Below, piece by piece: positions 1 to 64,000 of a DNA stretch of 64,000 nucleotides (positions are counted from its first letter, which is position 1; each line of letters opens with the position of its first letter). A model generated the notes under the pieces. That model saw only the letters and a list, made by a program, of their open reading frames with translations. It was not told where the DNA came from and did no database searches. Made by a program: the position numbers and the translations under genes. Source of the DNA: Opitutaceae bacterium EW11. Its GTDB lineage: Bacteria; Verrucomicrobiota; Verrucomicrobiia; Opitutales; Opitutaceae. The DNA lies in assembly GCA_003054665.1 (NCBI GenBank), contig QAYY01000003.1:620001-684000 (forward strand), given 5' to 3'.

Positions 1-1184
1 GCGAACAGGGGGGGCCGCTCACGCAACCGCAGCGTCAGGCCTCCACCAGGCTGGTTGACGAGTGCGAATTTCGTCCCCGCTTGGTCCGTGGTTTGGATAC
101 GCGCGTTGAAGAACCATGCGTCGGCGGACCACACCCCCACGCCGGGAATCTCCAGCCAGCGATAGCCCGCAGCGCCGGGAATCGCAATGGGTACGGTCCC
201 AGCCGGCAATTCATCGAGCACGATCGTCCGAGTTCCCTCTGCCACGGTATCCTGCACGATCCGATAAGGCGGACGATCTCGCACGCTGAGGCGCGGGTCT
301 CCAAGAAGGAAATACTGGTGCCAGCGTGCAAATGCCTGCATGGCTCCGCGACTCTGTACCTGAACGACGTGACCGATGGGAAAACCCGGCCACGTGTGCG
401 CCAGCGGCGTTTCTCCGTGCTCTCCGATCATGTAGTCGCCGGACGGCGATGAAACGAATCCGGCATAGGCCGAAGCACCTTGATCGACGAAGGCCAGCGC
501 GATGCCGTCACTGTGCCATGGCTGGAAGGTCCGGCAACTCGCCGCGGCGGCTACGAGGGGCGGAAGCGCCGGGACATCGCTGGAGCGCAGTCCCTGCCAA
601 CTGTGCGGCGTGCCGTGCCCGCTGAACAGAAGACAGTCGGCGCGGCGAAGCGCGGAACGAAGCGTCTCGGGAGTGAACGCGACCAGGGCTGGCGGACGGC
701 TCGAATAGTCGACGATCGTTTGCGCGCCGATGATGTGAATCGTCACTCCTGTTTTTGCTTGGTCTCGGCGGCGCCAAAGCTCGCGGGCTCGAACGAGCGT
801 CGAGCCAGTTATGATGCCAACCGAAATGAGCTTCTTGTGTTGCGCGAGCGCGCGACCGAGGTCCGCCAAGGCAGCTTCGCTTAGGAATGGCGGTGAGGCC
901 ACCCACAGCAAAAACGCAGGATCGTCCTTGAGTGCCGAGGCTAGATCAGGCGCAACCGCGTGCGTCGTCACGGCCGCTATCTCCGCTCCGAGCGTTCGAT
1001 AGGGATCGGCAGGGTCGGCAAGGACTACGACGTCTATGCGGTCTTTGCTTGGCGCCAGAACGTCTCTGCCGACCGTCTCAGCAAAAGCACGACAGATCAC
1101 TGCGGCCGCAAGCACAATGGTCGTGGTCAGCACGCGGGCGAGACGAGACGTCATGAGATGAATCCAGGTCGGCTCAGATTTCAT
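1..1184 (-). CDS. Secreted C25 (gingipain-like)/caspase-like peptidase-fold protein, 3' end cut by window edge
   Basis: The minus strand stays open from the start codon to the left edge, so the C-terminus is missing. ATG codons occur at 1184 and, ten codons further in, at 1154. From 1154 the protein begins with a clean Sec signal peptide (basic MTSRLAR, a hydrophobic stretch, cleavage near CRAFA-E). Around residues 175-200 it has LLFSGHGTPHSW followed about 20 residues later by AAAASCRTF. This Gly-His-Gly plus Ala-Ser-Cys pair is the His/Cys dyad pattern of the caspase/gingipain (C25) fold. The stretch after it (ARWHQYFLLGDPRLSV) also resembles the end of a C25 domain, where a 'GDP' motif is common. 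Family membership is inferred from these motifs only. No gene is seen within 400 bp upstream, so its role is unknown; a secreted protease or a degenerate sensor are both possible. Confidence 0.7.
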   Translation of the reverse strand, partial: MKSEPTWIHLMTSRLARVLTTTIVLAAAVICRAFAETVGRDVLAPSKDRIDVVVLADPADPYRTLGAEIAAVTTHAVAPDLASALKDDPAFLLWVASPPFLSEAALADLGRALAQHKKLISVGIITGSTLVRARELWRRRDQAKTGVTIHIIGAQTIVDYSSRPPALVAFTPETLRSALRRADCLLFSGHGTPHSWQGLRSSDVPALPPLVAAAASCRTFQPWHSDGIALAFVDQGASAYAGFVSSPSGDYMIGEHGETPLAHTWPGFPIGHVVQVQSRGAMQAFARWHQYFLLGDPRLSVRDRPPYRIVQDTVAEGTRTIVLDELPAGTVPIAIPGAAGYRWLEIPGVGVWSADAWFFNARIQTTDQAGTKFALVNQPGGGLTLRLRERPPLF

Positions 1185-1610
1185 GACTTGTTCTATTGGC
1201 CCCGGAAGAAGCCAGGATGAATTTACGGCGAATTCTCCGTGAAATCCTTCGTCTGTACCAGTGCGGGACGCGCGCTCACAGTTTCTTCGCGCCCCGCAAG
1301 CTTGTGCTCGATCCCATCGCGGAAGCAGGCGCCTGCCGATGAACCGGTGTTTCGCCTGCGAGCGTGGTACTTGAGGCTATCGCGAGAGCGAACGCTTGCG
1401 GTTGGGGCGGCGCGTCTCTGCGACGACACGACCGGGTTGCCTGCGCTCACCGTGGATAGTCGCTCGGCGTAGCTTACGTTCCGGCGCTGAAGCTCGGGTC
1501 GCTCAGGTTCTGCTTCGCCCAACGCAGGCTCCCGGCTTAATCGCGCCGCAGAGACGTGTCGCGCCCGCCGGAAGCGCGTGCTCGACGGGATGCACGGAGA
1601 CGCACGGTCT
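1185..1610. other. Intergenic stretch with no recognised gene
   Basis: About 425 bases lie between the start of the C25-like gene and the stop of the GH2 gene, both on the minus strand. Open frames on both strands are short, Arg/Ser-rich and look like random reading of GC-rich DNA. No tRNA, terminator with a T-run or clear promoter was recognised. The promoter of the C25-like gene must lie here, but no convincing -35/-10 pair was found. Confidence 0.5.
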
Positions 1611-4600
1611 TTATTCGACGGTCAGCGACTCGACTTCGACGGACGTGCCGGAGAACCACGTCAACTCCACTCGATAGCTCCCCGCGTTGATGCTGGTGCA
1701 GGTGCGCAGGCGCCACATTTGCCAGGAGGCTCCGGTCACCTGCGTCTCTTCCGAACAGAGCACGTTGCCGACGCTATCCATGAGCTCGTAGCGGACGCGT
1801 GCCGCACCGGCTGCCATCGGTCGCAGACGAAGGGCCAGGCGATAGCGGTCGCCTACGCCGACGGTGATGGGCCAGAGTTGCGTTGGGTGCTTGGCGTCGA
1901 GAACCAAGGTCCCGGACGAGTCCGGACGCGCGGCGTAGGTCGTCGCCGGACGTGTGGGACGGACAAATACGCCGTACATGTGCGCCGCCTGCGCCGCTGA
2001 GCTGTGGCCGTTGGGTCCGAGTACAACATGATCGCCCTGCGAAAAGTGGCGGCGGAACAGCTGGAAACGCGCGGTGCCGATCTCGATTTCCCCGCGAACG
2101 GCTTCCCAGTCGGAAAGCCACGCGGGACTTTCGGAGCAGGCGCGGTCGAGAGCCACATAGACGTCCGCGTGATCCGCGAGATCGAACTGCGCCTGCAGCG
2201 CGGACGATCGCTCGTCAGGAGGCGTCACGAGCCAGTCGCTCCCGGTCAGTTCCGCAGGGGCTTGATTCAGCATGGGGCCGGCGGGGCCGTACAGGCGGGC
2301 GCCTCGACGGAGATTTCCAGCCGCATTCCAGACGCGAGGTTCGCGAGAATTGGTCACGACCAGATTTCGGATCGCCTCGGCGGGCGGCAGCGGGCGCGTG
2401 GGAAGAAGCACGACCAACTCCGGCGCTGCGGAAAACGTGACTGTGGCTCCCGCGGCGTGGTGGCTGCGCCACAACGGGACTGAAGTGCCGCCGGCGCCCG
2501 CGGACTTGAGGAACTCGCCGGTGTTTTCCCAGCTGCCACCCTCGGAGGGGCGCACTCCCGGAAGCAACGCGGCGATCAGGTCGGCGTCGCGTTCCAACGT
2601 GAAGGAGAGTGGTCCTGCCGGGCCGCTGCGACGCTGAAGCCAGGCGGCGTTCCTCAATTCTTCGGGAAGCCCGACGAGGGTCTGCGGGGAGTCGGAGTAG
2701 AGCCGGTCGCCGGTGTTCAACCAGCGCTGGAGTGTCGTTTCAGGGTCGGCACGGAGCGCGCTGATCACACCTTCGGAGAATGGCGTTGCCGGCCGAGTGG
2801 CGGGAAGGGGCTGTGCTGCTTTCGGTCGGGCGATGGCGATGGCCGAGATCACGGCCTGGTACGAAGCGACGCGGGGAAATGCGATTTCGAGTTTCCCGTC
2901 GGCGACCTCGGTTTCGAAGATCTTCTTCACGGCGTGCGCGTAGCCGGCCTCTTTCCAGAGATCCAGGTTGCGGGCGACTGTCCGGCCGTTGAGGGCGACG
3001 TCGAACAGCCGCCAACCGGAAGCGTCGGTGTTGCCGCGACCGTACCACGGTTCGACGAAATGGAGCTCCACGCGATACCGGCCGTTGGGGAGATCGAAGC
3101 GGTACGACAGCGCGTTCCGTCCGTAACGAAACGTGCGATACAGCTGCGGATCCCGCGTGCCGGAGATCGGGACGTTGACGCGCCGGACGCTGCCGAGGTC
3201 CGGATCGAGGTCGGGGTAGGAGCGGGCCCAGGAGCGGGATCCCCAGCCGGAACGGGTCGTGTAACTCTGGTCGGCGCTCCAGGTCGCGCCATGGACGTCG
3301 CGGTACTCCGGCCCTCCGCAGTTCACCCGGCGAACGTACTCCCAATCCGGTGCGGCGCCGGTCGTGTCGGAGTCACGGAGCTGTAGTTTTCGAGCGCGGG
3401 GAGCGTCGGGAAGGTGGTGAAGCACGATCGCATCGCCGGCCACGTCCCGGCCGTTCTGGCGGGCGACGGCTCGGAGGAGATTCCAGCGCAGCGCGACGCC
3501 GTCCCAGTGGAAATGTCCGGTGGCATCGCGGCGCCGAACGCCCAGAGAGGCGCCTTCGGCGTCGTTGAAAAGCTCCACTTCGTCGCAATTGGAGTAAGCG
3601 ACAATGCCGTTGACCGTCCCTGGCGCCGTCCATCGATCCGGGGCGGTGGATCCGGCGAGTTCGACCATCGGGGCGGTCGCAGCGGCGACGTTGTGACTGC
3701 GGAAGAGATAATAGGCGTCGAGCGGTTCGCCCCAGAGCGTGAGCAGGCCTTTGTTGTTTGCCGGTCCGAGACGGTCGAGCTGGCTCCAACCATCCGCGAT
3801 CTGTTCGCCCTTCGCTCCGGAGGTTCGCCCCGGGTTGTCGTGGGTCGCGAAAAGCCAGTGGAACTGTCCCGCGACCTCTCCGCGCACGGTGTCGGCCAGG
3901 CGGAGTTTCGTCTCCAGCAGCCGGTTGAAAGGCTCTTCCGGAAAACCGCTGGAGCCGCCCTCGTCGGATTCGTGGAGATCGATGCTCCGCCAAGCGCCGT
4001 ATTCCCCGACGAGTCGCTGTCGGCGAAGATCGTTCGCGTAGGTGGCGGGATCGCCGCCGTAGGTGCCGGTCCAGTTTTGGGGCACGTCCCAGTCGGTTCC
4101 GCTCCCTCCGTTGCAGGTGGTGACCAACCGTTGACTGCCTGCGGTCGGATCCAACTCCCGGATGATCGCGGTCGCGGCGCGGGCGAACTCCGTCGGCAGC
4201 TGGCTCTCGTTCTGGAGTCCCCAAAGCACGAGCGAAGGGCTGTTGCGGCGTTCCTTCACCCAATCGCGCAGGAGCGAGAGGAAGCTCGCCCGAAAATCGT
4301 CGCGGTCGAACCAGATGTGCGCGCCGAACTGCGGCCACCAGGTGAGGCCGTCGGCGTCCCAGTATTCCTGATACCGGAGGTTGTGCGGGTGGTGGGCGTC
4401 GCGGAAGCCGTTGAAGCCGGCGGCCTCGATCTGCCGGACCCGGGCACGGATCTGCTCGGCCGAGAAGGCGTGGCTACCCCCGAGCAGGTTCGGGTATTCG
4501 CAGGTCCCTTGGAGAAACGTCGGTTCTCCGTTGAGAAGGAACGTGCCGCGGCCGGAGCCGTCCGGATTGGGCCACTCGATCCAGCGGAATCCGTACGGCG

Positions 4601-5552
4601 TATCCACGCGGTCGAGCACGGACGATGTCCGCGTATCCACCAGCTCGACGCGCACGGTGTAGAGGTACGGGTCCCGGAGCGCCCACAGCCGCGCCTGGGA
4701 CACGGTCAGGTCCGCTGCGTGGACAACCGCAGAGCCGCCGGCGGGCGCCGTCGACTGCGTCGTCGTCCGCGCCACGGTTGCACCCTCACGATCGAGGAGC
4801 AGGGCGCGAACGACGAAGGTACGAGGCGACGTACCGTGGTTGCTGGCCTCGATCTCCAGGTGTGCGGTGGCGCGGTCTGCGGTGACGTCCCGGTCGTTCC
4901 AGACGTGCACGCCGAAGGGCGCGATGCGCAGCGCATGGGTCACGAGCACGTGCACCGGCCGGAAGATGCCGAATGGCTCCGAGCCCTCGGAAAAACCATA
5001 CGCGCGTTCGCAGCCGCCGCAGACCCATGGCAGGTCGCGGATGCCTTCGGGATGGTCGACGCGGACGGCGAGAACGTTCTTGGCGCCGAATCGCACCGCC
5101 TCCGTTGCATCCAGAGTGAACGTGGTGAGCCCGCCCGCATGGGCGCCGAGCCGCCGGCCATTCAGCCAGACCGTTGCGTAGGAACCCACGCCTTCGAAGA
5201 ACAGGAAGACGCGGCGGTCCGTGTCGGCTGCGCGATCGAGCTTGAAGCGGAGCCGGTACCAAGCGGTGCCGTGGAGATTCCCGTGCTTCGCTTGGCGATA
5301 GCCGGCGTAGGCGTCCCAGTTGTGAGGGACGTCGACCTCGCGCCAGGATCGGTCGTCGAACTCCAAACTCGCGAACCCCGCCGGATCGGCCGAGCCGGAG
5401 GCTGCGACGATTGTGCGCCAGCCGGTGCCGAGCTCGAGGTGCTCGCGAGGACCACCCGTGCCAAGTTCGGGCAACTCGGCGGAAATCCGGGGAACTGCCG
5501 CGGCGAGTTGCCACAGCAGGCAGGCAAGGAGAAATCGGCGAATGTACGCCAC
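1611..5552 (-). CDS. Secreted GH2-family glycoside hydrolase with malectin domain
   Basis: A GTG start at 5552 is chosen because a signal peptide follows directly (AYIRRFLLACLLWQL, cleavage near RISA-E); the frame is open further upstream only inside the neighbouring gene. The 1313-residue protein has a GH2 sugar-binding domain (about 60-205, with DVPHNWDAY), an Ig-like domain (205-325) and a TIM barrel (325-620). The acid/base candidate is Glu449 in LWGLQNES and the nucleophile candidate Glu517 in LVGEYGAW. A malectin-type carbohydrate-binding domain follows (about 738-900, VRRVNCGGPEY), then some 400 residues of unassigned C-terminus. GH2 covers beta-galactosidases, beta-glucuronidases and others, so specificity cannot be read here. 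It is the last gene of the operon that starts at 13272, 71 bases after the propeller gene, and acts outside the cytoplasm. Confidence 0.9.
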   Translation of the reverse strand: MAYIRRFLLACLLWQLAAAVPRISAELPELGTGGPREHLELGTGWRTIVAASGSADPAGFASLEFDDRSWREVDVPHNWDAYAGYRQAKHGNLHGTAWYRLRFKLDRAADTDRRVFLFFEGVGSYATVWLNGRRLGAHAGGLTTFTLDATEAVRFGAKNVLAVRVDHPEGIRDLPWVCGGCERAYGFSEGSEPFGIFRPVHVLVTHALRIAPFGVHVWNDRDVTADRATAHLEIEASNHGTSPRTFVVRALLLDREGATVARTTTQSTAPAGGSAVVHAADLTVSQARLWALRDPYLYTVRVELVDTRTSSVLDRVDTPYGFRWIEWPNPDGSGRGTFLLNGEPTFLQGTCEYPNLLGGSHAFSAEQIRARVRQIEAAGFNGFRDAHHPHNLRYQEYWDADGLTWWPQFGAHIWFDRDDFRASFLSLLRDWVKERRNSPSLVLWGLQNESQLPTEFARAATAIIRELDPTAGSQRLVTTCNGGSGTDWDVPQNWTGTYGGDPATYANDLRRQRLVGEYGAWRSIDLHESDEGGSSGFPEEPFNRLLETKLRLADTVRGEVAGQFHWLFATHDNPGRTSGAKGEQIADGWSQLDRLGPANNKGLLTLWGEPLDAYYLFRSHNVAAATAPMVELAGSTAPDRWTAPGTVNGIVAYSNCDEVELFNDAEGASLGVRRRDATGHFHWDGVALRWNLLRAVARQNGRDVAGDAIVLHHLPDAPRARKLQLRDSDTTGAAPDWEYVRRVNCGGPEYRDVHGATWSADQSYTTRSGWGSRSWARSYPDLDPDLGSVRRVNVPISGTRDPQLYRTFRYGRNALSYRFDLPNGRYRVELHFVEPWYGRGNTDASGWRLFDVALNGRTVARNLDLWKEAGYAHAVKKIFETEVADGKLEIAFPRVASYQAVISAIAIARPKAAQPLPATRPATPFSEGVISALRADPETTLQRWLNTGDRLYSDSPQTLVGLPEELRNAAWLQRRSGPAGPLSFTLERDADLIAALLPGVRPSEGGSWENTGEFLKSAGAGGTSVPLWRSHHAAGATVTFSAAPELVVLLPTRPLPPAEAIRNLVVTNSREPRVWNAAGNLRRGARLYGPAGPMLNQAPAELTGSDWLVTPPDERSSALQAQFDLADHADVYVALDRACSESPAWLSDWEAVRGEIEIGTARFQLFRRHFSQGDHVVLGPNGHSSAAQAAHMYGVFVRPTRPATTYAARPDSSGTLVLDAKHPTQLWPITVGVGDRYRLALRLRPMAAGAARVRYELMDSVGNVLCSEETQVTGASWQMWRLRTCTSINAGSYRVELTWFSGTSVEVESLTVE

Positions 5553-5623
5553 GCGGTGATGGCAGTCCGAGGAATCGAAGGCCGGGGAAGGGGAGACAGG
5601 CGATTCCGCCCGGCCGGAGAGAA

Positions 5624-7408
5624 TCAGGGCTTTGAAGTTATCGAAACGTCGTCGATGAGAAACGCGCAGGCGGGGGTTCTCACGTCTGCGCCGGAAAGCT
5701 CGTGCCCCCCGTCTCCACGTTCGCGATACGCGCCGGTGCGGAACACGAGGCGGTCGATCGACGGCACCAGATCGGTGAAATACGCGGTGCGGGCCAGCGC
5801 CTCCTTGCCGTCGATCCGGAGGACAAACCGGTCCGGGTGTCTCAGCTCGATCTCGAAGGCGAGCCATTGGCCCGTGCGGTACGAACCGGCCGGCATCCAG
5901 ATTCCCTCATGCCGGGCCTCGACGAGGCCGGACTCGGTCAGAGCGATTTGAACCGGACGCTCGCCGCGCGCGCTGGCCAGGTCGATTTCGAGACGCCCCG
6001 ATTCCTGCCGCGGAAGAACGGCGAAGCGGATCACTCCGTCGAGCGTGGAAGGAAAGACGCGGGACGCCTGGGCGTAGTCGTAGGGATCCTCGTCGCGCAG
6101 CTCGAGCGCGTGGCCGTGGCCGTCGCCGGCTTCCACGACCTGCACCGGCGCCCACAGCGGGCGGTAGACGTTCCAGCCGGTCGGCATGGCGCCGAGGGGT
6201 GTCGTGGAAAAATCGGTGTTCACGGAATCGCCGACCGCACCCACGATGGGAACCGGGACGCGGCTCACCCAGATGTCTTCTTTGTTCACGCTGTAGGTTA
6301 GCCACAAAGCTCCGTCGGGCGGCGTGCCGTTGCCTTCGGAGATGCCCCGCACGTATTGCGGGCCCAGGTTTTTGAACTTCCCCGGGAAGCGTTGAACCGG
6401 CAATTCGGCGTGAACCGTCAGAAGACGATCGAACCTCTTTCCATCGTCGCCGGTGATGAGCGCGAGCGGATGCCGGAGCCGGTTCGTCGGGTTGTAGACG
6501 AGCACGAACCGGCCATCGGAAGTTCTCTGGCCCCAGTATTTCGACGAGTTCACGGGGATGTTCTCCATGAAGCCGAGGCGGGTCCACGACTGCCCCTCGT
6601 CGCCGCTGACCGAGTGCTGTGCGTCTTTCGCGACGCCGACGGCCTTGCCGTCGGCACGGTGGAAAATCGAAATCGCTTTCCCCTGAAGCCGGTAGAAGCC
6701 GTCCTCGGCCCGGTCTTCCTCCCACCACTGGGCGGTCACCAGTTTGTTCGCGAGAAGCGCTTCGCAGGCCTTCACTAAACCGGGGTCCGGGGAGGTCGTA
6801 TAGAATGGATACGGTGCGGACGTCTCCGTGAACCTCGAATTCCGGTTGAACCGGAGGAAGTAGATCGGACCGAGCGTGCCGTCGCGCCGTATCTCCCGCA
6901 CGACTCGCCCGAAACCGGAACCGTCGTTGGGCGAGGGCGTTTTCCCGTGGAATCCGGTGGCGAGCAGCCGGTCGTCGGGCGACACGTAGAAGCTCATCCG
7001 TTGGTGCATCACCGAGAGACCGCCGCCCGGGATCGGCATGGCGGGAAACAGGATGCGGGCCGGCGCCCAGTGCACGCCGTCCTCCGAAGTCGTGTACGAC
7101 GTCGCCGTCGGAGCGTCGTGCTCGTTTACGGGAGCGGTGAGAAAATCGAGGTAGAAGCGTCCGTGCCACCATGCGAGCATCGGTGCGTGCGCGTAGGTGT
7201 CGGGCAGACGCTCGGCATGTTCCGAGTGCGTGCGATTCGCCCGGTAGACCTGGATGTTCTGAACACCCACCACCGGCGGCAGACCGCCGTCGGCGCGGGA
7301 GGAGACGGTGTCGTTTCCGGTGTAACTGATTTCTGGCGACGCGGCGGGCGCGACAGCGGTGCAGACGAGAGAGGCGAGAACGAGACCGAAGCGAGCGGAA
7401 AGCGGCAT
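5624..7408 (-). CDS. Secreted sialidase-like beta-propeller protein with C-terminal lectin-like domain
   Basis: A 594-residue protein with a Sec signal peptide (MPLSARFGLVLASLV, cleavage near APAAS). Residues 45-400 repeat short beta-sheet units typical of sialidase/GH43-like propellers: TSEDGVHW, a QHSVSGDEGQSW box, and closing repeats such as LWLTYSVNKEDIW. Residues 410-590 look like a concanavalin/LamG-type sandwich (FEIELRHPDRFVLRIDG). I cannot place it in a numbered GH family. It lies 25 bases after the PdxA2-like gene and 71 before the GH2 gene, in an operon for a keto-acid sugar, so it may release that sugar from the polymer. That role is inference; a propeller hydrolase for arabinose or rhamnose linkages is possible too. 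Confidence 0.75.
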   Translation of the reverse strand: MPLSARFGLVLASLVCTAVAPAASPEISYTGNDTVSSRADGGLPPVVGVQNIQVYRANRTHSEHAERLPDTYAHAPMLAWWHGRFYLDFLTAPVNEHDAPTATSYTTSEDGVHWAPARILFPAMPIPGGGLSVMHQRMSFYVSPDDRLLATGFHGKTPSPNDGSGFGRVVREIRRDGTLGPIYFLRFNRNSRFTETSAPYPFYTTSPDPGLVKACEALLANKLVTAQWWEEDRAEDGFYRLQGKAISIFHRADGKAVGVAKDAQHSVSGDEGQSWTRLGFMENIPVNSSKYWGQRTSDGRFVLVYNPTNRLRHPLALITGDDGKRFDRLLTVHAELPVQRFPGKFKNLGPQYVRGISEGNGTPPDGALWLTYSVNKEDIWVSRVPVPIVGAVGDSVNTDFSTTPLGAMPTGWNVYRPLWAPVQVVEAGDGHGHALELRDEDPYDYAQASRVFPSTLDGVIRFAVLPRQESGRLEIDLASARGERPVQIALTESGLVEARHEGIWMPAGSYRTGQWLAFEIELRHPDRFVLRIDGKEALARTAYFTDLVPSIDRLVFRTGAYRERGDGGHELSGADVRTPACAFLIDDVSITSKP

Positions 7409-7433
7409 GACTCGGGCGATGGCGAGTTCGGGT

Positions 7434-8447
7434 TCAGGGGGGGGCGACGGTTGGAGCGCGATGAGCGGCCATGACGGCGGCGAGTTTGATCGCTTCGATC
7501 AGGCTGCGCGGGTCGGAGCGGCCGGTTCCGGCCAGGTCGAAATTCGTCCCGTGCTCGACCGAGGTGCGGATGATCGGAAGACCAAGCGTGACGTTCACCC
7601 CGCGCCAGATGCCAAGCATCTTGGCGGCGACGTGGCCCTGGTCGTGGTACATCGCAACCGCCGCGTCGAACTCCCCTTGCAGGGTGCGGAAGAATACGGT
7701 GTCGCCGGGATGCGGTCCGCTGGCGTCGAGTCCTCGGGCGCGAGCCTCCGCGACGGCGGGCTGGATGTAGAGCTGCTCCTCGTTTCCAAACAGACCGCCT
7801 TCGCCGGCGTGCGGGTTGAGTCCGGCGACGGCGAGGCGCGGCTTCTCGATCCCCAACGCCTGCATCGCCTCGTGCGTGAGCTGGAGGACCTGGAGGATGC
7901 GCTCGGGACGGACGCGGTCGATTGCGGTGCGAAGCGAAACGTGCGTCGAGACGTGGCTCACCCGCAGTCGCTCGGCCGCGAGCATCATCGTGGCGCCGGG
8001 AGACTGGCAGAGTTCCGCGAGCAGCCCGGTGTGGCCGTCGTAGTGATAGCCGGCGAGATTGAGCGCCGCCTTGTTGATGGCGGACGTGACGATGCCCGCC
8101 ACCTCGCCTGAGAGAGCGAGCTCCGCGGCGCGTTTCACCGCCTCGTACGCCGCCTTGCCCGCAAGCGGGTCGACCCTGCCCAGTTCCAGGCGACCGAGAT
8201 CCACGTTTTTCAGATCGAGCACGTCGATCTGATCCGCTCGCGCGCCGGCTTCGGACGGACGGTTCACCGTGGCGATTCTCGCCTTGGAGCCGGTGAACGT
8301 GCAGGCGCGGCGAAGGGTTTCGGCGTCGCCCACGACCAAGGGCCGGCACAGCGCGCGAACATCGGGTTCGAGCAGGGCCTTCGAGATGATCTCCGGTCCG
8401 GTGCCGGCGGGATCTCCCAGCGTGATCGCGAGAAGCGGCGGGGTCAT
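7434..8447 (-). CDS. PdxA2-like four-carbon sugar-acid 4-phosphate dehydrogenase
   Basis: A 337-residue cytosolic enzyme of the PdxA family. The N-terminus TLGDPAGTGPEI and the metal-binding histidines in GYHYDGHTG, AMYHDQGHVAAK and TSVEHGTNFD are all present, so it should be active. PdxA itself oxidises 4-hydroxythreonine 4-phosphate in vitamin B6 synthesis. PdxA2 paralogues oxidise and decarboxylate 4-phospho-D-threonate or 4-phospho-D-erythronate to dihydroxyacetone phosphate. Here the start overlaps the end of a DUF1537 kinase gene by 4 bases (ATGA), the pairing known for the catabolic PdxA2 enzymes. I therefore prefer the sugar-acid role over B6 synthesis, with D-threonate 4-phosphate as the likeliest substrate. 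Confidence 0.9.
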   Translation of the reverse strand: MTPPLLAITLGDPAGTGPEIISKALLEPDVRALCRPLVVGDAETLRRACTFTGSKARIATVNRPSEAGARADQIDVLDLKNVDLGRLELGRVDPLAGKAAYEAVKRAAELALSGEVAGIVTSAINKAALNLAGYHYDGHTGLLAELCQSPGATMMLAAERLRVSHVSTHVSLRTAIDRVRPERILQVLQLTHEAMQALGIEKPRLAVAGLNPHAGEGGLFGNEEQLYIQPAVAEARARGLDASGPHPGDTVFFRTLQGEFDAAVAMYHDQGHVAAKMLGIWRGVNVTLGLPIIRTSVEHGTNFDLAGTGRSDPRSLIEAIKLAAVMAAHRAPTVAPP

Positions 8448-9604
8448 GGAGAGGCGGTGCGGCTGGACGGGAAGAGGAGGGGAAGAATGGAGTCGGGCCA
8501 GGGGTAGCTTCCCGGCTTCACGGTGAAAAAGGCCTCACGGGCCGCAACCGGGCGGAGCGAAACGATGCCCAGCGCCCATTCGTGGACGCCTTCGAACGTG
8601 AGCCAGCCGAGACGCCGCGCGATGGATGCCGCGGTGGCGCCGCCCTCGACGACGATGTGGCGGACCGCCCCAGCCTGAAACACGCGGGAGGTGACTTCGG
8701 CGAGCGCGGTGCCGATGTTGGCCGCGGCGCGGGATTCGGGGCTGACAGGACCGTCGACGCACGCGACGGCGCGAGGCTCCCGCTCGAGCCGTTTGAGGAG
8801 GCGCTGACCCCAGTCGTCGATTTCGGAAAGCCGATCGAGCGAGATCCGGTCCACGGATACGTCGCGGCAAAGCCGCTGGCGCTGCGGACCGAACGTCGTG
8901 CCGGAGACGAGCAGCGTGGGCCCCTCGGGAAGCCGATCCGGGGCCCGCGTCGCTTGCGCGGTGTTTCGGGCGGCGAACCAGGCTCCGAAAAACGCGGAGG
9001 AGCCGGACGCAAGCGTATCGGGAGGCACAGCGGCGGCCCAGGCTTGAAGGTCGGCGTCGGACGAGACGTCTCCCACGACGATTCCCTCGGCGGGAAGAGG
9101 CTGACCGAGGCGTGCGGTCGAGACGGGCATGTTTCCCCCGTGCCCGAGAAGGTCGCGCACGTCGGAGGAGCGAGCCGGGTGGTGCGGATCGGTCGCGAAG
9201 CCGGTCTGGTGAAGCGGCTTGCCGTCGATGAGATACCGTCCGTCGCGAACCACGCGGCGCAGCGCCGGATTTCCCGGAATGAGAAGCACGCGGCGCAGTC
9301 CCAAGGCGGACGCGAGCGCCTCGAGTTCTGCGCGCAGCGGTCCACGGAGAACCGAATCGGTTTTTTTGAAAATGGAGGCCGTGGCCGAGGCGCCGAGACT
9401 CCTGCCGATGGCGCTCAGGGAGGTCGTGGCGGAGGCCGGTTGCGCCAGGCGCGTCTCGCTGTCGAAGACGCGCAGGCCGGCATCGGTGCCGGGAAGCTGG
9501 TCCTCGAGCGTGACGATGGCGTTCAGGCCGAAGCGTTGCCCGACGCCCGCGATTTCGCAGGCGCCGGTAAGGTCATCGGCTACGACGGTGATGCTGCCCC
9601 GCAT
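8444..9604 (-). CDS. DUF1537-family four-carbon acid sugar kinase (threonate/erythronate kinase type)
   Basis: The start at 9604 is set by the family N-terminus, ITVVADDLTGACEIAG, right after Met-Arg-Gly; it lies inside the end of the aldolase gene (25-base overlap). The 386-residue protein keeps KKTDSVLRG (about residues 68-76), the N-terminal substrate motif, and the C-terminal glycine-rich nucleotide motif EGGATAASIARRLG near residue 330. DUF1537 proteins phosphorylate D-threonate, L-threonate or D-erythronate at the 4-hydroxyl with ATP. It is slightly shorter than many relatives (about 420). Coupled by overlap to both the aldolase and the PdxA2-like gene, it should catalyse the middle step of that pathway in the cytosol. 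Confidence 0.9.
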   Translation of the reverse strand: MRGSITVVADDLTGACEIAGVGQRFGLNAIVTLEDQLPGTDAGLRVFDSETRLAQPASATTSLSAIGRSLGASATASIFKKTDSVLRGPLRAELEALASALGLRRVLLIPGNPALRRVVRDGRYLIDGKPLHQTGFATDPHHPARSSDVRDLLGHGGNMPVSTARLGQPLPAEGIVVGDVSSDADLQAWAAAVPPDTLASGSSAFFGAWFAARNTAQATRAPDRLPEGPTLLVSGTTFGPQRQRLCRDVSVDRISLDRLSEIDDWGQRLLKRLEREPRAVACVDGPVSPESRAAANIGTALAEVTSRVFQAGAVRHIVVEGGATAASIARRLGWLTFEGVHEWALGIVSLRPVAAREAFFTVKPGSYPWPDSILPLLFPSSRTASP

Positions 9605-10512
9605 GACCCCAGAACGTGGATTGCCTTCAGCTCGGCCACAACCTTCTCGCGGTCTTGTTTCGAGAGCGGTCGAAGCGGAGGGAGCACCGTCGCGTCGCAA
9701 ATGCCCTGTGCGGCGAGAGCGGCCTTGAGCGCGGCGAGATAGCCGCCAAGCCCGCGGCTGCCCTGCAGCACCTGACCGATGGCGTCCAGTTTCCGCTGGA
9801 GTTCTTCCGCCTGGGCCCACTCGCCGGCTGAGGCGTGGTTCCAAAAACGCTCCCAGAGCTCGGGCACGAGGTTGCCCGAACTCGGGATGACACCGTCATA
9901 GCCGGCCCGCATGGCGGTGAGCGATTGGCTGGCGGTGCCCATCAGAATGCTGAACCGGGGGCGACCGCCGAATCGGCGGGCGACTTCCTCGAGACGTCCC
10001 GGCGTGTTCTCCGAATCCTTGAAGCCGACCACGCGCGGCAGCGAACTCAGCTGCTCCACGACGTCGAGCGGGAGGGACATGCGCGTGGTCTGGGGGATGT
10101 TGTAGAGCATCAGAGGGCCGTGCACCGCCTCGTGAAGCCGTTCGAAATAACTCCGCATTTCCTCCGGCTGGATTGGATAGTAGCTGGGCATGTGAGCGAC
10201 CACGGCGGCCGCGCCCAACTTGAGGTAACGGTTTCCGGCGGAGATCGAGTCGGACAGGCTGTTGTCGCCGATCCCCGCATACACCGGCACTCGCTTGGCC
10301 GCGGCGCGGAGGGCGCTGTTCACGACGCGTTCGCGCTGCGAGGTGGGAATGGACGACGTTTCTCCCGTGGTGCCCAGGACGAACACGGACAAGCCGTGGG
10401 CTGCGAGCCGGTCAGCGATCCGTTCGGCGGCGTCGTCGTCGACATCGCCGCCGGGGGTGAACGGAGTGCTCATGGGCACAATGACACCGCGGTGCTTGAG
10501 TGGAGAGTTCAT
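9580..10512 (-). CDS. DapA/N-acetylneuraminate lyase-family class I aldolase
   Basis: A 310-residue (beta/alpha)8 lyase. It shows the LGTTGETSS substrate-carboxylate motif, Tyr in LMLYNIPQTT and the Schiff-base Lys in VVGFKDSENT, in the usual order and spacing. Members cleave or form 2-keto-3-deoxy acids with pyruvate as one partner: dihydrodipicolinate synthase, sialic acid lyase, KDG aldolase and others. It follows the alcohol dehydrogenase gene by one base and overlaps the kinase gene. A lysine-biosynthesis role is unlikely here. Next to a four-carbon acid kinase, the best fit is cleavage of a seven-carbon 2-keto-3-deoxy aldarate into pyruvate plus a four-carbon aldehyde acid (inference). 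Confidence 0.88.
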   Translation of the reverse strand: MNSPLKHRGVIVPMSTPFTPGGDVDDDAAERIADRLAAHGLSVFVLGTTGETSSIPTSQRERVVNSALRAAAKRVPVYAGIGDNSLSDSISAGNRYLKLGAAAVVAHMPSYYPIQPEEMRSYFERLHEAVHGPLMLYNIPQTTRMSLPLDVVEQLSSLPRVVGFKDSENTPGRLEEVARRFGGRPRFSILMGTASQSLTAMRAGYDGVIPSSGNLVPELWERFWNHASAGEWAQAEELQRKLDAIGQVLQGSRGLGGYLAALKAALAAQGICDATVLPPLRPLSKQDREKVVAELKAIHVLGSCGAASPS

Positions 10513-10513
10513 A

Positions 10514-11674
10514 TCAAAGAGCTGAGCGGAAAATGGCTTCGGCGTCGGGTCCGGTGACCTCGCGGACGTTGTTGCGGAGGAGCCGCGTGACCTGGAGCGC
10601 GCCGGAGACGAGGGCCGGGATGTCCTGCTCCGTCACGCCGCAAGCGCGGAGCCCGCGCGGGAGCCGGCACTGCTGCATCAGGTCCTCGATCCGCCGCAAT
10701 CCTGCCTCGGCAAGGGCTTCGTCGGAGCCGGAGGAGTCCGAGGCGCCGAGCGCGCGGGCGATGTCGGCGTAGCGGGCCGGGGCGGCGGGCAGATTGAAAC
10801 GCAGGACGTGCGGGAGGAGCAGCGCGTTGGCGAGGCCGTGCGCGACGTGGAAAACCGAACCCAGCGGATAGGCGAGCGCGTGAACGGCGGCGGTATTCAC
10901 CGGACCGAGACAGAGGCCTCCGTAGAGGCTGCCCTGCGCCAGCGCGGCGCGGGCGCCGAGATCGCCGGGATTCGCCACCGCGACGGGGAGATTGGCGGCA
11001 ATCAGCCGGATTCCCTCGAGTGCGTAGGCGTCGACCAGCGGGTGCGAGTGGAGATTCGCATAGGCCTCGATGCAGTGGACGAGGGCGTCGAGCCCGGTGG
11101 CGGCGGTGAGCGCGGCGGGAGCCGTGACCAGCAGCAGAGGGTCGATGTACGCCGCGTCGGGCACGAGCTGCGGTCCGATCACGCCTTTCTTCAGCCGTGC
11201 CGCCTCGTCGAGGAGAATGGCGTTGGGCGAAACCTCGCTGCCGCTGCCGGAGGTCGTCGGAATGCACGCGAGGTGAATCTTGCGTGCCGGAAGCAGACCG
11301 GTGCCGAAAAACGCGCTCACGGGGTCCTTGCGGCCGGCAAGAACCGCGAGGAGTTTGGCGACGTCCAGCACGCTGCCGCCGCCGCAGCCGATCACGCCGT
11401 CTAGTTTGACCGCGCCGACTTCGGAGCGAATCCGCTCGAAGTCCGCCACCGTGGGTTCGGGCGGGAGGTTGGTGATCGGGATGATTTCGGTTTTGGCGTG
11501 AGCGAACTCTTCCCGGAGTCCTGCCAGGTGTTGCGAGGCGCGGGCGGTGGCGAGGACTGCGACGCGCTTGAGCCCGCGGGCGACGACGTCGGCTCCGCAG
11601 GTGCGGGCCGCGCCGTTGCCGAATACGATCCGCGGCGGCTGAAGCAGTATGATCTGGGGGGGGAGTAGCGTCAT
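10514..11674 (-). CDS. Iron-containing (group III) alcohol dehydrogenase
   Basis: A 386-residue cytosolic oxidoreductase starting at ATG 11674, which overlaps the transporter stop by 4 bases. It carries the GCGGGSVLDVAK nucleotide motif (about residue 95), PTTSGSGSEVSP, and the metal ligands of the C-terminal domain: Asp and His in GLDALVHCIEAY, then His in AVHALAYPLGS and VAHGLANALLLPH. Fe-ADHs reduce or oxidise small aldehydes and alcohols with NAD(P)H. In this operon the likely job is to reduce the aldehyde released by the aldolase to a sugar acid before the kinase step. The alternative is oxidation of an incoming alcohol; sequence alone does not decide direction. Confidence 0.88.
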   Translation of the reverse strand: MTLLPPQIILLQPPRIVFGNGAARTCGADVVARGLKRVAVLATARASQHLAGLREEFAHAKTEIIPITNLPPEPTVADFERIRSEVGAVKLDGVIGCGGGSVLDVAKLLAVLAGRKDPVSAFFGTGLLPARKIHLACIPTTSGSGSEVSPNAILLDEAARLKKGVIGPQLVPDAAYIDPLLLVTAPAALTAATGLDALVHCIEAYANLHSHPLVDAYALEGIRLIAANLPVAVANPGDLGARAALAQGSLYGGLCLGPVNTAAVHALAYPLGSVFHVAHGLANALLLPHVLRFNLPAAPARYADIARALGASDSSGSDEALAEAGLRRIEDLMQQCRLPRGLRACGVTEQDIPALVSGALQVTRLLRNNVREVTGPDAEAIFRSAL

Positions 11675-13272
11675 GGGGCGGTGCGCACGGGTTTCGCCTC
11701 GACGTTTGCAGTGGGGGCGCGAGCGGAGCGGCCCCAGAAGGTGAGCCGATCGACGTTCTCCGGGCGCCAACCTCCGAAGAGGACGCTCACGGCGTATCCG
11801 ACGCCGAAGAGCACGAGGTGTCCGCAAAGACCGATGAGGATCGGGTTCAGCGTGAAATTGAAACCGAGGTCCAGCAGGCGCGTGCCTGGCGAGGTGAGGA
11901 GCCCCCAGGCGGTGAACGCGAGGCACGCCGCGACCCCGCTGTAGCAGCCGAGCCGGGTTGCGCGGCGGGTGAGGAAGCCGAGGAAAAAGAGTCCGAGCGT
12001 TCCGCCCGAGAGAACGGCGGCGACGGTGACGCCGCGCTCCATCACCGAACTCGCTCCGGACTTTGGCGCCATCAGAAGGGCGACCGCGGCGGCGAGTGCG
12101 CCGGCGACCACGACGATCGCGCGGCTGAAAAACATCTGGCGGCCCATCGGGCATTTCGGCCTGAAATGCAGCAGGTAGTCGGTGTTGACCACCGTCGCGA
12201 GGCTGTTGAGGTCCGCGCTGATCGACGACATCGAGGCGGAGAGGATCGCCGCGAGAATCAAACCCACGATGCCGGCCGGCATGTGTTGCCCCACGAAATA
12301 CGGAACGACGTCGTCCGCGAGGGGAGGCGGCGTCTGGCCGGTGCGCTGATAATATCCGTACAGGCAGGCGCCGACGAACATGAAGGTCACGTAAATCGGC
12401 ACGCAGAGCATCGCGTTCCAGAACGCGCCCTGGCTCGCCTCGCGATCGGACCGCGCGATGAGATACCGCTGCACCATGTGCTGGTCCGCGACGTAGCGGC
12501 GCCCCCAGTTGGTGATGTACGCCAGGATGAAAAGCCACTGGGTGGTCTGCGTGGTGTCGAAGAGGGATCGCCAGGAGAGTTCGAAGCTTCCGAGCGAGAA
12601 CCTTCCCGCCTCCCAGGCCGCGGACACGACCGCGCCGGGCGCTCCGGCCTCGGGCGCAAAAACGAGGCGGGCGGCGATCAGAATCGCGCCGCCGATGAAG
12701 ATTCCTCCCTGGACCACGCTCGTCCAGACAACCGCTTCGATGCCCCCGATCATCGTGTAGAGGATGGTGAAGGCGCCGGTCCAGAGGATGACCGACTCCA
12801 GCCGCCAACCCGTCATGATCGTGATCGGAATCGCAGTCGTGAGCAGGGTCACTCCGAGGTCGAAGATGCGATCCGCGATGAAGCCGAGCGAAGAGTAGAA
12901 ACGCCCGCCGAGTCCGAACCGCGCTCCGATATACTCGTAAGCGCTCATCCCGACGGTGTGGCGGTAGAACGGGACAATCCAGCGGGCCACACCGAGCAGC
13001 ACGAGCGGCAGGGTGAGGCTTCCCAGGAGGAGGATGAGCCCTTTCTGGTAAACGGTTGCGGGGTGGCCGACGATCGTGCCGCTGCTGATGAGCGTCGCCA
13101 TCAGCGTCATGGCCACCGCCCAGCCCGGCATCGCGCGGCCCGCGATGAAGTAGTCCTCCGTCGTCTTCTGGCGCCGGGATACGGCGTAGCTCATTCCGGC
13201 GATAGCCAGGCCGTACGCAGCGAGAACGACGTAATCGAGGGGCGAGAGGTGCACGGGGGAGAAAGACGTCAC
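11671..13272 (-). CDS. SSS-family sodium:solute symporter
   Basis: A polytopic membrane protein with about 13 hydrophobic segments, starting with LSPLDYVVLAAYGLAIAG and the RRQKTTEDYFIAGR loop typical of the sodium:solute symporter family. The first Na-site region, VAMTLMATLISSGT, is well kept. I use GTG 13272 as start: the in-frame TTG at 13320 coincides with a TTGACA -35 element and an operator sits between them, so 13320 would lie in the promoter. GTG 13254 is also possible. As the first gene of the keto-acid operon it probably brings in that operon's substrate; SSS members are known for sialic acid, which is itself a 2-keto-3-deoxy acid. Confidence 0.85.
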   Translation of the reverse strand: MTSFSPVHLSPLDYVVLAAYGLAIAGMSYAVSRRQKTTEDYFIAGRAMPGWAVAMTLMATLISSGTIVGHPATVYQKGLILLLGSLTLPLVLLGVARWIVPFYRHTVGMSAYEYIGARFGLGGRFYSSLGFIADRIFDLGVTLLTTAIPITIMTGWRLESVILWTGAFTILYTMIGGIEAVVWTSVVQGGIFIGGAILIAARLVFAPEAGAPGAVVSAAWEAGRFSLGSFELSWRSLFDTTQTTQWLFILAYITNWGRRYVADQHMVQRYLIARSDREASQGAFWNAMLCVPIYVTFMFVGACLYGYYQRTGQTPPPLADDVVPYFVGQHMPAGIVGLILAAILSASMSSISADLNSLATVVNTDYLLHFRPKCPMGRQMFFSRAIVVVAGALAAAVALLMAPKSGASSVMERGVTVAAVLSGGTLGLFFLGFLTRRATRLGCYSGVAACLAFTAWGLLTSPGTRLLDLGFNFTLNPILIGLCGHLVLFGVGYAVSVLFGGWRPENVDRLTFWGRSARAPTANVEAKPVRTAP

Positions 13273-13297
13273 CCGGTCGGCGACGGCGAGCAGCGAA

Positions 13298-13333
13298 ATT
13301 TCATGAAATACGTTTGTCAACCTGTTATTTCAT
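13298..13333 (-). promoter_or_regulatory. Promoter and LacI-type operator of the SSS operon
   Basis: On the minus strand TTGACA (13320-13315) is followed by the perfect 12-base palindrome ATTTCATGAAAT (13309-13298), placed in the -35/-10 spacer where a repressor would block polymerase. A further half-site, ATGAAATAA (13333-13325), lies just upstream of the -35. The same half-site words occur in front of the LacI gene. A good -10 is not visible at 17 bases (TTCGCT), so the exact start of transcription is uncertain. Confidence 0.6.
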
Positions 13334-13512
13334 TACAAAGGCCGCGAGCCGAAAGCCGAATTTTAACGCGCGTCGGCGAACGTTGCGTGCCTGCCGATCC
13401 GGTTGTGCGAAGCGGCCTGAGGCTCGGGCGGGACGGCCGGCGTGCGTCCGGGGGCGGCGGAAAACCGCCGCGAAAACCCTGTTCGCCCGAGGGCGCCGGG
13501 CCTGTGTATCCG

Positions 13513-14655
13513 CTATAGCTGTACGACGGAGCCGCGCTCCACCAGCGTCGGCTCGACCAGGATCTGCACCGCCAGGGGCTCCTGCGGATTGGCGATTCTC
13601 CAGAGGAGCTGGTCGACCGCGCGGCGTCCGATGGCCTCGGCGTGCACGTCGACGGTGGTGAGCCCCGGCTGGAGATTCATGAGCAGCGATTCCTCATTGT
13701 TGCAGGAGATCACGCTGACGTGTTTGCCCACCTCGTATCCGCTGCGTTCGAGGGAGGCGTAGAGCTGCACGGCGCTGCGGTCGGAGGGGACGAAGATGGC
13801 GGTGGGGCGGGTCTTGGCGGGAATGCCGGCCCAGTCCTGGGTGAGCTTGTCGACCTTGTCCTGGAGCGTGGTGGCGGGGAGCGGCCACTCGATGTGCTCA
13901 GGGGTGTCGGCCTCGATGCAGACGACCTCGAGCTGGAGCCGGCCCGCGGCGGAGAGGAAGGCCTGCTTCACCTTTTCGAACTGGGTCTGGCCCGGCTTCG
14001 GATTGATGAACGCGATCCGACGGTGGCCCCGGGCGTGGAGGTGGTCCGCCACGAGCCAGCCGGCGACGTCGGTGTCGAAATTGCAGTGGTCGCCCTTGGC
14101 GTGGGGGAGGCGGCCCATCAGCCAGACGTGGGGCAGGCTGTAGAGCTTTTGCAGCAGCTCGTTCTGCGGCTCGGTCGGCAGATCGCCCTGGTTGGGCCCC
14201 TTGAGGATCACGCCCTTGACCTGGCCTTCGGAGATGAACGGCGGAATCCGGTCGCCCCGCGGGATGTTCGCGAGCAGCAGGCTGCGGTCCTGGGCGGAGA
14301 GGGCGCTCTCGATGCCCTGTAGTGCGGCGCTGACTACGGGAAGCTGGACCAGCGTGTCCTCCATCCCGAAGCAGACCACACCGATGTCTCCCGCACGGCT
14401 CGCATGGCTGCCGTCGGCCGGCCGCACGGCCGCCCGGCGCTGCCGGATTCGTCGATAGTGCAGCCGATGGGCGGCCTGCCACACCTTCTCCTGGATTTCC
14501 GGGTGGACGTCCGGGTGGTTGTTGAGAACGCGGGAAACGGTTCCGACGGCGACTTTCGCCGCCTTGGCAACGTCGGTGATCGTCACTTTGCCCTTGGAGG
14601 TCATGGCGTTGAGCGAGGGGTTACGCCGCTGATTGGAGAGGGAAATTCGGGCCAT
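13513..14655 (-). CDS. LacI-family transcriptional regulator
   Basis: A 380-residue repressor. The N-terminal helix-turn-helix and hinge are clear at about residues 23-75 (VTITDVAKAAKVAVGTVSRVLNN, with the usual LHYRR hinge region). A periplasmic-binding-like sensor domain follows (about 90-375, ending VEPTLVERGSV). ATG 14655 is used; ATG 14604 would also keep the whole DNA-binding domain. It sits between the TonB receptor gene (divergent) and the SSS operon (same strand, downstream). Palindromes built from TGAAAT/ATTTCA flank it on both sides, so it probably controls itself, the receptor and the SSS operon. The inducer would be a sugar or sugar acid from the polymer. Confidence 0.93.
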   Translation of the reverse strand: MARISLSNQRRNPSLNAMTSKGKVTITDVAKAAKVAVGTVSRVLNNHPDVHPEIQEKVWQAAHRLHYRRIRQRRAAVRPADGSHASRAGDIGVVCFGMEDTLVQLPVVSAALQGIESALSAQDRSLLLANIPRGDRIPPFISEGQVKGVILKGPNQGDLPTEPQNELLQKLYSLPHVWLMGRLPHAKGDHCNFDTDVAGWLVADHLHARGHRRIAFINPKPGQTQFEKVKQAFLSAAGRLQLEVVCIEADTPEHIEWPLPATTLQDKVDKLTQDWAGIPAKTRPTAIFVPSDRSAVQLYASLERSGYEVGKHVSVISCNNEESLLMNLQPGLTTVDVHAEAIGRRAVDQLLWRIANPQEPLAVQILVEPTLVERGSVVQL

Positions 14656-14725
14656 TGAAATAAATTATTTGACAAGTTAGTTCATGAAACTACTTCTGGT
14701 CAATCGTTTATTTCATATGAAATAA
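14656..14725. promoter_or_regulatory. Divergent promoter region with operators between lacI-type gene and TonB receptor gene
   Basis: The 18-base perfect palindrome TTATTTCATATGAAATAA spans 14708-14725. A second dyad, TTCATGAA, lies at 14681-14688, and TGAAATAA/TTATTT half-sites at 14656-14670. On the plus strand TTGACA (14669-14674) precedes the TTCATGAA dyad by 6 bases, nearly the same arrangement as at the SSS promoter. On the minus strand TTGACC (14705-14700) stands 17 bases from CTAACT, a candidate promoter for the LacI gene. These look like targets of the adjacent LacI protein; the -10 elements are weak. Confidence 0.65.
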
Positions 14726-14778
14726 CGCTGCCGCGGGTCCCAGATCCCGCTGCGTGAACCACGAACCGCAATACCCCC

Positions 14779-17700
14779 ATGTCATTCCGTTTGCCCTTCG
14801 TTTCGGGAGTTTCTTCGCCTGGCGTGTTCCGACTCGCTCTGCGTCCGTGCCCGTCCGGATTGGAAAAGCGCAGTCGAAACGCCGCGGCCTCCGTCTCTCT
14901 TGCCGCCGCCCTGGTTTCGCCTTCGGCGATCGCGGCGGGCGTCGCGATCTGCGTCTTGGCGACGTCCGCGAGTGCGGCGCAGGCACCGACGCCCGCCGCG
15001 GACAAGGGCGGGATTACAGGTCGGGTATTGAACCGGGACTCGGGCCGCTATCTCAACAACGCCCGAGTGACGGTGGCCGGTACGGACCGCGAGGCGTTCA
15101 CGGACGACTCCGGATCCTTCCGCCTCGGCGAGCTTCCGCCGGGCGACTACACGGTGAACGTCTTCTACACCGGGCTTCCGCAGCAAACGGCGTCGGTGCA
15201 CGTCGAAGCCGGGCAGGTCGCGCGCCAGGATTTTCGCGTTGGCGCGAGCAAGACGACGGCTGACGACGATACGGTCGTCCTGACCGAGTTCGTGGTGGCG
15301 GCAAACCGCGAATACAATGCGGCCGCCATCGCCCTCAACGAGCAGCGATTCTCCGCCAACCTGAAGAACGTCGTTTCGACGGACGCCTTCGGCGCGATCA
15401 ACCAGGGCAACATCGGCGAGTTTCTGAAGCATGTCCCGGGTGTGACCATCGAATACAACGGCCAGTCCGCCTCGGGCATTCAGGTGCGCGGCTTCAATTC
15501 GAACTTCACCGCGGTCACCGTGGACGGCGGCCAGATGGCGAGCGCGTTCAACGCCACCAGCTCCTCGAACTACACGCGCGCCTTCAGCCTCGAGCAGTCG
15601 TCGATCAACAACTACTCGCGCATCGAAGTGGTGAAGCTGCCCACGCCCGATATGGCGGCCAACCTGCTCGGAGGCGCCGTGAATCTGGTGAGCAAGAGCG
15701 CCTTCGAGTACGCCCGGCCCCAGCTCTTTTTCTCGACGTACATCAATATGAATACGGACGAGATGAACTTTGACCGGACGCCCGGCCCTCTCAACGAGCG
15801 CACCTACAAGGCCCGTCCGTCGTTCGACGCCACCTACGTGCTGCCGGTGAACGACAAGTTCGGCGTCGTGGTGACGGGGGCGAGCGCCAACCTCTACACG
15901 CGGACGCTGCGCACCGTTCCGACCCGCAAGTGGACCGGCGGCGGCGCCACCGTCGACAATCCGCAGACCACCGCGTTTGCCGGCGATACCTCTCCGAAAC
16001 TGGAGCAACGCACCTCGGGCAGCGTGAAGCTCGATTGGAAGCCGCTGCCGGGGCATCGGTTCTCCCTTTCCGCCCAGGCGAACTCCATTCACTCGACCAC
16101 CCGGACGCAGCGACTCTCGTACAATGCGGCGACCCTGCAGGCCGGCGGCTGGGGCGAGACCTTCTCCAAGGGCGCAGCGACGAGTTCGGCCAATGCCAGC
16201 CAAAGCGTGACGGTGGACGATCGCAACGGCCTCAGCCAGGGCGTGCTCTTGAGCTACGACTTCAAGAACGAGGATTGGGAGATCGATGCCGCCGCCAGCG
16301 GCTCGACGTCGTGGTTCAAGAATCGCGATACGGACAAGGGGTTCTTCCGAAACTACAACGCCCGTGCCCTGGCGGTGAACCGGATCGACTTCTCCGACAT
16401 CGACAACGGCACGGGAACTCCCGGAAAGATCGAGCTCTACAACTCCGCCAACGCGCTCGTGGACGCGACCAGCCTCGCGGGCTACACGGTGCAGAACGTG
16501 CAGAGCAACCCGTCCGACTCACGCGACGCGGTCGACGAGGAGCGGCTCTCGGTGACACGCCACTTCAACTCCCTGCCGTTCGACTTCGCTCTCAAGGCCG
16601 GCGGCGCTCGGAACTCGCTCCAGCGCGACATCGACTACGGGTATAACCAGTACAACTACGTCGGCCCCGACGGCGCGGCGAACACGGCGGACGACGTGGG
16701 CACGCCGTTCCTGGACCCCAACTACACCTCGTTCAGCCCGGGCTACAGCTACCCGGCGGCGCAGTGGGCCAACCTCTGGACGATGTATCAGGCGTTCAAG
16801 GACCATCCGTCGTACTTCACCCAGACCAACTCACAGCAGATCGACCGGATCAAGAACGAGGCTTCCCGATCGCCGATCATGAAGGAGACCGTCACCGCCG
16901 GGTATCTCATGGCCGATTCGCGAGTCTGGAAAAACCGCATCCGCCTCGTGACCGGCGTCCGGTATGAACTCACCGAGGACGACGGCCGGGGTTATTCCCA
17001 GGACACTTCGTCGGTGTATCAGAAGGATGGCAACGGCAACCTGGTCCGCGGTTCCGACGGCAAATACGTCCGGCGCCCCGAGGCCGGTGCGGCCGGATCG
17101 GCCCAGGAGGCGGCGCTCATCTATCAACGCCGCGGCGTGCGCAACAAACGCGACTACAGCGGCTATTATCCCAGCGCGCATCTGACCGGCAACGTCACCG
17201 ACGACCTGCTGGTTCGCTTCGGCTACGCGCGGACCCTCGGCCGGCCGCCGATCTCGGACATCGTGCCCAACATCTTCGTTTCTCCCCCGAGCGATCCGAC
17301 GACGAATCCCGTGGGAACGATCCAGTCGTCGAACACGAGCCTGAAGCCGTGGCAGGCGGACAACTATGACCTCTCGGTCGAGTATTACCTGCCGCACAAC
17401 GGCGTGGTTTCCGCGGGTGTGTTCCGCAAGGACATCAGCGACTTCTTCGGCAACGTGAACATCACGGCGACGGAGGAGTTGCTGGACGCCCTCGGGCTCT
17501 CCCACGAGTACATCGGCTACAACTACAAGACCCGCATCAATGCGGGGGACGCGCGGATCACCGGCTACGAGTTGAACTACCAGCAGTCGCTCGAGGTTCT
17601 CGGCAACTGGGCGAAGCCGTTTGGACTTTTTGCCAACTACACGAAGCTGAAGCTGGACGGCAACCAGTCGGCGAACTTCAGCAACTTCATCCCGGAGACG

Positions 17701-18015
17701 GGCAACGTCGGCTTCTCCGTCAATATCAGCCGCCTGTCGTTCCTCATCAAATACAACTACCGCGGGAAGCAGCGCCGTGAGTTCAAGAACGACTACCCGG
17801 GCGCCGCCGAGTACATCCGCCCGTGGCACACGTTCGATATGAACCTGGAGTATCGCCTGACGGATCACTTCACGCTCTTCGTGGCCGGTCGAAACATCTT
17901 CGACGCCGCCTACACGTGGGAAGTGTCCGGGCCCGGCGCCCCCGAATGGTCGTATCTCACCTCCAACTCGAACTACGGCGCACAATATTCTTTTGGGGTT
18001 AAAGGGTCGTTCTGA
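14779..18015 (+). CDS. TonB-dependent receptor with carboxypeptidase-regulatory-like N-terminal domain
   Basis: A 1078-residue outer-membrane receptor. After a long N-terminal region with the hydrophobic signal segment at about residues 36-68 comes a CarboxypepD_reg-like beta-sandwich (about 76-150, ITGRVLNRDSGRYLNNARV). A plug domain follows (about 165-310, GEFLKHVPGVTIEYNG and QVRGFNSNF), then the barrel, ending in the aromatic beta-strand YSFGVKGSF expected for outer-membrane insertion. The plug and domain order are those of SusC-like importers, but no SusD partner gene is next to it. It should import oligosaccharides with energy from TonB/ExbBD. It is divergent from the LacI gene and a terminator follows it. 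Confidence 0.95.
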   Translation: MSFRLPFVSGVSSPGVFRLALRPCPSGLEKRSRNAAASVSLAAALVSPSAIAAGVAICVLATSASAAQAPTPAADKGGITGRVLNRDSGRYLNNARVTVAGTDREAFTDDSGSFRLGELPPGDYTVNVFYTGLPQQTASVHVEAGQVARQDFRVGASKTTADDDTVVLTEFVVAANREYNAAAIALNEQRFSANLKNVVSTDAFGAINQGNIGEFLKHVPGVTIEYNGQSASGIQVRGFNSNFTAVTVDGGQMASAFNATSSSNYTRAFSLEQSSINNYSRIEVVKLPTPDMAANLLGGAVNLVSKSAFEYARPQLFFSTYINMNTDEMNFDRTPGPLNERTYKARPSFDATYVLPVNDKFGVVVTGASANLYTRTLRTVPTRKWTGGGATVDNPQTTAFAGDTSPKLEQRTSGSVKLDWKPLPGHRFSLSAQANSIHSTTRTQRLSYNAATLQAGGWGETFSKGAATSSANASQSVTVDDRNGLSQGVLLSYDFKNEDWEIDAAASGSTSWFKNRDTDKGFFRNYNARALAVNRIDFSDIDNGTGTPGKIELYNSANALVDATSLAGYTVQNVQSNPSDSRDAVDEERLSVTRHFNSLPFDFALKAGGARNSLQRDIDYGYNQYNYVGPDGAANTADDVGTPFLDPNYTSFSPGYSYPAAQWANLWTMYQAFKDHPSYFTQTNSQQIDRIKNEASRSPIMKETVTAGYLMADSRVWKNRIRLVTGVRYELTEDDGRGYSQDTSSVYQKDGNGNLVRGSDGKYVRRPEAGAAGSAQEAALIYQRRGVRNKRDYSGYYPSAHLTGNVTDDLLVRFGYARTLGRPPISDIVPNIFVSPPSDPTTNPVGTIQSSNTSLKPWQADNYDLSVEYYLPHNGVVSAGVFRKDISDFFGNVNITATEELLDALGLSHEYIGYNYKTRINAGDARITGYELNYQQSLEVLGNWAKPFGLFANYTKLKLDGNQSANFSNFIPETGNVGFSVNISRLSFLIKYNYRGKQRREFKNDYPGAAEYIRPWHTFDMNLEYRLTDHFTLFVAGRNIFDAAYTWEVSGPGAPEWSYLTSNSNYGAQYSFGVKGSF

Positions 18016-18105
18016 TGCCGCAATCGGATGGTTGTCCGGCTGCTCGAGGTCGTCCGAAAGGCGAAACGATGCGCACCATCGCCGCTTTTCGGACGGTTTC
18101 CAGAC

Positions 18106-18156
18106 GAGGGGTCCCGGGGCAGCGGCAACAACGCCCGCTCCGGGACGCCTCTTTTT
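18106..18156 (+). terminator. Rho-independent terminator after the TonB receptor gene
   Basis: GAGGGGTCCCGG (18106-18117) pairs with CCGGGACGCCTC (18140-18151) with a single mismatch, and five T follow at 18152-18156. It separates the receptor from the downstream glycosidase genes. The remaining bases of the 18016-18239 gap show no gene. Confidence 0.8.
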
Positions 18157-18239
18157 CTGATGGTAATCTCCTGTGCCGTGAGACGTCCTTCCTAAGTCGG
18201 CTCTTCGCTACGGTCCTATTCGTGGCCCCCACTCACCGA

Positions 18240-19823
18240 ATGTCCTGGAAAGCCCCCCTGAGTCGCAGCGTCGCTTCGCCCGCTTCCGGCCATGTCCGGT
18301 GGTTGGCCGCCGGATGCGCTGCGCTGGCCTTCGTCTGCGGCGCCGTGGGCCAACCGGCGTCTATCCTCAAAGCCGACGACTACCGCCGGTACGTGGAGGA
18401 GTTCAACCGCATGGAGCCCGAGACCGTGGTGAACACCGTGCCGAACTCCGAGGCGTGGGCGTGGATGAAAGAGCGAATCCCGCTTTTCGAGTGCCCGGAT
18501 GCAGCCGTCCAGGAGATCTACTACTTCCGCTGGTGGGCGCTGCGAAAGCACCTGAAGCGCGACGCCTCCGGCCGGTTCGTCTTCACCGAGTTCATCACAA
18601 AGCCGCGGCCGATCAGCAGCGCTCTCGGCCACCATCTGATGGAGGGCCGCTGGCTGCGCGATCAGCAGCCCTTCGACGACTACGTCCTGTATTGGCTTCG
18701 TGGAAACGAAGGGAAACCCCAGGAGCACCTGCACAAGTACAGCAGCTGGCTGATGGACGCGCTGTGCGAGAGGTATTTGGTCACCGGCGACAAGCCCGGG
18801 CTCGTTGCGCTCCTGCCGGACCTGGTCGCCGACTACGGAAAATGGGAATCGGAGAAGAAGCTCCCGAGCGGGCTTTTCTGGCAGTACGACGTCCGCGACG
18901 CGATGGAGGAGTCGATCAGCGGCGGCCGGAAGGCGAAGAACGTCCGTCCCACGATCAACAGCTACATGTTCGGAAACGCCAGGGCTGTCGCCGCGATCGC
19001 GCGGTTGGCCAACGACGAGGAGACGGCCCGCCGGTTCGAGCAAAAGGCCGCCGAGCTGAGAAAGCTGACCCTCGAGCATCTGTGGAATCCGGCTCAGCAG
19101 TTTTTCGAAGTGCGCCGCGAAGACGGAAATTTCGCCGACGTGCGCGAGGAGCTGGGCTTCATTCCATGGTATTTCAACCTTCCGGACGACGATCCGAAGT
19201 ACGCGAAGGCGTGGCTGCAACTTGCCGATCCGAAAGGATTCCTGGCGCCGTTCGGCATCACGACGGCGGAGCGGCGGCATCCTCAGTTCCGTTCGCACGG
19301 GGTGGGAACCTGCGAGTGGGACGGCGCCGTGTGGCCGTTCGCGACTTCGCAGACTCTCGTGGCGCTGGCCAACGCCCTGCGCAACTACCCGCAGAACCCG
19401 CTTTCGACGAAGGACTACTTCGACGCGTTTCTCACGTACGTGAAAAGCCAGCGGTATGACGGAAAACCCTACATCGGGGAATACCTCGACGAAATCAGCG
19501 GCCGATGGCTGAAAGGCCGGGACCCGCGCAGCAGCTGGTACAATCATTCCACCTTTGCCGATCTGCTCATCGCCGGCGTCATCGGGCTCGTCCCGAGAGA
19601 CGACGATGTCGTGGAAGTGGCGCCGCTGCTGCCGCACGACGCCTGGAGCTGGTTCTGTTTGGACGGCGTGCGTTACCACGGGCGGAATCTCACCGTCATC
19701 TGGGATCGCGACGGAACGCACTACGGCCGCGGAGCCGGCATGCGCGTGTTCGTCGACGGAAAACCCCTCGGGCAGGCCGAGGGCCTGAAACCCCTGAAGC
19801 TTCATCTTCCGAAGGACTCATGA
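18240..19823 (+). CDS. Exported MGH1-like (six-hairpin, GH63-clan) glycoside hydrolase
   Basis: ATG 18240 is chosen because a signal segment follows (WLAAGCAALAFVCGAVGQ). The 527-residue protein has the pattern of (alpha/alpha)6 barrel glycosidases related to trehalase and mannosylglycerate hydrolase: GLFWQYDVRDAMEESI around residue 215 with Asp, and GVGTCEWDGAVWPFATSQT around 355 with Glu/Asp. The C-terminus (APLLPHDAWSWFCLDGVRYHGRNL) resembles the end sandwich of these enzymes. Its stop overlaps the next start (ATGA), so it opens the large plus-strand operon. The linkage attacked is unknown; an alpha-linked sugar cleaved with inversion is typical of the clan. Confidence 0.75.
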   Translation: MSWKAPLSRSVASPASGHVRWLAAGCAALAFVCGAVGQPASILKADDYRRYVEEFNRMEPETVVNTVPNSEAWAWMKERIPLFECPDAAVQEIYYFRWWALRKHLKRDASGRFVFTEFITKPRPISSALGHHLMEGRWLRDQQPFDDYVLYWLRGNEGKPQEHLHKYSSWLMDALCERYLVTGDKPGLVALLPDLVADYGKWESEKKLPSGLFWQYDVRDAMEESISGGRKAKNVRPTINSYMFGNARAVAAIARLANDEETARRFEQKAAELRKLTLEHLWNPAQQFFEVRREDGNFADVREELGFIPWYFNLPDDDPKYAKAWLQLADPKGFLAPFGITTAERRHPQFRSHGVGTCEWDGAVWPFATSQTLVALANALRNYPQNPLSTKDYFDAFLTYVKSQRYDGKPYIGEYLDEISGRWLKGRDPRSSWYNHSTFADLLIAGVIGLVPRDDDVVEVAPLLPHDAWSWFCLDGVRYHGRNLTVIWDRDGTHYGRGAGMRVFVDGKPLGQAEGLKPLKLHLPKDS

Positions 19824-22800
19824 AATCCCCCGTTCGCGTCGGACTCTTTCTGGCAGGCATGGCGGCACTCGCGGCCCGACTGCCGTTGGGCGCAGCCCAG
19901 GTCGACCAGCCCGTGAGTTTCGGCAAGGACGGCAAGCTCGCCTACGTCGCGGACGCGAAGGGCAATCGCGTGCCGGATTTTTCTTCGGCGGGATACGGAG
20001 GCGGAGGTGTGCGCCTGCCGGAGGCCGCGGCGGTCGTTGTCGTTTCGCCGGTCGACGGTGAGGACGGGGGACGCATTCAGGCGGCGATCGATTATGTTTC
20101 CGGGCTTGCACCGGGACCGGATGGCTTGCGGGGCGCCGTGGTGCTCGCGAAAGGGCGTTACGAGATCGCTGGCCAGCTCCGGATTTCCGTCGGCGGCGTC
20201 GTCCTGCGTGGCTCGGGCTCCGGCTCGGACGGAACCGTGCTGGTCGCCACCGGAACGGATCGGCGCTCGCTGATCGAGATTCACGGCCGCGCGGACCGCA
20301 CGGTGGATACGAAAAGGCACGCCGTTCAGGCCGCGTACGTGCCCGTCGGCGCGATCAAGATTCAAGTGGCCGACGCGGGGGCATTCAAAGCCGGCGACCT
20401 GGTGCGGATCGAGCGCCCGAGCACGAAGGAGTGGCTCCAGCAGCTCGGGATGCACGAAGCGCCGGCGCGTTCCGGCTTTTTCTGGCGCCCTGGAACAGTG
20501 AACGTTGCCTGGGACAGGACGGTCCTCGCGGTCTCCGGAGACGAGCTGACGCTCGACGCGCCCCTGACCACCGCGCTGGAGGCCGGCCTCGGAGGTGGAA
20601 CGGTCGCAGCCTATCGCTGGCCGGGTCGGATCGAGCGCGTCGGGGTGGAACACCTGCGCTGCGACTCGGCTTACGATGGATCGAATCCGAAAGACGAGCA
20701 GCATTCCTGGATGGCCGTGCACGTGGACGCTGTGCGGGATGCCTGGATACGCGATGTCGTGACGGAGCATTTCGCCAGTTCGGCGGTGTACCTTGCGGAA
20801 GGCGCCAGCCGGATCACCGTGCAGGACTGCGCCTCGCTCAGCCCTGTTTCCGAGTTGGCGGGCTATCGACGGGTGACCTTTTTCACCGCGGGCCAGCAGA
20901 CGCTTTTCCTGCGTTGCCGGGCGGAGGAGGGCCGGAACGACTTTGTTGCCGGCTACCTCGCGGCCGGGCCGAATGTGTTTCTCGAGTGTCTGGCGGCGCC
21001 GACGCACGGATTCAGCGGCTCGATCGGAAGCTGGGCGTCCGGGCTGCTCTTCGACAACGTGAACATCGACGGAGGCGAACTCCGTCTGGACAACCTCGAG
21101 ACCTGGAACCAAGGCGTGGGCTGGTCGACGGCGAATTCCGTCGTGTGGCAGTCGAAGGCGTCCCGGCTGATCTGTCGCATTCCTCCCGGCGCGGCGAACT
21201 GGGCCTCCGGCGTGTGGGCGATGTTTGTCGGCGACGGAATTTGGAGCATGACGAGCGAGTTCGTGAAGCCCGATAGCCTCTACCGCGCGCAGCTCGAAGA
21301 ACGTCTGGGCAAAAAGGCGCTCGAGATCTTCGGAGCGACGGCGACGCCTCCCGTCTCAGAGAAAACTCCGCTGTGGGAGCGGATCGCCGCGCAGGTTCGA
21401 GCCCAGTCTTCGCCTGCGACGCTGGAGGCCCGCGACGGTTTGTCGCTCGACCACGGCTGGCTCACGGCCCGAAACCGACTGCTCGTCGGACGCGAGCAAG
21501 ACACGACGTGGTGGCGCGGGCAGCTGAACCCGGCGCGCACGAACGAGGTGGGTCCGAACCTCACGCGGTTTGTGCCGGGTCGGACGGGGCCGGGCCTGAC
21601 GGACGATCTGGTGGAGCTCGCCGATTCGATGCAGGCGTCGAACCGCGTGGTGCTTCGCCACCATTGGGGACTTTGGTATGATCGGCGTTCCGACGATCAT
21701 CAGATGATTCGTCGGCCCGACGCTGACGTCTGGCCGCCGTTTTACGAACAGCCCTGGCTGAGAAGCGGAAAAGGGGAGGCTTGGGACCGCCTGAGCCAGT
21801 ATGACCTCAGTCGCTACAATCCCTGGTACTTTGGGCGGCTGCGCTCCTTCGCCGCCGTCTGTCGCGAACGCCGGCTCGTGCTCGTCGACGACATGTATTT
21901 CCAACACAACATCCTCGAAGCCGGCGCGCACTGGGCGAGTTTCCCCTGGCGTTCGGCGAATAATGTCCAGGCCGTCGGTTTTCCCGAGCCGCCGCCGTAC
22001 GTCGGCGACAAACGGATCTTCATGGCGGAGGCGTTTTACGATCTTTCGCATCCGGTCCGCCGCGAACTCCACCGAGCCTACATTCGCCAGTGTCTGGCCA
22101 ACCTCCAGGATGAGCCCAACGTGATCCACCTGTTCGGAGCGGAGTTTTCGGGGCCGCTTTCCTTCATGCGGTTCTGGCTGGATACCGTGGCCGAATGGGA
22201 GGCCGAGACTGGGCGCAAGCCGCTCATCGGCCTAAGCGCACCGAAGGACGTCCAGGATGCGATCCTCGACGACCCGCAGCGGAGCAGGATCGTCTCCGTG
22301 ATCGATTTCACGTATTGGTGGCGGACCGACAAGGGACTCTACGCCCCCCCGGGCGGGGCCAATCTCTCCCCGCGACAGGAGGAGCGGAAATGGCGCGGCG
22401 GGCGCCCCAGCGGCCCTTCGCTTGCGGCGATGGCGCGCGAGTACCGCGAACGTTTTCCGGAGAAGGCGATCATCACCGGACTCGATCAGTCCGACGGCTG
22501 GGCGTTCGCCGCTGCGGGCGGATCGCTGCCCGCTCTGCCGTCGGCGACCGACCCGCGCCTGCTGGAGGCGCTTGCGCGGATGTCTCCGGTGAAGGTGCGG
22601 CACGGGAACCGCACCTGGGTTCTGGGCGAAGCGGACCGGCAGTATTTTGTCTACAGCTACGAAACCCGGCCGACGATCGACCTCGGAGCGAGTTCGGGAT
22701 CCTTCCGCGTGCTCCGGGTGGACGCGAAGACGGGCGCCGTGCAGGACACCGGGGAGACTGTGGCCGCGGGCGGTTCCGCCGAGCTGAAACAAGACGGGCC

Positions 22801-22825
22801 CGGAGCGTTTTGGCTGACGCGCTGA
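19820..22825 (+). CDS. Secreted parallel beta-helix protein fused to a DUF6298-like TIM-barrel domain
   Basis: A 1001-residue protein with a signal peptide (MKSPVRVGLFLAGMAALAAR, cleavage near GAAQ). Residues 50-460 look like a pectate-lyase/GH28-type right-handed beta-helix: RIQAAIDYVSGL, then short repeats such as AWIRDVVTEHFASSAVYL, ITVQDCASLSP and LLFDNVNIDGG. Residues 570-930 form a second, unrelated unit with barrel-like signatures (VVLRHHWGLWYDRR, NVIHLFGAEFSG, SVIDFTYWWRTDKG). I recall this second part as the region called DUF6298; no activity is known to me. The protein overlaps its upstream neighbour by 4 bases. Whether the two halves are two catalytic domains or one catalytic and one binding unit cannot be said. 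Confidence 0.75.
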   Translation: MKSPVRVGLFLAGMAALAARLPLGAAQVDQPVSFGKDGKLAYVADAKGNRVPDFSSAGYGGGGVRLPEAAAVVVVSPVDGEDGGRIQAAIDYVSGLAPGPDGLRGAVVLAKGRYEIAGQLRISVGGVVLRGSGSGSDGTVLVATGTDRRSLIEIHGRADRTVDTKRHAVQAAYVPVGAIKIQVADAGAFKAGDLVRIERPSTKEWLQQLGMHEAPARSGFFWRPGTVNVAWDRTVLAVSGDELTLDAPLTTALEAGLGGGTVAAYRWPGRIERVGVEHLRCDSAYDGSNPKDEQHSWMAVHVDAVRDAWIRDVVTEHFASSAVYLAEGASRITVQDCASLSPVSELAGYRRVTFFTAGQQTLFLRCRAEEGRNDFVAGYLAAGPNVFLECLAAPTHGFSGSIGSWASGLLFDNVNIDGGELRLDNLETWNQGVGWSTANSVVWQSKASRLICRIPPGAANWASGVWAMFVGDGIWSMTSEFVKPDSLYRAQLEERLGKKALEIFGATATPPVSEKTPLWERIAAQVRAQSSPATLEARDGLSLDHGWLTARNRLLVGREQDTTWWRGQLNPARTNEVGPNLTRFVPGRTGPGLTDDLVELADSMQASNRVVLRHHWGLWYDRRSDDHQMIRRPDADVWPPFYEQPWLRSGKGEAWDRLSQYDLSRYNPWYFGRLRSFAAVCRERRLVLVDDMYFQHNILEAGAHWASFPWRSANNVQAVGFPEPPPYVGDKRIFMAEAFYDLSHPVRRELHRAYIRQCLANLQDEPNVIHLFGAEFSGPLSFMRFWLDTVAEWEAETGRKPLIGLSAPKDVQDAILDDPQRSRIVSVIDFTYWWRTDKGLYAPPGGANLSPRQEERKWRGGRPSGPSLAAMAREYRERFPEKAIITGLDQSDGWAFAAAGGSLPALPSATDPRLLEALARMSPVKVRHGNRTWVLGEADRQYFVYSYETRPTIDLGASSGSFRVLRVDAKTGAVQDTGETVAAGGSAELKQDGPGAFWLTR

Positions 22826-22832
22826 TTTTTCC

Positions 22833-24470
22833 ATGAACGCACTCGCAGCTTTGAGAACCCTCGTTGCCGCAACAGGCCTCTCGCTTGGGGCGATGCTCCT
22901 GCCGGCTCGGTGCCCGGCCGCCGAAACGCCGACGATCGAGCAATGGGATGTTTTCGAGATCGAACTCAAGGGCCCGTCGGAGGGAAATCCCTTTGTCGAC
23001 GTGCGTTTCACCGCCGCGTTCACCAACGGAACGAAAACCATCGAGGTGCCGGGGTTCTACGATGGAGACGGAGTGTACCGCCTGCGGTTCATGCCTGAGC
23101 AGACTGGATCCTGGCGGTATGAGACCCGTTCGAACCGGTGGCCGCTGACGGGCAAGATGGGCAGTTTCACCGTCGTTCCCGCGACCGGCCGCAATCACGG
23201 CCCGGTGCGGGTGCACAACACCTACCATTTCGCCTATGCCGACGGGACGCCGTTCAAACCGCTGGGAACGACGTCGTATTCCTGGGCTCATCGCACCGAT
23301 GCGCTCGAAGAGCAGACCCTGAAAACGCTGGCGGGCGCGCCGTTCAACAAACTGCGGATGGCGGTGTTTCCCCAGGCGCATGGGATCAAAACCATGCCGC
23401 CGCCGCGCTGGCCCTTTGCCGGCACGCCGCCTCATGACTGGGACTTCACCCGGTTCAATCCCGACTTCTTTCGTCACCTGGAAAAACGCATCGCCCAGCT
23501 GCGCGAGCTCGGCATCGAGTGCGACCTGATCCTGTTTCATCCGTACGACGACGATCAGGACTGGGGTTTCGAGACGATGGATCCGGCGACGGACGATCGT
23601 TATCTCCGCTACATCGTCGCCCGGCTGTCCGCGTATCGAAACATCTGGTGGTCGATGGGCAATGAGTACGACTTTCTCCGCACGAAGACGGAAGCGGACT
23701 GGGACCGCTATTTCCAGGTCGTGCAGCAGAGCGATCCCTACGGCCACCTTCGATCCATCCACAACGGCCGTCTGATCTACAACAACACCCACCCGTGGGT
23801 GACGCATGCGAGCATCCAGAACGGCATGGCGACCGAGGATCCCGGGCGGGCCGAGCTCTATCGCGACGTTTACCGAAAGCCGGTCGTGTACGACGAACTC
23901 AAATACGAGGGTAATCACAACCTCCGCTGGGCCCAGCTGAGCGGCCAGGAACTCGTGCACCGGTTTTGGTGCTGCACCGTCGCCGGCACCTACGGCGGGC
24001 ACAGCGAGTATTTCGAGAATCCCGAGGATCTGGTCTGGCTGGGGCAGGGTGGCGTGCTGCACGGCGAAAGTCCGGCGCGCCTGGCGTTTCTGAAAAAGAT
24101 CCTCGACGAGGCGCCGGCAGGCGGAATCGACCCGATCGACAAGTGGCAGGACCCGCGCATCGGCGGCAAGGCCGGGGAGTATTACCTCGTGTATTTCGGG
24201 CGGGAGACGCCGAAATCCTGGCCGTTCAAACTCTACCGCGATGGGCTTGTGGACGGCATGCAGTTCCGGATCGAAGTGATCGACGCCTGGAACATGACGA
24301 CCTCGCCGCTGGAGGGCGTATTCGTGACGAAAAGGAAGGATCGCTATTTCTTCGCCGACAAAGACGGCCGCGCCGTGGCGCTGCCCGACAAGCCGTATCA
24401 GGCCCTGCGCATCCGCTACGTGGGAGGCGCTGTTGCCGGCGACGCGCAGAAAGCGCCGGTGGAGCCGTGA
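22833..24470 (+). CDS. DUF5060 domain-containing putative TIM-barrel glycoside hydrolase
   Basis: A 545-residue exported protein (signal peptide MNALAALRTLVAATG..., cleavage near CPAAE). Residues 35-120 are an Ig-like DUF5060 sandwich (WDVFEIELKGPSEGNPFVDV). A TIM barrel follows (about 130-450), with SMGNEYDFLRT near residue 275, where Glu would be the acid/base, and VVYDELKYEGNHN near 350, with Glu as possible nucleophile. A small C-terminal sandwich (DUF5605-like) ends the protein. The barrel is related in layout to GH140 apiosidases (DUF4038) and other clan-A enzymes. Its place between the beta-helix protein and a GH43-like gene suggests action on pectic side chains; substrate unknown. Confidence 0.78.
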   Translation: MNALAALRTLVAATGLSLGAMLLPARCPAAETPTIEQWDVFEIELKGPSEGNPFVDVRFTAAFTNGTKTIEVPGFYDGDGVYRLRFMPEQTGSWRYETRSNRWPLTGKMGSFTVVPATGRNHGPVRVHNTYHFAYADGTPFKPLGTTSYSWAHRTDALEEQTLKTLAGAPFNKLRMAVFPQAHGIKTMPPPRWPFAGTPPHDWDFTRFNPDFFRHLEKRIAQLRELGIECDLILFHPYDDDQDWGFETMDPATDDRYLRYIVARLSAYRNIWWSMGNEYDFLRTKTEADWDRYFQVVQQSDPYGHLRSIHNGRLIYNNTHPWVTHASIQNGMATEDPGRAELYRDVYRKPVVYDELKYEGNHNLRWAQLSGQELVHRFWCCTVAGTYGGHSEYFENPEDLVWLGQGGVLHGESPARLAFLKKILDEAPAGGIDPIDKWQDPRIGGKAGEYYLVYFGRETPKSWPFKLYRDGLVDGMQFRIEVIDAWNMTTSPLEGVFVTKRKDRYFFADKDGRAVALPDKPYQALRIRYVGGAVAGDAQKAPVEP

Positions 24471-24472
24471 AC

Positions 24473-25465
24473 ATGAAACGCGCAGGATTTCGTTTTCTCG
24501 CAGCTGCGTCGATCGCCGTGTGGGCGTTCGGCACCGCGCGCACCTCCGCGTCCGAGCCGACGGACGACGTTTTTCTTTTTGCTCATTTCTACACCACCGG
24601 GGAATCAGGGCTGCATCTCGCCTGGAGCGAGGACGGCCTCCATTTTGAGACGCTGAACGGCGGGGCCAGCGTGCTGAAGCCGGCGGTGGGAGCGGCGCAC
24701 ATCCTGCGCGATCCGGCGTTGATGCGCGGGCCCGACGGAATTTTCCGTCTCGTCTGGACCACCGGCTGGACCGGCAAGGCGATCGGCTACGCCTCGTCAC
24801 GCGACCTCGTTCACTGGTCCGAGCAGCAGGAGATTCCCGTGATGGCGCACGAGCCGAAGGCGCAGAACTGCTGGGCGCCGGAGCTGATTTGGGACCCGGC
24901 GAAGCAGCACTACCTGATCTTCTGGTCGACGACGATCCTCGGAAGATTCCCTGAGACGGAGAACTCCAACCGCCGTCCGGACCGCAATCATCGTATCTAT
25001 TCGACCACGACGAAGGATTTCCGGACCTTCACGCCCACCCGGCTGCACTACGACGGCGGACTTAATGTCATCGACGCCATGCTCGCGCCGGAGGGGGACC
25101 GCTGGCTCCTGTTCGTGAAGAACGAGACGTACGCTCCGAAGACGGAGAAAAACATCCGCCTGATCCGGTGTGAGACACCCGATGGGCCCTTCTCTCCGCC
25201 GTCGCCAGCCATCACGGGAGCGTATTGGGCCGAAGGGCCGTCGGCGGTGAAAGTTGGCCGGACCTGGTACGTGTATTTCGATAAACACATGGAGAACCGG
25301 TACGGTCTGGTGACGTCGGACGACCTGGTTCACTGGACCGACTTGAGCGACCGGGTCGAATTTCCCAAGGACGCGCGCCATGGCACGGTCTTGCGCGTGC
25401 CTCGCGCCCTGATTCAGCCGATGCTGCAACCCTCCACCGGCGCGCGCGGCGCCGCGCTGCCTTGA
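24473..25465 (+). CDS. Exported GH43-like five-bladed beta-propeller glycosidase
   Basis: A 330-residue protein with a signal peptide (MKRAGFRFLAAASIAVWAFG). The repeat pattern and key acids fit clan GH-F: Asp in HILRDPALMRGPDG (about residue 80) as possible base, NCWAPELIWDPAKQHY around residue 130, Asp in NVIDAMLAPEGD, and Glu in YWAEGPSAVKVG (about 255) as acid. GH43 enzymes cleave alpha-L-arabinofuranosyl, beta-xylosyl and related linkages with inversion. The protein starts 2 bases after the DUF5060 gene. It could remove arabinose from rhamnogalacturonan; other GH43 or GH117-like activities remain possible. Confidence 0.8.
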   Translation: MKRAGFRFLAAASIAVWAFGTARTSASEPTDDVFLFAHFYTTGESGLHLAWSEDGLHFETLNGGASVLKPAVGAAHILRDPALMRGPDGIFRLVWTTGWTGKAIGYASSRDLVHWSEQQEIPVMAHEPKAQNCWAPELIWDPAKQHYLIFWSTTILGRFPETENSNRRPDRNHRIYSTTTKDFRTFTPTRLHYDGGLNVIDAMLAPEGDRWLLFVKNETYAPKTEKNIRLIRCETPDGPFSPPSPAITGAYWAEGPSAVKVGRTWYVYFDKHMENRYGLVTSDDLVHWTDLSDRVEFPKDARHGTVLRVPRALIQPMLQPSTGARGAALP

Positions 25466-26793
25466 AGTCTCCCGGGATCGCACCAGCCGCCGCGCAGGAA
25501 GTTGGCTCGTCGCGCGCACGCGAGGGCTTTGCCGGTCGGAACGGCTACAAGTGGACGGTCGTCGGGATGCTCTGGTTCGTCTGCTTTTTCAACTACGCGG
25601 ACCGGCAGTCGATCTTCTCGGTTTTTCCGAAGCTGAAGGAGGAGTTTGGCTTCGATCCGGTTCAACTCGGGCTGATTGGTTCGGCGTTCATGTGGGTTTA
25701 CGCCTTTGGAGCGCCGTTGGCGGGTTTCATCGGCGACCGCGTCGCGCGCAAACACCTTATCCTCGGCGGCTGCGTTTTCTGGAGCGGAGTCACGGTCCTG
25801 ACCGGCAGCTGCAGCAAACTCTGGCATTTCGTCACCGTCCGGGCTCTCGAGGGTTTTGGAGAGACGTTCTATTTCCCCGCCTCGATGTCGTTGGTCAGCG
25901 ACTACCATGGCCCGCGCACCCGCTCGAAGGCGTTCTCGCTCCATCAATCGAGCGTCTACGTCGGCACAATCGGAGGAAGCTGGCTCGGCGCCTGGTTCGC
26001 CGAGAACCACGGATGGAGGCTCGGATTCTACTTCTTCGGCGCCGCCGGAGTGGTGCTCGCGCTGCTGCTCTACCGGTTCCTGCGAGAGCCGGTCCGCGGA
26101 GCGGCGGAAGCGCCGGCCGGCGTGGAGGCGACCGCCGCCCAGCCGCCGCCGACGTGGGCTGAGGCAGCGGGCATTGTGTTCAGCAAACCCACCGCCTGGG
26201 TGCTGCTGACCGTGTTTGCCGGGGCGAACTTCGTGGCGACGATATTCCTCACCTGGACCCCGACGTTTCTCGTGGAGAAGTTCGGTTTCAAACTGACGTC
26301 GGCCGGCTTGTCGGGCTCGGTCTTCATCCACCTCGCGAGCGCGCTGAGCGTTCCGGTGGGAGGTATTCTCGCCGACGTATTGGCTCGCCGGCTCACAGGC
26401 GGACGGATGCTGGTTCAGGCGGTCGGTCTCCTGGTGGGCGCGGTCTTTGTCGGTTTGGTGGGACTGACCGCGCAGGTTCACACGCTAATGCTGGCGATGG
26501 TGGTTTTCGGCCTCTGCAAGGGCCTCTACGACGCGAATATTTTCGCATCGCTCTACGATGTGATTGAGCCTCGCGCCCGCGCGACCGCCGCGGGGATCAT
26601 GAACACCGTGGGGTGGGGCGGCGGTGCCCTCGGGCCTCTCGCAGTCGGCCTGGCGACGAAATACGGCCGGCATCCGACGGCGGTGGAAAACATGAGCGAG
26701 GCGATCGCATTTGGAGCGATCGTCTATCTGGTCGGCGCGGCACTCCTCTTTGTCGGCATTTTCGCCTTTGCCCGGAAAGACCGGGTTGCCTGA
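25462..26793 (+). CDS. MFS transporter, anion:cation symporter (hexuronate/glucarate) type
   Basis: A 443-residue inner-membrane protein with 12 predicted helices. It starts at TTG 25462, which overlaps the stop of the GH43-like gene, so translation is probably coupled. The first helix (WTVVGMLWFVCFFNYADRQS) with the NYADR motif is characteristic of the ACS subfamily, which includes ExuT and GudP. The A-like loop GDRVARKHLI and the second-half motif LADVLARRLTGG are present. It probably takes up an acidic monosaccharide or disaccharide, such as a galacturonate-containing product, released by the surrounding secreted enzymes. Confidence 0.88.
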   Translation: MKSPGIAPAAAQEVGSSRAREGFAGRNGYKWTVVGMLWFVCFFNYADRQSIFSVFPKLKEEFGFDPVQLGLIGSAFMWVYAFGAPLAGFIGDRVARKHLILGGCVFWSGVTVLTGSCSKLWHFVTVRALEGFGETFYFPASMSLVSDYHGPRTRSKAFSLHQSSVYVGTIGGSWLGAWFAENHGWRLGFYFFGAAGVVLALLLYRFLREPVRGAAEAPAGVEATAAQPPPTWAEAAGIVFSKPTAWVLLTVFAGANFVATIFLTWTPTFLVEKFGFKLTSAGLSGSVFIHLASALSVPVGGILADVLARRLTGGRMLVQAVGLLVGAVFVGLVGLTAQVHTLMLAMVVFGLCKGLYDANIFASLYDVIEPRARATAAGIMNTVGWGGGALGPLAVGLATKYGRHPTAVENMSEAIAFGAIVYLVGAALLFVGIFAFARKDRVA

Positions 26794-26815
26794 CCGCCGT
26801 CCGTTTTTCCCACGT

Positions 26816-27877
26816 ATGCCACGTCTCCGATTCTCGTATTTGTCGGTCATCCTTCTCGCACCGCTTATGGCCCTGGCTGCATCGGCGCCTGCGGTGGTGG
26901 TTTCCGAATTCATCTACGAGAAGGCGCCGTATCCGCAGTGTCATGCGTCGACCATTGCCGAGACGAGTTCCGGGCAACTGGTGGCCGCGTGGTTCGGCGG
27001 CACACGCGAGCGCGCACCGGATGTCGGTATCTGGGTGTCGCGCCACGAAGGCGGCTCCTGGAGGGAGGCGGTGGAAGTCGCGACGGGCGCCCAACCCGAC
27101 GGGAAAAGCCTGCCGACCTGGAATCCCGTGCTGTTCCAGGCGCCAGGCAAGGGGCCGTTGGTGCTGTTCTACAAAGTCGGTCCGTCCCCCTCGACCTGGT
27201 GGGGCATGGTGATGCAGTCCGCCGACGGCGGACGGACCTGGAGCAAACCGCGGCGGCTGCCGGAGGGGATCCTGGGCCCGATCAAGAACAAGCCGGTGGT
27301 GTTGGCGGACGGTTCGTGGCTTTCCCCCTCCAGCACGGAAGGCACGCCGACCGGATGGCGCGTCCATTTCGAGCGGACATGCGACGGCGGCGAAACCTGG
27401 GAGCGCATCGGTCCGGTGGACAAGGGCGCCGACATCGACGCTATTCAGCCCAGCGTGCTTTTTCTCCCCGGCGGAAAGCTCGAGGCAGTCTGCCGCACGC
27501 GCCGGGGATTTCTGGCGTTCACGCAATCCGCCGATCAAGGGCGCACCTGGAGCCCGCTTGCGCCTCTCCCGTTGCCAAATCCGAACTCCGGCACCGATGC
27601 CGTCAGCTTGGCCGACGGACGCCAACTGCTCGTCTACAATCATTCGGCCCCGCCTCCGGAGCGTCCTACGAAGGGAGTTCGCTACCCGCTCGACGTGGCG
27701 CTTTCCGACGATGGCAAGGAGTGGCGACACGTCCTGATCCTCGAGTCCGAACCGATCGGAAACGGGTATGCCTACCCGGCGGTAATCCAGACAGCTGACG
27801 GCAGGGTCCACATCACCTACACCTGGGACCGAAAGCGGATCAAACACGTGGTCCTCGATCCGGCCAAACTTCCGTAA
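26816..27877 (+). CDS. Exported sialidase-family (BNR/Asp-box) six-bladed propeller
   Basis: A 353-residue protein, ATG 26816, with signal peptide MPRLRFSYLSVILLAPLMAL. Asp boxes are clear: SADGGRTWS, TCDGGETWE and SADQGRTWS. The N-terminal block QCHASTIAETSSGQLVAAWFGG is typical of the BNR_2 group of exo-alpha-sialidase-like proteins. The arginine triad of true sialidases cannot be confirmed from the sequence alone. In a pectin setting the target may be a plant 2-keto-3-deoxy sugar such as Kdo or Dha rather than sialic acid, or the protein may be a propeller hydrolase of other specificity. It sits between the MFS transporter and a GH78 gene in the same operon. Confidence 0.8.
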   Translation: MPRLRFSYLSVILLAPLMALAASAPAVVVSEFIYEKAPYPQCHASTIAETSSGQLVAAWFGGTRERAPDVGIWVSRHEGGSWREAVEVATGAQPDGKSLPTWNPVLFQAPGKGPLVLFYKVGPSPSTWWGMVMQSADGGRTWSKPRRLPEGILGPIKNKPVVLADGSWLSPSSTEGTPTGWRVHFERTCDGGETWERIGPVDKGADIDAIQPSVLFLPGGKLEAVCRTRRGFLAFTQSADQGRTWSPLAPLPLPNPNSGTDAVSLADGRQLLVYNHSAPPPERPTKGVRYPLDVALSDDGKEWRHVLILESEPIGNGYAYPAVIQTADGRVHITYTWDRKRIKHVVLDPAKLP

Positions 27878-27896
27878 CGAGAACTCCATTACGCCG

Positions 27897-30614
27897 ATGA
27901 ATGCTCTCCGTCTGGCGAGTGTGTTCGTGTGGTTTGCGGGCGTCGCTGCCCTTGCTCTCGGGTCCGATCTGAAACCCGAGCGGTTGCGTTGCGAATATGG
28001 TTTCGACCCCCTGGGCATCGACTTGGCGCATCCTCGACTCTCCTGGGAACTGACGTCGAACGAGCGCGGGCAGCGCCAAACCGCGTGGCAGGTGCTCGTG
28101 GCCAGCTCTCCGGAAGTCCTCGCGCAGGATCGCGGCGACCTGTGGGACAGCGGGCGCGTCGAGTCGGGGGAGACGGCGCAGATCCCCTACGCCGGACAAC
28201 CACTGCGCAGTTCTCAGCAGGTGTTTTGGAAGCTGCGCGCCTGGGATGTTCACGGGGAAACCACTCCCTGGACCCCTGCGGCCACCTGGACGATGGGAGT
28301 GCTGAGCCCGGAAGATTGGAGGGCGGAATGGATCGTTGCACCGTGGACGAGCGAAGCGCTCCGGCTGCGGCAGGAATTCGACGTCGGCGCCGGTCTCAAG
28401 CGGGCTCTGCTCCACATCTCCGGACTCGGCCAATACGAGGTTGCTTTCAACGGCGCGAAGGCCGGCGACGATCTGCTCTCGCCGGGTTGGACGAACTACG
28501 ATCGCACGACGCTATACGACACCCGCGACGCGACGGCTTTGGTGCGCGAAGGGCGCAACGCCATCGGCGTCGAACTGGGGAACGGCATGTACAACGTCGT
28601 TCGCCGAAACCGCTTCGCGAAGTTCACGGGATCGTTTGGCCCGCTCCGGGTGATCGCGCAGCTGGAGCTGGAGTATGCCGACGGAAAAACCGTGTTCGTG
28701 ACCACCGACGAAACCTGGCGAGTCGCCCGGGGCCCGATCACCTACAACAGCATTTACGGCGGCGAGGATTTCGACGCGCGCCTCGACGAGCGCGGCTGGA
28801 CCAAGGCCGGTTTCGACGACCGCAGCTGGACTCGCGCGGTGAAGTGGGTTCGCCCGCCGCAGACGCTACGCGGTTATCACGCGGCGGCCGAGCCGCTCCG
28901 GGCAATCGAAACAATCAAACCCGTGGCGGCCACGCGGCTGAAATCGGGGGCGTTGCTCTACGATTTCGGGCAGAACGCGTCGTTCATGCCTCGCCTCCGA
29001 GTAACCGGCCCCGCCGGAAGTACGGTCCGGCTCACCCCGGGAGAAGTCGCAAAGGAAGACGGCACCATCGAACGCGGAACGATGGGAGGCGCCCACCGCG
29101 GCAGCGCCTGGTGGCAATACACCAAAGGCACGGACGGAGAGGAAACCTGGTTTCCGAAGTTCTATTACGTGGGCTCGCGTTATCTCCAGGTGGACCTGCA
29201 GCCTGCCGCGCCCGGTGGCGCGATGCCGGAGATCGCCGAACTGGAGGACGTGGTCGTGCATTCGTCGGCCGAGCCGCTGGGCGACTTCGCGACGTCCAAT
29301 CCGCTCCTCAACCGCATCCGCGACCTGGTGCGCTGGGCCCAGCGGTCCAACATGGTGTCCATCCTCACCGATTGCCCGCACCGCGAGAAACTCGGCTGGA
29401 TCGAGCAATACCACCTCAACGGCCCCTCGATTCGCTATGAATTCGACGTGGCGCGGATCTTCACGAAAGGCCTGCACGACATGGCCGAGGCGCAGACGGA
29501 AGACGGCCTGATTCCGAACATCGCTCCCGAATACACCCAGTTCAAAGGCGCCTTCCGCGGCGCAGCCGAGTGGGGCGCCGCTTTCATTCTCGTCCCCTGG
29601 CAGCAGTATCAGTTCACCGGCGACACGGGTCTCCTCGCCGAACACTATCCGGCGATGAAGCGGTATTTCGCCTACCTCGAGAGCCGGGCGAAGAACGACA
29701 TCCTGTCCGATGGTCTGGGCGACTGGTACGACTACCTGATGGAGAAAAACGGGCGCGCCGGACTGACGCCCCCGCCGATCACCGCGACGGCGTATTATTT
29801 CCGCGACGCGGAGATCCTTTCGAAAATCGCGACTATTCTCGGCAAGACGGACGACGCCCGCGATTACGAGCAGCGCGCGGCAAGGATTCGCCACCGCTAC
29901 AACCGGGAGTTCTTCCACCCGGAAACCGGCGGTTACGGGACCGAGTCCCAATGCTCCCTCGCGCTGCCTCTCGCGCTTGGCCTGGTGGAACCCGGGCGCC
30001 GTGAAGCGGCTCTCGAACTGCTGGTGAAGGACGTGGAGAAGCGCGGATACGCCACGGCGGGCGACATCGGCTTCCGATCGTTGCTCCGCGCCCTCGCCGA
30101 CGGCGGCCGGTCCGACGTGATCTACCGCATGATCAACCAGGACGAAAAACCCGGCTACGGTTACCAGATCAAACACGGTGCGACGGCGCTGACCGAGTCG
30201 TGGAATGCGAGTCTCGGAGCGTCGCACAATCACTTCATGCTCGGTCAGGTGATCGAGTGGTTTTACCACGATCTCGCGGGCATCCAGCCGGATCCTGCCG
30301 GCCCGGGTTTCGCAAAGATCGTCATCGCGCCGCAACCGGTGGGAGATCTGGCTTGGGTGCAGGCGTCGTACCACTCTATCCGCGGGCCTATTTCGACCCG
30401 CTGGGAGCGGGACGGGAAAACGTTTGTCTTGGATGTATCCATTCCGGCCAACACGGGAGCGACCGTCGTCGTGCCGGCGGACGAGGGGACGCCGATCCTC
30501 GAAGGCGGCCTGCCGGCCGAAAAACGACCGGGCGTGATCCTCGTGGCGCGGCAATCGGGCCGGGCCACGTTCCGCATCGGCTCGGGCACCTATCGGTTTC
30601 AGTCAACAAAGTGA
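27897..30614 (+). CDS. Exported alpha-L-rhamnosidase, GH78
   Basis: A 905-residue enzyme with a short signal peptide (MNALRLASVFVWFAGVAALALG). The family order is complete: N-terminal Ig-like domain (LRCEYGFDPLGIDLAHPRLSWEL), a beta-sandwich lectin-like domain (AEWI..., GWTNYDRT), the (alpha/alpha)6 catalytic barrel (about 430-790) and a C-terminal sandwich (WVQASYHSIRGPISTRWER). The catalytic signature LTDCPHREKLGWIEQ lies near residue 500 and the Glu-containing TALTESWNASLGASHNH near 770. GH78 removes terminal alpha-L-rhamnose with inversion. It follows the sialidase-like gene by 19 bases. Confidence 0.93.
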   Translation: MNALRLASVFVWFAGVAALALGSDLKPERLRCEYGFDPLGIDLAHPRLSWELTSNERGQRQTAWQVLVASSPEVLAQDRGDLWDSGRVESGETAQIPYAGQPLRSSQQVFWKLRAWDVHGETTPWTPAATWTMGVLSPEDWRAEWIVAPWTSEALRLRQEFDVGAGLKRALLHISGLGQYEVAFNGAKAGDDLLSPGWTNYDRTTLYDTRDATALVREGRNAIGVELGNGMYNVVRRNRFAKFTGSFGPLRVIAQLELEYADGKTVFVTTDETWRVARGPITYNSIYGGEDFDARLDERGWTKAGFDDRSWTRAVKWVRPPQTLRGYHAAAEPLRAIETIKPVAATRLKSGALLYDFGQNASFMPRLRVTGPAGSTVRLTPGEVAKEDGTIERGTMGGAHRGSAWWQYTKGTDGEETWFPKFYYVGSRYLQVDLQPAAPGGAMPEIAELEDVVVHSSAEPLGDFATSNPLLNRIRDLVRWAQRSNMVSILTDCPHREKLGWIEQYHLNGPSIRYEFDVARIFTKGLHDMAEAQTEDGLIPNIAPEYTQFKGAFRGAAEWGAAFILVPWQQYQFTGDTGLLAEHYPAMKRYFAYLESRAKNDILSDGLGDWYDYLMEKNGRAGLTPPPITATAYYFRDAEILSKIATILGKTDDARDYEQRAARIRHRYNREFFHPETGGYGTESQCSLALPLALGLVEPGRREAALELLVKDVEKRGYATAGDIGFRSLLRALADGGRSDVIYRMINQDEKPGYGYQIKHGATALTESWNASLGASHNHFMLGQVIEWFYHDLAGIQPDPAGPGFAKIVIAPQPVGDLAWVQASYHSIRGPISTRWERDGKTFVLDVSIPANTGATVVVPADEGTPILEGGLPAEKRPGVILVARQSGRATFRIGSGTYRFQSTK

Positions 30615-30664
30615 CCAGCGGCGCCCTTTCTTCGTCACGGCAACCCGGATTCCTTTTCTTCACT

Positions 30665-33001
30665 ATGCACCTCCTCCGTCGAATCGTGGCCGGTCTCTCT
30701 GCGTGGATCGTTTTGTCGGGAGGCGCCCGGGCGGCGGAGGGGCAGCAGACACATTCGTCCCTGCAACTCTGGTACCGAGCGCCTTCCTCGGTTTGGACGG
30801 AGGCGCTTCCGGTCGGAAACGGACGTTTGGGCGCGATGGTTTTCGGTGGAGTTGCCGAAGAGCGTCTGCAGCTCAACGAGGACACTCTCTGGTCCGGCGC
30901 TCCCCACGAGTATCAACACCCGGGGGCCGTCGAGGTGCTGCCGAAGCTGCGCGAACTGCTCTTCGAGGGAAAACAGAAGGAGGCGGAGAAACTTGCGATG
31001 GAGCGCTTCATGAGCGTGCCGCTTCACCAGGAGTCCTATCAGCCGATGGCGGATCTGCGGCTGCTGTTCGCCGGGCACGACTCGCCTGTCGAGTATGAGC
31101 GATCGCTCGATCTTTCAGACGCGACCGCGAAGGTCCGCTACCGGGTGGCCGGCACATGGTACGTGAGGAAAACGTACGCGAGTTTTCCCGACCAGGTCCT
31201 GGTGGAGCAGCTGTCCGCAAACGGCCCCGGAAAGCTCTCGTTTCGTATCCGGCTCGGCACTCCGCAGTCGCTGACAAGTCTGCAGGTGCTGGAAGGTCGG
31301 GGCTTGCTGCTCACCGGCAACGTGAAGTCCGGTGGCCTGCGTTTTGCGACGCGGGTCGATGTGCGTCTGACCGGCGGACGTCTCACCGCAAGAGACGGCG
31401 AACTGATTGTCGACGGCGCCGATTCCGCGACGCTCCTGGTTGCCGGCGCGACGGCGTTCGTGAGCTTCCAGAATGTCGCCGCCGATCCGGTTGAGCGGGT
31501 CGCCGCGGCGCTCGACCGGGTGAAGGACAAATCGACGGAGGCGATCCATGCCGCCCACGAAGCGGATTACCGGGCGCTGTTCGATCGCGTGAGCATCGAT
31601 CTCGGGCCGTCGTCCGAACTCGAGAAGCCGACCGACGAACGTCTCGCGGCGAACGACAAGACGCGCGATCCGGCGCTCGCGGCGCTGCTGTTCCAGTACG
31701 GACGTTATCTGCTGATTTCCTCGAGCCGCCCGGGCGACCAGCCGGCGAACCTGCAGGGAATCTGGAACGAAAAGACGAATCCTCCCTGGGGGAGCAAATA
31801 CACGACGAACATCAACCTGGAGATGAACTATTGGCCGGCGGAGGTGGCGAACCTCTCCGAGTGCGCCGAGCCGCTGTTCGCGCTGCTCGACGACCTCGTG
31901 CTCAGCGGAAGGAAGACGGCGCAGGCGCACTACGGAGCGCGCGGCTGGGTGTTGCACCACAACACGGATCTTTGGCGCGGCACGGCTCCGATCAACGCGT
32001 CGAATCACGGCATCTGGCCCACCGGCGGGGCCTGGCTTTGCACGCACCTCTGGGAGCACTACCAGTTCACCGGCGACCGCGAGTTTCTGAAGAACCGCGC
32101 GTATCCGATCATGAAAGACGCGGCGTTGTTCTTCGTCGACACGCTGGTCGACGATCCCAAGACGCACTTCCTGATCAGCGGTCCCTCGAACTCGCCCGAG
32201 AACGGAGGGCTCGTGATGGGCCCGACGATGGACCGCCAAATCATCCGGAGCCTCTTCGCGGAGACGGCGGCCGCCGCGCGTCTGCTCGGCGTCGACGAGG
32301 ACTTCGCGGCTCAGCTGGACGGATTGCGGGCCCGCATCGCGCCGAACCAGATCGGCCGGCTCGGTCAGCTGCAGGAGTGGATGGAAGACAAGGACGATCC
32401 GAACAGCCGGCATCGCCATGTTTCGCATCTTTGGGGCGTGTATCCAGGGACCGACATTACTTGGCAGACGCCGGAGTTGATGAAGGCTGCTCGCCAGTCG
32501 CTGATCTTCCGCGGCGACGGCGGCACGGGGTGGTCCCTCGGCTGGAAAATCTCACTTTGGGCCCGCTTTCTGGACGGCGAGCACGCCTTCCGGATCCTGT
32601 CGAACCAGCTGCGCCTCGTTCACGAGAAGCCCGTCCATGGAACGCCGGAGGGCGGGGGAGGAACGTATCCGAATCTCTTCGACGCGCATCCTCCGTTTCA
32701 GATCGACGGCAACTTCGCGGCGACTGCCGGAATCTGTGAGATGCTCCTTCAAAGCCAGCAGAAAGAAATCGTGCTTCTGCCGGCGCTGCCGTCCGTGTGG
32801 CCGACCGGCCGGATCACCGGCATCCGAGCCCGAGGCGGTTTCGAACTGGATTTATCCTGGAAAGACGGGCGATTGAGCCAGGTCGCCGTTCGCTCGCAAC
32901 ACGGAGGCAAAGCCGTGCTTCGCTCCGACGAAAAACGCACCGAAGTGACGGTGCCCGCCGGAGGAAACGTCGAGCTGACCGGCGAACTCGTCCCACGCTA
33001 G
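30665..33001 (+). CDS. Exported GH95 alpha-L-fucosidase/alpha-L-galactosidase
   Basis: ATG 30665 gives a 778-residue protein with signal peptide MHLLRRIVAGLSAWIV (cleavage near ARAAE). The N-terminal sandwich starts WYRAPSSVWTEALPVGNGRLGAMV, typical of GH95. The catalytic (alpha/alpha)6 barrel has NINLEMNYWPAEV with the two Asn that activate water, ISGPSNSPEN with the acid Glu, and DAHPPFQIDGNF with Asp. GH95 inverts alpha-1,2-L-fucosyl or, in RG-II, alpha-L-galactosyl linkages; the two cannot be separated by eye. It is the last gene of the plus-strand operon, ending 58 bases before the convergent AraC gene. Confidence 0.93.
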   Translation: MHLLRRIVAGLSAWIVLSGGARAAEGQQTHSSLQLWYRAPSSVWTEALPVGNGRLGAMVFGGVAEERLQLNEDTLWSGAPHEYQHPGAVEVLPKLRELLFEGKQKEAEKLAMERFMSVPLHQESYQPMADLRLLFAGHDSPVEYERSLDLSDATAKVRYRVAGTWYVRKTYASFPDQVLVEQLSANGPGKLSFRIRLGTPQSLTSLQVLEGRGLLLTGNVKSGGLRFATRVDVRLTGGRLTARDGELIVDGADSATLLVAGATAFVSFQNVAADPVERVAAALDRVKDKSTEAIHAAHEADYRALFDRVSIDLGPSSELEKPTDERLAANDKTRDPALAALLFQYGRYLLISSSRPGDQPANLQGIWNEKTNPPWGSKYTTNINLEMNYWPAEVANLSECAEPLFALLDDLVLSGRKTAQAHYGARGWVLHHNTDLWRGTAPINASNHGIWPTGGAWLCTHLWEHYQFTGDREFLKNRAYPIMKDAALFFVDTLVDDPKTHFLISGPSNSPENGGLVMGPTMDRQIIRSLFAETAAAARLLGVDEDFAAQLDGLRARIAPNQIGRLGQLQEWMEDKDDPNSRHRHVSHLWGVYPGTDITWQTPELMKAARQSLIFRGDGGTGWSLGWKISLWARFLDGEHAFRILSNQLRLVHEKPVHGTPEGGGGTYPNLFDAHPPFQIDGNFAATAGICEMLLQSQQKEIVLLPALPSVWPTGRITGIRARGGFELDLSWKDGRLSQVAVRSQHGGKAVLRSDEKRTEVTVPAGGNVELTGELVPR

Positions 33002-33058
33002 ACTTCGCAGGGACGCGCCGGCGCAACCGCGAACGTGCGATGCGCGGGTCCTGCGCTC

Positions 33059-33919
33059 CTACGGCGCTTTTTCGTGTTGGACGCGGTACTCGCGAGGAGA
33101 ACAGCCGCAGGCGCGGCGAAACGCTTCGTTGAAGCGGCTGATCGAGTTGAACCCCGAGCTGAAGGCGATCTCGACGATCTTCTCGTCGGTCGTGACGAGC
33201 ATGCGCTGGGCGTGCGAGACGCGGTGGTGCGTGAGGTAGTCGATCAAGGTCGTGCCGAACGCCTTCTTGAAAAGGTTCATCGCGTAGTTCGGGTGCAGTC
33301 CGACCTTGTCGCTGATCTCCGCGACCGTCAGCGGCTCGAGGTACCGCTGGGCGACAAGGCAGGCCATCTGCTCGCTCTTGTTGAGTCCGCCGTCCTGCAA
33401 CGCGGTGCGGAGCCGCTGCTTTTTCGCCGCGGCCTGCGTCGCGGGCACGGTCGCCGCGAGCCGGCGCAACCGCGCGTGCATCTCGAGCATGATGATCTCT
33501 CGCTTCTCTTTTGAGCCGTCCTGCAGGTCCCGCTCCCACTGTGCGAGCAGGGTGGAGTCGAAGTTCATGCGCCGCGAATCGGGTTCGCTGACCACCTCGC
33601 CGCGCATGAGAGTCTGGACCAGCGGTTCGGGCAACCGGCACTGGAGAAACCAGGCAAGCGGGATGGTGGCGACGAAGTACTCCGTCTCGTCCCCGTAATC
33701 GATGATCTGGTGCGGAATCGCGGCCCAGAACGCGCTCAGGTGTCCCGCCTCGATGCGCACTTTTCTGCCGCCGAGGAGGTAGGTGACCCATCCTGTTTCG
33801 AGGAGATTGAGCTCGATCTCGGTGTGATGATCAGGGCGCCGCATCGGCGACGGCGTCCAGCGGACACACGTCAAACCGTAGGGCATGAAGTCGGGGCGGT
33901 TGGGGTCGAACTGCACCAT
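33059..33919 (-). CDS. AraC-family transcriptional regulator
   Basis: A 286-residue regulator (ATG 33919; a TTG at 33937 is less likely). The N-terminal cupin-like half (RRPDHHTEIELNLLETGWVTYLLGG, then AFWAAIPHQIIDYG) should sense a sugar. The C-terminal half has two helix-turn-helix units: VAEISDKVGLHPNYAMNLFKKAFG and VEIAFSSGFNSISRFNEAFRRACG, ending in PREYR. It is divergent from the isomerase/transketolase/kinase cluster, so it most likely controls those genes in response to their substrate. Confidence 0.93.
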   Translation of the reverse strand: MVQFDPNRPDFMPYGLTCVRWTPSPMRRPDHHTEIELNLLETGWVTYLLGGRKVRIEAGHLSAFWAAIPHQIIDYGDETEYFVATIPLAWFLQCRLPEPLVQTLMRGEVVSEPDSRRMNFDSTLLAQWERDLQDGSKEKREIIMLEMHARLRRLAATVPATQAAAKKQRLRTALQDGGLNKSEQMACLVAQRYLEPLTVAEISDKVGLHPNYAMNLFKKAFGTTLIDYLTHHRVSHAQRMLVTTDEKIVEIAFSSGFNSISRFNEAFRRACGCSPREYRVQHEKAP

Positions 33920-33971
33920 AATGTTAGGATACCGCAAGAAACAGCGGGGATGGCGGAAGAGTCAGGGCGGA

Positions 33972-34000
33972 AAGTAGGCTAAGCTGACGTCTCAGGTCAA
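33972..34000 (-). promoter_or_regulatory. Candidate promoter of the AraC-type gene
   Basis: On the minus strand TTGACC (34000-33995) and CTACTT (33977-33972) are separated by 17 bases, 53 bases before the ATG. The region between the divergent AraC and isomerase genes (33920-34099) must also carry the plus-strand promoter and AraC sites, but no clear repeat was seen. Confidence 0.4.
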
Positions 34001-34099
34001 TTGGACTCCCTCGTTTCCCCGAAGGTTGCGCGGAGCCCGCACGCGGATGCGGCTGCGACACGCTCCCGGGCGCGAGATAACCCCACCGCTTTTCCCCAA

Positions 34100-35524
34100 A
34101 TGAAAGTCCCGCCTCCCTCCCTTGGAGTCATCATCGGCAATCGCGATTTCTTCCCGGACAAGCTGGTCGCCGAAGCCCGCGAAGACGTGCTGAGACTCGC
34201 AAAGCAGGCCGGCTTCGAGCCGGTGATGCTCTCGCCGGAGGAGACGAAACTCGGCGGCGTGGAAACGCACGACGATGCGCGCAAGTGCGCTGAGGTCTTT
34301 CGCCGGAACCGCGACCGGATCACGGGCGTGCTGGTCGTGCTGCCGAACTTCGGCGACGAGAAGGCCGTGGCCGACACGCTGAAGCTGTCGAATCTCCAGG
34401 TGCCGATCCTCGTTCAGGCGTATCCGGACGAATTGGGCAGGCTCGACGTCGTGAACCGCCGCGACGCGTTTTGCGGCAAGATTTCCGTCTGCAACAATCT
34501 CCGCCAGGCCGGGATTCCGTTTTCTCTGACAAGAAAGCACGTCGCCCCCCTGCTTGATCCGCTCTTCCGCGCCGACCTGGACCGCTTCCTCGCGGTTTGC
34601 CGAGTGGTCCGGGGGCTTCGCCAACTCCGGATCGGCGCGGTGGGGGCCCGTCCCGGCGCCTTCAATACCGTCCGCTACAGCGAAAAGATTCTCGAGCGGC
34701 ACGGCATCAGCGTCACGACGATCGACCTTTCCGAGATCCTGGGGGCGGCGAAGAAGCTGGAAGCGTCGCACGCGCGGGTGGCGTCGAAGATCGACGAGAT
34801 CCGCTCGTACGCGAACACCGCGCAAGTGCCGCAGGATCGCCTGGTCCAGATGGCGCGGCTCGGCGTTGTGCTCGACGATTTTGTCGCCGCGCAGCATCTC
34901 GATGCGACGGCGATCCAGTGCTGGACGTCGCTGCAGCTGAACCACGGCTGCAACGTCTGCACGAGCATGAGCATGATGAGCGAGAACTTCCTGCCCAGCG
35001 CGTGCGAGGTCGACGTCACCGGCGTGCTCACGATGTACGCGATGCAGCTGGCGTCGAATTCGCCCAGTGCGTTGGTCGACTGGAACAACAATTACGGCGT
35101 GGACGAGGACAAATGCGTGCTTTTCCACTGTGGAAATTGGGCGAAATCATTTCTTCCCGACGCCAAGGTATCCAACGCGCCGATTCTCGGAGCGACGCTG
35201 GGCGTGGAAAACACCTATGGCGCGCTGGACGGTCGCACGCCAGCCGGGCCGTTGACGTACGGGCGTCTGACGACCGACGATTCGCGCGGTGTGATCCGGG
35301 CGTACTTCGGGGAGGGCATGCTGACCAACGATGAGTTGCGCACCTTCGGAAACCGGGCCGTCGCCCAGGTGCCGCGCCTTCGGCAGTTGATGCAGTACGT
35401 CTGCCGCGAAGGCTTCGAGCACCACGTGGTGATGAACGTCTCGCGCACGGCCTCCGTGCTCGTCGAGGCCGGCGAGCGGTATCTCGGCTGGGAAGTTTAC
35501 CACCACGGGTCGACCGAGGATTGA
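34100..35524 (+). CDS. L-fucose/L-arabinose isomerase-like sugar isomerase
   Basis: A 474-residue cytosolic protein; ATG 34100 precedes the first strand LGVIIGNRDFFPDK. The fold is that of the FucI/AraA group: N-terminal Rossmann-like domains (VLVVLPNFGDEKAV, PILVQAYPDELG), then a C-terminal domain with QLNHGCNVCTSMSMMSE, SACEVDVTG with a candidate metal Glu, and VLFHCGNW with a candidate His. It is much shorter than E. coli FucI (about 590) and similar in size to AraA. It sits first in a cluster with a split transketolase and a sugar kinase, so it probably converts an aldose to a ketose for the kinase. D-apiose is one candidate; L-fucose, L-arabinose or L-galactose are others. Confidence 0.8.
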   Translation: MKVPPPSLGVIIGNRDFFPDKLVAEAREDVLRLAKQAGFEPVMLSPEETKLGGVETHDDARKCAEVFRRNRDRITGVLVVLPNFGDEKAVADTLKLSNLQVPILVQAYPDELGRLDVVNRRDAFCGKISVCNNLRQAGIPFSLTRKHVAPLLDPLFRADLDRFLAVCRVVRGLRQLRIGAVGARPGAFNTVRYSEKILERHGISVTTIDLSEILGAAKKLEASHARVASKIDEIRSYANTAQVPQDRLVQMARLGVVLDDFVAAQHLDATAIQCWTSLQLNHGCNVCTSMSMMSENFLPSACEVDVTGVLTMYAMQLASNSPSALVDWNNNYGVDEDKCVLFHCGNWAKSFLPDAKVSNAPILGATLGVENTYGALDGRTPAGPLTYGRLTTDDSRGVIRAYFGEGMLTNDELRTFGNRAVAQVPRLRQLMQYVCREGFEHHVVMNVSRTASVLVEAGERYLGWEVYHHGSTED

Positions 35525-35526
35525 GC

Positions 35527-36366
35527 ATGCGGGAAGAGCGCGAGCTGATCCTGAAATCGCTGCGGTATCGGAAGGAACTGCTGCGGGTGATCAAAAACGC
35601 GGGCGCCGGTCACACCGGCGGCGATCTGTCGTGCATCGATATCCTCAACGTCCTGTACAACCGGATACTGCGGGTTTCGCCCAAGACGTTTTCAGATCCG
35701 AACCGCGACCGCTACGTCCAAAGCAAGGGCCACTGCGTCGAGGCGCTTTACGTCGTCCTGGCAGACCGGGGTTTTTTTCCCGCCGAAGAGTTGGAGACAG
35801 TTTGCCGGCATGGCTCGGCGTTTGTCGGGCATCCGACGCGCAAGGTGCCCGGCGTGGAACAAAACACGGGAGCGCTCGGGCACGGACTTCCGCTCTGCAC
35901 GGGTATGGCGATCGCCGGAAAACTGGACGGGGCGCCGTATCGGGTCTTCACGCTCCTCGGCGACGGCGAACTCGCGGAGGGCTCGAACTGGGAGGCGGCG
36001 ATGGCCGCGGCTCACTACGGCCTGGACAACCTGACGGCCATCGTCGACTGCAACACGCTCCAGATCTCGGGGCACACGGCGGACGTGATGAACTCGGAAC
36101 CGCTGGAGGCGAAATGGGCGTCTTTCGGCTGGGCCGTTCGCCGCGTTCCCGGGCATGATTTCGGCGCCCTGATCGGCGCGCTGGAGCACCCGCTGGAGAA
36201 AGGAAAGCCGAGCGTGGTTGTTGCGAACACGACGAAAGGGAAGGGCATCAGCTTTATGGAGAACGTCGCGAAGTGGCATCACGGCGTGCCGAATGACGAC
36301 GAATACGCGCGCGCCATCGCGGAGCTCGATGCCGCGATCTCCGCCCTGGAGGGCGTTCCGGCATGA
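35527..36366 (+). CDS. Split transketolase, N-terminal (thiamine-diphosphate) subunit
   Basis: A 279-residue protein; ATG 35527 is preceded by GAGG at a slightly long distance and lies 2 bases after the isomerase stop. It contains the histidines expected in the N-terminal transketolase half (AGAGHTGGDLS, SKGHCVEALY, TGALGHGLP) and the ThDP/metal motif GDGELAEGSNWEA with Asn in DCNTLQISG. Split transketolases act as heterodimers with the C-terminal subunit encoded next (4-base overlap). In the cytosol it would transfer a two-carbon unit from a ketose phosphate. Gene context suggests a specialised sugar phosphate rather than the housekeeping pentose pathway. Confidence 0.92.
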   Translation: MREERELILKSLRYRKELLRVIKNAGAGHTGGDLSCIDILNVLYNRILRVSPKTFSDPNRDRYVQSKGHCVEALYVVLADRGFFPAEELETVCRHGSAFVGHPTRKVPGVEQNTGALGHGLPLCTGMAIAGKLDGAPYRVFTLLGDGELAEGSNWEAAMAAAHYGLDNLTAIVDCNTLQISGHTADVMNSEPLEAKWASFGWAVRRVPGHDFGALIGALEHPLEKGKPSVVVANTTKGKGISFMENVAKWHHGVPNDDEYARAIAELDAAISALEGVPA

Positions 36367-37364
36367 GCGCTCCGGCACCGTCGATGCACAGCGCCGCGGC
36401 GAAAACCCGGGCGGAAAAACTCGGGCTCAGGCTCGAGCGCGCGAACCTCGACGAGTTCGCGGATACGCTCCTGGCGCTCGCTCGGACCGACGCGAATGTC
36501 GTAGCGGTGACGAGCGACTCCCGCGGCTCGGGAAAACTCGGGCCGTTCGGCCAGCAGCATCCGAAGCAGATCGTGGAGATGGGAATCGCCGAGCAGAACC
36601 TGGTCGGCGTGGCCGCGGGCCTCGCCTCCGCGGGGAAAATCGTCTTCGCCGTTTCCCCGGCATGTTTTCTCACCGCCCGCGCCCTCGAGCAGATCAAGAA
36701 CGACGTCGCGTACTCCGATAATCCGGTGGTGCTTGTCGGCATCAGCGCGGGCGTCAGCTACGGCGCGCTCGGATCGACTCATCATTCGTTGCACGACTTC
36801 GCCGTGCTGCGGGCGATCCATAACGTCGCCATCGTCGCGCCAGCCGACAATTTCGAGACTCGCGAAGCGGTGCGGCTTGCCGCCGTCGCGGAGACGCCTG
36901 TCTACCTCCGTTTCGGCAAGGCTCCGCTCTACCGGTTGCCATCCGCGGGAACGTTCGAGCTGGGCCGCGCGCGGCTGCTTCGTCCCGGTTCGGACGCGGC
37001 ATTTGTCGCGACCGGCGAGACCGTGATCCATGCCCTGCTCGCGGCGGACTTTCTGAAGGAGAGAAACGGAATCGAATGCCGGGTGCTCAGCGTGCCGTCG
37101 ATCCGACCCCTGGATACCGGCGCCGTGCTCGATGCTGCGCGGACTTGCCGTGCCCTTGTCACAGTGGAGGAGCATTCGGTCCACGGCGGACTCGGAGAGG
37201 CTTGCGCGGCGCTGATCGCCGAGGCGGGGCTCGCCCGGCGTTTTGGCATCGCGGGACTGCCCGACGAAGACACCGTGACCGGCAGCCAGGCCGAAATCTT
37301 TCGGCACTACGGGCTGACGATGGAAGGACTGGCGGAAAAGATGACCGGGCTGATGAGCCGCTAG
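36363..37364 (+). CDS. Split transketolase, C-terminal (pyrimidine-binding) subunit
   Basis: A 333-residue partner of the preceding protein. VEMGIAEQNLVGVAAGLA carries the Glu that activates the ThDP aminopyrimidine; THHSLHDFAVLRAI and the C-terminal domain (VEEHSVHGGLGEA) complete the second half of a transketolase. Its start overlaps the N-terminal subunit gene by 4 bases, giving equal synthesis. Paired subunits like these are known for dedicated pathways, including D-apulose 4-phosphate transketolase and sulfosugar transketolase. Confidence 0.92.
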   Translation: MSAPAPSMHSAAAKTRAEKLGLRLERANLDEFADTLLALARTDANVVAVTSDSRGSGKLGPFGQQHPKQIVEMGIAEQNLVGVAAGLASAGKIVFAVSPACFLTARALEQIKNDVAYSDNPVVLVGISAGVSYGALGSTHHSLHDFAVLRAIHNVAIVAPADNFETREAVRLAAVAETPVYLRFGKAPLYRLPSAGTFELGRARLLRPGSDAAFVATGETVIHALLAADFLKERNGIECRVLSVPSIRPLDTGAVLDAARTCRALVTVEEHSVHGGLGEACAALIAEAGLARRFGIAGLPDEDTVTGSQAEIFRHYGLTMEGLAEKMTGLMSR

Positions 37365-37381
37365 AAGCATCCCCAGACGCC

Positions 37382-38884
37382 ATGGCTTTCGTTCTCGCAC
37401 TCGATCAAAGCACGTCGGCGACGAAGGCGCTCCTGTTCGACGATTCAGGGAATTGCCTCGACCGGGAGTCGCGCGAGCACCGACAGCTGTATCCGCGAGC
37501 CGGATGGGTGGAGCACGATGCGGAGGAGATCTGGCAAAACACCCTCGCAGTGCTGAGGACTGTCGCCTTGCGCGCGGCCGAGCGGAACCGTGAGCTCCTT
37601 TGCCTGAGCGTCACGAATCAGCGCGAGACGATCGTGGTGTTCGAACGAAGGACGGGGCGCCCGCTGCGTCCGGCGATCGTCTGGCAATGCCGGCGTGGCG
37701 ACGAGATTTGCGCGGAGCATCGGGCGGCCGGGCGCGAGGATTTCGTTCACCGGCAGACCGGGCTCTGTCTCGACGCCTATTTTTCCGCTTCGAAGCTTCA
37801 GTGGCTCGTTCGCCAGGAACCCGGGCTCCGCACCAAGCTTGAGAGCGGGGAGGCGCTGATCGGCACGATCGACACGTATCTCGTCTACCGGCTCACCGGC
37901 GGCGAGGTTTTCGCCACCGACGGTTCGAACGCCTCGCGCACGCTGCTCTTCGACATCGGACGGCTTCAGTGGAGCGAGGATCTTTGCTCGCTGTGGCAGG
38001 TGCCGTCGCAGGCTTTGCCGGAGGTCAGGGAGAGTGCGGCACGGTTTGGCGAAACGACGCTCGAGGGCGCGCTCCCGACGCCGCTCCCGATCTGCGGCGT
38101 GATGGGCGACTCCCAGGCTTCGCTCTTCGCTCAGCGCTGCTTCGAACCTGGCATGGCCAAGGCGACATTCGGCACGGGTTCGTCGGTCCTGCTCACAATC
38201 GGGGCGGAGCCTCGGCTCTCGACTCGCGGCGTCGTCACGACCTTGGCGTGGGTCCACCGCGGACGGCCCACCTACGCTTTTGAGGGGATCATCATCTGTT
38301 CGGCGGCGACGCTCACGTGGCTGCGCGATCGCCTCGGCGTGATTTCCGATCTCTCGGAGGCTCAGGCAACCGCGGCTGCGCTGCCCGACAATGGCGGTGT
38401 GTACCTCGTGCCGGCGTTCTCCGGGCTGGGCTTGCCGCACTGGCGGCCGGACGCCCGGGCGGCGATTGTCGGACTGAGTTCGCACAGCGAACGGCGGCAC
38501 GTCGTCCGCGCGGGATTCGAGTCGATTTCGTACCAGCTGCGCGACGCGCTCGAAGCGATGCGCGGCGAGGCCGGTGTAGCATTGAAGCGGTTACACGGCG
38601 ACGGAGGGCCGACGGCGAATCCGTGGCTGATGCAGTTCACCGCGGACCTCACCCGGGCCGAACTGGCGGTGCCCACCATGCCGGACTGCTCGGCGTTGGG
38701 CGCGGCGTTCGCCGGCCTTCTCGGGATGGGGCGGTTTCGTACGCTCGAGGAGCTTTCCGCCTTGCCTCGCACCGAGGTTGTCTATCGTCCGTCGATGCCC
38801 CCCGACCGTGCGGATCGCCTTGTCTTCGGCTGGCGTTGCGCCGTGCGACAAACCCTTTGCTTGTCCGAAAGTCTCCCCGCATGA
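37382..38884 (+). CDS. FGGY-family carbohydrate kinase (glycerol-kinase-like)
   Basis: A 500-residue cytosolic kinase. The N-terminal ATPase domain starts VLALDQSTSATKALLFD, and NQRETIVVFERRTGRPLRPAIVWQ is the glycerol-kinase-type signature near residue 80. The C-terminal domain has GTGSSVLLT, FSGLGLPHWRPDARAAIVG (the second FGGY signature) and HGDGGPTANPWLMQF. Its order after a sugar isomerase and transketolase suggests a ketose kinase despite the glycerol-kinase look. D-apulose is a candidate; true glycerol or xylulose kinase activity is not excluded. Its stop overlaps the next start (ATGA). Confidence 0.9.
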   Translation: MAFVLALDQSTSATKALLFDDSGNCLDRESREHRQLYPRAGWVEHDAEEIWQNTLAVLRTVALRAAERNRELLCLSVTNQRETIVVFERRTGRPLRPAIVWQCRRGDEICAEHRAAGREDFVHRQTGLCLDAYFSASKLQWLVRQEPGLRTKLESGEALIGTIDTYLVYRLTGGEVFATDGSNASRTLLFDIGRLQWSEDLCSLWQVPSQALPEVRESAARFGETTLEGALPTPLPICGVMGDSQASLFAQRCFEPGMAKATFGTGSSVLLTIGAEPRLSTRGVVTTLAWVHRGRPTYAFEGIIICSAATLTWLRDRLGVISDLSEAQATAAALPDNGGVYLVPAFSGLGLPHWRPDARAAIVGLSSHSERRHVVRAGFESISYQLRDALEAMRGEAGVALKRLHGDGGPTANPWLMQFTADLTRAELAVPTMPDCSALGAAFAGLLGMGRFRTLEELSALPRTEVVYRPSMPPDRADRLVFGWRCAVRQTLCLSESLPA

Positions 38885-40935
38885 AGCCGATCTTTTTGAC
38901 CTCCATCGCGCTCGCCGTCGGGGCGTTTCTGCCGTGTTCGTCGCACGCCGGGGAAAAGGCGTTGATCGACACGACGCGTTCTCCGGCCGCGCGGATGTAC
39001 ATGGTCGATCTCGGCGACGTGAAGTGGACCGGCGGTTTCTGGGGCGAACGCTTCGACGTTTGCCGCACGACGATGGTCCCGCACCTCTGGGAGATCTTCC
39101 AGGACGAGAAGGCGAGTCACGCCTGGGCGAACTTCCGCATCGCTGCCGGGCTCGAGCAGGGAAAGTTCGCCGGCCCGCCGTTCAACGACGGAGATTTCCT
39201 GAAATGGCTGGAGGCTCTCGCGCAGGTCTATGCGGTGACTCGCGATCCGGAACTCGACGAACAGATGGACCGGATCGTCGCGGTGATCGTGAAGGCCCAG
39301 CGCGAGGACGGCTATCTCCACACCAAGACGATCATCCCGCAGCGCCAGGGAAACGGCCAGGTGAAGGAGTTCGCCGACCGCGAGCACTTCGAAACCTACA
39401 ACATGGGCCATCTGATGACTGCCGCCTGTATTCACTACCGGGCGACGGGCAAGACGACCCTGCTCGACGCGGCGCGCAAGGCGGCGGACTACATCGACGG
39501 CCTTTGCCGGACGGTGCCGGGCGATCTGGCGCGCAACGCAATTTGCCCGTCGCACTACATGGGCGTGGTGGAGCTCTACCGCACGACGCGCGAGCCGCGT
39601 TATCTCGAACTGGCGAAACAGCTGATCGAGATCCGCAGCCTCGTGCCGCCGAAGGAGGGCAGCGATCACAACCAGGATCGCGTGCCCTTCCGGCAGATGA
39701 CGGAGGCCGTGGGGCACGCCGTCCGCGCCAACTACCTGTACGCCGGAGCGGCCGACGTGTATGCGGAGGATGGCGACAAGACGCTTCTCAAGACGATCGA
39801 GACGATTTCCGACGACGTCGCGGGCGAGAAACTCTACATCACGGGCATGACGGGCGCGCTTTACGACGGAGCTTCGCCCGACGGTTCGAAGGACTTCACC
39901 TCGATCAAGACGGTCCACCAGGCGTATGGGCGCGACTACCAGCTGCCGAACCTGACGGCCTACAACGAAACCTGCGCGACGATCGGCTACGCGATGTGGC
40001 TCTGGCGCATGCTGGAGCTGACGGGGGATGCGCGGTACGCCGATCTGTTCGAGCAGTCGCTGTATAACGGCGTGCTGCCGGGCATCAGCCTCGACGGGCG
40101 CGACTACTTTTATGTCAACCCGCTGCGCAAGCTGGCGGATTTCAAGTGGCCGATGCGCTGGTCGCGGACCCGGCAGCCGAACATCCCCTCGAGCTTTTGC
40201 TGTCCGCCGAATGTCGTGCGCACGATCGCCGAGGCGCAGAACTACGCCTACACGCTCTCGAAGGACACCCTCTGGGTTCATCTTTACGGGGCGAGCGCGC
40301 TCAACACCGCCTGGATCGACGGTGGCCGCGTGCGCTTGTCGCAGGAAACGGACTATCCCTGGAAAGGCGCGGTGAAGCTGACAGTTGCCGAAGCGCCCGA
40401 GCGCGCCATCGCGATCAGGCTCCGGATCCCCAGCTGGGTGGGCGAGGGGACGACGGTGCGCGTCAACGGCCAACGCGCCGACGGCGATCCCAAGTCAGGC
40501 TCGTATTTCGAACTTCGGCGGACGTGGAAGTCGGGTGACGTCATCGAACTCAACCTGCCTTTCGCTCCGAGCGTGTGGGAAGCCAATCCGCTCGTGGAGG
40601 AGACGCTGAACCAGGTCGCGGTGAAGTACGGACCGCTCGTGTACTGCGTCGAAGCCAACGACCTTCCGGACGGCGTGCGCTTGCAGGACGTGGCCCTCAC
40701 GACGGACTCCGCGTCGAAGCCGGCGAAGCTGGTGCCCGAAACGATCGCAAACGCCCGAGTGTTTTCGGTCGTTCTCCCGGCGACGGCGTTGAGGCGGCCG
40801 CATTGGGAAAGCGGACAACTCTACCGCCCGCTCAACGCGGGGTCGCCGCAGCGATTCGACCTCAAACTCGTGCCCTACTACGCCTGGGGCAACCGCGGAG
40901 ACACCGACATGACGGTTTGGATACCTCTCCGCTGA
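38881..40935 (+). CDS. Exported GH127 glycoside hydrolase (beta-L-arabinofuranosidase/aceric acid hydrolase type)
   Basis: A 684-residue protein with signal peptide MKPIFLTSIALAVGAF (cleavage near SHAG-E). The (alpha/alpha)6 barrel keeps the zinc-cysteine site of GH127: Glu363 and Cys365 in YNETCATIG, Cys440 and Cys441 in SSFCCPPNV, one of the cysteines being the nucleophile in characterised members. The C-terminal beta-sandwich is complete (RLRIPSWVGEGTTVRVNG). Family members remove beta-L-arabinofuranose or, in RG-II degradation, aceric acid. Overlap with the kinase gene ties it to the catabolic cluster. Confidence 0.92.
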   Translation: MKPIFLTSIALAVGAFLPCSSHAGEKALIDTTRSPAARMYMVDLGDVKWTGGFWGERFDVCRTTMVPHLWEIFQDEKASHAWANFRIAAGLEQGKFAGPPFNDGDFLKWLEALAQVYAVTRDPELDEQMDRIVAVIVKAQREDGYLHTKTIIPQRQGNGQVKEFADREHFETYNMGHLMTAACIHYRATGKTTLLDAARKAADYIDGLCRTVPGDLARNAICPSHYMGVVELYRTTREPRYLELAKQLIEIRSLVPPKEGSDHNQDRVPFRQMTEAVGHAVRANYLYAGAADVYAEDGDKTLLKTIETISDDVAGEKLYITGMTGALYDGASPDGSKDFTSIKTVHQAYGRDYQLPNLTAYNETCATIGYAMWLWRMLELTGDARYADLFEQSLYNGVLPGISLDGRDYFYVNPLRKLADFKWPMRWSRTRQPNIPSSFCCPPNVVRTIAEAQNYAYTLSKDTLWVHLYGASALNTAWIDGGRVRLSQETDYPWKGAVKLTVAEAPERAIAIRLRIPSWVGEGTTVRVNGQRADGDPKSGSYFELRRTWKSGDVIELNLPFAPSVWEANPLVEETLNQVAVKYGPLVYCVEANDLPDGVRLQDVALTTDSASKPAKLVPETIANARVFSVVLPATALRRPHWESGQLYRPLNAGSPQRFDLKLVPYYAWGNRGDTDMTVWIPLR

Positions 40936-40960
40936 TTCTTCCTCCCTAAGCCGAAGCCCC

Positions 40961-42385
40961 ATGGCCAAAACCTCCCACTCGTCCCTCGTCTCCCGGCTCG
41001 ACGCGCTTTACGAATACGACCGCGAGCCGGTCACCCAGAAAGATCTCCACGGCTGGAAAATCTTCTGGGCGACGTTCGCCGGCGAGCACATCGCCGGCAC
41101 GGAATTTGTGATCGGTCCGCTCTTCGTGCTTCACGGCTGCTCCGCCACTGCCGTGCTGCTGGGCCTCTTCATCGGCAATCTTCTCGCCGTGCTCAGCTGG
41201 GCGTTTGTCTGCGCGCCCGTTGCGGTGCGGACTCGGCTGACGATCTACTGGCAGATCCGCCGGCTGGGCGGCCCCTGGCTGACCGTCGCCTACAGCGCGG
41301 TGTACGGCGTGATTCTGTGCGTGCTTGCCGGATCGATGCTTCGCGTGTCGATGACGTCGCTGGCTCTTCCGCTGCAGCACGGCTTCGGCACGGCGGACCT
41401 TCCCCAGTGGACATGGGCGCTGCTCGCCCTCGGCGTCGGTTCGGTGATCGCGGTGTTGGCGGTGCTCGGTTTCGAGGGTATGGCGATTTTCTCGAAGATG
41501 TCGGCGCCGTGGATGGTGATCGTCTTCTTCGTCTCGGCGATCGCGACGCTTCCGTTGTTGGGCTGCGCGTCGCTCTCGGATTTCTGGCGCGTGGCCAACG
41601 AGCAGATCTGGACCGGCGTGACCGCGCTCGATCCCTCGACGGGAAAACACTTCGCGCACTACACGATCTGGCACGTCATCGGCTTCGCCTGGTTGTGCAA
41701 CATGCCGCAGCACTTCGGCATGGCCGACCTGACGATCCTCCGGTACGCGCGAAAATGGCAGATGGGCTTCTGTTCCGCGGCGGGCATGTATCTCGGCCAT
41801 TACTGCGCCTGGATCGCCTCGGGCATCCTCTGTGCGGCGGCGATCAAGCAGGGCATCCTGCCGTCGCCTGGTCCCATCGCCTATCTCGGCGCCGGTCTCA
41901 CGGGAGCGATCTGCGTGGTCGTCGCGGGCTGGAACGTCGCCAGCCCGACGCTCTATCGGGCGGGACTCGCGCTCCAGGTCGCGACGCCCAACTGGAGCCG
42001 CTGGCGGGTCACGCTCGTCGTGGGAGCCGCCATGATCGTCTGTGCGTGCATCCCCGCGTTATTGGCGCACCTCGATCTGCTCCTGACGACGAATGCGCTG
42101 CTCCTCCTGCCGCTCGGCGCCTTCATCTTCATCGACCTCTGGCTCTTTCCGAAGCTGGGCCTCCGCTCCAACTACGCCGAACACACGCGTTCGCCGATCA
42201 GCTGGCCCGCCGGCGCCGCGTGGCTCTTGTCCATGGTAATCTCCGTGATCGCATTTTCGCGGGGCGCCGATCCGATTTTCCTCGTGCTCCCCGAATGGAT
42301 CGTGGCGGTGACGCTCTACGTCGCATTCAGCGCGCTCCAACAAAAACTCCGCCCCGCGCCGGTTCCGGCCGCCGCCTCCGTCTAG
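40961..42385 (+). CDS. NCS1-type (cytosine/purine permease-like) membrane transporter
   Basis: A 474-residue protein with about 12 helices. The first helices (GWKIFWATFAGEHIAGTEFVIG) and the loop before helix 3 (APVAVRTRLTIYWQIRRLGG) fit the nucleobase:cation symporter-1 family. NCS1 proteins normally carry purines, pyrimidines, allantoin or thiamine, but here the gene lies between GH127 and a cytosolic GH78, so the cargo is probably a sugar or oligosaccharide from this locus. A 60-residue membrane protein gene follows at once. Confidence 0.8.
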   Translation: MAKTSHSSLVSRLDALYEYDREPVTQKDLHGWKIFWATFAGEHIAGTEFVIGPLFVLHGCSATAVLLGLFIGNLLAVLSWAFVCAPVAVRTRLTIYWQIRRLGGPWLTVAYSAVYGVILCVLAGSMLRVSMTSLALPLQHGFGTADLPQWTWALLALGVGSVIAVLAVLGFEGMAIFSKMSAPWMVIVFFVSAIATLPLLGCASLSDFWRVANEQIWTGVTALDPSTGKHFAHYTIWHVIGFAWLCNMPQHFGMADLTILRYARKWQMGFCSAAGMYLGHYCAWIASGILCAAAIKQGILPSPGPIAYLGAGLTGAICVVVAGWNVASPTLYRAGLALQVATPNWSRWRVTLVVGAAMIVCACIPALLAHLDLLLTTNALLLLPLGAFIFIDLWLFPKLGLRSNYAEHTRSPISWPAGAAWLLSMVISVIAFSRGADPIFLVLPEWIVAVTLYVAFSALQQKLRPAPVPAAASV

Positions 42386-42386
42386 A

Positions 42387-42569
42387 ATGAAAAAGCTGCT
42401 CAAGCTTCTCTCGTTTGCCGCCCTCGCGGGAATGTTCGCCGCTTCATGGATGGTCTTTTCCGGGGCGCTCTCCCGGCCCACTTACGAGATCGTCGCGCTT
42501 TCTGGCACCGTGATCTGGTTCGGCACCGTGCCGTTCTGGATGAAACGGCGGCTTCATGCCTCGGAATAG
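42387..42569 (+). CDS. Small two-helix membrane protein next to the NCS1 transporter
   Basis: A 60-residue protein starting one base after the NCS1 stop. Two hydrophobic segments (LLSFAALAGMFAASWMVFSG and IVALSGTVIWFGTVPFWM) lie between a basic N-terminus (MKKLLK) and a basic tail (KRRLHASE). Tight spacing and good membrane character support a real gene. It may be a small accessory subunit of the permease. No family recognised. Confidence 0.65.
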   Translation: MKKLLKLLSFAALAGMFAASWMVFSGALSRPTYEIVALSGTVIWFGTVPFWMKRRLHASE

Positions 42570-42593
42570 CCCCACCGGCCCTTTCTTTCCCCA

Positions 42594-45332
42594 ATGGCCG
42601 AAACCTCCGCCGTCGTCGGATTGCGCTGCGAATATTTGGTCGATCCTCTCGGAATCGACGAACGGTCGCCTCGCCTGAGCTGGCGGCTCGAAACCGGGAG
42701 ACGCGGTGCGCGACAGGCCGCCTGCCGTATCCGCGTGGCGAGCACGGCGGAAAAACTCGCATCGGGAGACGCCGATCGTTGGGACAGCGGCCGCGTGGCG
42801 GGGAGCGCCACCACGCACGTCGTTTATCAGGGCAGGGCGCTTGAGGCGCGCGAGGCCTGCCACTGGGACGTCGAGGTTTGGGACGAAACAGGAGCCGCGA
42901 TTCGATCTAGGCCGGCCTTGTGGACGATGGGACTGCTGGCGCCGGAGGATTGGAGCGCGAGTTGGATCGGCGTGGACCCGGAGGTGTACCGGCGCGATCC
43001 GGATTCGATCGAGCCCACCTTGACCGAGCCGGGCTCGGCCGGAATGTTTCGCCGGGAATTCGACCTGCCGCCCGCGGTGCTGCGCGCGACGCTCTACGCC
43101 ACGTCCCGCGGGGTGTTCGAACTGCGTCTCAACGGAGGAAGGATCAGCGCCGACATTTTCGCTCCCGAGTGGACGGACTACTTCAAGCGTATCCACTATC
43201 GCACGTACGACGTCACGCAGTTGCTTTTGCCCGGCCGCAACGCGCTGGGAGTGTTGCTCGGGGATGGGTGGTGGAGCGGTTATGTCGGCTGGCAGGAGAC
43301 GCGCGGCCGCTATGGCAGCCTGGAGAACAGCGTCTGCCTGCAGCTCGAAATCGAACTGGCGGACGGGCGTCGGATGACGGTCGCGACCGACCCGACCTGG
43401 CGTTGCAGCACGGGGCCGATCCTCAGTTCCGACTTCATGATGGGCGAGCGTTACGACGCTCGCCGGGAGCGAACGGGCTGGGATCGGGCCGCCTTCGACG
43501 ACGCGACCTGGCTTCCGGCCCGGGCCGTCGAGGCTCCGTCCGCGCCCAGAGTCTTTCAGCCGTCCGAACCGGTGCGGATCACCGAAACCCTGAAACCCGT
43601 GTCTGCGCGGGAGGTTTGTCCCGGCGTCTGGATCTACGATCTCGGGCAGAATATCACCGGCTGGGTGAGGCTGCGGATGTCGAGCCTTCCCGCCGGAACC
43701 CGGCTCGTGCTCCGGCATGGCGAGCGGCTCAATCCCGACGGCACGTTGTACACGGAAAACCTGCGCCGTGCCAAGGCGACGGATACGTATGTGGCCCGCG
43801 GCGCGATCCTCGAGGTCTTCGAGCCCCATTTTACCTTTCACGGCTTCCAATACGTGGAGCTGACCGGCTTCCCGGGCACGCCGCCGGAGGGAACGGTCAC
43901 GGGCTGCGTCGTGCATTCGGCGAACGCCGAAACGGGGCGCTTCGAGTGTTCCCACGCCGGAATCAACCGACTCTGGCTGAACGGAGCTTGGTCGCAGCGC
44001 GACAACTTCCTGTCGGTGCCCACCGACTGTCCCCAACGCGACGAGCGGCTCGGCTGGATGGGCGACGCGCAGGTCTTCTTGCGGACGGCGAGCTACAATC
44101 GCGACGTGGCCGGGTTTTTCACGAAGTGGATGATCGACGTCGAAGACGCGCAGACGCCGGAGGGAGTTTTCCCCGACGTGGCCCCGCGGCTTCACCAGGG
44201 ACTCGGCTTCGTCGGGCTCGACGATCTCTGCGGGGCGGCGGGCTGGGCCGATGCCGGAGTGATCGTGCCATGGACGATCTGGCGCGTGTATGGCGACCGG
44301 CGGATTGTCGAACGTCACTGGCGGGCGATGACGTCCTGGCTCGACTACCTTGAACGCACGAATCCCGACGGCCTCCGCACTCGCGACTTGAGGAACAACT
44401 ACGGCGACTGGCTTTGCATCCCCACGGACACCTCGTTCCGCACCCATTCGCCGATGAAGAACCTCCTGGCCACCGCGTATTGGGCCGACGACGCGGCCAA
44501 GGTGGCCAGGATGGCCCGCGAGCTTGGGCGCGAGGCGGAGGCCGGGCGCTTCACGGCGATGTTCGAGCACGTGCGCTCCGCCTTTATCCGCGAGTTTGTC
44601 CGCGACGACGGAACGCTGACGGTGGAGACGCAGACCGCCTACCTCCTGGCGCTGGCGTTCGACCTGGTCCCGCACTCGCTGCGCACGCGGGTCGCCGAGC
44701 ATCTGGTGGCGAACATCCGTGAGTTGGGCTGGCATCTGAGCACCGGCTTCATCGGCATCAGCCACCTGAATCCGGTGCTGACATTGTCCGGCCACGCCGA
44801 TGTCGCATACCGGCTGCTGCAGCAGGAAACGTATCCGTCCTGGCTCTACCCTGTGTTGCACGGGGCCACGACGATTTGGGAGCGCTGGAACGGCTGGACC
44901 GAAGCCGACGGGTTTTTCGACCCGCAGATGAATTCGTTCAACCACTACTCGCTGGGGTCCGTGGGGGAGTGGCTGTTCCGCCACGTCGCGGGTATCGAAC
45001 TCGATCCTGACGTGTGCGGGTTTCAGCGTTTCGTGCTCCGGCCGTTCACCGGCTCCGGCTTGAGCTTCGCCAAGGCGCGTTATCGGACGATGCATGGCGA
45101 CATCGAGAGCCATTGGCGACGCGCGGGGCGGGAGCTGACCTGGGACGTTGTCGTGCCACCGAACACCACGGCGCGCGTCTACGTTCCGGCGCATGCCGGC
45201 AGCCTCGTCACCGAGTCGGGCGGTCCGCTGGAGTCCGCCCTCGGCGTGGATTCCGTGGCCGACACCGCCGATTTCCGCGCCTGCGAGGTGGTCGCCGGCG
45301 AATACCATTTCCGAAGCGTCATCGGCGCCTAA
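42594..45332 (+). CDS. Cytosolic alpha-L-rhamnosidase, GH78
   Basis: A 912-residue GH78 enzyme that begins directly with the Ig-like domain (VVGLRCEYLVDPLGIDERSP) and has no signal peptide, unlike the other two GH78 proteins in the window. The catalytic barrel shows PTDCPQRDERLGWMGDAQV near residue 480, with DLCGAAGWADAGVIV, and TTIWERWNGWTEADG near 760, the canonical Asp/Glu residues. The C-terminal sandwich ends the protein. It should trim rhamnose from short products taken up by the NCS1 or other transporter. The gene is 24 bases after the small membrane protein gene. Confidence 0.94.
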   Translation: MAETSAVVGLRCEYLVDPLGIDERSPRLSWRLETGRRGARQAACRIRVASTAEKLASGDADRWDSGRVAGSATTHVVYQGRALEAREACHWDVEVWDETGAAIRSRPALWTMGLLAPEDWSASWIGVDPEVYRRDPDSIEPTLTEPGSAGMFRREFDLPPAVLRATLYATSRGVFELRLNGGRISADIFAPEWTDYFKRIHYRTYDVTQLLLPGRNALGVLLGDGWWSGYVGWQETRGRYGSLENSVCLQLEIELADGRRMTVATDPTWRCSTGPILSSDFMMGERYDARRERTGWDRAAFDDATWLPARAVEAPSAPRVFQPSEPVRITETLKPVSAREVCPGVWIYDLGQNITGWVRLRMSSLPAGTRLVLRHGERLNPDGTLYTENLRRAKATDTYVARGAILEVFEPHFTFHGFQYVELTGFPGTPPEGTVTGCVVHSANAETGRFECSHAGINRLWLNGAWSQRDNFLSVPTDCPQRDERLGWMGDAQVFLRTASYNRDVAGFFTKWMIDVEDAQTPEGVFPDVAPRLHQGLGFVGLDDLCGAAGWADAGVIVPWTIWRVYGDRRIVERHWRAMTSWLDYLERTNPDGLRTRDLRNNYGDWLCIPTDTSFRTHSPMKNLLATAYWADDAAKVARMARELGREAEAGRFTAMFEHVRSAFIREFVRDDGTLTVETQTAYLLALAFDLVPHSLRTRVAEHLVANIRELGWHLSTGFIGISHLNPVLTLSGHADVAYRLLQQETYPSWLYPVLHGATTIWERWNGWTEADGFFDPQMNSFNHYSLGSVGEWLFRHVAGIELDPDVCGFQRFVLRPFTGSGLSFAKARYRTMHGDIESHWRRAGRELTWDVVVPPNTTARVYVPAHAGSLVTESGGPLESALGVDSVADTADFRACEVVAGEYHFRSVIGA

Positions 45333-45468
45333 GTCGGGAGGGTTTCGTTCGGCGGCGAATGGCCGGTTCGCCGCAGCTTGACGCCGCGAACCGGGTGGCT
45401 GGCGGCAACACGTCGGGCCAGGCGGCGCGCTCGCTTGGTTGGAAGTCGTCGTGCTCGCTCGGGTGTCG

Positions 45469-45603
45469 ATGGCTGCGTGGTGGAAGCTCGCCACGGTGGT
45501 GCTCGCCGCGGCAGTCTTCAGCCCGTGGATGAGTATCTCCGGATTGATCCTCGCGAACTACCGGCGCCGAGAGCCGGCGGAACCGTCGACCTCACATGAT
45601 TGA
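45469..45603 (+). CDS. Possible 44-residue single-helix membrane protein
   Basis: ATG 45469 opens a frame coding for MAAWWKLATVVLAAAV..., a hydrophobic segment of about 25 residues followed by a basic and polar tail (NYRRREPAEPSTSHD). The stop lies inside the start of the next gene (8-base overlap). The rest of the 45333-45595 gap is otherwise empty. The hydrophobic-then-basic layout speaks for a gene, but it is too short to be sure. Confidence 0.35.
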   Translation: MAAWWKLATVVLAAAVFSPWMSISGLILANYRRREPAEPSTSHD

Positions 45604-46975
45604 GAACCTCAAGCGCCTGGTGGGAGAGCCGAATGTGCTCACCGAAAAGGAGGACGTTCTGCCGTACGCCTTCGACGGAACTGCAGCGGTAAAGCAGATG
45701 CCGCGGGTGGTCGTTTTTCCCGGCAGCTCCGCCGAAGTGGCCGCGGTCGTGGCTTTTGCTCGGGAACGCCGGATTCCGGTCGTGACGCGGGGAAACGGCA
45801 CCGGATTGTCCGGTGGAAGCGTTCCGCTGCCCGAGGCCATCGTTCTTTGCGTGAACCGGCTCAACCGTATCCTGGAACTGGACACGCGAAATCTCACGCT
45901 GCTGGCGGAGGCAGGGGTGGTGACGCAGACGATCTTCGATCGGGCCGACGCGGCCGGGCTGTTTTATCCGCCGGATCCGGGATCGATGAAGATCAGCACG
46001 ATCGGCGGGAACGTGGCGGAGAACTCCGGCGGGTTGCGCGGCCTGAAGTACGGCGTTACCCGCGACTATGTGATGGGCCTGCAGGTGGTGCTGGCGGACG
46101 GCTCGATCTGTTGGCTCGGCAGCAAGTGCGTAAAGGATGTCGCCGGATACAATCTGCGCGACCTCTTCATCGGCAGCGAGGGCACGCTCGGCGTCATCAC
46201 GCAGGTCCTGCTCAAGCTGCTGCCGAAACCGGCGGCCCGCCAGACCCTCCTGGCGACGTTCGCGCGCATGGACGCCGCTGCCGAGACGGTTTCGGCGATC
46301 ATCGAAGCCCGAATCATTCCCTGCACGCTGGAGTTTCTCGACCGCAAAACCCTGCTTTGCGTCGAGCAGTTCGCCCGCGTCGGTCTGCCGACCGACGCGG
46401 AGGCGGTGCTCCTGATCGAGACCGACGGGCACCCCGCCGCCGTGGCCGACGAGGCCCAACGCATCGAACAACTCGCCCGCGAGCACGGCGCCACGACCGT
46501 GAAGCGCGCCGCGAATTCGGAAGAGGCCGTGCGGCTTGCGACCGCGAGGCGAAGCGCGTTTTCCGCCCTGGCGCGGCTCAAACCGACGACGATTCTCGAG
46601 GACGCCACGGTGCCCCGGAGCGAATTGGCGAAGATGATTCGGTTCATCGCCGACGTTGCGGCGCGGCATCGCCTCGAGATCGCGACCTTCGGGCATTTCG
46701 GAGACGGCAACCTTCATCCGACGATCCTCACCGACGAGCGCGACGCTGACGAAATGCACCGCGTGGAGACGGCGCTGAAGGAGATCTTCGACTTCGCGTT
46801 GTCGTTGGGCGGAACCATTACTGGCGAGCACGGCGTCGGCCTCGCCAAGCGGAGTTTCCTGCGTCAGCAGCTGGGCGACGACAGCTACGCCCTGTTGAAG
46901 ACGATCAAGCGGTCCCTCGATCCCGACGGTCTGTTGAACCCCGGAAAAGTGATCGAGCCCGAGAGTACGCCATGA
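45596..46975 (+). CDS. glcD: FAD-linked 2-hydroxyacid oxidase subunit, GlcD type
   Basis: A 459-residue flavoprotein of the GlcD/D-lactate dehydrogenase family. FAD-binding motif: VVTRGNGTGLSGGSVPL and PDPGSMKISTIGGNVAENSGG. C-terminal cap and active site: FGHFGDGNLHPTI, then GTITGEHGVGLAK. It works with the iron-sulfur subunit encoded next (4-base overlap) to oxidise glycolate, D-lactate or a related 2-hydroxyacid and pass electrons to the quinone pool. The third subunit, GlcE, is not in the window. It may handle glycolate, lactate or another acid made from the sugars of this locus. Confidence 0.88.
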   Translation: MIENLKRLVGEPNVLTEKEDVLPYAFDGTAAVKQMPRVVVFPGSSAEVAAVVAFARERRIPVVTRGNGTGLSGGSVPLPEAIVLCVNRLNRILELDTRNLTLLAEAGVVTQTIFDRADAAGLFYPPDPGSMKISTIGGNVAENSGGLRGLKYGVTRDYVMGLQVVLADGSICWLGSKCVKDVAGYNLRDLFIGSEGTLGVITQVLLKLLPKPAARQTLLATFARMDAAAETVSAIIEARIIPCTLEFLDRKTLLCVEQFARVGLPTDAEAVLLIETDGHPAAVADEAQRIEQLAREHGATTVKRAANSEEAVRLATARRSAFSALARLKPTTILEDATVPRSELAKMIRFIADVAARHRLEIATFGHFGDGNLHPTILTDERDADEMHRVETALKEIFDFALSLGGTITGEHGVGLAKRSFLRQQLGDDSYALLKTIKRSLDPDGLLNPGKVIEPESTP

Positions 46976-48336
46976 GCGGAGGCGAAAGCACCGCACACGC
47001 GCCCGGACCGAAGCCGGAGGAAATACGGACCGGACTGGCCGCGCTCGACTACTCGATCCTGCAGCAGTGCATGCATTGCGGCCTTTGCCTGCCGACCTGT
47101 CCGACTTTCAACGAGACCGGGCGGGAGAGGAATTCTCCCCGCGGGCGGATCGCGCTCATGCGGGCGGTGGCGGATGGCGAATTGGAGATGACGCGCGCCT
47201 TCGCCGAGGAGATGAGCTATTGCCTCGGCTGTCTTGCCTGCACCAGCGCCTGTCCGGCCGGAGTGGACTACGCGACGCTGCTCGAGACGGCGCGGGCGGA
47301 GGCAGAGGAGAAGCGGCTGCTTGCCGCGCCGGGACGGCAGATCGTGCGTTGGCTGACGTTGCGCTGGCTGTTCACCCGCCCGCGAGCGCTCCATGCGGTC
47401 GGCCGCACGCTTTGGGCGTATCAGGCCAGCGGACTGCAGCGCCTGTTTCGGCGAACCGGACTGGTGCGGCTCTTGCCGAAACGTATCCGGGAGCTGGAGC
47501 CATCGACGCCTGCGATGAGCCGGCACTTTTCGAGTTCGCTGATCGCCCCGGTGGAGAAACCGAGGTCCGGCACGGCGCGGTTTCGCGTGCTCGTGCTGAC
47601 CGGCTGCGTTCAGGATCTGATGGCGTCGGAGATCAATCGGGCGACGGTCGACGTGCTTTTGGAGAACGGCTGCGAAGTACACACGCCCGCACTGCAGCCC
47701 TGCTGCGGATCCCTGCACGTTCACAACGGCGATCACGCCACGGCGAAGACGTTGGCGCGCCGGCATCTCGACGCGACGCCTCCGGCGGAATTCGACGCCA
47801 TCATTTCGAACGCGGGCGGATGCGGCTCTCACCTTCGCCGGTTCGACCGGCTCCTTGCCGATGACCCGGCGTACGCTCCGAGGGCGGCGGAATGGTCGAA
47901 AAAACTCCGCGACGTCCACGAATGGCTCGTCGAAATCGGCTTCCGCGTGCCGGTTCCCGCCGGCGACCGGCCGCGTCGGACCGTGACGTATCACGAATCC
48001 TGTCACCTCTGCCACGGCCAGAAGATCAGCCGGCAGCCTCGGGAGATCCTGCGCGCGATACCGGGAGTGGAGTTGATCGAGGCCGCCGAAGCAACGTGGT
48101 GTTGTGGCTCCGCCGGGATCTACACGATCACGCAGCCGAGGACCGCGTCCTGGTTGCAGAAGCGGAAGATCGGGCACCTGCGTGAAACCGGCGCCGAAAT
48201 CGTGGCGACGGCGAATCCCGGCTGTCATCTCCAGATCGAAAACGGTTTCCGGCTCCACGCCGAAGGCCGTCAGCCGAAAGTCGTGCACCCCGTGGTGCTC
48301 CTGGCGGAGGCGTATCGCCGCGAACGCGGAGGGTGA
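46972..48336 (+). CDS. glcF: Iron-sulfur subunit of glycolate/2-hydroxyacid oxidase, GlcF type
   Basis: A 454-residue protein with two 4Fe-4S ferredoxin motifs, CMHCGLCLPTCP (about residues 32-43) and CLGCLACTSACP (about 84-95). Two cysteine-rich CCG domains follow: QPCCGSLHVHNGD and ATWCCGSAGIY, with CHLCHGQ and a final NPGCHLQIENG. These match GlcF, which carries electrons from GlcD to quinones at the membrane. The start overlaps the GlcD gene by 4 bases. It ends the cluster that began at 34100. Confidence 0.9.
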   Translation: MSGGESTAHAPGPKPEEIRTGLAALDYSILQQCMHCGLCLPTCPTFNETGRERNSPRGRIALMRAVADGELEMTRAFAEEMSYCLGCLACTSACPAGVDYATLLETARAEAEEKRLLAAPGRQIVRWLTLRWLFTRPRALHAVGRTLWAYQASGLQRLFRRTGLVRLLPKRIRELEPSTPAMSRHFSSSLIAPVEKPRSGTARFRVLVLTGCVQDLMASEINRATVDVLLENGCEVHTPALQPCCGSLHVHNGDHATAKTLARRHLDATPPAEFDAIISNAGGCGSHLRRFDRLLADDPAYAPRAAEWSKKLRDVHEWLVEIGFRVPVPAGDRPRRTVTYHESCHLCHGQKISRQPREILRAIPGVELIEAAEATWCCGSAGIYTITQPRTASWLQKRKIGHLRETGAEIVATANPGCHLQIENGFRLHAEGRQPKVVHPVVLLAEAYRRERGG

Positions 48337-48580
48337 GCCGAGGCAGGCGTTTTCGTGCGTTTGTCGTGATCCGCAGATAGCCCGTCGCGTGCCTCCCGCA
48401 GCTGAACTGGGTTCACCGTCTAGCGCGCCGAGCGTTTGGTCTCGGACTGGCGCTCGGAGCGCGCCGTCATGGCGGCGCGTCAAAGGCGGTGCCAGGTCGC
48501 CGCACACCACAGCGGAGATGACTCCGAGACGCGGCGAGTTTCCACCTTCATGGGAATCCGATGCCCTAGAGCACCCAGAG

Positions 48581-48614
48581 CCGAGCCCTCCAGAGTGAAG
48601 CGTGAAGGGCTCGG
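48581..48614. terminator. Hairpin between convergent glcF-type and GH78 genes
   Basis: CCGAGCCCT (48581-48589) and AGGGCTCGG (48606-48614) form a perfect 9-base stem with a 16-base loop. No T-run follows on either side, so it may be a weak or factor-assisted terminator for both genes. No gene was recognised in the rest of 48337-48631. Confidence 0.5.
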
Positions 48615-48631
48615 TAATTGTCCGGCAGGAG

Positions 48632-51600
48632 CTACTTTGAGGGGGGCTCTTCGAACTCGTACGTTCCCGCGCCGATCTCGAATGTGCGTCGGCCGCACGT
48701 GGGCTCGATTTCGCGAACGTCGTTTCGATTCGCCATGCTCCGGCCGCTTTCACGGATTTCTCCCGAACCGAGGCTGGGCCACTGCACGCTGGCGGTGGCG
48801 TTGGGCGGGATTTTCACGGTGAGGCGGAGGCCGGTGCTGGTTTTCTGCCATCGCACGGAGATCGGCCCCCGCACAGATTCGTAGCTTGCTTCTGCCCAGG
48901 TCACGTCGCCGACGGGATTCGGACGCACGATGACGCGGCCGAATCCGGGCTCCTCGGGATCGGGCGCGAGGCCGGCGAGGTCGCCGTACAACCACTCCAT
49001 GATCTGCCCGAGCATGAAATGGTTCTGCGAGGCCTGACGGTTGGCGTCCCACGCTTCTGTGAGGCTGGTTGCGCCGTGAGCGAGTTGGTAGCCGTATCCA
49101 GGCCGCTCCGACTGGCTGTTCATCGCGAAGACGACGTCGGAGCGCCCGTTCTCGGCGAGAGCCTTCAGAAGGTAACTGTAGCCGATGTCGCCAGCGGTGA
49201 CGCTGTTTCCGCGGCTTTCGATATCCCGCACCAGTGAGGCGAGCACGGCGTCGCGGCTTGCCGGAGGCACCAGGCCGAGCACGAGCGGGAAGGCGTTCGC
49301 CGTCTGCGATCCGGTCGCGTAGCCGGCATTTCGAGCCTTGAAGAACTCTGCGTTGAACGCTTCTGCAATCCGGCCGGCTGCCGTGGCGTAACGCTGGGCA
49401 TCCCGGTCTTCGCCGAGGTGCTGCGCGGTCTGCTCCAGGCGGAGCGCGTCCTCGTAGAAGATCGCGGTGGCTGGCAGGGAGACGGGTGTCAGTTGGGAGA
49501 AACCGGGACGTTTCGGACCGAGATCGTACCAGTCGCCCAGTCCGTGGGTGAGAAGATGCCGGTTCGCTCGCGATTCCAGATACGCGAAGTAGCGCTGCAT
49601 CGAGGCGTAGTGCCTCCTGAGCGGCGTGTCGTCACCGGTCCACACGTACTGCTGCCAGGCGGCCAGGATCAGTGCGCTGCCCCATTCCGGAGAATCGCGA
49701 AAGTCACCATCGAACCGGATGTACTCGGGCGCGATCGAGGGAACGAGTCCGTTGGGTCGTTGGGAGTCAGCCATGTCTCCCAAGGTTTTCGCGTAAAGCC
49801 GGGTGAGGTCGTATTCGTAGCGCAGCGACGGACCGTTGAGATGGTACTGCTCCAGCCAGCCAAGCCGCTCGCGGTGCGGACAATCGGTCAGGACGTGCGA
49901 GAGGTTGCTGCGCTGCGCCCATCGAACGAGGAGCCGGATCCGATTGAAAAGCTCGTTGGAGCAGGAGAAGCGGCCGACGGCGGGTGAATCGCCGTGGACG
50001 ACAATACCTTCGAGCCCGACGACGACCGGAAGCTCCGAGGACCCGGCGGCGGGGAACGCCTGCACCTGAAGATAACGCGCCCCGTGGTGGAAGAAGCGCG
50101 GCATCCAGCATTCGATCTCGCCGCCTCCTGCCAGCCGGTAGTTCCAAGTGGACTCGGCTTTGCCGGCGTGCGTCGACGTGGTGTCGAGGGAGCCGTCGGC
50201 GTTTACCAACTCGGATGGCGTGATCTTCACCGATGAACCGGCAGGACCGCGGACGCGAAGGCGGGGCATCAGGGCGGCATTCTGCCCGAGGTCGTAGACG
50301 GCGACGCCCGCACGCAGTGGGCGAACCGCGCGGGGCGTCAGCGTTTCGTGTGCGCGGATCGGAGGCGCGGCTTCGGAAGCGCCTTTCAGTTCGCCCCCGG
50401 GGCCGGGGATGCAGACGACGGGCGTCCAACGGGAATCGTCGAAGCCGGCGAGAGACCAACCCTTCGGTCCTTTTGCCGCGTCGTAGTCTTCGCCGCCATA
50501 CACGTGGGAGAACGTGATCGGTCCCGGTGCAGCCTTCCACTGTTCGTCCGTCGCGACCCAATCCACGCGGCCGTCCGTGTATTCCAGGCGAAGCTGGGCG
50601 ATGGCGGTGAGCGGGCGCGGCGGTCCTGAAAACTTCGTGTAGCGGCCGGGCCAGTTCGGCACGTTATACATTCCATTGGCCAACGTCAGGGCGATCGCGT
50701 TCGCGCCAGGTTTCAGCTGCGCCGTGAGATCGCGGGTGTCGTAGAGGCACGTGCGCTCGTAGTCGGTCCAGCCGGGCGTGAGCAGATCCTCGGCTCCAAC
50801 GGCCGAACCGTTCGCCTCGAGCGTGTAGTGGCCGAGCCCGCAGACAAAGAGCGTGGCGCGTTTCAGCCCTTCGCCGACGCGAAACTCCCGGCGGAGGAGC
50901 AGCGTCGAGCAGGCTCGCGGATTCGAACCGGGGACACCCAGGCCGTCGACCACCGCGGCTGAGGACCAGGGGCCTCCCTCGAGGCTGGCGCTGCTGGTCA
51001 CGCGAGCCCCGCGGGCGACGTTGGTTCCCGCGGCGACGACTTCAATCTGACGGAGCGCGAGGCGGCCGAATTGCTCGGCGCCGCCATCTTCCGACATCGT
51101 CCGAAGCCGGGTCGCGGTGATCCGCACGTAACGCGCCGTAACACCGCTGGCGGGCGCGGTGAGTTTGGTGGCCCATTCGTTTGCTGGATTCTGCGTGTGG
51201 TCGAGAATCGTCGTGGCACCGCGAAAGTCCGGATCGTCAGCCACCTCGATTCTGAACCAGCGCGGAAAACCGAGGCGCTCGGCGACGCCGTAGACGAGCG
51301 CATGCAGCACGACTTTGTCGACGGCGTAGGAGGCGCCGAGATCGAGCGCGATCCACTGTGGCGAGTCGGCCTTCGAGACGGGCGGCGTGCTGAAGCCGAG
51401 TTTTGTCCGGGTTTTCTCCAGAAGCGTCGGATCGCTGATCCAGCGGGCTCGCCAGTCTTCCGGTCGCACGATGCCCATCGTCCAGTTCGAGGGCTCGCTC
51501 CAGCCGGAGGCGGTGCCGTTCTCGTTCCAGACGCGTATGCGCCAGAAAACCTGCTCACCGGTGCCGAGGGTTTTGCCAGCGTAGGGGATCTGGAACTGCG

Positions 51601-51931
51601 CCCGGCTCTGGACGCGACCGCTGTCCCAGCGGTCCGGCTTGTCCGAGCGCAGGAGATCGGGCGATGAGGCGACTTGGACCTGCCAAGCGGTTTGGTGGGC
51701 GCCGCGGTCGAGGCTTTCGAGGCTCCAGGCCAAGTGGGGCGGAGCGGAGTCGATTCCGAGCGGCGCGTTCGCCCAGTCGCAGCGAAGATTCGTCACACGC
51801 AGCTCTCCGCGGGCACCCGTGGCGAGTCCTAGCGCGAGGGCGGCGGTCAGGCAGCGTGCAACGGCGCGAGGACCCTTCACGAAGGAACGAAGGAAGCTTC
51901 CGGGAGCGGCCAGTGGGCCCGCTGTGTTCAC
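48632..51931 (-). CDS. Exported GH78 alpha-L-rhamnosidase with inserted discoidin-like (F5/8 type C) domain
   Basis: GTG 51931 overlaps the stop of the GH95 gene; GTG 51880 is an alternative that gives a cleaner signal peptide (AVARCLTAALALGLATG, cleavage near GARGE). From 51931 the protein has 1099 residues. The Ig-like domain (LRCDWANAPLGIDSAPPHLAW) is followed, within the lectin-like domain, by an insert of about 140 residues reading like a discoidin/F5-8C sandwich (WIALDLGASYAVDKVVLHA, RYVRITATRLR, ASLEGGPWSSAAVVDG). Then come the usual domains, with LTDCPHRERLGWLEQ as the catalytic signature and ATSLTEAWDANRQASQNH near the end of the barrel. The insert may help bind the polymer. Confidence 0.93.
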   Translation of the reverse strand: MNTAGPLAAPGSFLRSFVKGPRAVARCLTAALALGLATGARGELRVTNLRCDWANAPLGIDSAPPHLAWSLESLDRGAHQTAWQVQVASSPDLLRSDKPDRWDSGRVQSRAQFQIPYAGKTLGTGEQVFWRIRVWNENGTASGWSEPSNWTMGIVRPEDWRARWISDPTLLEKTRTKLGFSTPPVSKADSPQWIALDLGASYAVDKVVLHALVYGVAERLGFPRWFRIEVADDPDFRGATTILDHTQNPANEWATKLTAPASGVTARYVRITATRLRTMSEDGGAEQFGRLALRQIEVVAAGTNVARGARVTSSASLEGGPWSSAAVVDGLGVPGSNPRACSTLLLRREFRVGEGLKRATLFVCGLGHYTLEANGSAVGAEDLLTPGWTDYERTCLYDTRDLTAQLKPGANAIALTLANGMYNVPNWPGRYTKFSGPPRPLTAIAQLRLEYTDGRVDWVATDEQWKAAPGPITFSHVYGGEDYDAAKGPKGWSLAGFDDSRWTPVVCIPGPGGELKGASEAAPPIRAHETLTPRAVRPLRAGVAVYDLGQNAALMPRLRVRGPAGSSVKITPSELVNADGSLDTTSTHAGKAESTWNYRLAGGGEIECWMPRFFHHGARYLQVQAFPAAGSSELPVVVGLEGIVVHGDSPAVGRFSCSNELFNRIRLLVRWAQRSNLSHVLTDCPHRERLGWLEQYHLNGPSLRYEYDLTRLYAKTLGDMADSQRPNGLVPSIAPEYIRFDGDFRDSPEWGSALILAAWQQYVWTGDDTPLRRHYASMQRYFAYLESRANRHLLTHGLGDWYDLGPKRPGFSQLTPVSLPATAIFYEDALRLEQTAQHLGEDRDAQRYATAAGRIAEAFNAEFFKARNAGYATGSQTANAFPLVLGLVPPASRDAVLASLVRDIESRGNSVTAGDIGYSYLLKALAENGRSDVVFAMNSQSERPGYGYQLAHGATSLTEAWDANRQASQNHFMLGQIMEWLYGDLAGLAPDPEEPGFGRVIVRPNPVGDVTWAEASYESVRGPISVRWQKTSTGLRLTVKIPPNATASVQWPSLGSGEIRESGRSMANRNDVREIEPTCGRRTFEIGAGTYEFEEPPSK

Positions 51932-54393
51932 CGTTCCGAATCGAACGCGACGGTCTTCGCGTTTCCGGGGGCGAGTTCGATTTCCCGGGTTTGGGAACCG
52001 AATCTCACGACCGTCTTTTTCCCGCCGACGCTGCGAACCGAGATCGACGTGGGGTGGCTGTCGCGCCAGGCGACGTCCACTTCGAAACCGCCACGGGCGC
52101 GCAAGCCGCGCACTTCGCCTTCCGGCCAGGCCGGGGGCAACGCGGGGAGAATCTGGATTTCGCCGGGACGGCTTTGAACGAGCATCTCGGCGATGGCCGC
52201 AGCGCCGCCAAAGTTTCCGTCGATTTGGAAGGGCGGATGAGCGTCGAAGAGGTTCGGATACGTGCCGCCGGTCCAATGGCTGCTGCCCGGCTGCGCCGCG
52301 GCGGGCGTGAGATGGGCGACAAGCAGCCGGTGTGCGCGGGCTCCGTCCTGGAGACGGGCCCACATCGCGAGCTTCATCGCGAGACTCCAGCCGGTGCCGG
52401 CATCGCCGCGCACGTCGAGGGACTTGCGGGCGGCGGCGGCGAGGTCGGGCGTGTGTGTCGGGTCGATTGCGTCTCCTGGATACACATCCCAGAGGTGGGC
52501 GACATGGCGGTGGTGAGGGTCTTCTTCGCGATACTCTTCGAGCCACTCCATGATCCGGCCGTCGGAGCCGATGCGTGTCGGCGCGAGGCGCTTTTCGGTC
52601 GATACAAGCTGATCGCGCAGCTCGGGATCCAGTCCGAGGACTTCGGCGGCCTGGCGCGTCGCCTGGAAGAGGTAGCGCAGCAGCTGCATGTCCGCGGTGG
52701 GGCCGAGGCAGACGTGGCCCGGCTTTCCGTCGGGGAGGAGGTAGGCGTTTTCCGGCGAATTCGAGGGCGCCGTGACGAGCCAGTGGTGTTTCGGCTCCTC
52801 GATCAGCATGTCGAGGTAGAAGAGCGACGCGCCCTTGAGAGCCGGGTAGGCTTGGGCGAGGAACTTCCGATCGCCCGTGAACAGGTAGTGATCCCAGAGG
52901 TGCTGACAGAGCCACGCCGAGCAGGAGACAGTCGAGCCCCAGCTTGCGGATTCGCCCGGAGAGGTGAAACCCCACGGATTCGCGAGGAGAAACGCGACCC
53001 AACCGCGGGCGTTGTAGTACGCCTTGGCCGTTTTGGCGCCAGGTTCGCGCAACGACTCGATCAGGGCGAAGAGCGGTTGGTGGAGTTCGGACAGGTTGCA
53101 GACCTCGGCCGGCCAGTAGTTCATCTGGACGTTAATGTTGAGATGCCAGTCGCCGTTCCACGGAGTCTGGATCGAATCGGCCCAGATTCCCTGCAAGTTG
53201 GCCGGGAGGCCTCCCGGTCGCGACGACGAGATCAGGAGATAACGTCCGAAGTTGAAGTAGAGCGCGGCCAGCGACGGATCGGCTTGGCCGCTCGCGAAAA
53301 CCCGCAGGCGCTCCGGAGCAGGCAAGCCGGCCTTTGCTGTATCGGAAACCCCGAGACGCAAATCGACGCGGTTGAAATAGCGGCGGTAGTCGGCGACGTG
53401 TTCGGCGCGGAGGACGTCGTAGGGCTTCGAGGCGGCGCCCTTCAGATCGGTTTCGGCTGCGGCCAGGGCGTTGGCGACATCGCGCCCGGCGAAGGTCCGA
53501 ATATCCGTGGCTGCAGTGACGAAAAGAATCACGGAGTCGGCGCCGCGCACGCGCAGCGTGCCGTCGACCGCTTCCAGGGTTCCGCCCTTGGGAAGGGCCC
53601 GGACCCGCGCCGCGTAACGCACGCCCGTCCCACCCTCGCGGCCGTCGTTGAGCTGGCCCTGCATGAGCAAACCGTCGTTGGCCACGACGGAGACCGCGGC
53701 GCGTTCCCGGCGCGAAAGACGGGCGTCGAACGAGATCTGCCCGGGCTTGTCGGCGGTGAGCCGCATCACGATCGCCTCCGCCGGAGCGCTGACCCAGAAC
53801 TCGCGTTCGAAGCGAATGCCGGCCTGGGCGAAACTCACCCGGCAAATCGCGTTGGCCAGATCGAGTTCACGACGATAGTCCGTGGCGGCGGTGCCCGCGC
53901 CAGGCTGGACAAAGGTGACCCGGAGATCGCCGAGCGTCTGATAACATCCGTACGGCACATTCGCACCGGAACCGAGGCCCGAGCCTTTCCCGGCGCAGGT
54001 GAAGTGGGCATTCACCAACGCTTCCGCCTCCTCGTTTTTTCCTTCGAGCAAGAGCTGCCGGATTCGCGGCAGGGCTGCGGCCGCATCCTTGCGGTCGGCA
54101 TCCTGCGGCGAACCCGACCACATGCCGTTTTCGTTGAGAACAATCCGCTCTTCCGCGGGATCGCCGAAAACAGCGGCGCCCAGGCGACCGTTGCCGAGGG
54201 GCGTGGCTTCCACGAATTGGCGCGCCGGTTCCGATTGCCAGACGTAGCGGGACTCCGCGCGGGGTTCGGAGAGCGGTTCTTCGACGGCGGGACCGGAGGC
54301 GTTTTTGAGGGCTGGCGCGGCGGCGAACAGAGTGCTGGAAACCAGCAGCCATGCGAAAGCAGGGTGGAGGAGGGACGGGGCGCGAAGTGACAT
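51928..54393 (-). CDS. Exported GH95 alpha-L-fucosidase/alpha-L-galactosidase
   Basis: An 821-residue protein with signal peptide (HPAFAWLLVSSTLFAAAPA). All family landmarks are present: FVEATPLGNGRLGAAVFG at the start of the sandwich, LNINVQMNYWPAEVCNL with the two catalytic Asn, TAPSNSPENAY with Glu, HRHVAHLWDVYPG, and DAHPPFQIDGNFGG with Asp. It is the second GH95 in the window and clearly diverged from the one at 30665, so they may take different sugars, for example L-fucose and L-galactose. It is translationally coupled to the GH78 gene after it and divergent from the GH106 gene. Confidence 0.93.
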   Translation of the reverse strand: MSLRAPSLLHPAFAWLLVSSTLFAAAPALKNASGPAVEEPLSEPRAESRYVWQSEPARQFVEATPLGNGRLGAAVFGDPAEERIVLNENGMWSGSPQDADRKDAAAALPRIRQLLLEGKNEEAEALVNAHFTCAGKGSGLGSGANVPYGCYQTLGDLRVTFVQPGAGTAATDYRRELDLANAICRVSFAQAGIRFEREFWVSAPAEAIVMRLTADKPGQISFDARLSRRERAAVSVVANDGLLMQGQLNDGREGGTGVRYAARVRALPKGGTLEAVDGTLRVRGADSVILFVTAATDIRTFAGRDVANALAAAETDLKGAASKPYDVLRAEHVADYRRYFNRVDLRLGVSDTAKAGLPAPERLRVFASGQADPSLAALYFNFGRYLLISSSRPGGLPANLQGIWADSIQTPWNGDWHLNINVQMNYWPAEVCNLSELHQPLFALIESLREPGAKTAKAYYNARGWVAFLLANPWGFTSPGESASWGSTVSCSAWLCQHLWDHYLFTGDRKFLAQAYPALKGASLFYLDMLIEEPKHHWLVTAPSNSPENAYLLPDGKPGHVCLGPTADMQLLRYLFQATRQAAEVLGLDPELRDQLVSTEKRLAPTRIGSDGRIMEWLEEYREEDPHHRHVAHLWDVYPGDAIDPTHTPDLAAAARKSLDVRGDAGTGWSLAMKLAMWARLQDGARAHRLLVAHLTPAAAQPGSSHWTGGTYPNLFDAHPPFQIDGNFGGAAAIAEMLVQSRPGEIQILPALPPAWPEGEVRGLRARGGFEVDVAWRDSHPTSISVRSVGGKKTVVRFGSQTREIELAPGNAKTVAFDSER

Positions 54394-54805
54394 GGGTGCG
54401 TGGGTTTTGGCGCGAGCGCCGGGAGATTTGTTGGGCGCAATCTGAGACCGTCCCTTAGCCCGAAGGGTGGCAAGTCGAAGGTTTCAGTCGGAGGTCGGCG
54501 CGGTGGAGCGGAAGCATCGTTTCTGGGGGGGGCGGAAAAGTGTTTCCACCAGATGTAGTCGGATATTGGACACGGCGGAGGAGGCCGGGGTATGCCCTCT
54601 CCCAGGCTACAGCCATCGTCTCCCTCCGGAAACAGACCGACCACCTTAGGATGCTGGCAGTAATTTCGTGGACCTTGGGAGACGTTTGCCGGTGGGTGCG
54701 TTATCCTACACCAGACTGAGGGGACCCCTCCTGAAGAAAGTCAGTCGCGCCGGGCTTGCCGGCCCAGAAACTCCTGCTCGAAGTGAACGAACGACGCTGA
54801 AACCC
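54394..54805. other. Divergent intergenic region between GH95 and GH106 genes
   Basis: About 410 bases without a convincing gene. It must hold promoters for both directions. The palindromes found near the LacI gene are not repeated here. A small GAGGGG-A-CCCCTC dyad occurs near 54718-54731, of unknown meaning. Confidence 0.45.
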
Positions 54806-57800
54806 ATGCCGCCCGCATTTCGCCGCCTCGTGTTTGGACTGGTGCTCGCGCTCGGAGCCTGCGCTGCCGTATCGAACGCGGGGCAGGGCGGCGATCGCTT
54901 GGAGGCGGCGTTTCGGACTCCGCCGCCCGAAGCCAAACCGTGGGTGTTTTGGTATTGGATGAATGCGAGTTCGTCGCGCGCCGGGATCACCGCGGATCTG
55001 GAAGCGATGAAAGCCGTAGGAATCGGCGGCGCGCACCTCGTGCCGATTCACGGTGCGGCCAAGCCGTCCCTGTTCGAACCCACGGCGGAGCAGTTTTCTC
55101 CCTTGTGGTGGGACCACGTGGCATTTGCCGTCCGCGAAGCCGAACGCCTGGGACTGAAAATCGCGCTCCACGCGAGCGACGGCTACGCGACGGCGGGCGG
55201 GCCTTGGGTCACTCCCGAGACTTCGATGCAGAAAGTCGTCTGGACGAAAACGCTCGTCGGCGGAGGCCAGCGGCTGGACCTGCAGCTGAGCCAGCCGGAG
55301 ACAAACGAGGGTTATTACGAGGACATCTCTGTCGTAGCCGTTCCTGCTTGGGAGGGACAGAGCCTCGCAGCGAACCAGGGGCCGTCGGTCACGACCGACC
55401 GCCCGGGGCCCGCACCGCAGTTTCTCGCGGAGAAGACGGACCGTGTCTTCACCTTGGACCAGGCTGGCTGGGTCCTCCACACGTTTCCCGAACCGTTTGT
55501 CTGCCGGTCGATCACGCTCCGTGTGCCTCCGACGAAGGGCGTCCAGAATGCGACCTACCAGGCCAATCGGCTGCTGGTGGAGGCGAGTGAGGACGGGGAG
55601 CATTTCCGTCAGATTGCGCAACTGAAGCCGCCGCGGCATGGCTGGCAGGACGGAGACGGCGATACGACGCATGCGATCCCCGAAACGAAGGCGCGGTATT
55701 TTCGTTTTCGCTACAATCCCGGTCGCGAGGAGGCTGGTGCCGAGGACATCGACAGCGCCAAGTGGAAGACCGTTTTGAAGCTTCGCGGTATCGAGCTGTC
55801 GTCGGAACCGCGGATCGACGATTTCGAAGGGAAATCGGGGCTCTCGTGGCGGATCTCGCCGTGGACCACGCCGGAGCAGTTGCCCGATCGCTTCTGCGTG
55901 CCGCTGCGGCGAATCGTCGATCTCACGGGTAAGATGACCCGCTCCGGCAAGCTCGACTGGGACGCTCCCGCCGGACGATGGATCGTTCTTCGGCTCGGGC
56001 ATACTTCGACGGGCTATCGAAACGACACCGGCGGCGCGATGAAGGGATTGGAATGCGACAAGTTCGATGCCGCGGCGGCGAGGCAGGTCTTCGACCACTG
56101 GTTTCAGGCGATCGTCCGGCACGTCGGCCCGGAACTTGCCGGAAAGGCGGTGAAGGTCCTCCACGTGGATAGCTGGGAGTGTGGCAGCCAGAACTGGTCG
56201 CCGGTCTTTCGTTCGGAATTCCGACGCCGAAGAGGTTACGACCCGTTGCCGTTCCTGCCCGCGATGGCGGGGGTCCCGGTGGAGAGCGTGGAGACCACCG
56301 AGCGATTCCTCCGGGACGTTCGGGAAACGGGCTCCGACCTGATTCGGGAGAACTTTTTCGCGACGCTTCGCGAGCTGGCGCGCGCAAACGGCTGCACGTT
56401 CAGCGCCGAAAGCGTCGCCCCAGTCGGGGTCGTGGACAACCTCGCGATGTTCTCCGCCGTGGACACGCCGATGGGTGAATTCTGGCTGCGCAGCCCGACC
56501 CACGATAAACCCAACGATGTTCTCGACGCGGTTTCCGGAGCCCATGTGTACGGACACCCGATCGTGCAGGCGGAGGCCTTCACCGAGCTGCAGAACCAGT
56601 GGGACGAATCCCCCGCGCTGCTGAAACCGCTGGGCGACCGCAATCTCGCGCTCGGCGTGAACCGTTTCGTGTATCACGTTTTCGCGCACAACCCGTGGAC
56701 CGATCGCCGGCCAGGAATGACGCTCGGTGGAGTCGGGCACTTCTTCCAGCGCGACCAGACCTGGTGGAAGCCGGGTGCGGCCTGGATCCGGTACACGGAA
56801 CGCTGCCAGGCCCTGCTGCAGCAGGGGACGCCGGTGGCCGACGTCGCGGTGTTCACCGGCGAGTTCGCTCCCCGCCGGGCCCTCCCGCCGTGGCGCCTGG
56901 CAGCGACGTTCCCCGGCATTCTTCCCGGCAACGACGCTCGACTCGATAAACGCCTCCTCGACGCAGCAGACTGGACGGATCCGCTGGGCGGATACAGTTG
57001 CGATTCGATCAACGCCGATGCGCTGCTCCGTCTCGCCGAGGTGAAGGACGGGCGGGTGGTCCTTCCAGGAGGCGCCAGTTACGCGCTGCTCGTCGTGCCG
57101 GCGAGAAACGCACTGATGCCCGAGGCCAACCTCCTCACCGCTGAAACACTCTTGAAGGTCGAGCGGTTGGTCGAGCAGGGCGCAACCGTCCTGCTGGCGG
57201 AAAGACCGCGGTTCCTGCGATCCAATTCTGAGCGGGATGCGGACGACGCCGTTGCCCGGGCGCATCTGACGACTCTGTGGCCGGAAGACGTTCGTGGTGC
57301 CGGCGAACGCAGACTTGGACGAGGGCGGATTCTGTACGGACCCTACACCAGCGATTCGTTCGAGAAGATCGGAATTGCGCGGGACGTCGCGTTGTCCGGA
57401 CCGCCCGAGAGTCGCCCGGAGGGGTTGGCCTGGACTCACCGCACTCTCCCGGACGCCGAGTTCTATTTCGTTTCAAACCAACGGAGCGTTTGGCGCGACG
57501 TTTCCCTTTCATTCCGCACCGCCGGCCGTGTGCCGGAGCTCTGGGATCCCGTCACGGGCGCGATCCGCACGGTGCAACGCTGGCGAAGTGAGAACGGCCG
57601 CACGAGGTTGCCCGTGCGCTTGGCGCCGAACGGTTCGGTGTTTGTCGTTTTCCGTCATGCCACGAGCGAGAGCGGTGGCGCGGCGGGTGCGAACTGGGTC
57701 GAGACGCGTGCGTTGGAAACGCTCGATGGACCCTGGAACGTGAGCTTCTCGCCTGAGGTCGGCGGCCCTGCCGGCGTGTGGGAGTTCTCGAATCTGGTAT

Positions 57801-58195
57801 CCTGGACCGAGCGCAAGGAACCGGGCATTCGGAACTATTCTGGAACGGCCATCTATACACGCTCGTTCCGCTGGAGCCCGGGCGCGGTCGGCGGAGCGCG
57901 CGTCTGGCTGGATCTCGGCGAAGTCCGGGATCTGGCCGCGGTGGCGATCAACGGCGTGCCGTGCGGCGTCGCTTGGACCGCTCCCTATCGCGTGGAGGTC
58001 ACCTCGGCGCTGCGGCCCGGAATCAACAATCTCCGCATCGAGGTGACGAATACGTGGTTCAACCGACTGGCGGGCGACAGCGGATTGCCAGCGGAACAGC
58101 GAGTGACGTTCACCACCGCGCCAGATCGCACCAAAGGAAAACCTCTGCTGGCGGCGGGTCTGCTCGGTCCGGTGACCATACAGGTCGAACAATAG
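54806..58195 (+). CDS. Exported GH106 alpha-L-rhamnosidase
   Basis: A 1129-residue protein from ATG 54806. The N-terminal hydrophobic segment ends in LALGACAAV; the Cys could be a lipobox, so it may be a lipoprotein, or the cleavage may be near NAGQ. The GH106 start PPPEAKPWVFWYWMN...GITADLEAMKAVGIGGAHLVPIHG is unmistakable. The catalytic barrel continues with LHVDSWECGSQNWSPVF (Glu, about residue 455) and VQAEAFTELQNQW (Glu, about 590), both likely catalytic acids. C-terminal sandwiches include WLDLGEVRDLAAVAINGV. GH106 removes terminal alpha-L-rhamnose in a calcium-dependent way, including in RG-II and RG-I. Confidence 0.93.
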   Translation: MPPAFRRLVFGLVLALGACAAVSNAGQGGDRLEAAFRTPPPEAKPWVFWYWMNASSSRAGITADLEAMKAVGIGGAHLVPIHGAAKPSLFEPTAEQFSPLWWDHVAFAVREAERLGLKIALHASDGYATAGGPWVTPETSMQKVVWTKTLVGGGQRLDLQLSQPETNEGYYEDISVVAVPAWEGQSLAANQGPSVTTDRPGPAPQFLAEKTDRVFTLDQAGWVLHTFPEPFVCRSITLRVPPTKGVQNATYQANRLLVEASEDGEHFRQIAQLKPPRHGWQDGDGDTTHAIPETKARYFRFRYNPGREEAGAEDIDSAKWKTVLKLRGIELSSEPRIDDFEGKSGLSWRISPWTTPEQLPDRFCVPLRRIVDLTGKMTRSGKLDWDAPAGRWIVLRLGHTSTGYRNDTGGAMKGLECDKFDAAAARQVFDHWFQAIVRHVGPELAGKAVKVLHVDSWECGSQNWSPVFRSEFRRRRGYDPLPFLPAMAGVPVESVETTERFLRDVRETGSDLIRENFFATLRELARANGCTFSAESVAPVGVVDNLAMFSAVDTPMGEFWLRSPTHDKPNDVLDAVSGAHVYGHPIVQAEAFTELQNQWDESPALLKPLGDRNLALGVNRFVYHVFAHNPWTDRRPGMTLGGVGHFFQRDQTWWKPGAAWIRYTERCQALLQQGTPVADVAVFTGEFAPRRALPPWRLAATFPGILPGNDARLDKRLLDAADWTDPLGGYSCDSINADALLRLAEVKDGRVVLPGGASYALLVVPARNALMPEANLLTAETLLKVERLVEQGATVLLAERPRFLRSNSERDADDAVARAHLTTLWPEDVRGAGERRLGRGRILYGPYTSDSFEKIGIARDVALSGPPESRPEGLAWTHRTLPDAEFYFVSNQRSVWRDVSLSFRTAGRVPELWDPVTGAIRTVQRWRSENGRTRLPVRLAPNGSVFVVFRHATSESGGAAGANWVETRALETLDGPWNVSFSPEVGGPAGVWEFSNLVSWTERKEPGIRNYSGTAIYTRSFRWSPGAVGGARVWLDLGEVRDLAAVAINGVPCGVAWTAPYRVEVTSALRPGINNLRIEVTNTWFNRLAGDSGLPAEQRVTFTTAPDRTKGKPLLAAGLLGPVTIQVEQ

Positions 58196-58216
58196 TCTTT
58201 CATCCTCCCCATCTCC

Positions 58217-60304
58217 ATGAAACGCGTGCTCTGTTTCCTTTTCGCGGCGGTCTCGATCGGTGCTCTTTCGGCTGGGCTTGCCCGGGCGGAGACCGGGAGC
58301 CGGGCGGCGCCGGTGAAGTCCGGTCCCGCGATCGCGCTTGGGTCCGCTTGGTATCCCGAGCAGTGGCCCGAGGCCGTCTGGGAGAAGGATCTCGCCCTGA
58401 TGGAGGCGGCGGGGATGAACATGGTCCGCGTCGGTGAATTTGCGTGGAGCAGTCTCGAACCGGAGGAGGGGCGGTTCACGCTCGACTGGCTCGAACGGGC
58501 CATCGATGCGGCCGCGAAACACCATCTGGTCGTGGTGCTCGGTACGCCGACCGACGCCCCGCCGGCCTGGCTCACGAGCAAATACCCGGAGACCTTGCGC
58601 GTGGACGAAACGGGGCGGCGGATGCAGCACGGCTCGCGACGCCAGTTTTCCTACACGAGCGCGAAATACCGCGAGCTATGCCGGACCATCGTGGAGCAGC
58701 TGGCGCAGCGCTTTGGGCACGACGCCAACGTCATCGGCTGGCAGATCGGCAACGAGTACACCGAGGACTCGTTCGATGCCGAATCGATCCGGCTCTTCCA
58801 CGCCTGGCTAAAGGAGAAATACGGCTCGATCGAGCAGCTCAACCGCCAGTGGGTGACCGCGTATTGGAGTCAGACCTACGATACCTGGGAGCAGATTCCG
58901 ATGAGCACGGGCCGGGGGAATCCCGGCTTGATGCTCGATTACAAGCGGTTCGTCACGGACCAATGGCGCAGCTTTCAGAAAAACCAGCTGGACGTCATCC
59001 GCCGTCACGCGGACCGGCGGCAGTTCGTGACCACGAATCTCGGCGGGCTTGGCTGGGCGAATCGGTTCAACCGGAGGGAAATCGCTGCGGATCTCGATTT
59101 GATTTCGTGGGACAACTATGTCGGATCGGGTCACATCGAGCCGTACCGCAACGGCGCTACCCACGACCTGGTGCGCGGCTGGCGGCGTCAGAATTTCTGG
59201 GTCATGGAGATTCAGCCCGGATTCGTCGATTGGGCGGGCGTGAGCAACTCGCTCGACAAGGGAGAAACGCGTGCCCTGGTCTGGTCCGCCATCGGTCACG
59301 GCGCCGACGGCATTGCGTTCTGGCAGTGGCGGAGCGCGCTCAACGGTCAGGAGCAGTACCACGGCGCGATCGTGGGTCCGGACGGCAAACCGCTTCCGCT
59401 CTACGGCGAAGTTAAGCAGTTGAGCGGGGATCTGGCGAAGGTGGCGCAGTTGCTCTCGGGGACAAAGTCGGAATCGGAAGTGGCGCTGTTGCATGACTAC
59501 GACAGCCGCTGGGCGATCGACTTCAACCGCTTCTCGAACCGGTACGACCAATTGGCGGTGCTGGTGGACTACTACCACGCGTTGCGCGACCGGACTCAGT
59601 CGGTGGACATCGTGGATCCGCTGTCTCCGCTCGAGGGCTACAAACTGGTCGTCGCTCCGAGCTTGAACGTCGTCTCCGAAGCGACGGCGCGTCACCTGGT
59701 GCGGTACGTCGAACAAGGCGGACATCTCGTGCTGGGACCGCGCTCCGGGATGAAAAACGAGTTCAACGCGCTCAACGTCCAGCGTCAGCCGGGACCGCTG
59801 GTTTCAGCGCTTGGCGCGAGAGTGGAGCAGTTCTACGCGCTGCTCGACGATGCGCCGGTGTCAGGTGCCTGGGGCGACGGCAAGGCGACGGTGTGGGCCG
59901 AGTACTTTTCCGAACTGGAACCGGGAGTTCTGGTGCCGCTCCGTTACGGAAAATGCAACGGCTGGCTCGACGGGCAGCCTGCTGCGGTTACGCGCAAGCT
60001 CGGGAAGGGAACGATCACGTACCTCGGTGCGGCGCTCGACCCGGCGTTGATGGCGCGGATCGCGGAACAGTGGGTGCGCGACGCCGGCGTGCCGGACCAC
60101 ACGCTTCCGGCTCCGGCCGGCGTCGAGGTTTGTCGACGCGTGGGAGCCGATCGCGAGCTGTATGTCCTGATCAACCACGCGTCGAAGTCCGTCCGCGTGG
60201 AGTTGCCGGAGGAGATGCAGGACGTGCTTCAAGGCGGCCCAACGCGGGCCGTCGAACTCGACGGACGCGGCGTGGGAGTGATCAGCCGCCCGACGCGGAA
60301 GTGA
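58217..60304 (+). CDS. Exported GH42 beta-galactosidase
   Basis: A 695-residue enzyme with signal peptide (MKRVLCFLFAAVSIGALSAG, cleavage near ARAE). The TIM barrel begins GSAWYPEQWPEAVWEKDL. The acid/base Glu is in GWQIGNEYTEDSF (about residue 180) and the nucleophile Glu in FWVMEIQPGFVDW (about 335). A trimerisation-type domain (EVALLHDYDSRWAI) and a small C-terminal sandwich follow. GH42 cleaves beta-galactosides such as pectic galactan side chains; some members act on alpha-L-arabinopyranosides. It is 21 bases after GH106, in the same transcription unit. Confidence 0.93.
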   Translation: MKRVLCFLFAAVSIGALSAGLARAETGSRAAPVKSGPAIALGSAWYPEQWPEAVWEKDLALMEAAGMNMVRVGEFAWSSLEPEEGRFTLDWLERAIDAAAKHHLVVVLGTPTDAPPAWLTSKYPETLRVDETGRRMQHGSRRQFSYTSAKYRELCRTIVEQLAQRFGHDANVIGWQIGNEYTEDSFDAESIRLFHAWLKEKYGSIEQLNRQWVTAYWSQTYDTWEQIPMSTGRGNPGLMLDYKRFVTDQWRSFQKNQLDVIRRHADRRQFVTTNLGGLGWANRFNRREIAADLDLISWDNYVGSGHIEPYRNGATHDLVRGWRRQNFWVMEIQPGFVDWAGVSNSLDKGETRALVWSAIGHGADGIAFWQWRSALNGQEQYHGAIVGPDGKPLPLYGEVKQLSGDLAKVAQLLSGTKSESEVALLHDYDSRWAIDFNRFSNRYDQLAVLVDYYHALRDRTQSVDIVDPLSPLEGYKLVVAPSLNVVSEATARHLVRYVEQGGHLVLGPRSGMKNEFNALNVQRQPGPLVSALGARVEQFYALLDDAPVSGAWGDGKATVWAEYFSELEPGVLVPLRYGKCNGWLDGQPAAVTRKLGKGTITYLGAALDPALMARIAEQWVRDAGVPDHTLPAPAGVEVCRRVGADRELYVLINHASKSVRVELPEEMQDVLQGGPTRAVELDGRGVGVISRPTRK

Positions 60305-60357
60305 TCCTGGGAGGAATGCGCCCCGACAGGCGCCCCCCCGGATTCCGTACGCTTCGC

Positions 60358-61857
60358 TCAGTTTTTCTTTTCCCGCAGGAGAGCGACGGGCCAGTTGTCC
60401 GTTCTGAACGGCACGGCAGGAAGTCCGGCTCCGTTTTCCAGATTCGGTAGTGCGGTCTCGCGCCAGGCAAAGCGGGCGGCTACGGGGTGGGGAACCTCGG
60501 GCGAAGAGACGATCACCGTTTTTCCCTCGACGACTGCTGCTGCCGGGTGGAACACGCGGTCTTCGTCGGCGATGGAGAACTCGGTCAACGGCTTGCCGTC
60601 GCGACTGTGCAAGCCTTCGGCGTGGCTGAATGCGAGCACGAGCCGACCGGTGTTGTCAGCGGAGGCTTTGTCGAAGCGAGGACCGTGGGCGACGACGTCA
60701 TTGCGACCATAGGTCTCGGCGAGCGCCAGTTTCGCGAAACGGATACCGACGTCGCGTTTGTCGACGGGGTGAATGTCGCGAACGTTGGCCACCAAGTCCG
60801 TGGTTACGATCAGACCGGTCTTGGGCACATCGAGCGCCGCGATCTGCGCTTCCCAGAAAGCCGGCAGCGCCTCGGGCGTGAGCGGCTTCGGGAATTTCTG
60901 TCGCGTGGAGTAGTCGAACGGCGCAATCAGCGCGTAGTAGAACGGCAGGTCGTCGTCGCCCCACGCCTTCCGCCAGAAGCCGACCAGCGCGCGCAGCTTC
61001 GTCGTGTAGCTCGGGCCGCAGTCAGCCATCATGCAATTCGCTTCGCCCTGGTACCAGAGGAACCCTCGCAGGGCGTAGGGTGTGAAGGGCTTCACCATCG
61101 ACGTGTAGAGTTCGGTCGCCTGGACGCCTTTCACCCATGCGGGAATCTCGGTTTTCTCCACGCCCTTGAGCTCAGGGGTTTCGGCAAACGCCTCCGGAGG
61201 AAGCCAGGCCTCGATCTGTGTCCCTCCGAAGCTGGAGTGTATCAGGCCGATCGGTACATCCTTCAGGGCTGCGAGAAGCTCGCGCCCGAAGACATAGCCC
61301 GCGGCGGAAAACTGGGAGTCGCGGAGCGAAGCCGGAGTCGAGCGAACCCACTGGAGTACCGCGGGCTTGTTGCCTGCCACTCCGGAATGCGGGACCTGGA
61401 AAAGCCGGAGATTTGGACGGTCGGCGGCGGCGAATTCGCCGTCGGAGTGCTCAGTGGGCTGCTGTCCCTTCCGCGGACCGAACGGTTTTTCCATGTTCGA
61501 CTGGCCGGAGCAGAACCACACGTCGCCGACCAGGACGTCGGAGAACGTAAGCGCGTTTTCGCCGCGAACGATGAGCGCTCGCGGTTCGGTGCTGGCTGTG
61601 AGGGCAGAAAGGGAGACGCGCCAGCGACCCTGGTCGTCGGCTTTCGTCGTTTTCACCTCGTCGGCAAACTCAACGCTGACCGACTCGCCAGGCTGGGCCT
61701 CGCCCCAGACCGGCACGGTCTTCCCCCGTTGAAGAACCATGTGATCGCCGAAAATCGCGGGACAGCGAACCTCTGCGGAGAGCGTCGCGGAAAAGGCGAT
61801 ACAGAGCGCAAGACCGGCGGCGCAGCGGGCGGTTGTGATCGGGGCGAAGACGGGCAT
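60358..61857 (-). CDS. Exported sialate O-acetylesterase-type (SASA) carbohydrate acetylesterase
   Basis: ATG 61857 is chosen because a signal peptide follows (MPVFAPITTARCAAGLALCIAFSATL). The 499-residue protein has a beta-sandwich start (FGDHMVLQRGKTVPVWGEA), then the SGNH-like catalytic domain with WFCSGQSNMEKP (nucleophile Ser), GFLWYQGEANCM, and a catalytic His in RDIHPVDKRDVG. A C-terminal sandwich closes it. Despite the name, in plant-wall loci such enzymes remove acetyl groups from pectin or hemicellulose, which would expose the chains to the neighbouring glycosidases. It converges with GH42. Starts at 61935 or 61971 would add an unlikely leader. Confidence 0.87.
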   Translation of the reverse strand: MPVFAPITTARCAAGLALCIAFSATLSAEVRCPAIFGDHMVLQRGKTVPVWGEAQPGESVSVEFADEVKTTKADDQGRWRVSLSALTASTEPRALIVRGENALTFSDVLVGDVWFCSGQSNMEKPFGPRKGQQPTEHSDGEFAAADRPNLRLFQVPHSGVAGNKPAVLQWVRSTPASLRDSQFSAAGYVFGRELLAALKDVPIGLIHSSFGGTQIEAWLPPEAFAETPELKGVEKTEIPAWVKGVQATELYTSMVKPFTPYALRGFLWYQGEANCMMADCGPSYTTKLRALVGFWRKAWGDDDLPFYYALIAPFDYSTRQKFPKPLTPEALPAFWEAQIAALDVPKTGLIVTTDLVANVRDIHPVDKRDVGIRFAKLALAETYGRNDVVAHGPRFDKASADNTGRLVLAFSHAEGLHSRDGKPLTEFSIADEDRVFHPAAAVVEGKTVIVSSPEVPHPVAARFAWRETALPNLENGAGLPAVPFRTDNWPVALLREKKN

Positions 61858-61969
61858 TCCGCGATGCTGAAGGCCGTGACGGAGGCATCCAGCCGAATGT
61901 GCGCCCGAAGCCGCCGCGTGGGGGGCCGTTTGCATAATGGGATCTCTTCCACTCATTGCGCAGATAATC

Positions 61970-62941
61970 ATGAATTCGTTTTTGACGCCGATTGCGGACG
62001 TGCCGGCTGACGACCTGCTGATGGATGCCTATTCGGAAGCGGTCTCCGGCGCAGTTGCCGCCTCCCATCCCGCCGTCGTGCACATCGAGGTAAAAGGGAA
62101 CGACGCTCCCGGTGGCTCGGGCTCGGGTTTCTTCATTTCTCCGGACGGCTATATCGTGACCAACAGCCACGTGGTGCACCGCGCCCGGGAGCTGCGGGTG
62201 TTCCTGGCGGACGGCCGGAAACTCACGGCAGATCTAGTTGGCGATGACCCCGAGACCGACTTGGCGGTGATCCGGGTCAGCGCGGACGATCTCTCGTATT
62301 TGAAACTTGCGGACAGCGCTTCCGTACGTCCCGGGCAGATTGCCATAGCGATTGGTTCGCCCATGGGATTTCAGCAAACCGTCACGGCGGGCATCGTGAG
62401 CGGACTGGGTCGGTCCTTGCGCAGCGCCTCGGGCCGCCTGATCGATAACGTCATTCAGACCGACGCGGCTCTCAATCCGGGCAACTCCGGCGGTCCGCTC
62501 GTGAACACCTCCGGCTTGGTGATCGGCGTGAACACTGCGATCATCCGCCCGGCGCAGGGAATCTGTTTCGCCATCGCGAGCAACACCGTGCGTTGGGTGG
62601 TCGGTCTCCTGATCAAAGATGGACGCATCCGCCGGAGCTACATCGGCGTGGCTGGCCAGACGGTGCCGCTGCTGCGGAAGGTCGCGCGCCACCATCATCT
62701 CGCACAAGACACCGGTGTACTCGTGGCGAACATCGAAGCGGGAAGTCCGGCCGAGCGTGCCGGCGTGCTGGAGGGCGACATACTCGTCGCGCTCGACGAC
62801 CAACCGACACCGGCCGTGGATGCCCTGCACAAGCTTCTGACGGGGGATCGCATCGGCGAACGCGCGCTCGTAGCGCTCCTGCGCGGAGTGGAGTTGCGCC
62901 GCCACGCGATCATTCCACTGGAGATTCCGGAACGGCCCTAG
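61970..62941 (+). CDS. HtrA/DegP-type trypsin-like serine protease with one PDZ domain
   Basis: From ATG 61970 the protein has 323 residues (ATG 61937 would add 11). The chymotrypsin-like domain has all three catalytic residues: His in VTNSHVVHRA, Asp in DPETDLAVIRV and Ser in NPGNSGGPLVN. A single PDZ domain follows (GVLVANIEAGSPAERAGVLEGD). No signal peptide or membrane helix is visible at the N-terminus, unusual for this periplasmic family, so it may act in the cytoplasm. It is not part of the polysaccharide locus. Only about 35 bases separate the start from the divergent-facing esterase leader region. Confidence 0.88.
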   Translation: MNSFLTPIADVPADDLLMDAYSEAVSGAVAASHPAVVHIEVKGNDAPGGSGSGFFISPDGYIVTNSHVVHRARELRVFLADGRKLTADLVGDDPETDLAVIRVSADDLSYLKLADSASVRPGQIAIAIGSPMGFQQTVTAGIVSGLGRSLRSASGRLIDNVIQTDAALNPGNSGGPLVNTSGLVIGVNTAIIRPAQGICFAIASNTVRWVVGLLIKDGRIRRSYIGVAGQTVPLLRKVARHHHLAQDTGVLVANIEAGSPAERAGVLEGDILVALDDQPTPAVDALHKLLTGDRIGERALVALLRGVELRRHAIIPLEIPERP

Positions 62942-63080
62942 ACGCAGCTCACGTCCCATGGGCGATTGCGCAGCAATCCATGATTCGCCGTCGGCTTGGC
63001 CAGTCTCCCGAGATTGTCGGGCGGCGGCTCCCATCCGCGGAGCCCGGCCAAGTCCGGGCCTCCTGCGATTTTGGGCGACA

Positions 63081-63115
63081 AAAAGGCCGCAACTCATTGC
63101 GAGCTGCGGCCTTTT
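63081..63115. terminator. Bidirectional rho-independent terminator
   Basis: AAAAGGCCGCA (63081-63091) and TGCGGCCTTTT (63105-63115) make a perfect 11-base stem including the A/T tracts. It can serve the HtrA-type gene on the plus strand and the remnant after the tRNA gene on the minus strand (T5 on that side). Confidence 0.8.
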
Positions 63116-63117
63116 AA

Positions 63118-63136
63118 AGTGGCGCCCCCACGGGGA
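63118..63136. repeat. Second copy of the tRNA-Glu 3' end (direct repeat with 63298-63316)
   Basis: The 19 bases at 63118-63136 are identical to 63298-63316, which hold the last part of the tRNA-Glu gene including the encoded CCA. The copies are exactly 180 bases apart, and each is followed on the minus strand by a terminator hairpin. No full tRNA can be folded from the second copy. It may be an attachment-site remnant or the remains of a second tRNA gene. Confidence 0.6.
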
Positions 63137-63157
63137 TTGGCGGGCGTCTGGCGCCCG

Positions 63158-63194
63158 TCCCACCGCCAAGCGGTGGGATCAACGCTGCGCGTTG
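63158..63194. repeat. Two adjacent short hairpins between the tRNA 3'-end repeats
   Basis: TCCCACCGC-CAA-GCGGTGGGA (63158-63178) and CAACGC-TGC-GCGTTG (63180-63194) are perfect inverted repeats with 3-base loops, placed side by side. They resemble REP-type units. No function assigned. Confidence 0.45.
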
Positions 63195-63255
63195 CCCCTC
63201 TTGCTTCGCTCGTCGAACCCTTGGATTCGCTTCCCCGTGGACCTGATTTGGCCAG

Positions 63256-63292
63256 AAAAACGGCCCAACCCGGTATTGACCAAGTTGGGCCG
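63256..63292 (-). terminator. Rho-independent terminator of the tRNA-Glu gene
   Basis: On the minus strand CGGCCCAAC (63292-63284) and GTTGGGCCG (63269-63261) form a perfect 9-base stem, followed by TTTTT (63260-63256). It begins 8 bases after the tRNA 3' end. Confidence 0.88.
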
Positions 63293-63299
63293 AAAAGAG

Positions 63300-63374
63300 T
63301 GGCGCCCCCACGGGGAATCGAACCCCGCTTTGAAGATTGAGAATCTCCTGTCCTAACCGATAGACGATGAGGGC
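63300..63374 (-). tRNA. tRNA-Glu (anticodon CTC)
   Basis: Read on the minus strand, a full cloverleaf forms. Acceptor: GCCCTCA with TGGGGGC (one G-T pair). D-arm: GTCTATCGGTTAGGAC. Anticodon arm: GGAGA-TTCTCAA-TCTTC, with anticodon CTC. Variable loop: four bases. T-arm: CGGGG-TTCGATT-CCCCG. The discriminator is G and CCA is encoded in the DNA (63302-63300). CTC reads the Glu codon GAG. Confidence 0.95.
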
Positions 63375-63390
63375 GGCTGAGGAGCGAAGA

Positions 63391-63417
63391 GAGTTAGAGG
63401 ATTTTTCGGGCTGTCAA
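63391..63417 (-). promoter_or_regulatory. Candidate promoter of the tRNA-Glu gene
   Basis: On the minus strand TTGACA (63417-63412) is followed after 15 bases by TAACTC (63396-63391), 17 bases before the tRNA. The -35 is a perfect match; the spacer is short and the -10 weak. Confidence 0.4.
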
Positions 63418-63593
63418 CTCCCGCGTTCTGGCGTCTTTGCGATGTCGCTGCTCTTTGCAGGAACCGCTGAAACCGCGTCCCTTCGCTTCCAGCTGTCCGC
63501 TCCGCCACAAAGGGTGGAACTAGGGGTTGCTTCTGGCTTGGCCTGGTTCATCAAAAAGCGAAAGGCGCGTTGCCTATCGACCCGGAGGCCTTC

Positions 63594-64000
63594 TTGAAAC
63601 AGCAGTCGCTCCATTTTTTGGTCGTCGAGGATCAGACGATTCTGCGGAAACTGCTCCACTCGCATCTCACGGAGGAGTTCCCGGGATGCCGGATCACCGA
63701 GGCGAGCTCGATGGCCGAGCTGACGAAAATCGATTTTTCCCAACTTCGTCCGGATCTCGCGATCGTCGATCTCGAATTGCCGGATGGAAACGCGCTGGAC
63801 TGGGTGGAGGAGCGTGTGAGGGCGCCCGACCAGCCCAAGGTGATCATTCTCACCTCCGTCGAGGAGGACTACGTGCTCTTCCGCGCGATTCACTCGAACC
63901 TGCCGGGCTTCGTTCACAAGAACGACGACACCACGATCCTGCACCTCGCGATCAAAACGGTTCTGGCGGGGGGAGTGTTTTTTTCACCGACCGTGCGAAA
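63594..64000 (+). CDS. Response regulator (receiver domain), 3' part beyond window
   Basis: The frame is open from TTG 63594 to the right edge. The start is decided by a GGAGG ribosome-binding site at 63583-63587, 6 bases upstream. The 135 visible residues form a receiver domain: acidic pocket VVEDQTI, phospho-acceptor Asp in LAIVDLELPDG, Thr in VIILTSVEED and Lys in FVHKNDD. The missing part probably holds a LuxR-type DNA-binding domain, because the receiver ends in ILHLAIKTVLAGGVFFSP, as in NarL-type proteins (inference). No kinase gene is visible nearby. Confidence 0.85.
   Translation, partial: MKQQSLHFLVVEDQTILRKLLHSHLTEEFPGCRITEASSMAELTKIDFSQLRPDLAIVDLELPDGNALDWVEERVRAPDQPKVIILTSVEEDYVLFRAIHSNLPGFVHKNDDTTILHLAIKTVLAGGVFFSPTVR

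Follow-up and report, generated by a model that had tools for sequence, protein, structure and literature searches.

A likely operon for the release, import and catabolism of the RG-II sugar acid Dha in Opitutaceae bacterium EW11

We analyzed a stretch of 64,000 nucleotides from Opitutaceae bacterium EW11 (contig QAYY01000003.1, positions 620,001 to 684,000 of the forward strand), hereafter the window, in whose coordinates all positions are given. The rare acidic sugar Dha (3-deoxy-D-lyxo-2-heptulosaric acid) occurs in rhamnogalacturonan II (RG-II), the structurally most complex region of pectin. Five catabolic genes, all on the minus strand, form one operon with the gene of a GH143 relative next in line, and a LacI-type regulator gene lies upstream of them. 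The features are as follows.

1611-5867, minus strand: GH2-family enzyme with malectin and DUF4982 domains (start uncertain; 1611-5648 scanned)
5624-7408, minus strand: GH143 relative (PF24067, 283.7 bits against a cut-off of 27), predicted Dha hydrolase
7434-8447, minus strand: PdxA2-type dehydrogenase (PF04166), predicted 4-phospho-D-threonate dehydrogenase
8444-9604, minus strand: DUF1537 four-carbon acid sugar kinase (PF07005, 110.5 bits, from a frame scanned beginning 4 codons upstream), predicted D-threonate kinase
9580-10512, minus strand: DHDPS-family class I aldolase (PF00701), predicted Dha aldolase
10514-11674, minus strand: iron-containing alcohol dehydrogenase (Fe-ADH; PF00465, PF25137), predicted 2,3-dihydroxy-4-oxobutanoate reductase
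11671-13320, minus strand: sodium:solute symporter (SSS; PF00474, TIGR00813 above cut-off), predicted Dha importer, start codon uncertain
13325-13333: half-site TTATTTCAT of the palindrome below, in front of the symporter gene
13513-14655, minus strand: LacI-family regulator (PF00356, PF13377), probable local regulator
14708-14725: perfect 18-bp palindrome TTATTTCATATGAAATAA between the LacI regulator gene and the divergent TonB receptor gene, candidate LacI operator
14779-18015, plus strand: TonB-dependent receptor (PF00593, PF07715), divergent from the LacI regulator gene
18015-19823, plus strand: GH142 relative (phmmer against residues 618-1099 of 5mqr, E 2e-178)

A first-pass annotation, made from the sequence alone, had described the five genes from symporter to PdxA2-like dehydrogenase as consecutive and mostly overlapping. 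All five were confirmed and three junctions do overlap (SSS/ADH and kinase/PdxA by 4 bases each, aldolase/kinase by 25), while a single base separates the ADH stop from the aldolase start. The extent of the operon held only in part, as that annotation stopped one gene short and omitted the GH143 relative, which follows the PdxA gene after a 25-base gap and is itself followed by the GH2/malectin gene. Elsewhere the same genome carries one more PdxA gene as well as a DHDPS gene with a higher score, and the operon's copies of both are therefore extra; the kinase is the genome's only PF07005 match, with a PF17042 score slightly below that family's cut-off.

In a scan of genome contigs, 80 of 214 relatives were retained as GH143 loci for comparison. 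Homologues of the LacI regulator (56-60% identity) occurred in 5 of these and of the GH2/malectin protein (46-57% identity) in 7. The palindrome TTATTTCATATGAAATAA has one match in the window against 0 expected and is also represented among the window repeats as D2/D8, and related palindromes (at least 14 of 18 positions) were found in four of ten loci scanned (L003, L007, L009 and L042). Control of the operon by the LacI repressor through this site is likely, with the ligand inferred and the operator a candidate.

The gene at 5624-7408 is related to the CAZy GH143 part of Bacteroides BT1020, which is that enzyme's Dha hydrolase, aligning to residues 25-575 of 5mqr (phmmer, E 7e-116). This kinship is shown; release of Dha is inferred. 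Its N-terminus resembles a signal peptide, as judged by eye only, and many Tyr, Glu and Arg residues are invariant over 81 sequences (for example Y352, E377 and R312), among which the Tyr-Glu nucleophile pair was not mapped. GH143 is a Dha hydrolase acting on RG-II chain D (PMC6811678). The GH142 relative matches the beta-L-arabinofuranosidase half of BT1020 and, by inference, would expose the chain D Dha. The window also encodes an apiosidase-like protein and GH78 (three), GH95 (two), GH127, GH106 and GH42 glycosidases; with this family set and its TonB receptor it qualifies as an RG-II degradation locus, although the substrate of each enzyme is inferred. At 25462-30614, a GH78 gene is grouped with genes for an MFS carrier and a sialidase-like BNR_2 protein. 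The RG-II enzymes of an Opitutaceae genome include GH143 (PMC12613999), and GH143 co-occurs with GH137, 138, 139 and 142 (PMC7922503); neither paper mentions Dha breakdown in its sections bearing on GH143.

The aldolase retains Lys165, Tyr137 and the GTTGE motif, and so meets the residue criteria of a DHDPS/NAL class I enzyme (Schiff-base Lys, catalytic Tyr, GxxGE); its activity is predicted. It falls in a tree clade of 33 cassette aldolases (clade I), in all of which K165, Y137, G47, T48, G50 and E51 are present, with T49 in 32. Cassette aldolases split into two separate clades and, since gene orders differ as well, recruitment beside the same kinase-dehydrogenase pair probably happened twice independently. 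The tree was built with NanA lacking its first 26 residues and without YjhH, which was excluded because the retrieved stretch truncated it, and a single origin of both clades is not formally excluded. An aldolase adjoining GH143-GH142 at locus L072 was rejected as a cassette member, since it sits in another paralogue clade; the cassette aldolase of that genome is L113. Equivalents of NanA Asp191 and Glu192 are Ala194 and Ser195 in the window aldolase, which thus fails the N-acetylneuraminate lyase criterion, and the residues listed at the two positions across clade I include neither Asp nor Glu. In E. coli DHDPS, Arg138 is important for binding aspartate semialdehyde (PMC3188589), whose C4 aldehyde-acid skeleton is shared by the predicted Dha cleavage product. 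The Arg138 equivalent is kept in all 9 Bacillota cassette aldolases, which speaks for the Dha reading, and is missing from clade I (T in 30 of 33), which weighs against it. Arg173 is invariant in clade I; that it has taken over the task of Arg138 is conjecture only.

The adjoining kinase and PdxA2-type genes meet the gene-pair criterion for the D-threonate pathway (DtnK/PdxA2), in which D-threonate kinase and 4-phospho-D-threonate dehydrogenase lead to dihydroxyacetone phosphate and support growth on D-threonate (PMC10079672). The best NCBIfam model for the kinase was D-threonate kinase (94.7 bits, N-terminal part only, against a cut-off of 450). PdxA passed the general pdxA model and reached 330.7 bits against the 583 required for D-threonate 4-phosphate dehydrogenase; its phmmer E values were 5e-89 for 4jqp, 9e-88 for 2hi1 and 6e-87 for 6e85 (D-threonate 4-phosphate dehydrogenase), against 4e-59 for 1ps7 (PdxA). 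Because both proteins lie below the NCBIfam equivalog cut-offs, we treat them as presumed functional counterparts of DtnK and PdxA2 and not as true members of those families. A role with D-apionate/3-oxo-isoapionate, another DUF1537 function, was rejected, as the kinase scored 18 bits on its model against 94.7 on that for D-threonate kinase. The Fe-ADH matched NCBIfam models (ErcA, lactaldehyde reductase, 4-hydroxybutyrate dehydrogenase and others) only below cut-off. Its D196, H200, H265 and H279, assigned as metal ligands by analogy with FucO, do not vary among the 14 cassette ADHs aligned, meeting the metal-ligand criterion.

All four enzymes were present in 18 of the 80 GH143 loci, 12 of these with an SSS homologue, and in 13 of the 14 such loci from Verrucomicrobiota PdxA2 directly precedes GH143. 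We then sampled genomes from Verrucomicrobiota, the window's phylum, and from Bacteroidota and Bacillota, to which the Siphonobacter (G035) and Paenibacillus (G015) genomes respectively belong. Of 25 genomes with GH143, 16 had clustered kinase and aldolase genes, as did 4 of 612 without it (Fisher, 3e-22): 9/10 against 0/230 in Verrucomicrobiota, 3/11 against 2/187 in Bacteroidota and 4/4 against 2/195 in Bacillota. Without the three centre genomes the counts were 13/22 and 4/612 (3e-18). Neither value is corrected for kinship and, because the sampled genomes are related, both overstate independence; moreover, the profiles were built from GH143-linked cassettes and so favor finding the association, and the window and several sampled genomes match by construction because profiles A1 and A2 contain them.

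GH143 was called at PF24067 above 100 bits and weaker matches were counted as absent, among them G050, whose 1000-aa frame scored 86.8 bits and 394 with a custom profile. In Verrucomicrobiota, where at most 7 or 9 first-look candidates were scored per genome, a cluster was defined by where matches to A2 (E<=1e-10) and A1 (E<=1e-40) lay; PdxA and ADH were inspected in just four of the nine cluster genomes (G000, G131, G159 and G208), and the G208 aldolase match spans one stop codon. For Bacteroidota, where G025 and G034 had already been reached through the GH143 scan, the kinase was searched at E<=1e-5 and neighbors were read in all six matching genomes, the sixth (G459) having a weak kinase only and no cluster. 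In each of the 42 GH143-free Bacillota genomes with a kinase (6 + 36), the surroundings of one or more kinase genes were read, mostly over 8-9 kb per side with some stretches cut by contig ends and with second kinase genes of G632, G623 and G519 excluded.

The cassette thus tracks GH143 in the samples of three phyla; the five-gene order, which the first-pass annotation had proposed to look for elsewhere, differs between lineages. In the one GH143-carrying Bacillota cassette with scanned flanks (L182), an apiosidase follows directly, and no Fe-ADH match was found in the regions of Bacillota sets L180, L182 and L184. The cassette-type kinase was absent from Verrucomicrobiota G198 and from 8 of 11 Bacteroidota GH143 genomes, one of which (G034) encodes a different type of DUF1537 protein some 32 kb away from GH143, with neither aldolase nor PdxA beside it. 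No PF07005 match was found in 12 of 40 GH143 genomes reached through loci, a set mostly picked for a GH143 locus without the full cassette and also including the genomes of L075 and L004 (through L058). Conversely, the cluster occurs in four sampled genomes that lack GH143. Two of these clusters adjoin genes for a PrpR-type regulator and a 2-hydroxyacid dehydrogenase, and one of the two (L226) a TctA transporter gene as well, so that in these two the cassette may act on a different acid.

Gene families, gene order, GH143 kinship and co-occurrence are shown, and we consider it likely, with no activity measured, that the operon is a full route to release, import and catabolize RG-II Dha. GH142 would remove L-arabinofuranose, GH143 would release Dha outside the cytoplasm, and the SSS carrier would import it. 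The aldolase would then cleave Dha to pyruvate and 2,3-dihydroxy-4-oxobutanoate, the Fe-ADH would reduce the latter to D-threonate, the kinase would form 4-phospho-D-threonate, and the PdxA2 dehydrogenase would oxidize and decarboxylate this to dihydroxyacetone phosphate and CO2, with the LacI repressor probably acting through the palindrome. Since the ADH would spend one NAD(P)H and PdxA2 regain one, the route to pyruvate and dihydroxyacetone phosphate would be redox-neutral at a cost of one ATP. Each reaction step in EW11, the ADH direction, the transporter substrate and the regulator ligand are inferred. The first-pass annotation had deduced Dha catabolism from the five families; the GH143 neighbor, the RG-II locus, the GH143 co-occurrence and the stereochemistry support it, but without enzyme assays it is still a prediction. 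Its derivation of D-threonate from the C5/C6 centers of D-lyxo Dha held by Fischer bookkeeping. Its claim that no other simple way of joining the families exists was too strong: a D-xylo C7 2-keto-3-deoxy-aldarate would yield the same acid, and four genomes have the cluster without GH143. Its statement that no bacterial Dha route had been described holds provisionally, as we found none in the literature searched, whose coverage misses key primary work on BT1020 and DUF1537.

The cassette could instead serve another ulosonic or acidic sugar of RG-II, perhaps chain C Kdo or aceric acid, with GH143 nearby only through a shared locus. The window does hold glycosidase families for several RG-II chains, as well as the group of MFS carrier, BNR_2 protein and GH78. 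Cleavage of Kdo, however, yields D-arabinose, and neither a C4-acid kinase nor PdxA2 is required for that sugar; moreover, GH143 stands directly after PdxA2 in nearly all four-enzyme Verrucomicrobiota loci, so that we regard this reading as unlikely. Less plausible still is an ordinary D-threonate (or D-erythronate) operon whose aldolase handles a separate keto acid, for example KDG. The kinase-dehydrogenase pair does stand alone, because no DHDPS gene lies within the stretch read in 40 of the 42 GH143-free Bacillota genomes with a kinase, and 35 of those 40 have PdxA there; yet in Bacillota the aldolase joins the pair almost only with GH143, and this explanation leaves GH143 in the operon unaccounted for. 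Kdo, KDG and aceric acid were set aside as cassette substrates on these grounds.

A broader reading, in which the cassette degrades 2-keto-3-deoxy-aldarates of several sources (RG-II Dha, green-algal-scale Dha and related free acids) with GH143 as one feeder, agrees with the Dha reading for this window. Support comes from the neighborhoods of copies without GH143, which hold a TonB receptor, a BNR_2 protein and a sulfatase at L139, GH127/GH43-like genes at L140 and the TctA transporter at L226, and from the presence of Dha in prasinophyte scales (PMC10762512). Against it, GH143-free clusters are rare among the sampled GH143-free genomes (4/612), and we think it less likely than not. Returning to the Dha route, a bolder claim would be that it is complete, undescribed and invented at least twice, with two DHDPS branches, in Verrucomicrobiota/Bacteroidota and in Bacillota, evolving into Dha aldolases alongside the same C4-acid kinase-dehydrogenase pair and with GH143-free copies extending it to green-algal-scale Dha; taken jointly, this could as well be wrong as right.

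In plants, Dha has so far been found only in RG-II, and Dha standards are lacking (PMC12168206). Its release is already known, and its bacterial fate is, provisionally, what would be new. If correct, the reading supplies a whole catabolic route for one sugar, with an aldolase activity that would be new and a candidate for the transporter, and its gene set would mark the microbes able to consume RG-II chain D or Dha from algal scales; such an operon would also be useful as a tool, and the aldolase in reverse could make Dha.

Both halves of Bacteroides thetaiotaomicron BT1020 (GH142-GH143, PDB 5mqr) have clear sequence kin in the window, but as two separate genes, and the GH143 gene shares its operon with cytoplasmic enzymes, which is not reported for BT1020 in the sections consulted bearing on it. 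The window aldolase shares family and catalytic Lys and Tyr with E. coli DapA (dihydrodipicolinate synthase), whose aldehyde partner is likewise a C4 aldehyde acid; clade I is nevertheless separate from DapA in the tree and predicted to cleave, not condense, and the genome has its other, higher-scoring DHDPS gene. Sialic acid (nan) systems consist of a sialidase, an importer and the NanA aldolase. The common logic is a propeller hydrolase, an importer and a DHDPS-superfamily pyruvate aldolase acting on an ulosonic acid, but here the aldolase is paired downstream with a C4-acid kinase and PdxA2, not with ManNAc enzymes. With the DtnK/PdxA2 pathway the operon has two enzyme families in common, with adjoining genes and identical predicted chemistry, although the window proteins fall under the curated NCBIfam cut-offs and D-threonate would here arise inside the pathway, as an intermediate that the operon's own aldolase and reductase derive from a C7 ulosarate.

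The first-pass annotation had proposed that five consecutive genes at 7434-13272 form an operon that breaks down Dha (3-deoxy-D-lyxo-2-heptulosaric acid), a rare acid sugar of rhamnogalacturonan II (RG-II) chain D, via D-threonate. The five genes held up: all lie on the minus strand in the same direction, with ends overlapping or touching. The proposed operon was, however, one gene short, having overlooked the GH143 (Dha hydrolase) relative that starts 25 bases beyond PdxA.

11671-13320, minus strand: SSS symporter (start uncertain)
10514-11674, minus strand: Fe-ADH
9580-10512, minus strand: DHDPS-family aldolase
8444-9604, minus strand: DUF1537 kinase
7434-8447, minus strand: PdxA
5624-7408: GH143 relative, next gene of the operon; PF24067 (BT_1020-like propeller), 283.7 bits; BT1020 (PDB 5mqr) residues 25-575, E 7e-116
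18015-19823: relative of the second half of BT1020; 5mqr residues 618-1099, E 2e-178
22833-24470: apiosidase-like, RG-II locus member
at 27897, 42594 and 48632: three GH78, RG-II locus members
at 30200 and 51928: two GH95, RG-II locus members
at 38317: GH127, RG-II locus member
at 54668: GH106, RG-II locus member
at 58217: GH42, RG-II locus member

The kinase probably starts at the ATG at 9604 rather than in a longer TTG frame. Elsewhere in the source genome (assembly of 6.4 Mb in 45 contigs) we found a second PdxA gene and a second, better-scoring DHDPS gene, so the operon copies appear surplus to B6 and lysine synthesis; no second DUF1537 match was present in the rest of the genome.

In BT1020 of Bacteroides thetaiotaomicron, a single protein combines a beta-L-arabinofuranosidase with a Dha hydrolase (GH143), and the two jointly dismantle RG-II chain D (PMC6811678). 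The window carries its halves as two separate genes: the Dha-hydrolase half accompanies the five genes, and the other directly follows a TonB receptor gene that sits across from a LacI gene. Between the LacI and TonB receptor genes lies a perfect 18-bp palindrome (14708-14725), which we infer from its sequence to be a likely operator; related palindromes were found in 4 of 10 other loci scanned. The glycosidase families in the remaining gene content are consistent with an RG-II locus.

Several other genes of the window deserve mention. An MFS carrier, a BNR_2 sialidase-like protein and a GH78 are consecutive at 25462-30614 and could conceivably serve chain C (Rha-Kdo). The DUF6298 protein at 19505-22825 (PF19815, 576 bits) has no known function, but since homologues occur in 27 of the 80 GH143 loci, these 27 being from Verrucomicrobiota and Bacteroidota, it is a candidate RG-II enzyme. 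A fucose-isomerase-like protein, a transketolase split into two genes and an FGGY kinase follow one another at 34001-38884; together with the apiosidase-like gene they resemble the transketolase-type route for D-apiose, and a Bacillota cassette (L182) likewise has a split transketolase upstream. A 474-aa open frame between the GH127 and GH78 genes (40961-42385) has coding-like third-position GC and matched nothing in Pfam and NCBIfam scans. GlcD-like and GlcF-like oxidase subunits at 45596-48336, also within the RG-II locus, may perhaps handle glycolate or lactate from sugar breakdown.

A search with the window's GH143 protein gave 214 relatives, the best 80 of which were taken as loci, spanning Verrucomicrobiota, Bacteroidota, Bacillota, Ignavibacteriota, Planctomycetes and others. 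Aldolase, kinase, PdxA and Fe-ADH were all present in 18 of them (14 Verrucomicrobiota, 4 Bacteroidota), a count made on loci many of which are truncated by contig ends. No gene intervened between PdxA2 and GH143 in 13 of the 14 Verrucomicrobiota loci. Among 40 GH143 genomes, mostly picked because their locus missed the full cassette, 28 had a DUF1537 gene and 12 did not. Regions read around the DUF1537 genes of such genomes held the four enzymes together in 12 of 20 cases (one, L129, repeats the contig of locus L004), including Paenibacillus, an uncultured Clostridia genome, Melioribacter and Marinoscillum.

As a fairer test, genomes were drawn evenly from Verrucomicrobiota (the window's phylum), Bacteroidota and Bacillota. 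GH143 occurred in 10/240 Verrucomicrobiota, and a kinase with a nearby aldolase in 9/10 of these vs 0/230 others, with the matched GH143 and kinase stretches 1.1-4.5 kb apart. In Bacteroidota (GH143 in 11/198) the cluster was found in 3/11 vs 2/187, once about 640 kb from GH143 (G310). In Bacillota (GH143 in 4/199) a cluster of DUF1537, PdxA and DapA was found in 4/4 vs 2/195, on the same contig 26-28 kb from GH143 in two genomes (G536, G639) and on a different contig in the others (G015, G609). We consider this last control the most telling: 42 of the 195 GH143-free Bacillota genomes had a DUF1537 match, yet only 2 had the cluster; the kinase-PdxA pair is common, but the aldolase is added where GH143 exists. 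Pooled, the cluster occurred in 16/25 genomes with GH143 vs 4/612 without (Fisher 3e-22), or 13/22 vs 4/612 (Fisher 3e-18) minus the three centre genomes. These values are not corrected for relatedness, and the search profiles were built from GH143-linked loci.

The association has exceptions in both directions. The cluster was missing from 8 of the 11 sampled Bacteroidota with GH143 and from G198, and five Opitutae genomes reached through the loci (G002, G007, G008, G010, G011) had GH143 but no DUF1537 match. Such genomes might leave Dha unused, use an alternative route or be incompletely assembled. One GH143-positive Flavobacterium (G034, L250) has a different, distant DUF1537 type that lies some 32 kb away from GH143 and adjoins neither an aldolase nor PdxA; another (G030, L091) also has the distant type without either (1.5 kb read on each side). 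Conversely, four sampled genomes had the cluster without GH143. In the Bacteroidota sample, L139 (G351) has a full cassette with SSS and GntP permease; upstream of it lie genes for a TonB receptor, a BNR_2/FGE protein and a sulfatase. Dha is also known from prasinophyte scales and Tetraselmis theca (PMC10762512), and algal-scale Dha could, as a guess, account for this locus. The cluster of L140 adjoins GH127/GH43-like genes, and the cassettes of two Bacillota (L226 in G650, L207 in G648) adjoin a 2-hydroxyacid dehydrogenase and a PrpR-type activator. Separately, L142, in a genome of the same taxonomic family as the window (G139, without a strong GH143 match), has a cassette-type DUF1537 (325 bits) and PdxA, with no aldolase match near the pair.

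Gene order varies by lineage. Most Opitutales loci have SSS-ADH-aldolase-kinase-PdxA-GH143; Spirosoma, Siphonobacter and Melioribacter share ADH-aldolase-PdxA-kinase-SSS; Echinicola has aldolase-SSS-ADH-PdxA-kinase; and Bacillota G536 (apiosidase next), G609 and G639 have kinase-PdxA-aldolase. In a maximum-likelihood tree of 63 aldolases, 17 of them non-cassette, the 33 cassette aldolases of Verrucomicrobiota and Bacteroidota/Ignavibacteriota formed one clade (96/95) containing none of the 17, and the 9 of Bacillota formed a separate clade (100/98) closer to DapA and YagE (94/87). With two separate clades, the aldolase was probably recruited twice.

In the proposed chemistry, the aldolase would cut Dha between C3 and C4 by a retro-aldol reaction to pyruvate and 2,3-dihydroxy-4-oxobutanoate, and reduction of this aldehyde would yield D-threonate by Fischer bookkeeping. 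The input to that bookkeeping is the D-lyxo arrangement of Dha. D-threonate kinase and 4-phospho-D-threonate dehydrogenase, leading to DHAP, support growth on D-threonate, as in E. coli supplied with a permease (PMC10079672). We found no Dha breakdown route in the literature searched; key RG-II and DUF1537 papers lay outside it, and any claim of novelty is therefore provisional.

The predicted product is a C4 aldehyde acid, as is aspartate semialdehyde, the usual partner of DapA. DapA Arg138 is important in binding aspartate semialdehyde (PMC3188589), and its equivalent is retained in 9/9 Bacillota cassette aldolases; aldolases of the larger clade no longer have this residue but carry an invariant Arg173 (33/33), whose place in the active site is not established. 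Asp191/Glu192 of NanA are substituted in the window-type aldolase. The window's kinase and dehydrogenase both fall below the curated cut-offs for D-threonate enzymes, and we therefore describe them as working like DtnK and PdxA2, not as members of those families. Known enzyme families seem, provisionally, to be combined here into a new pathway.
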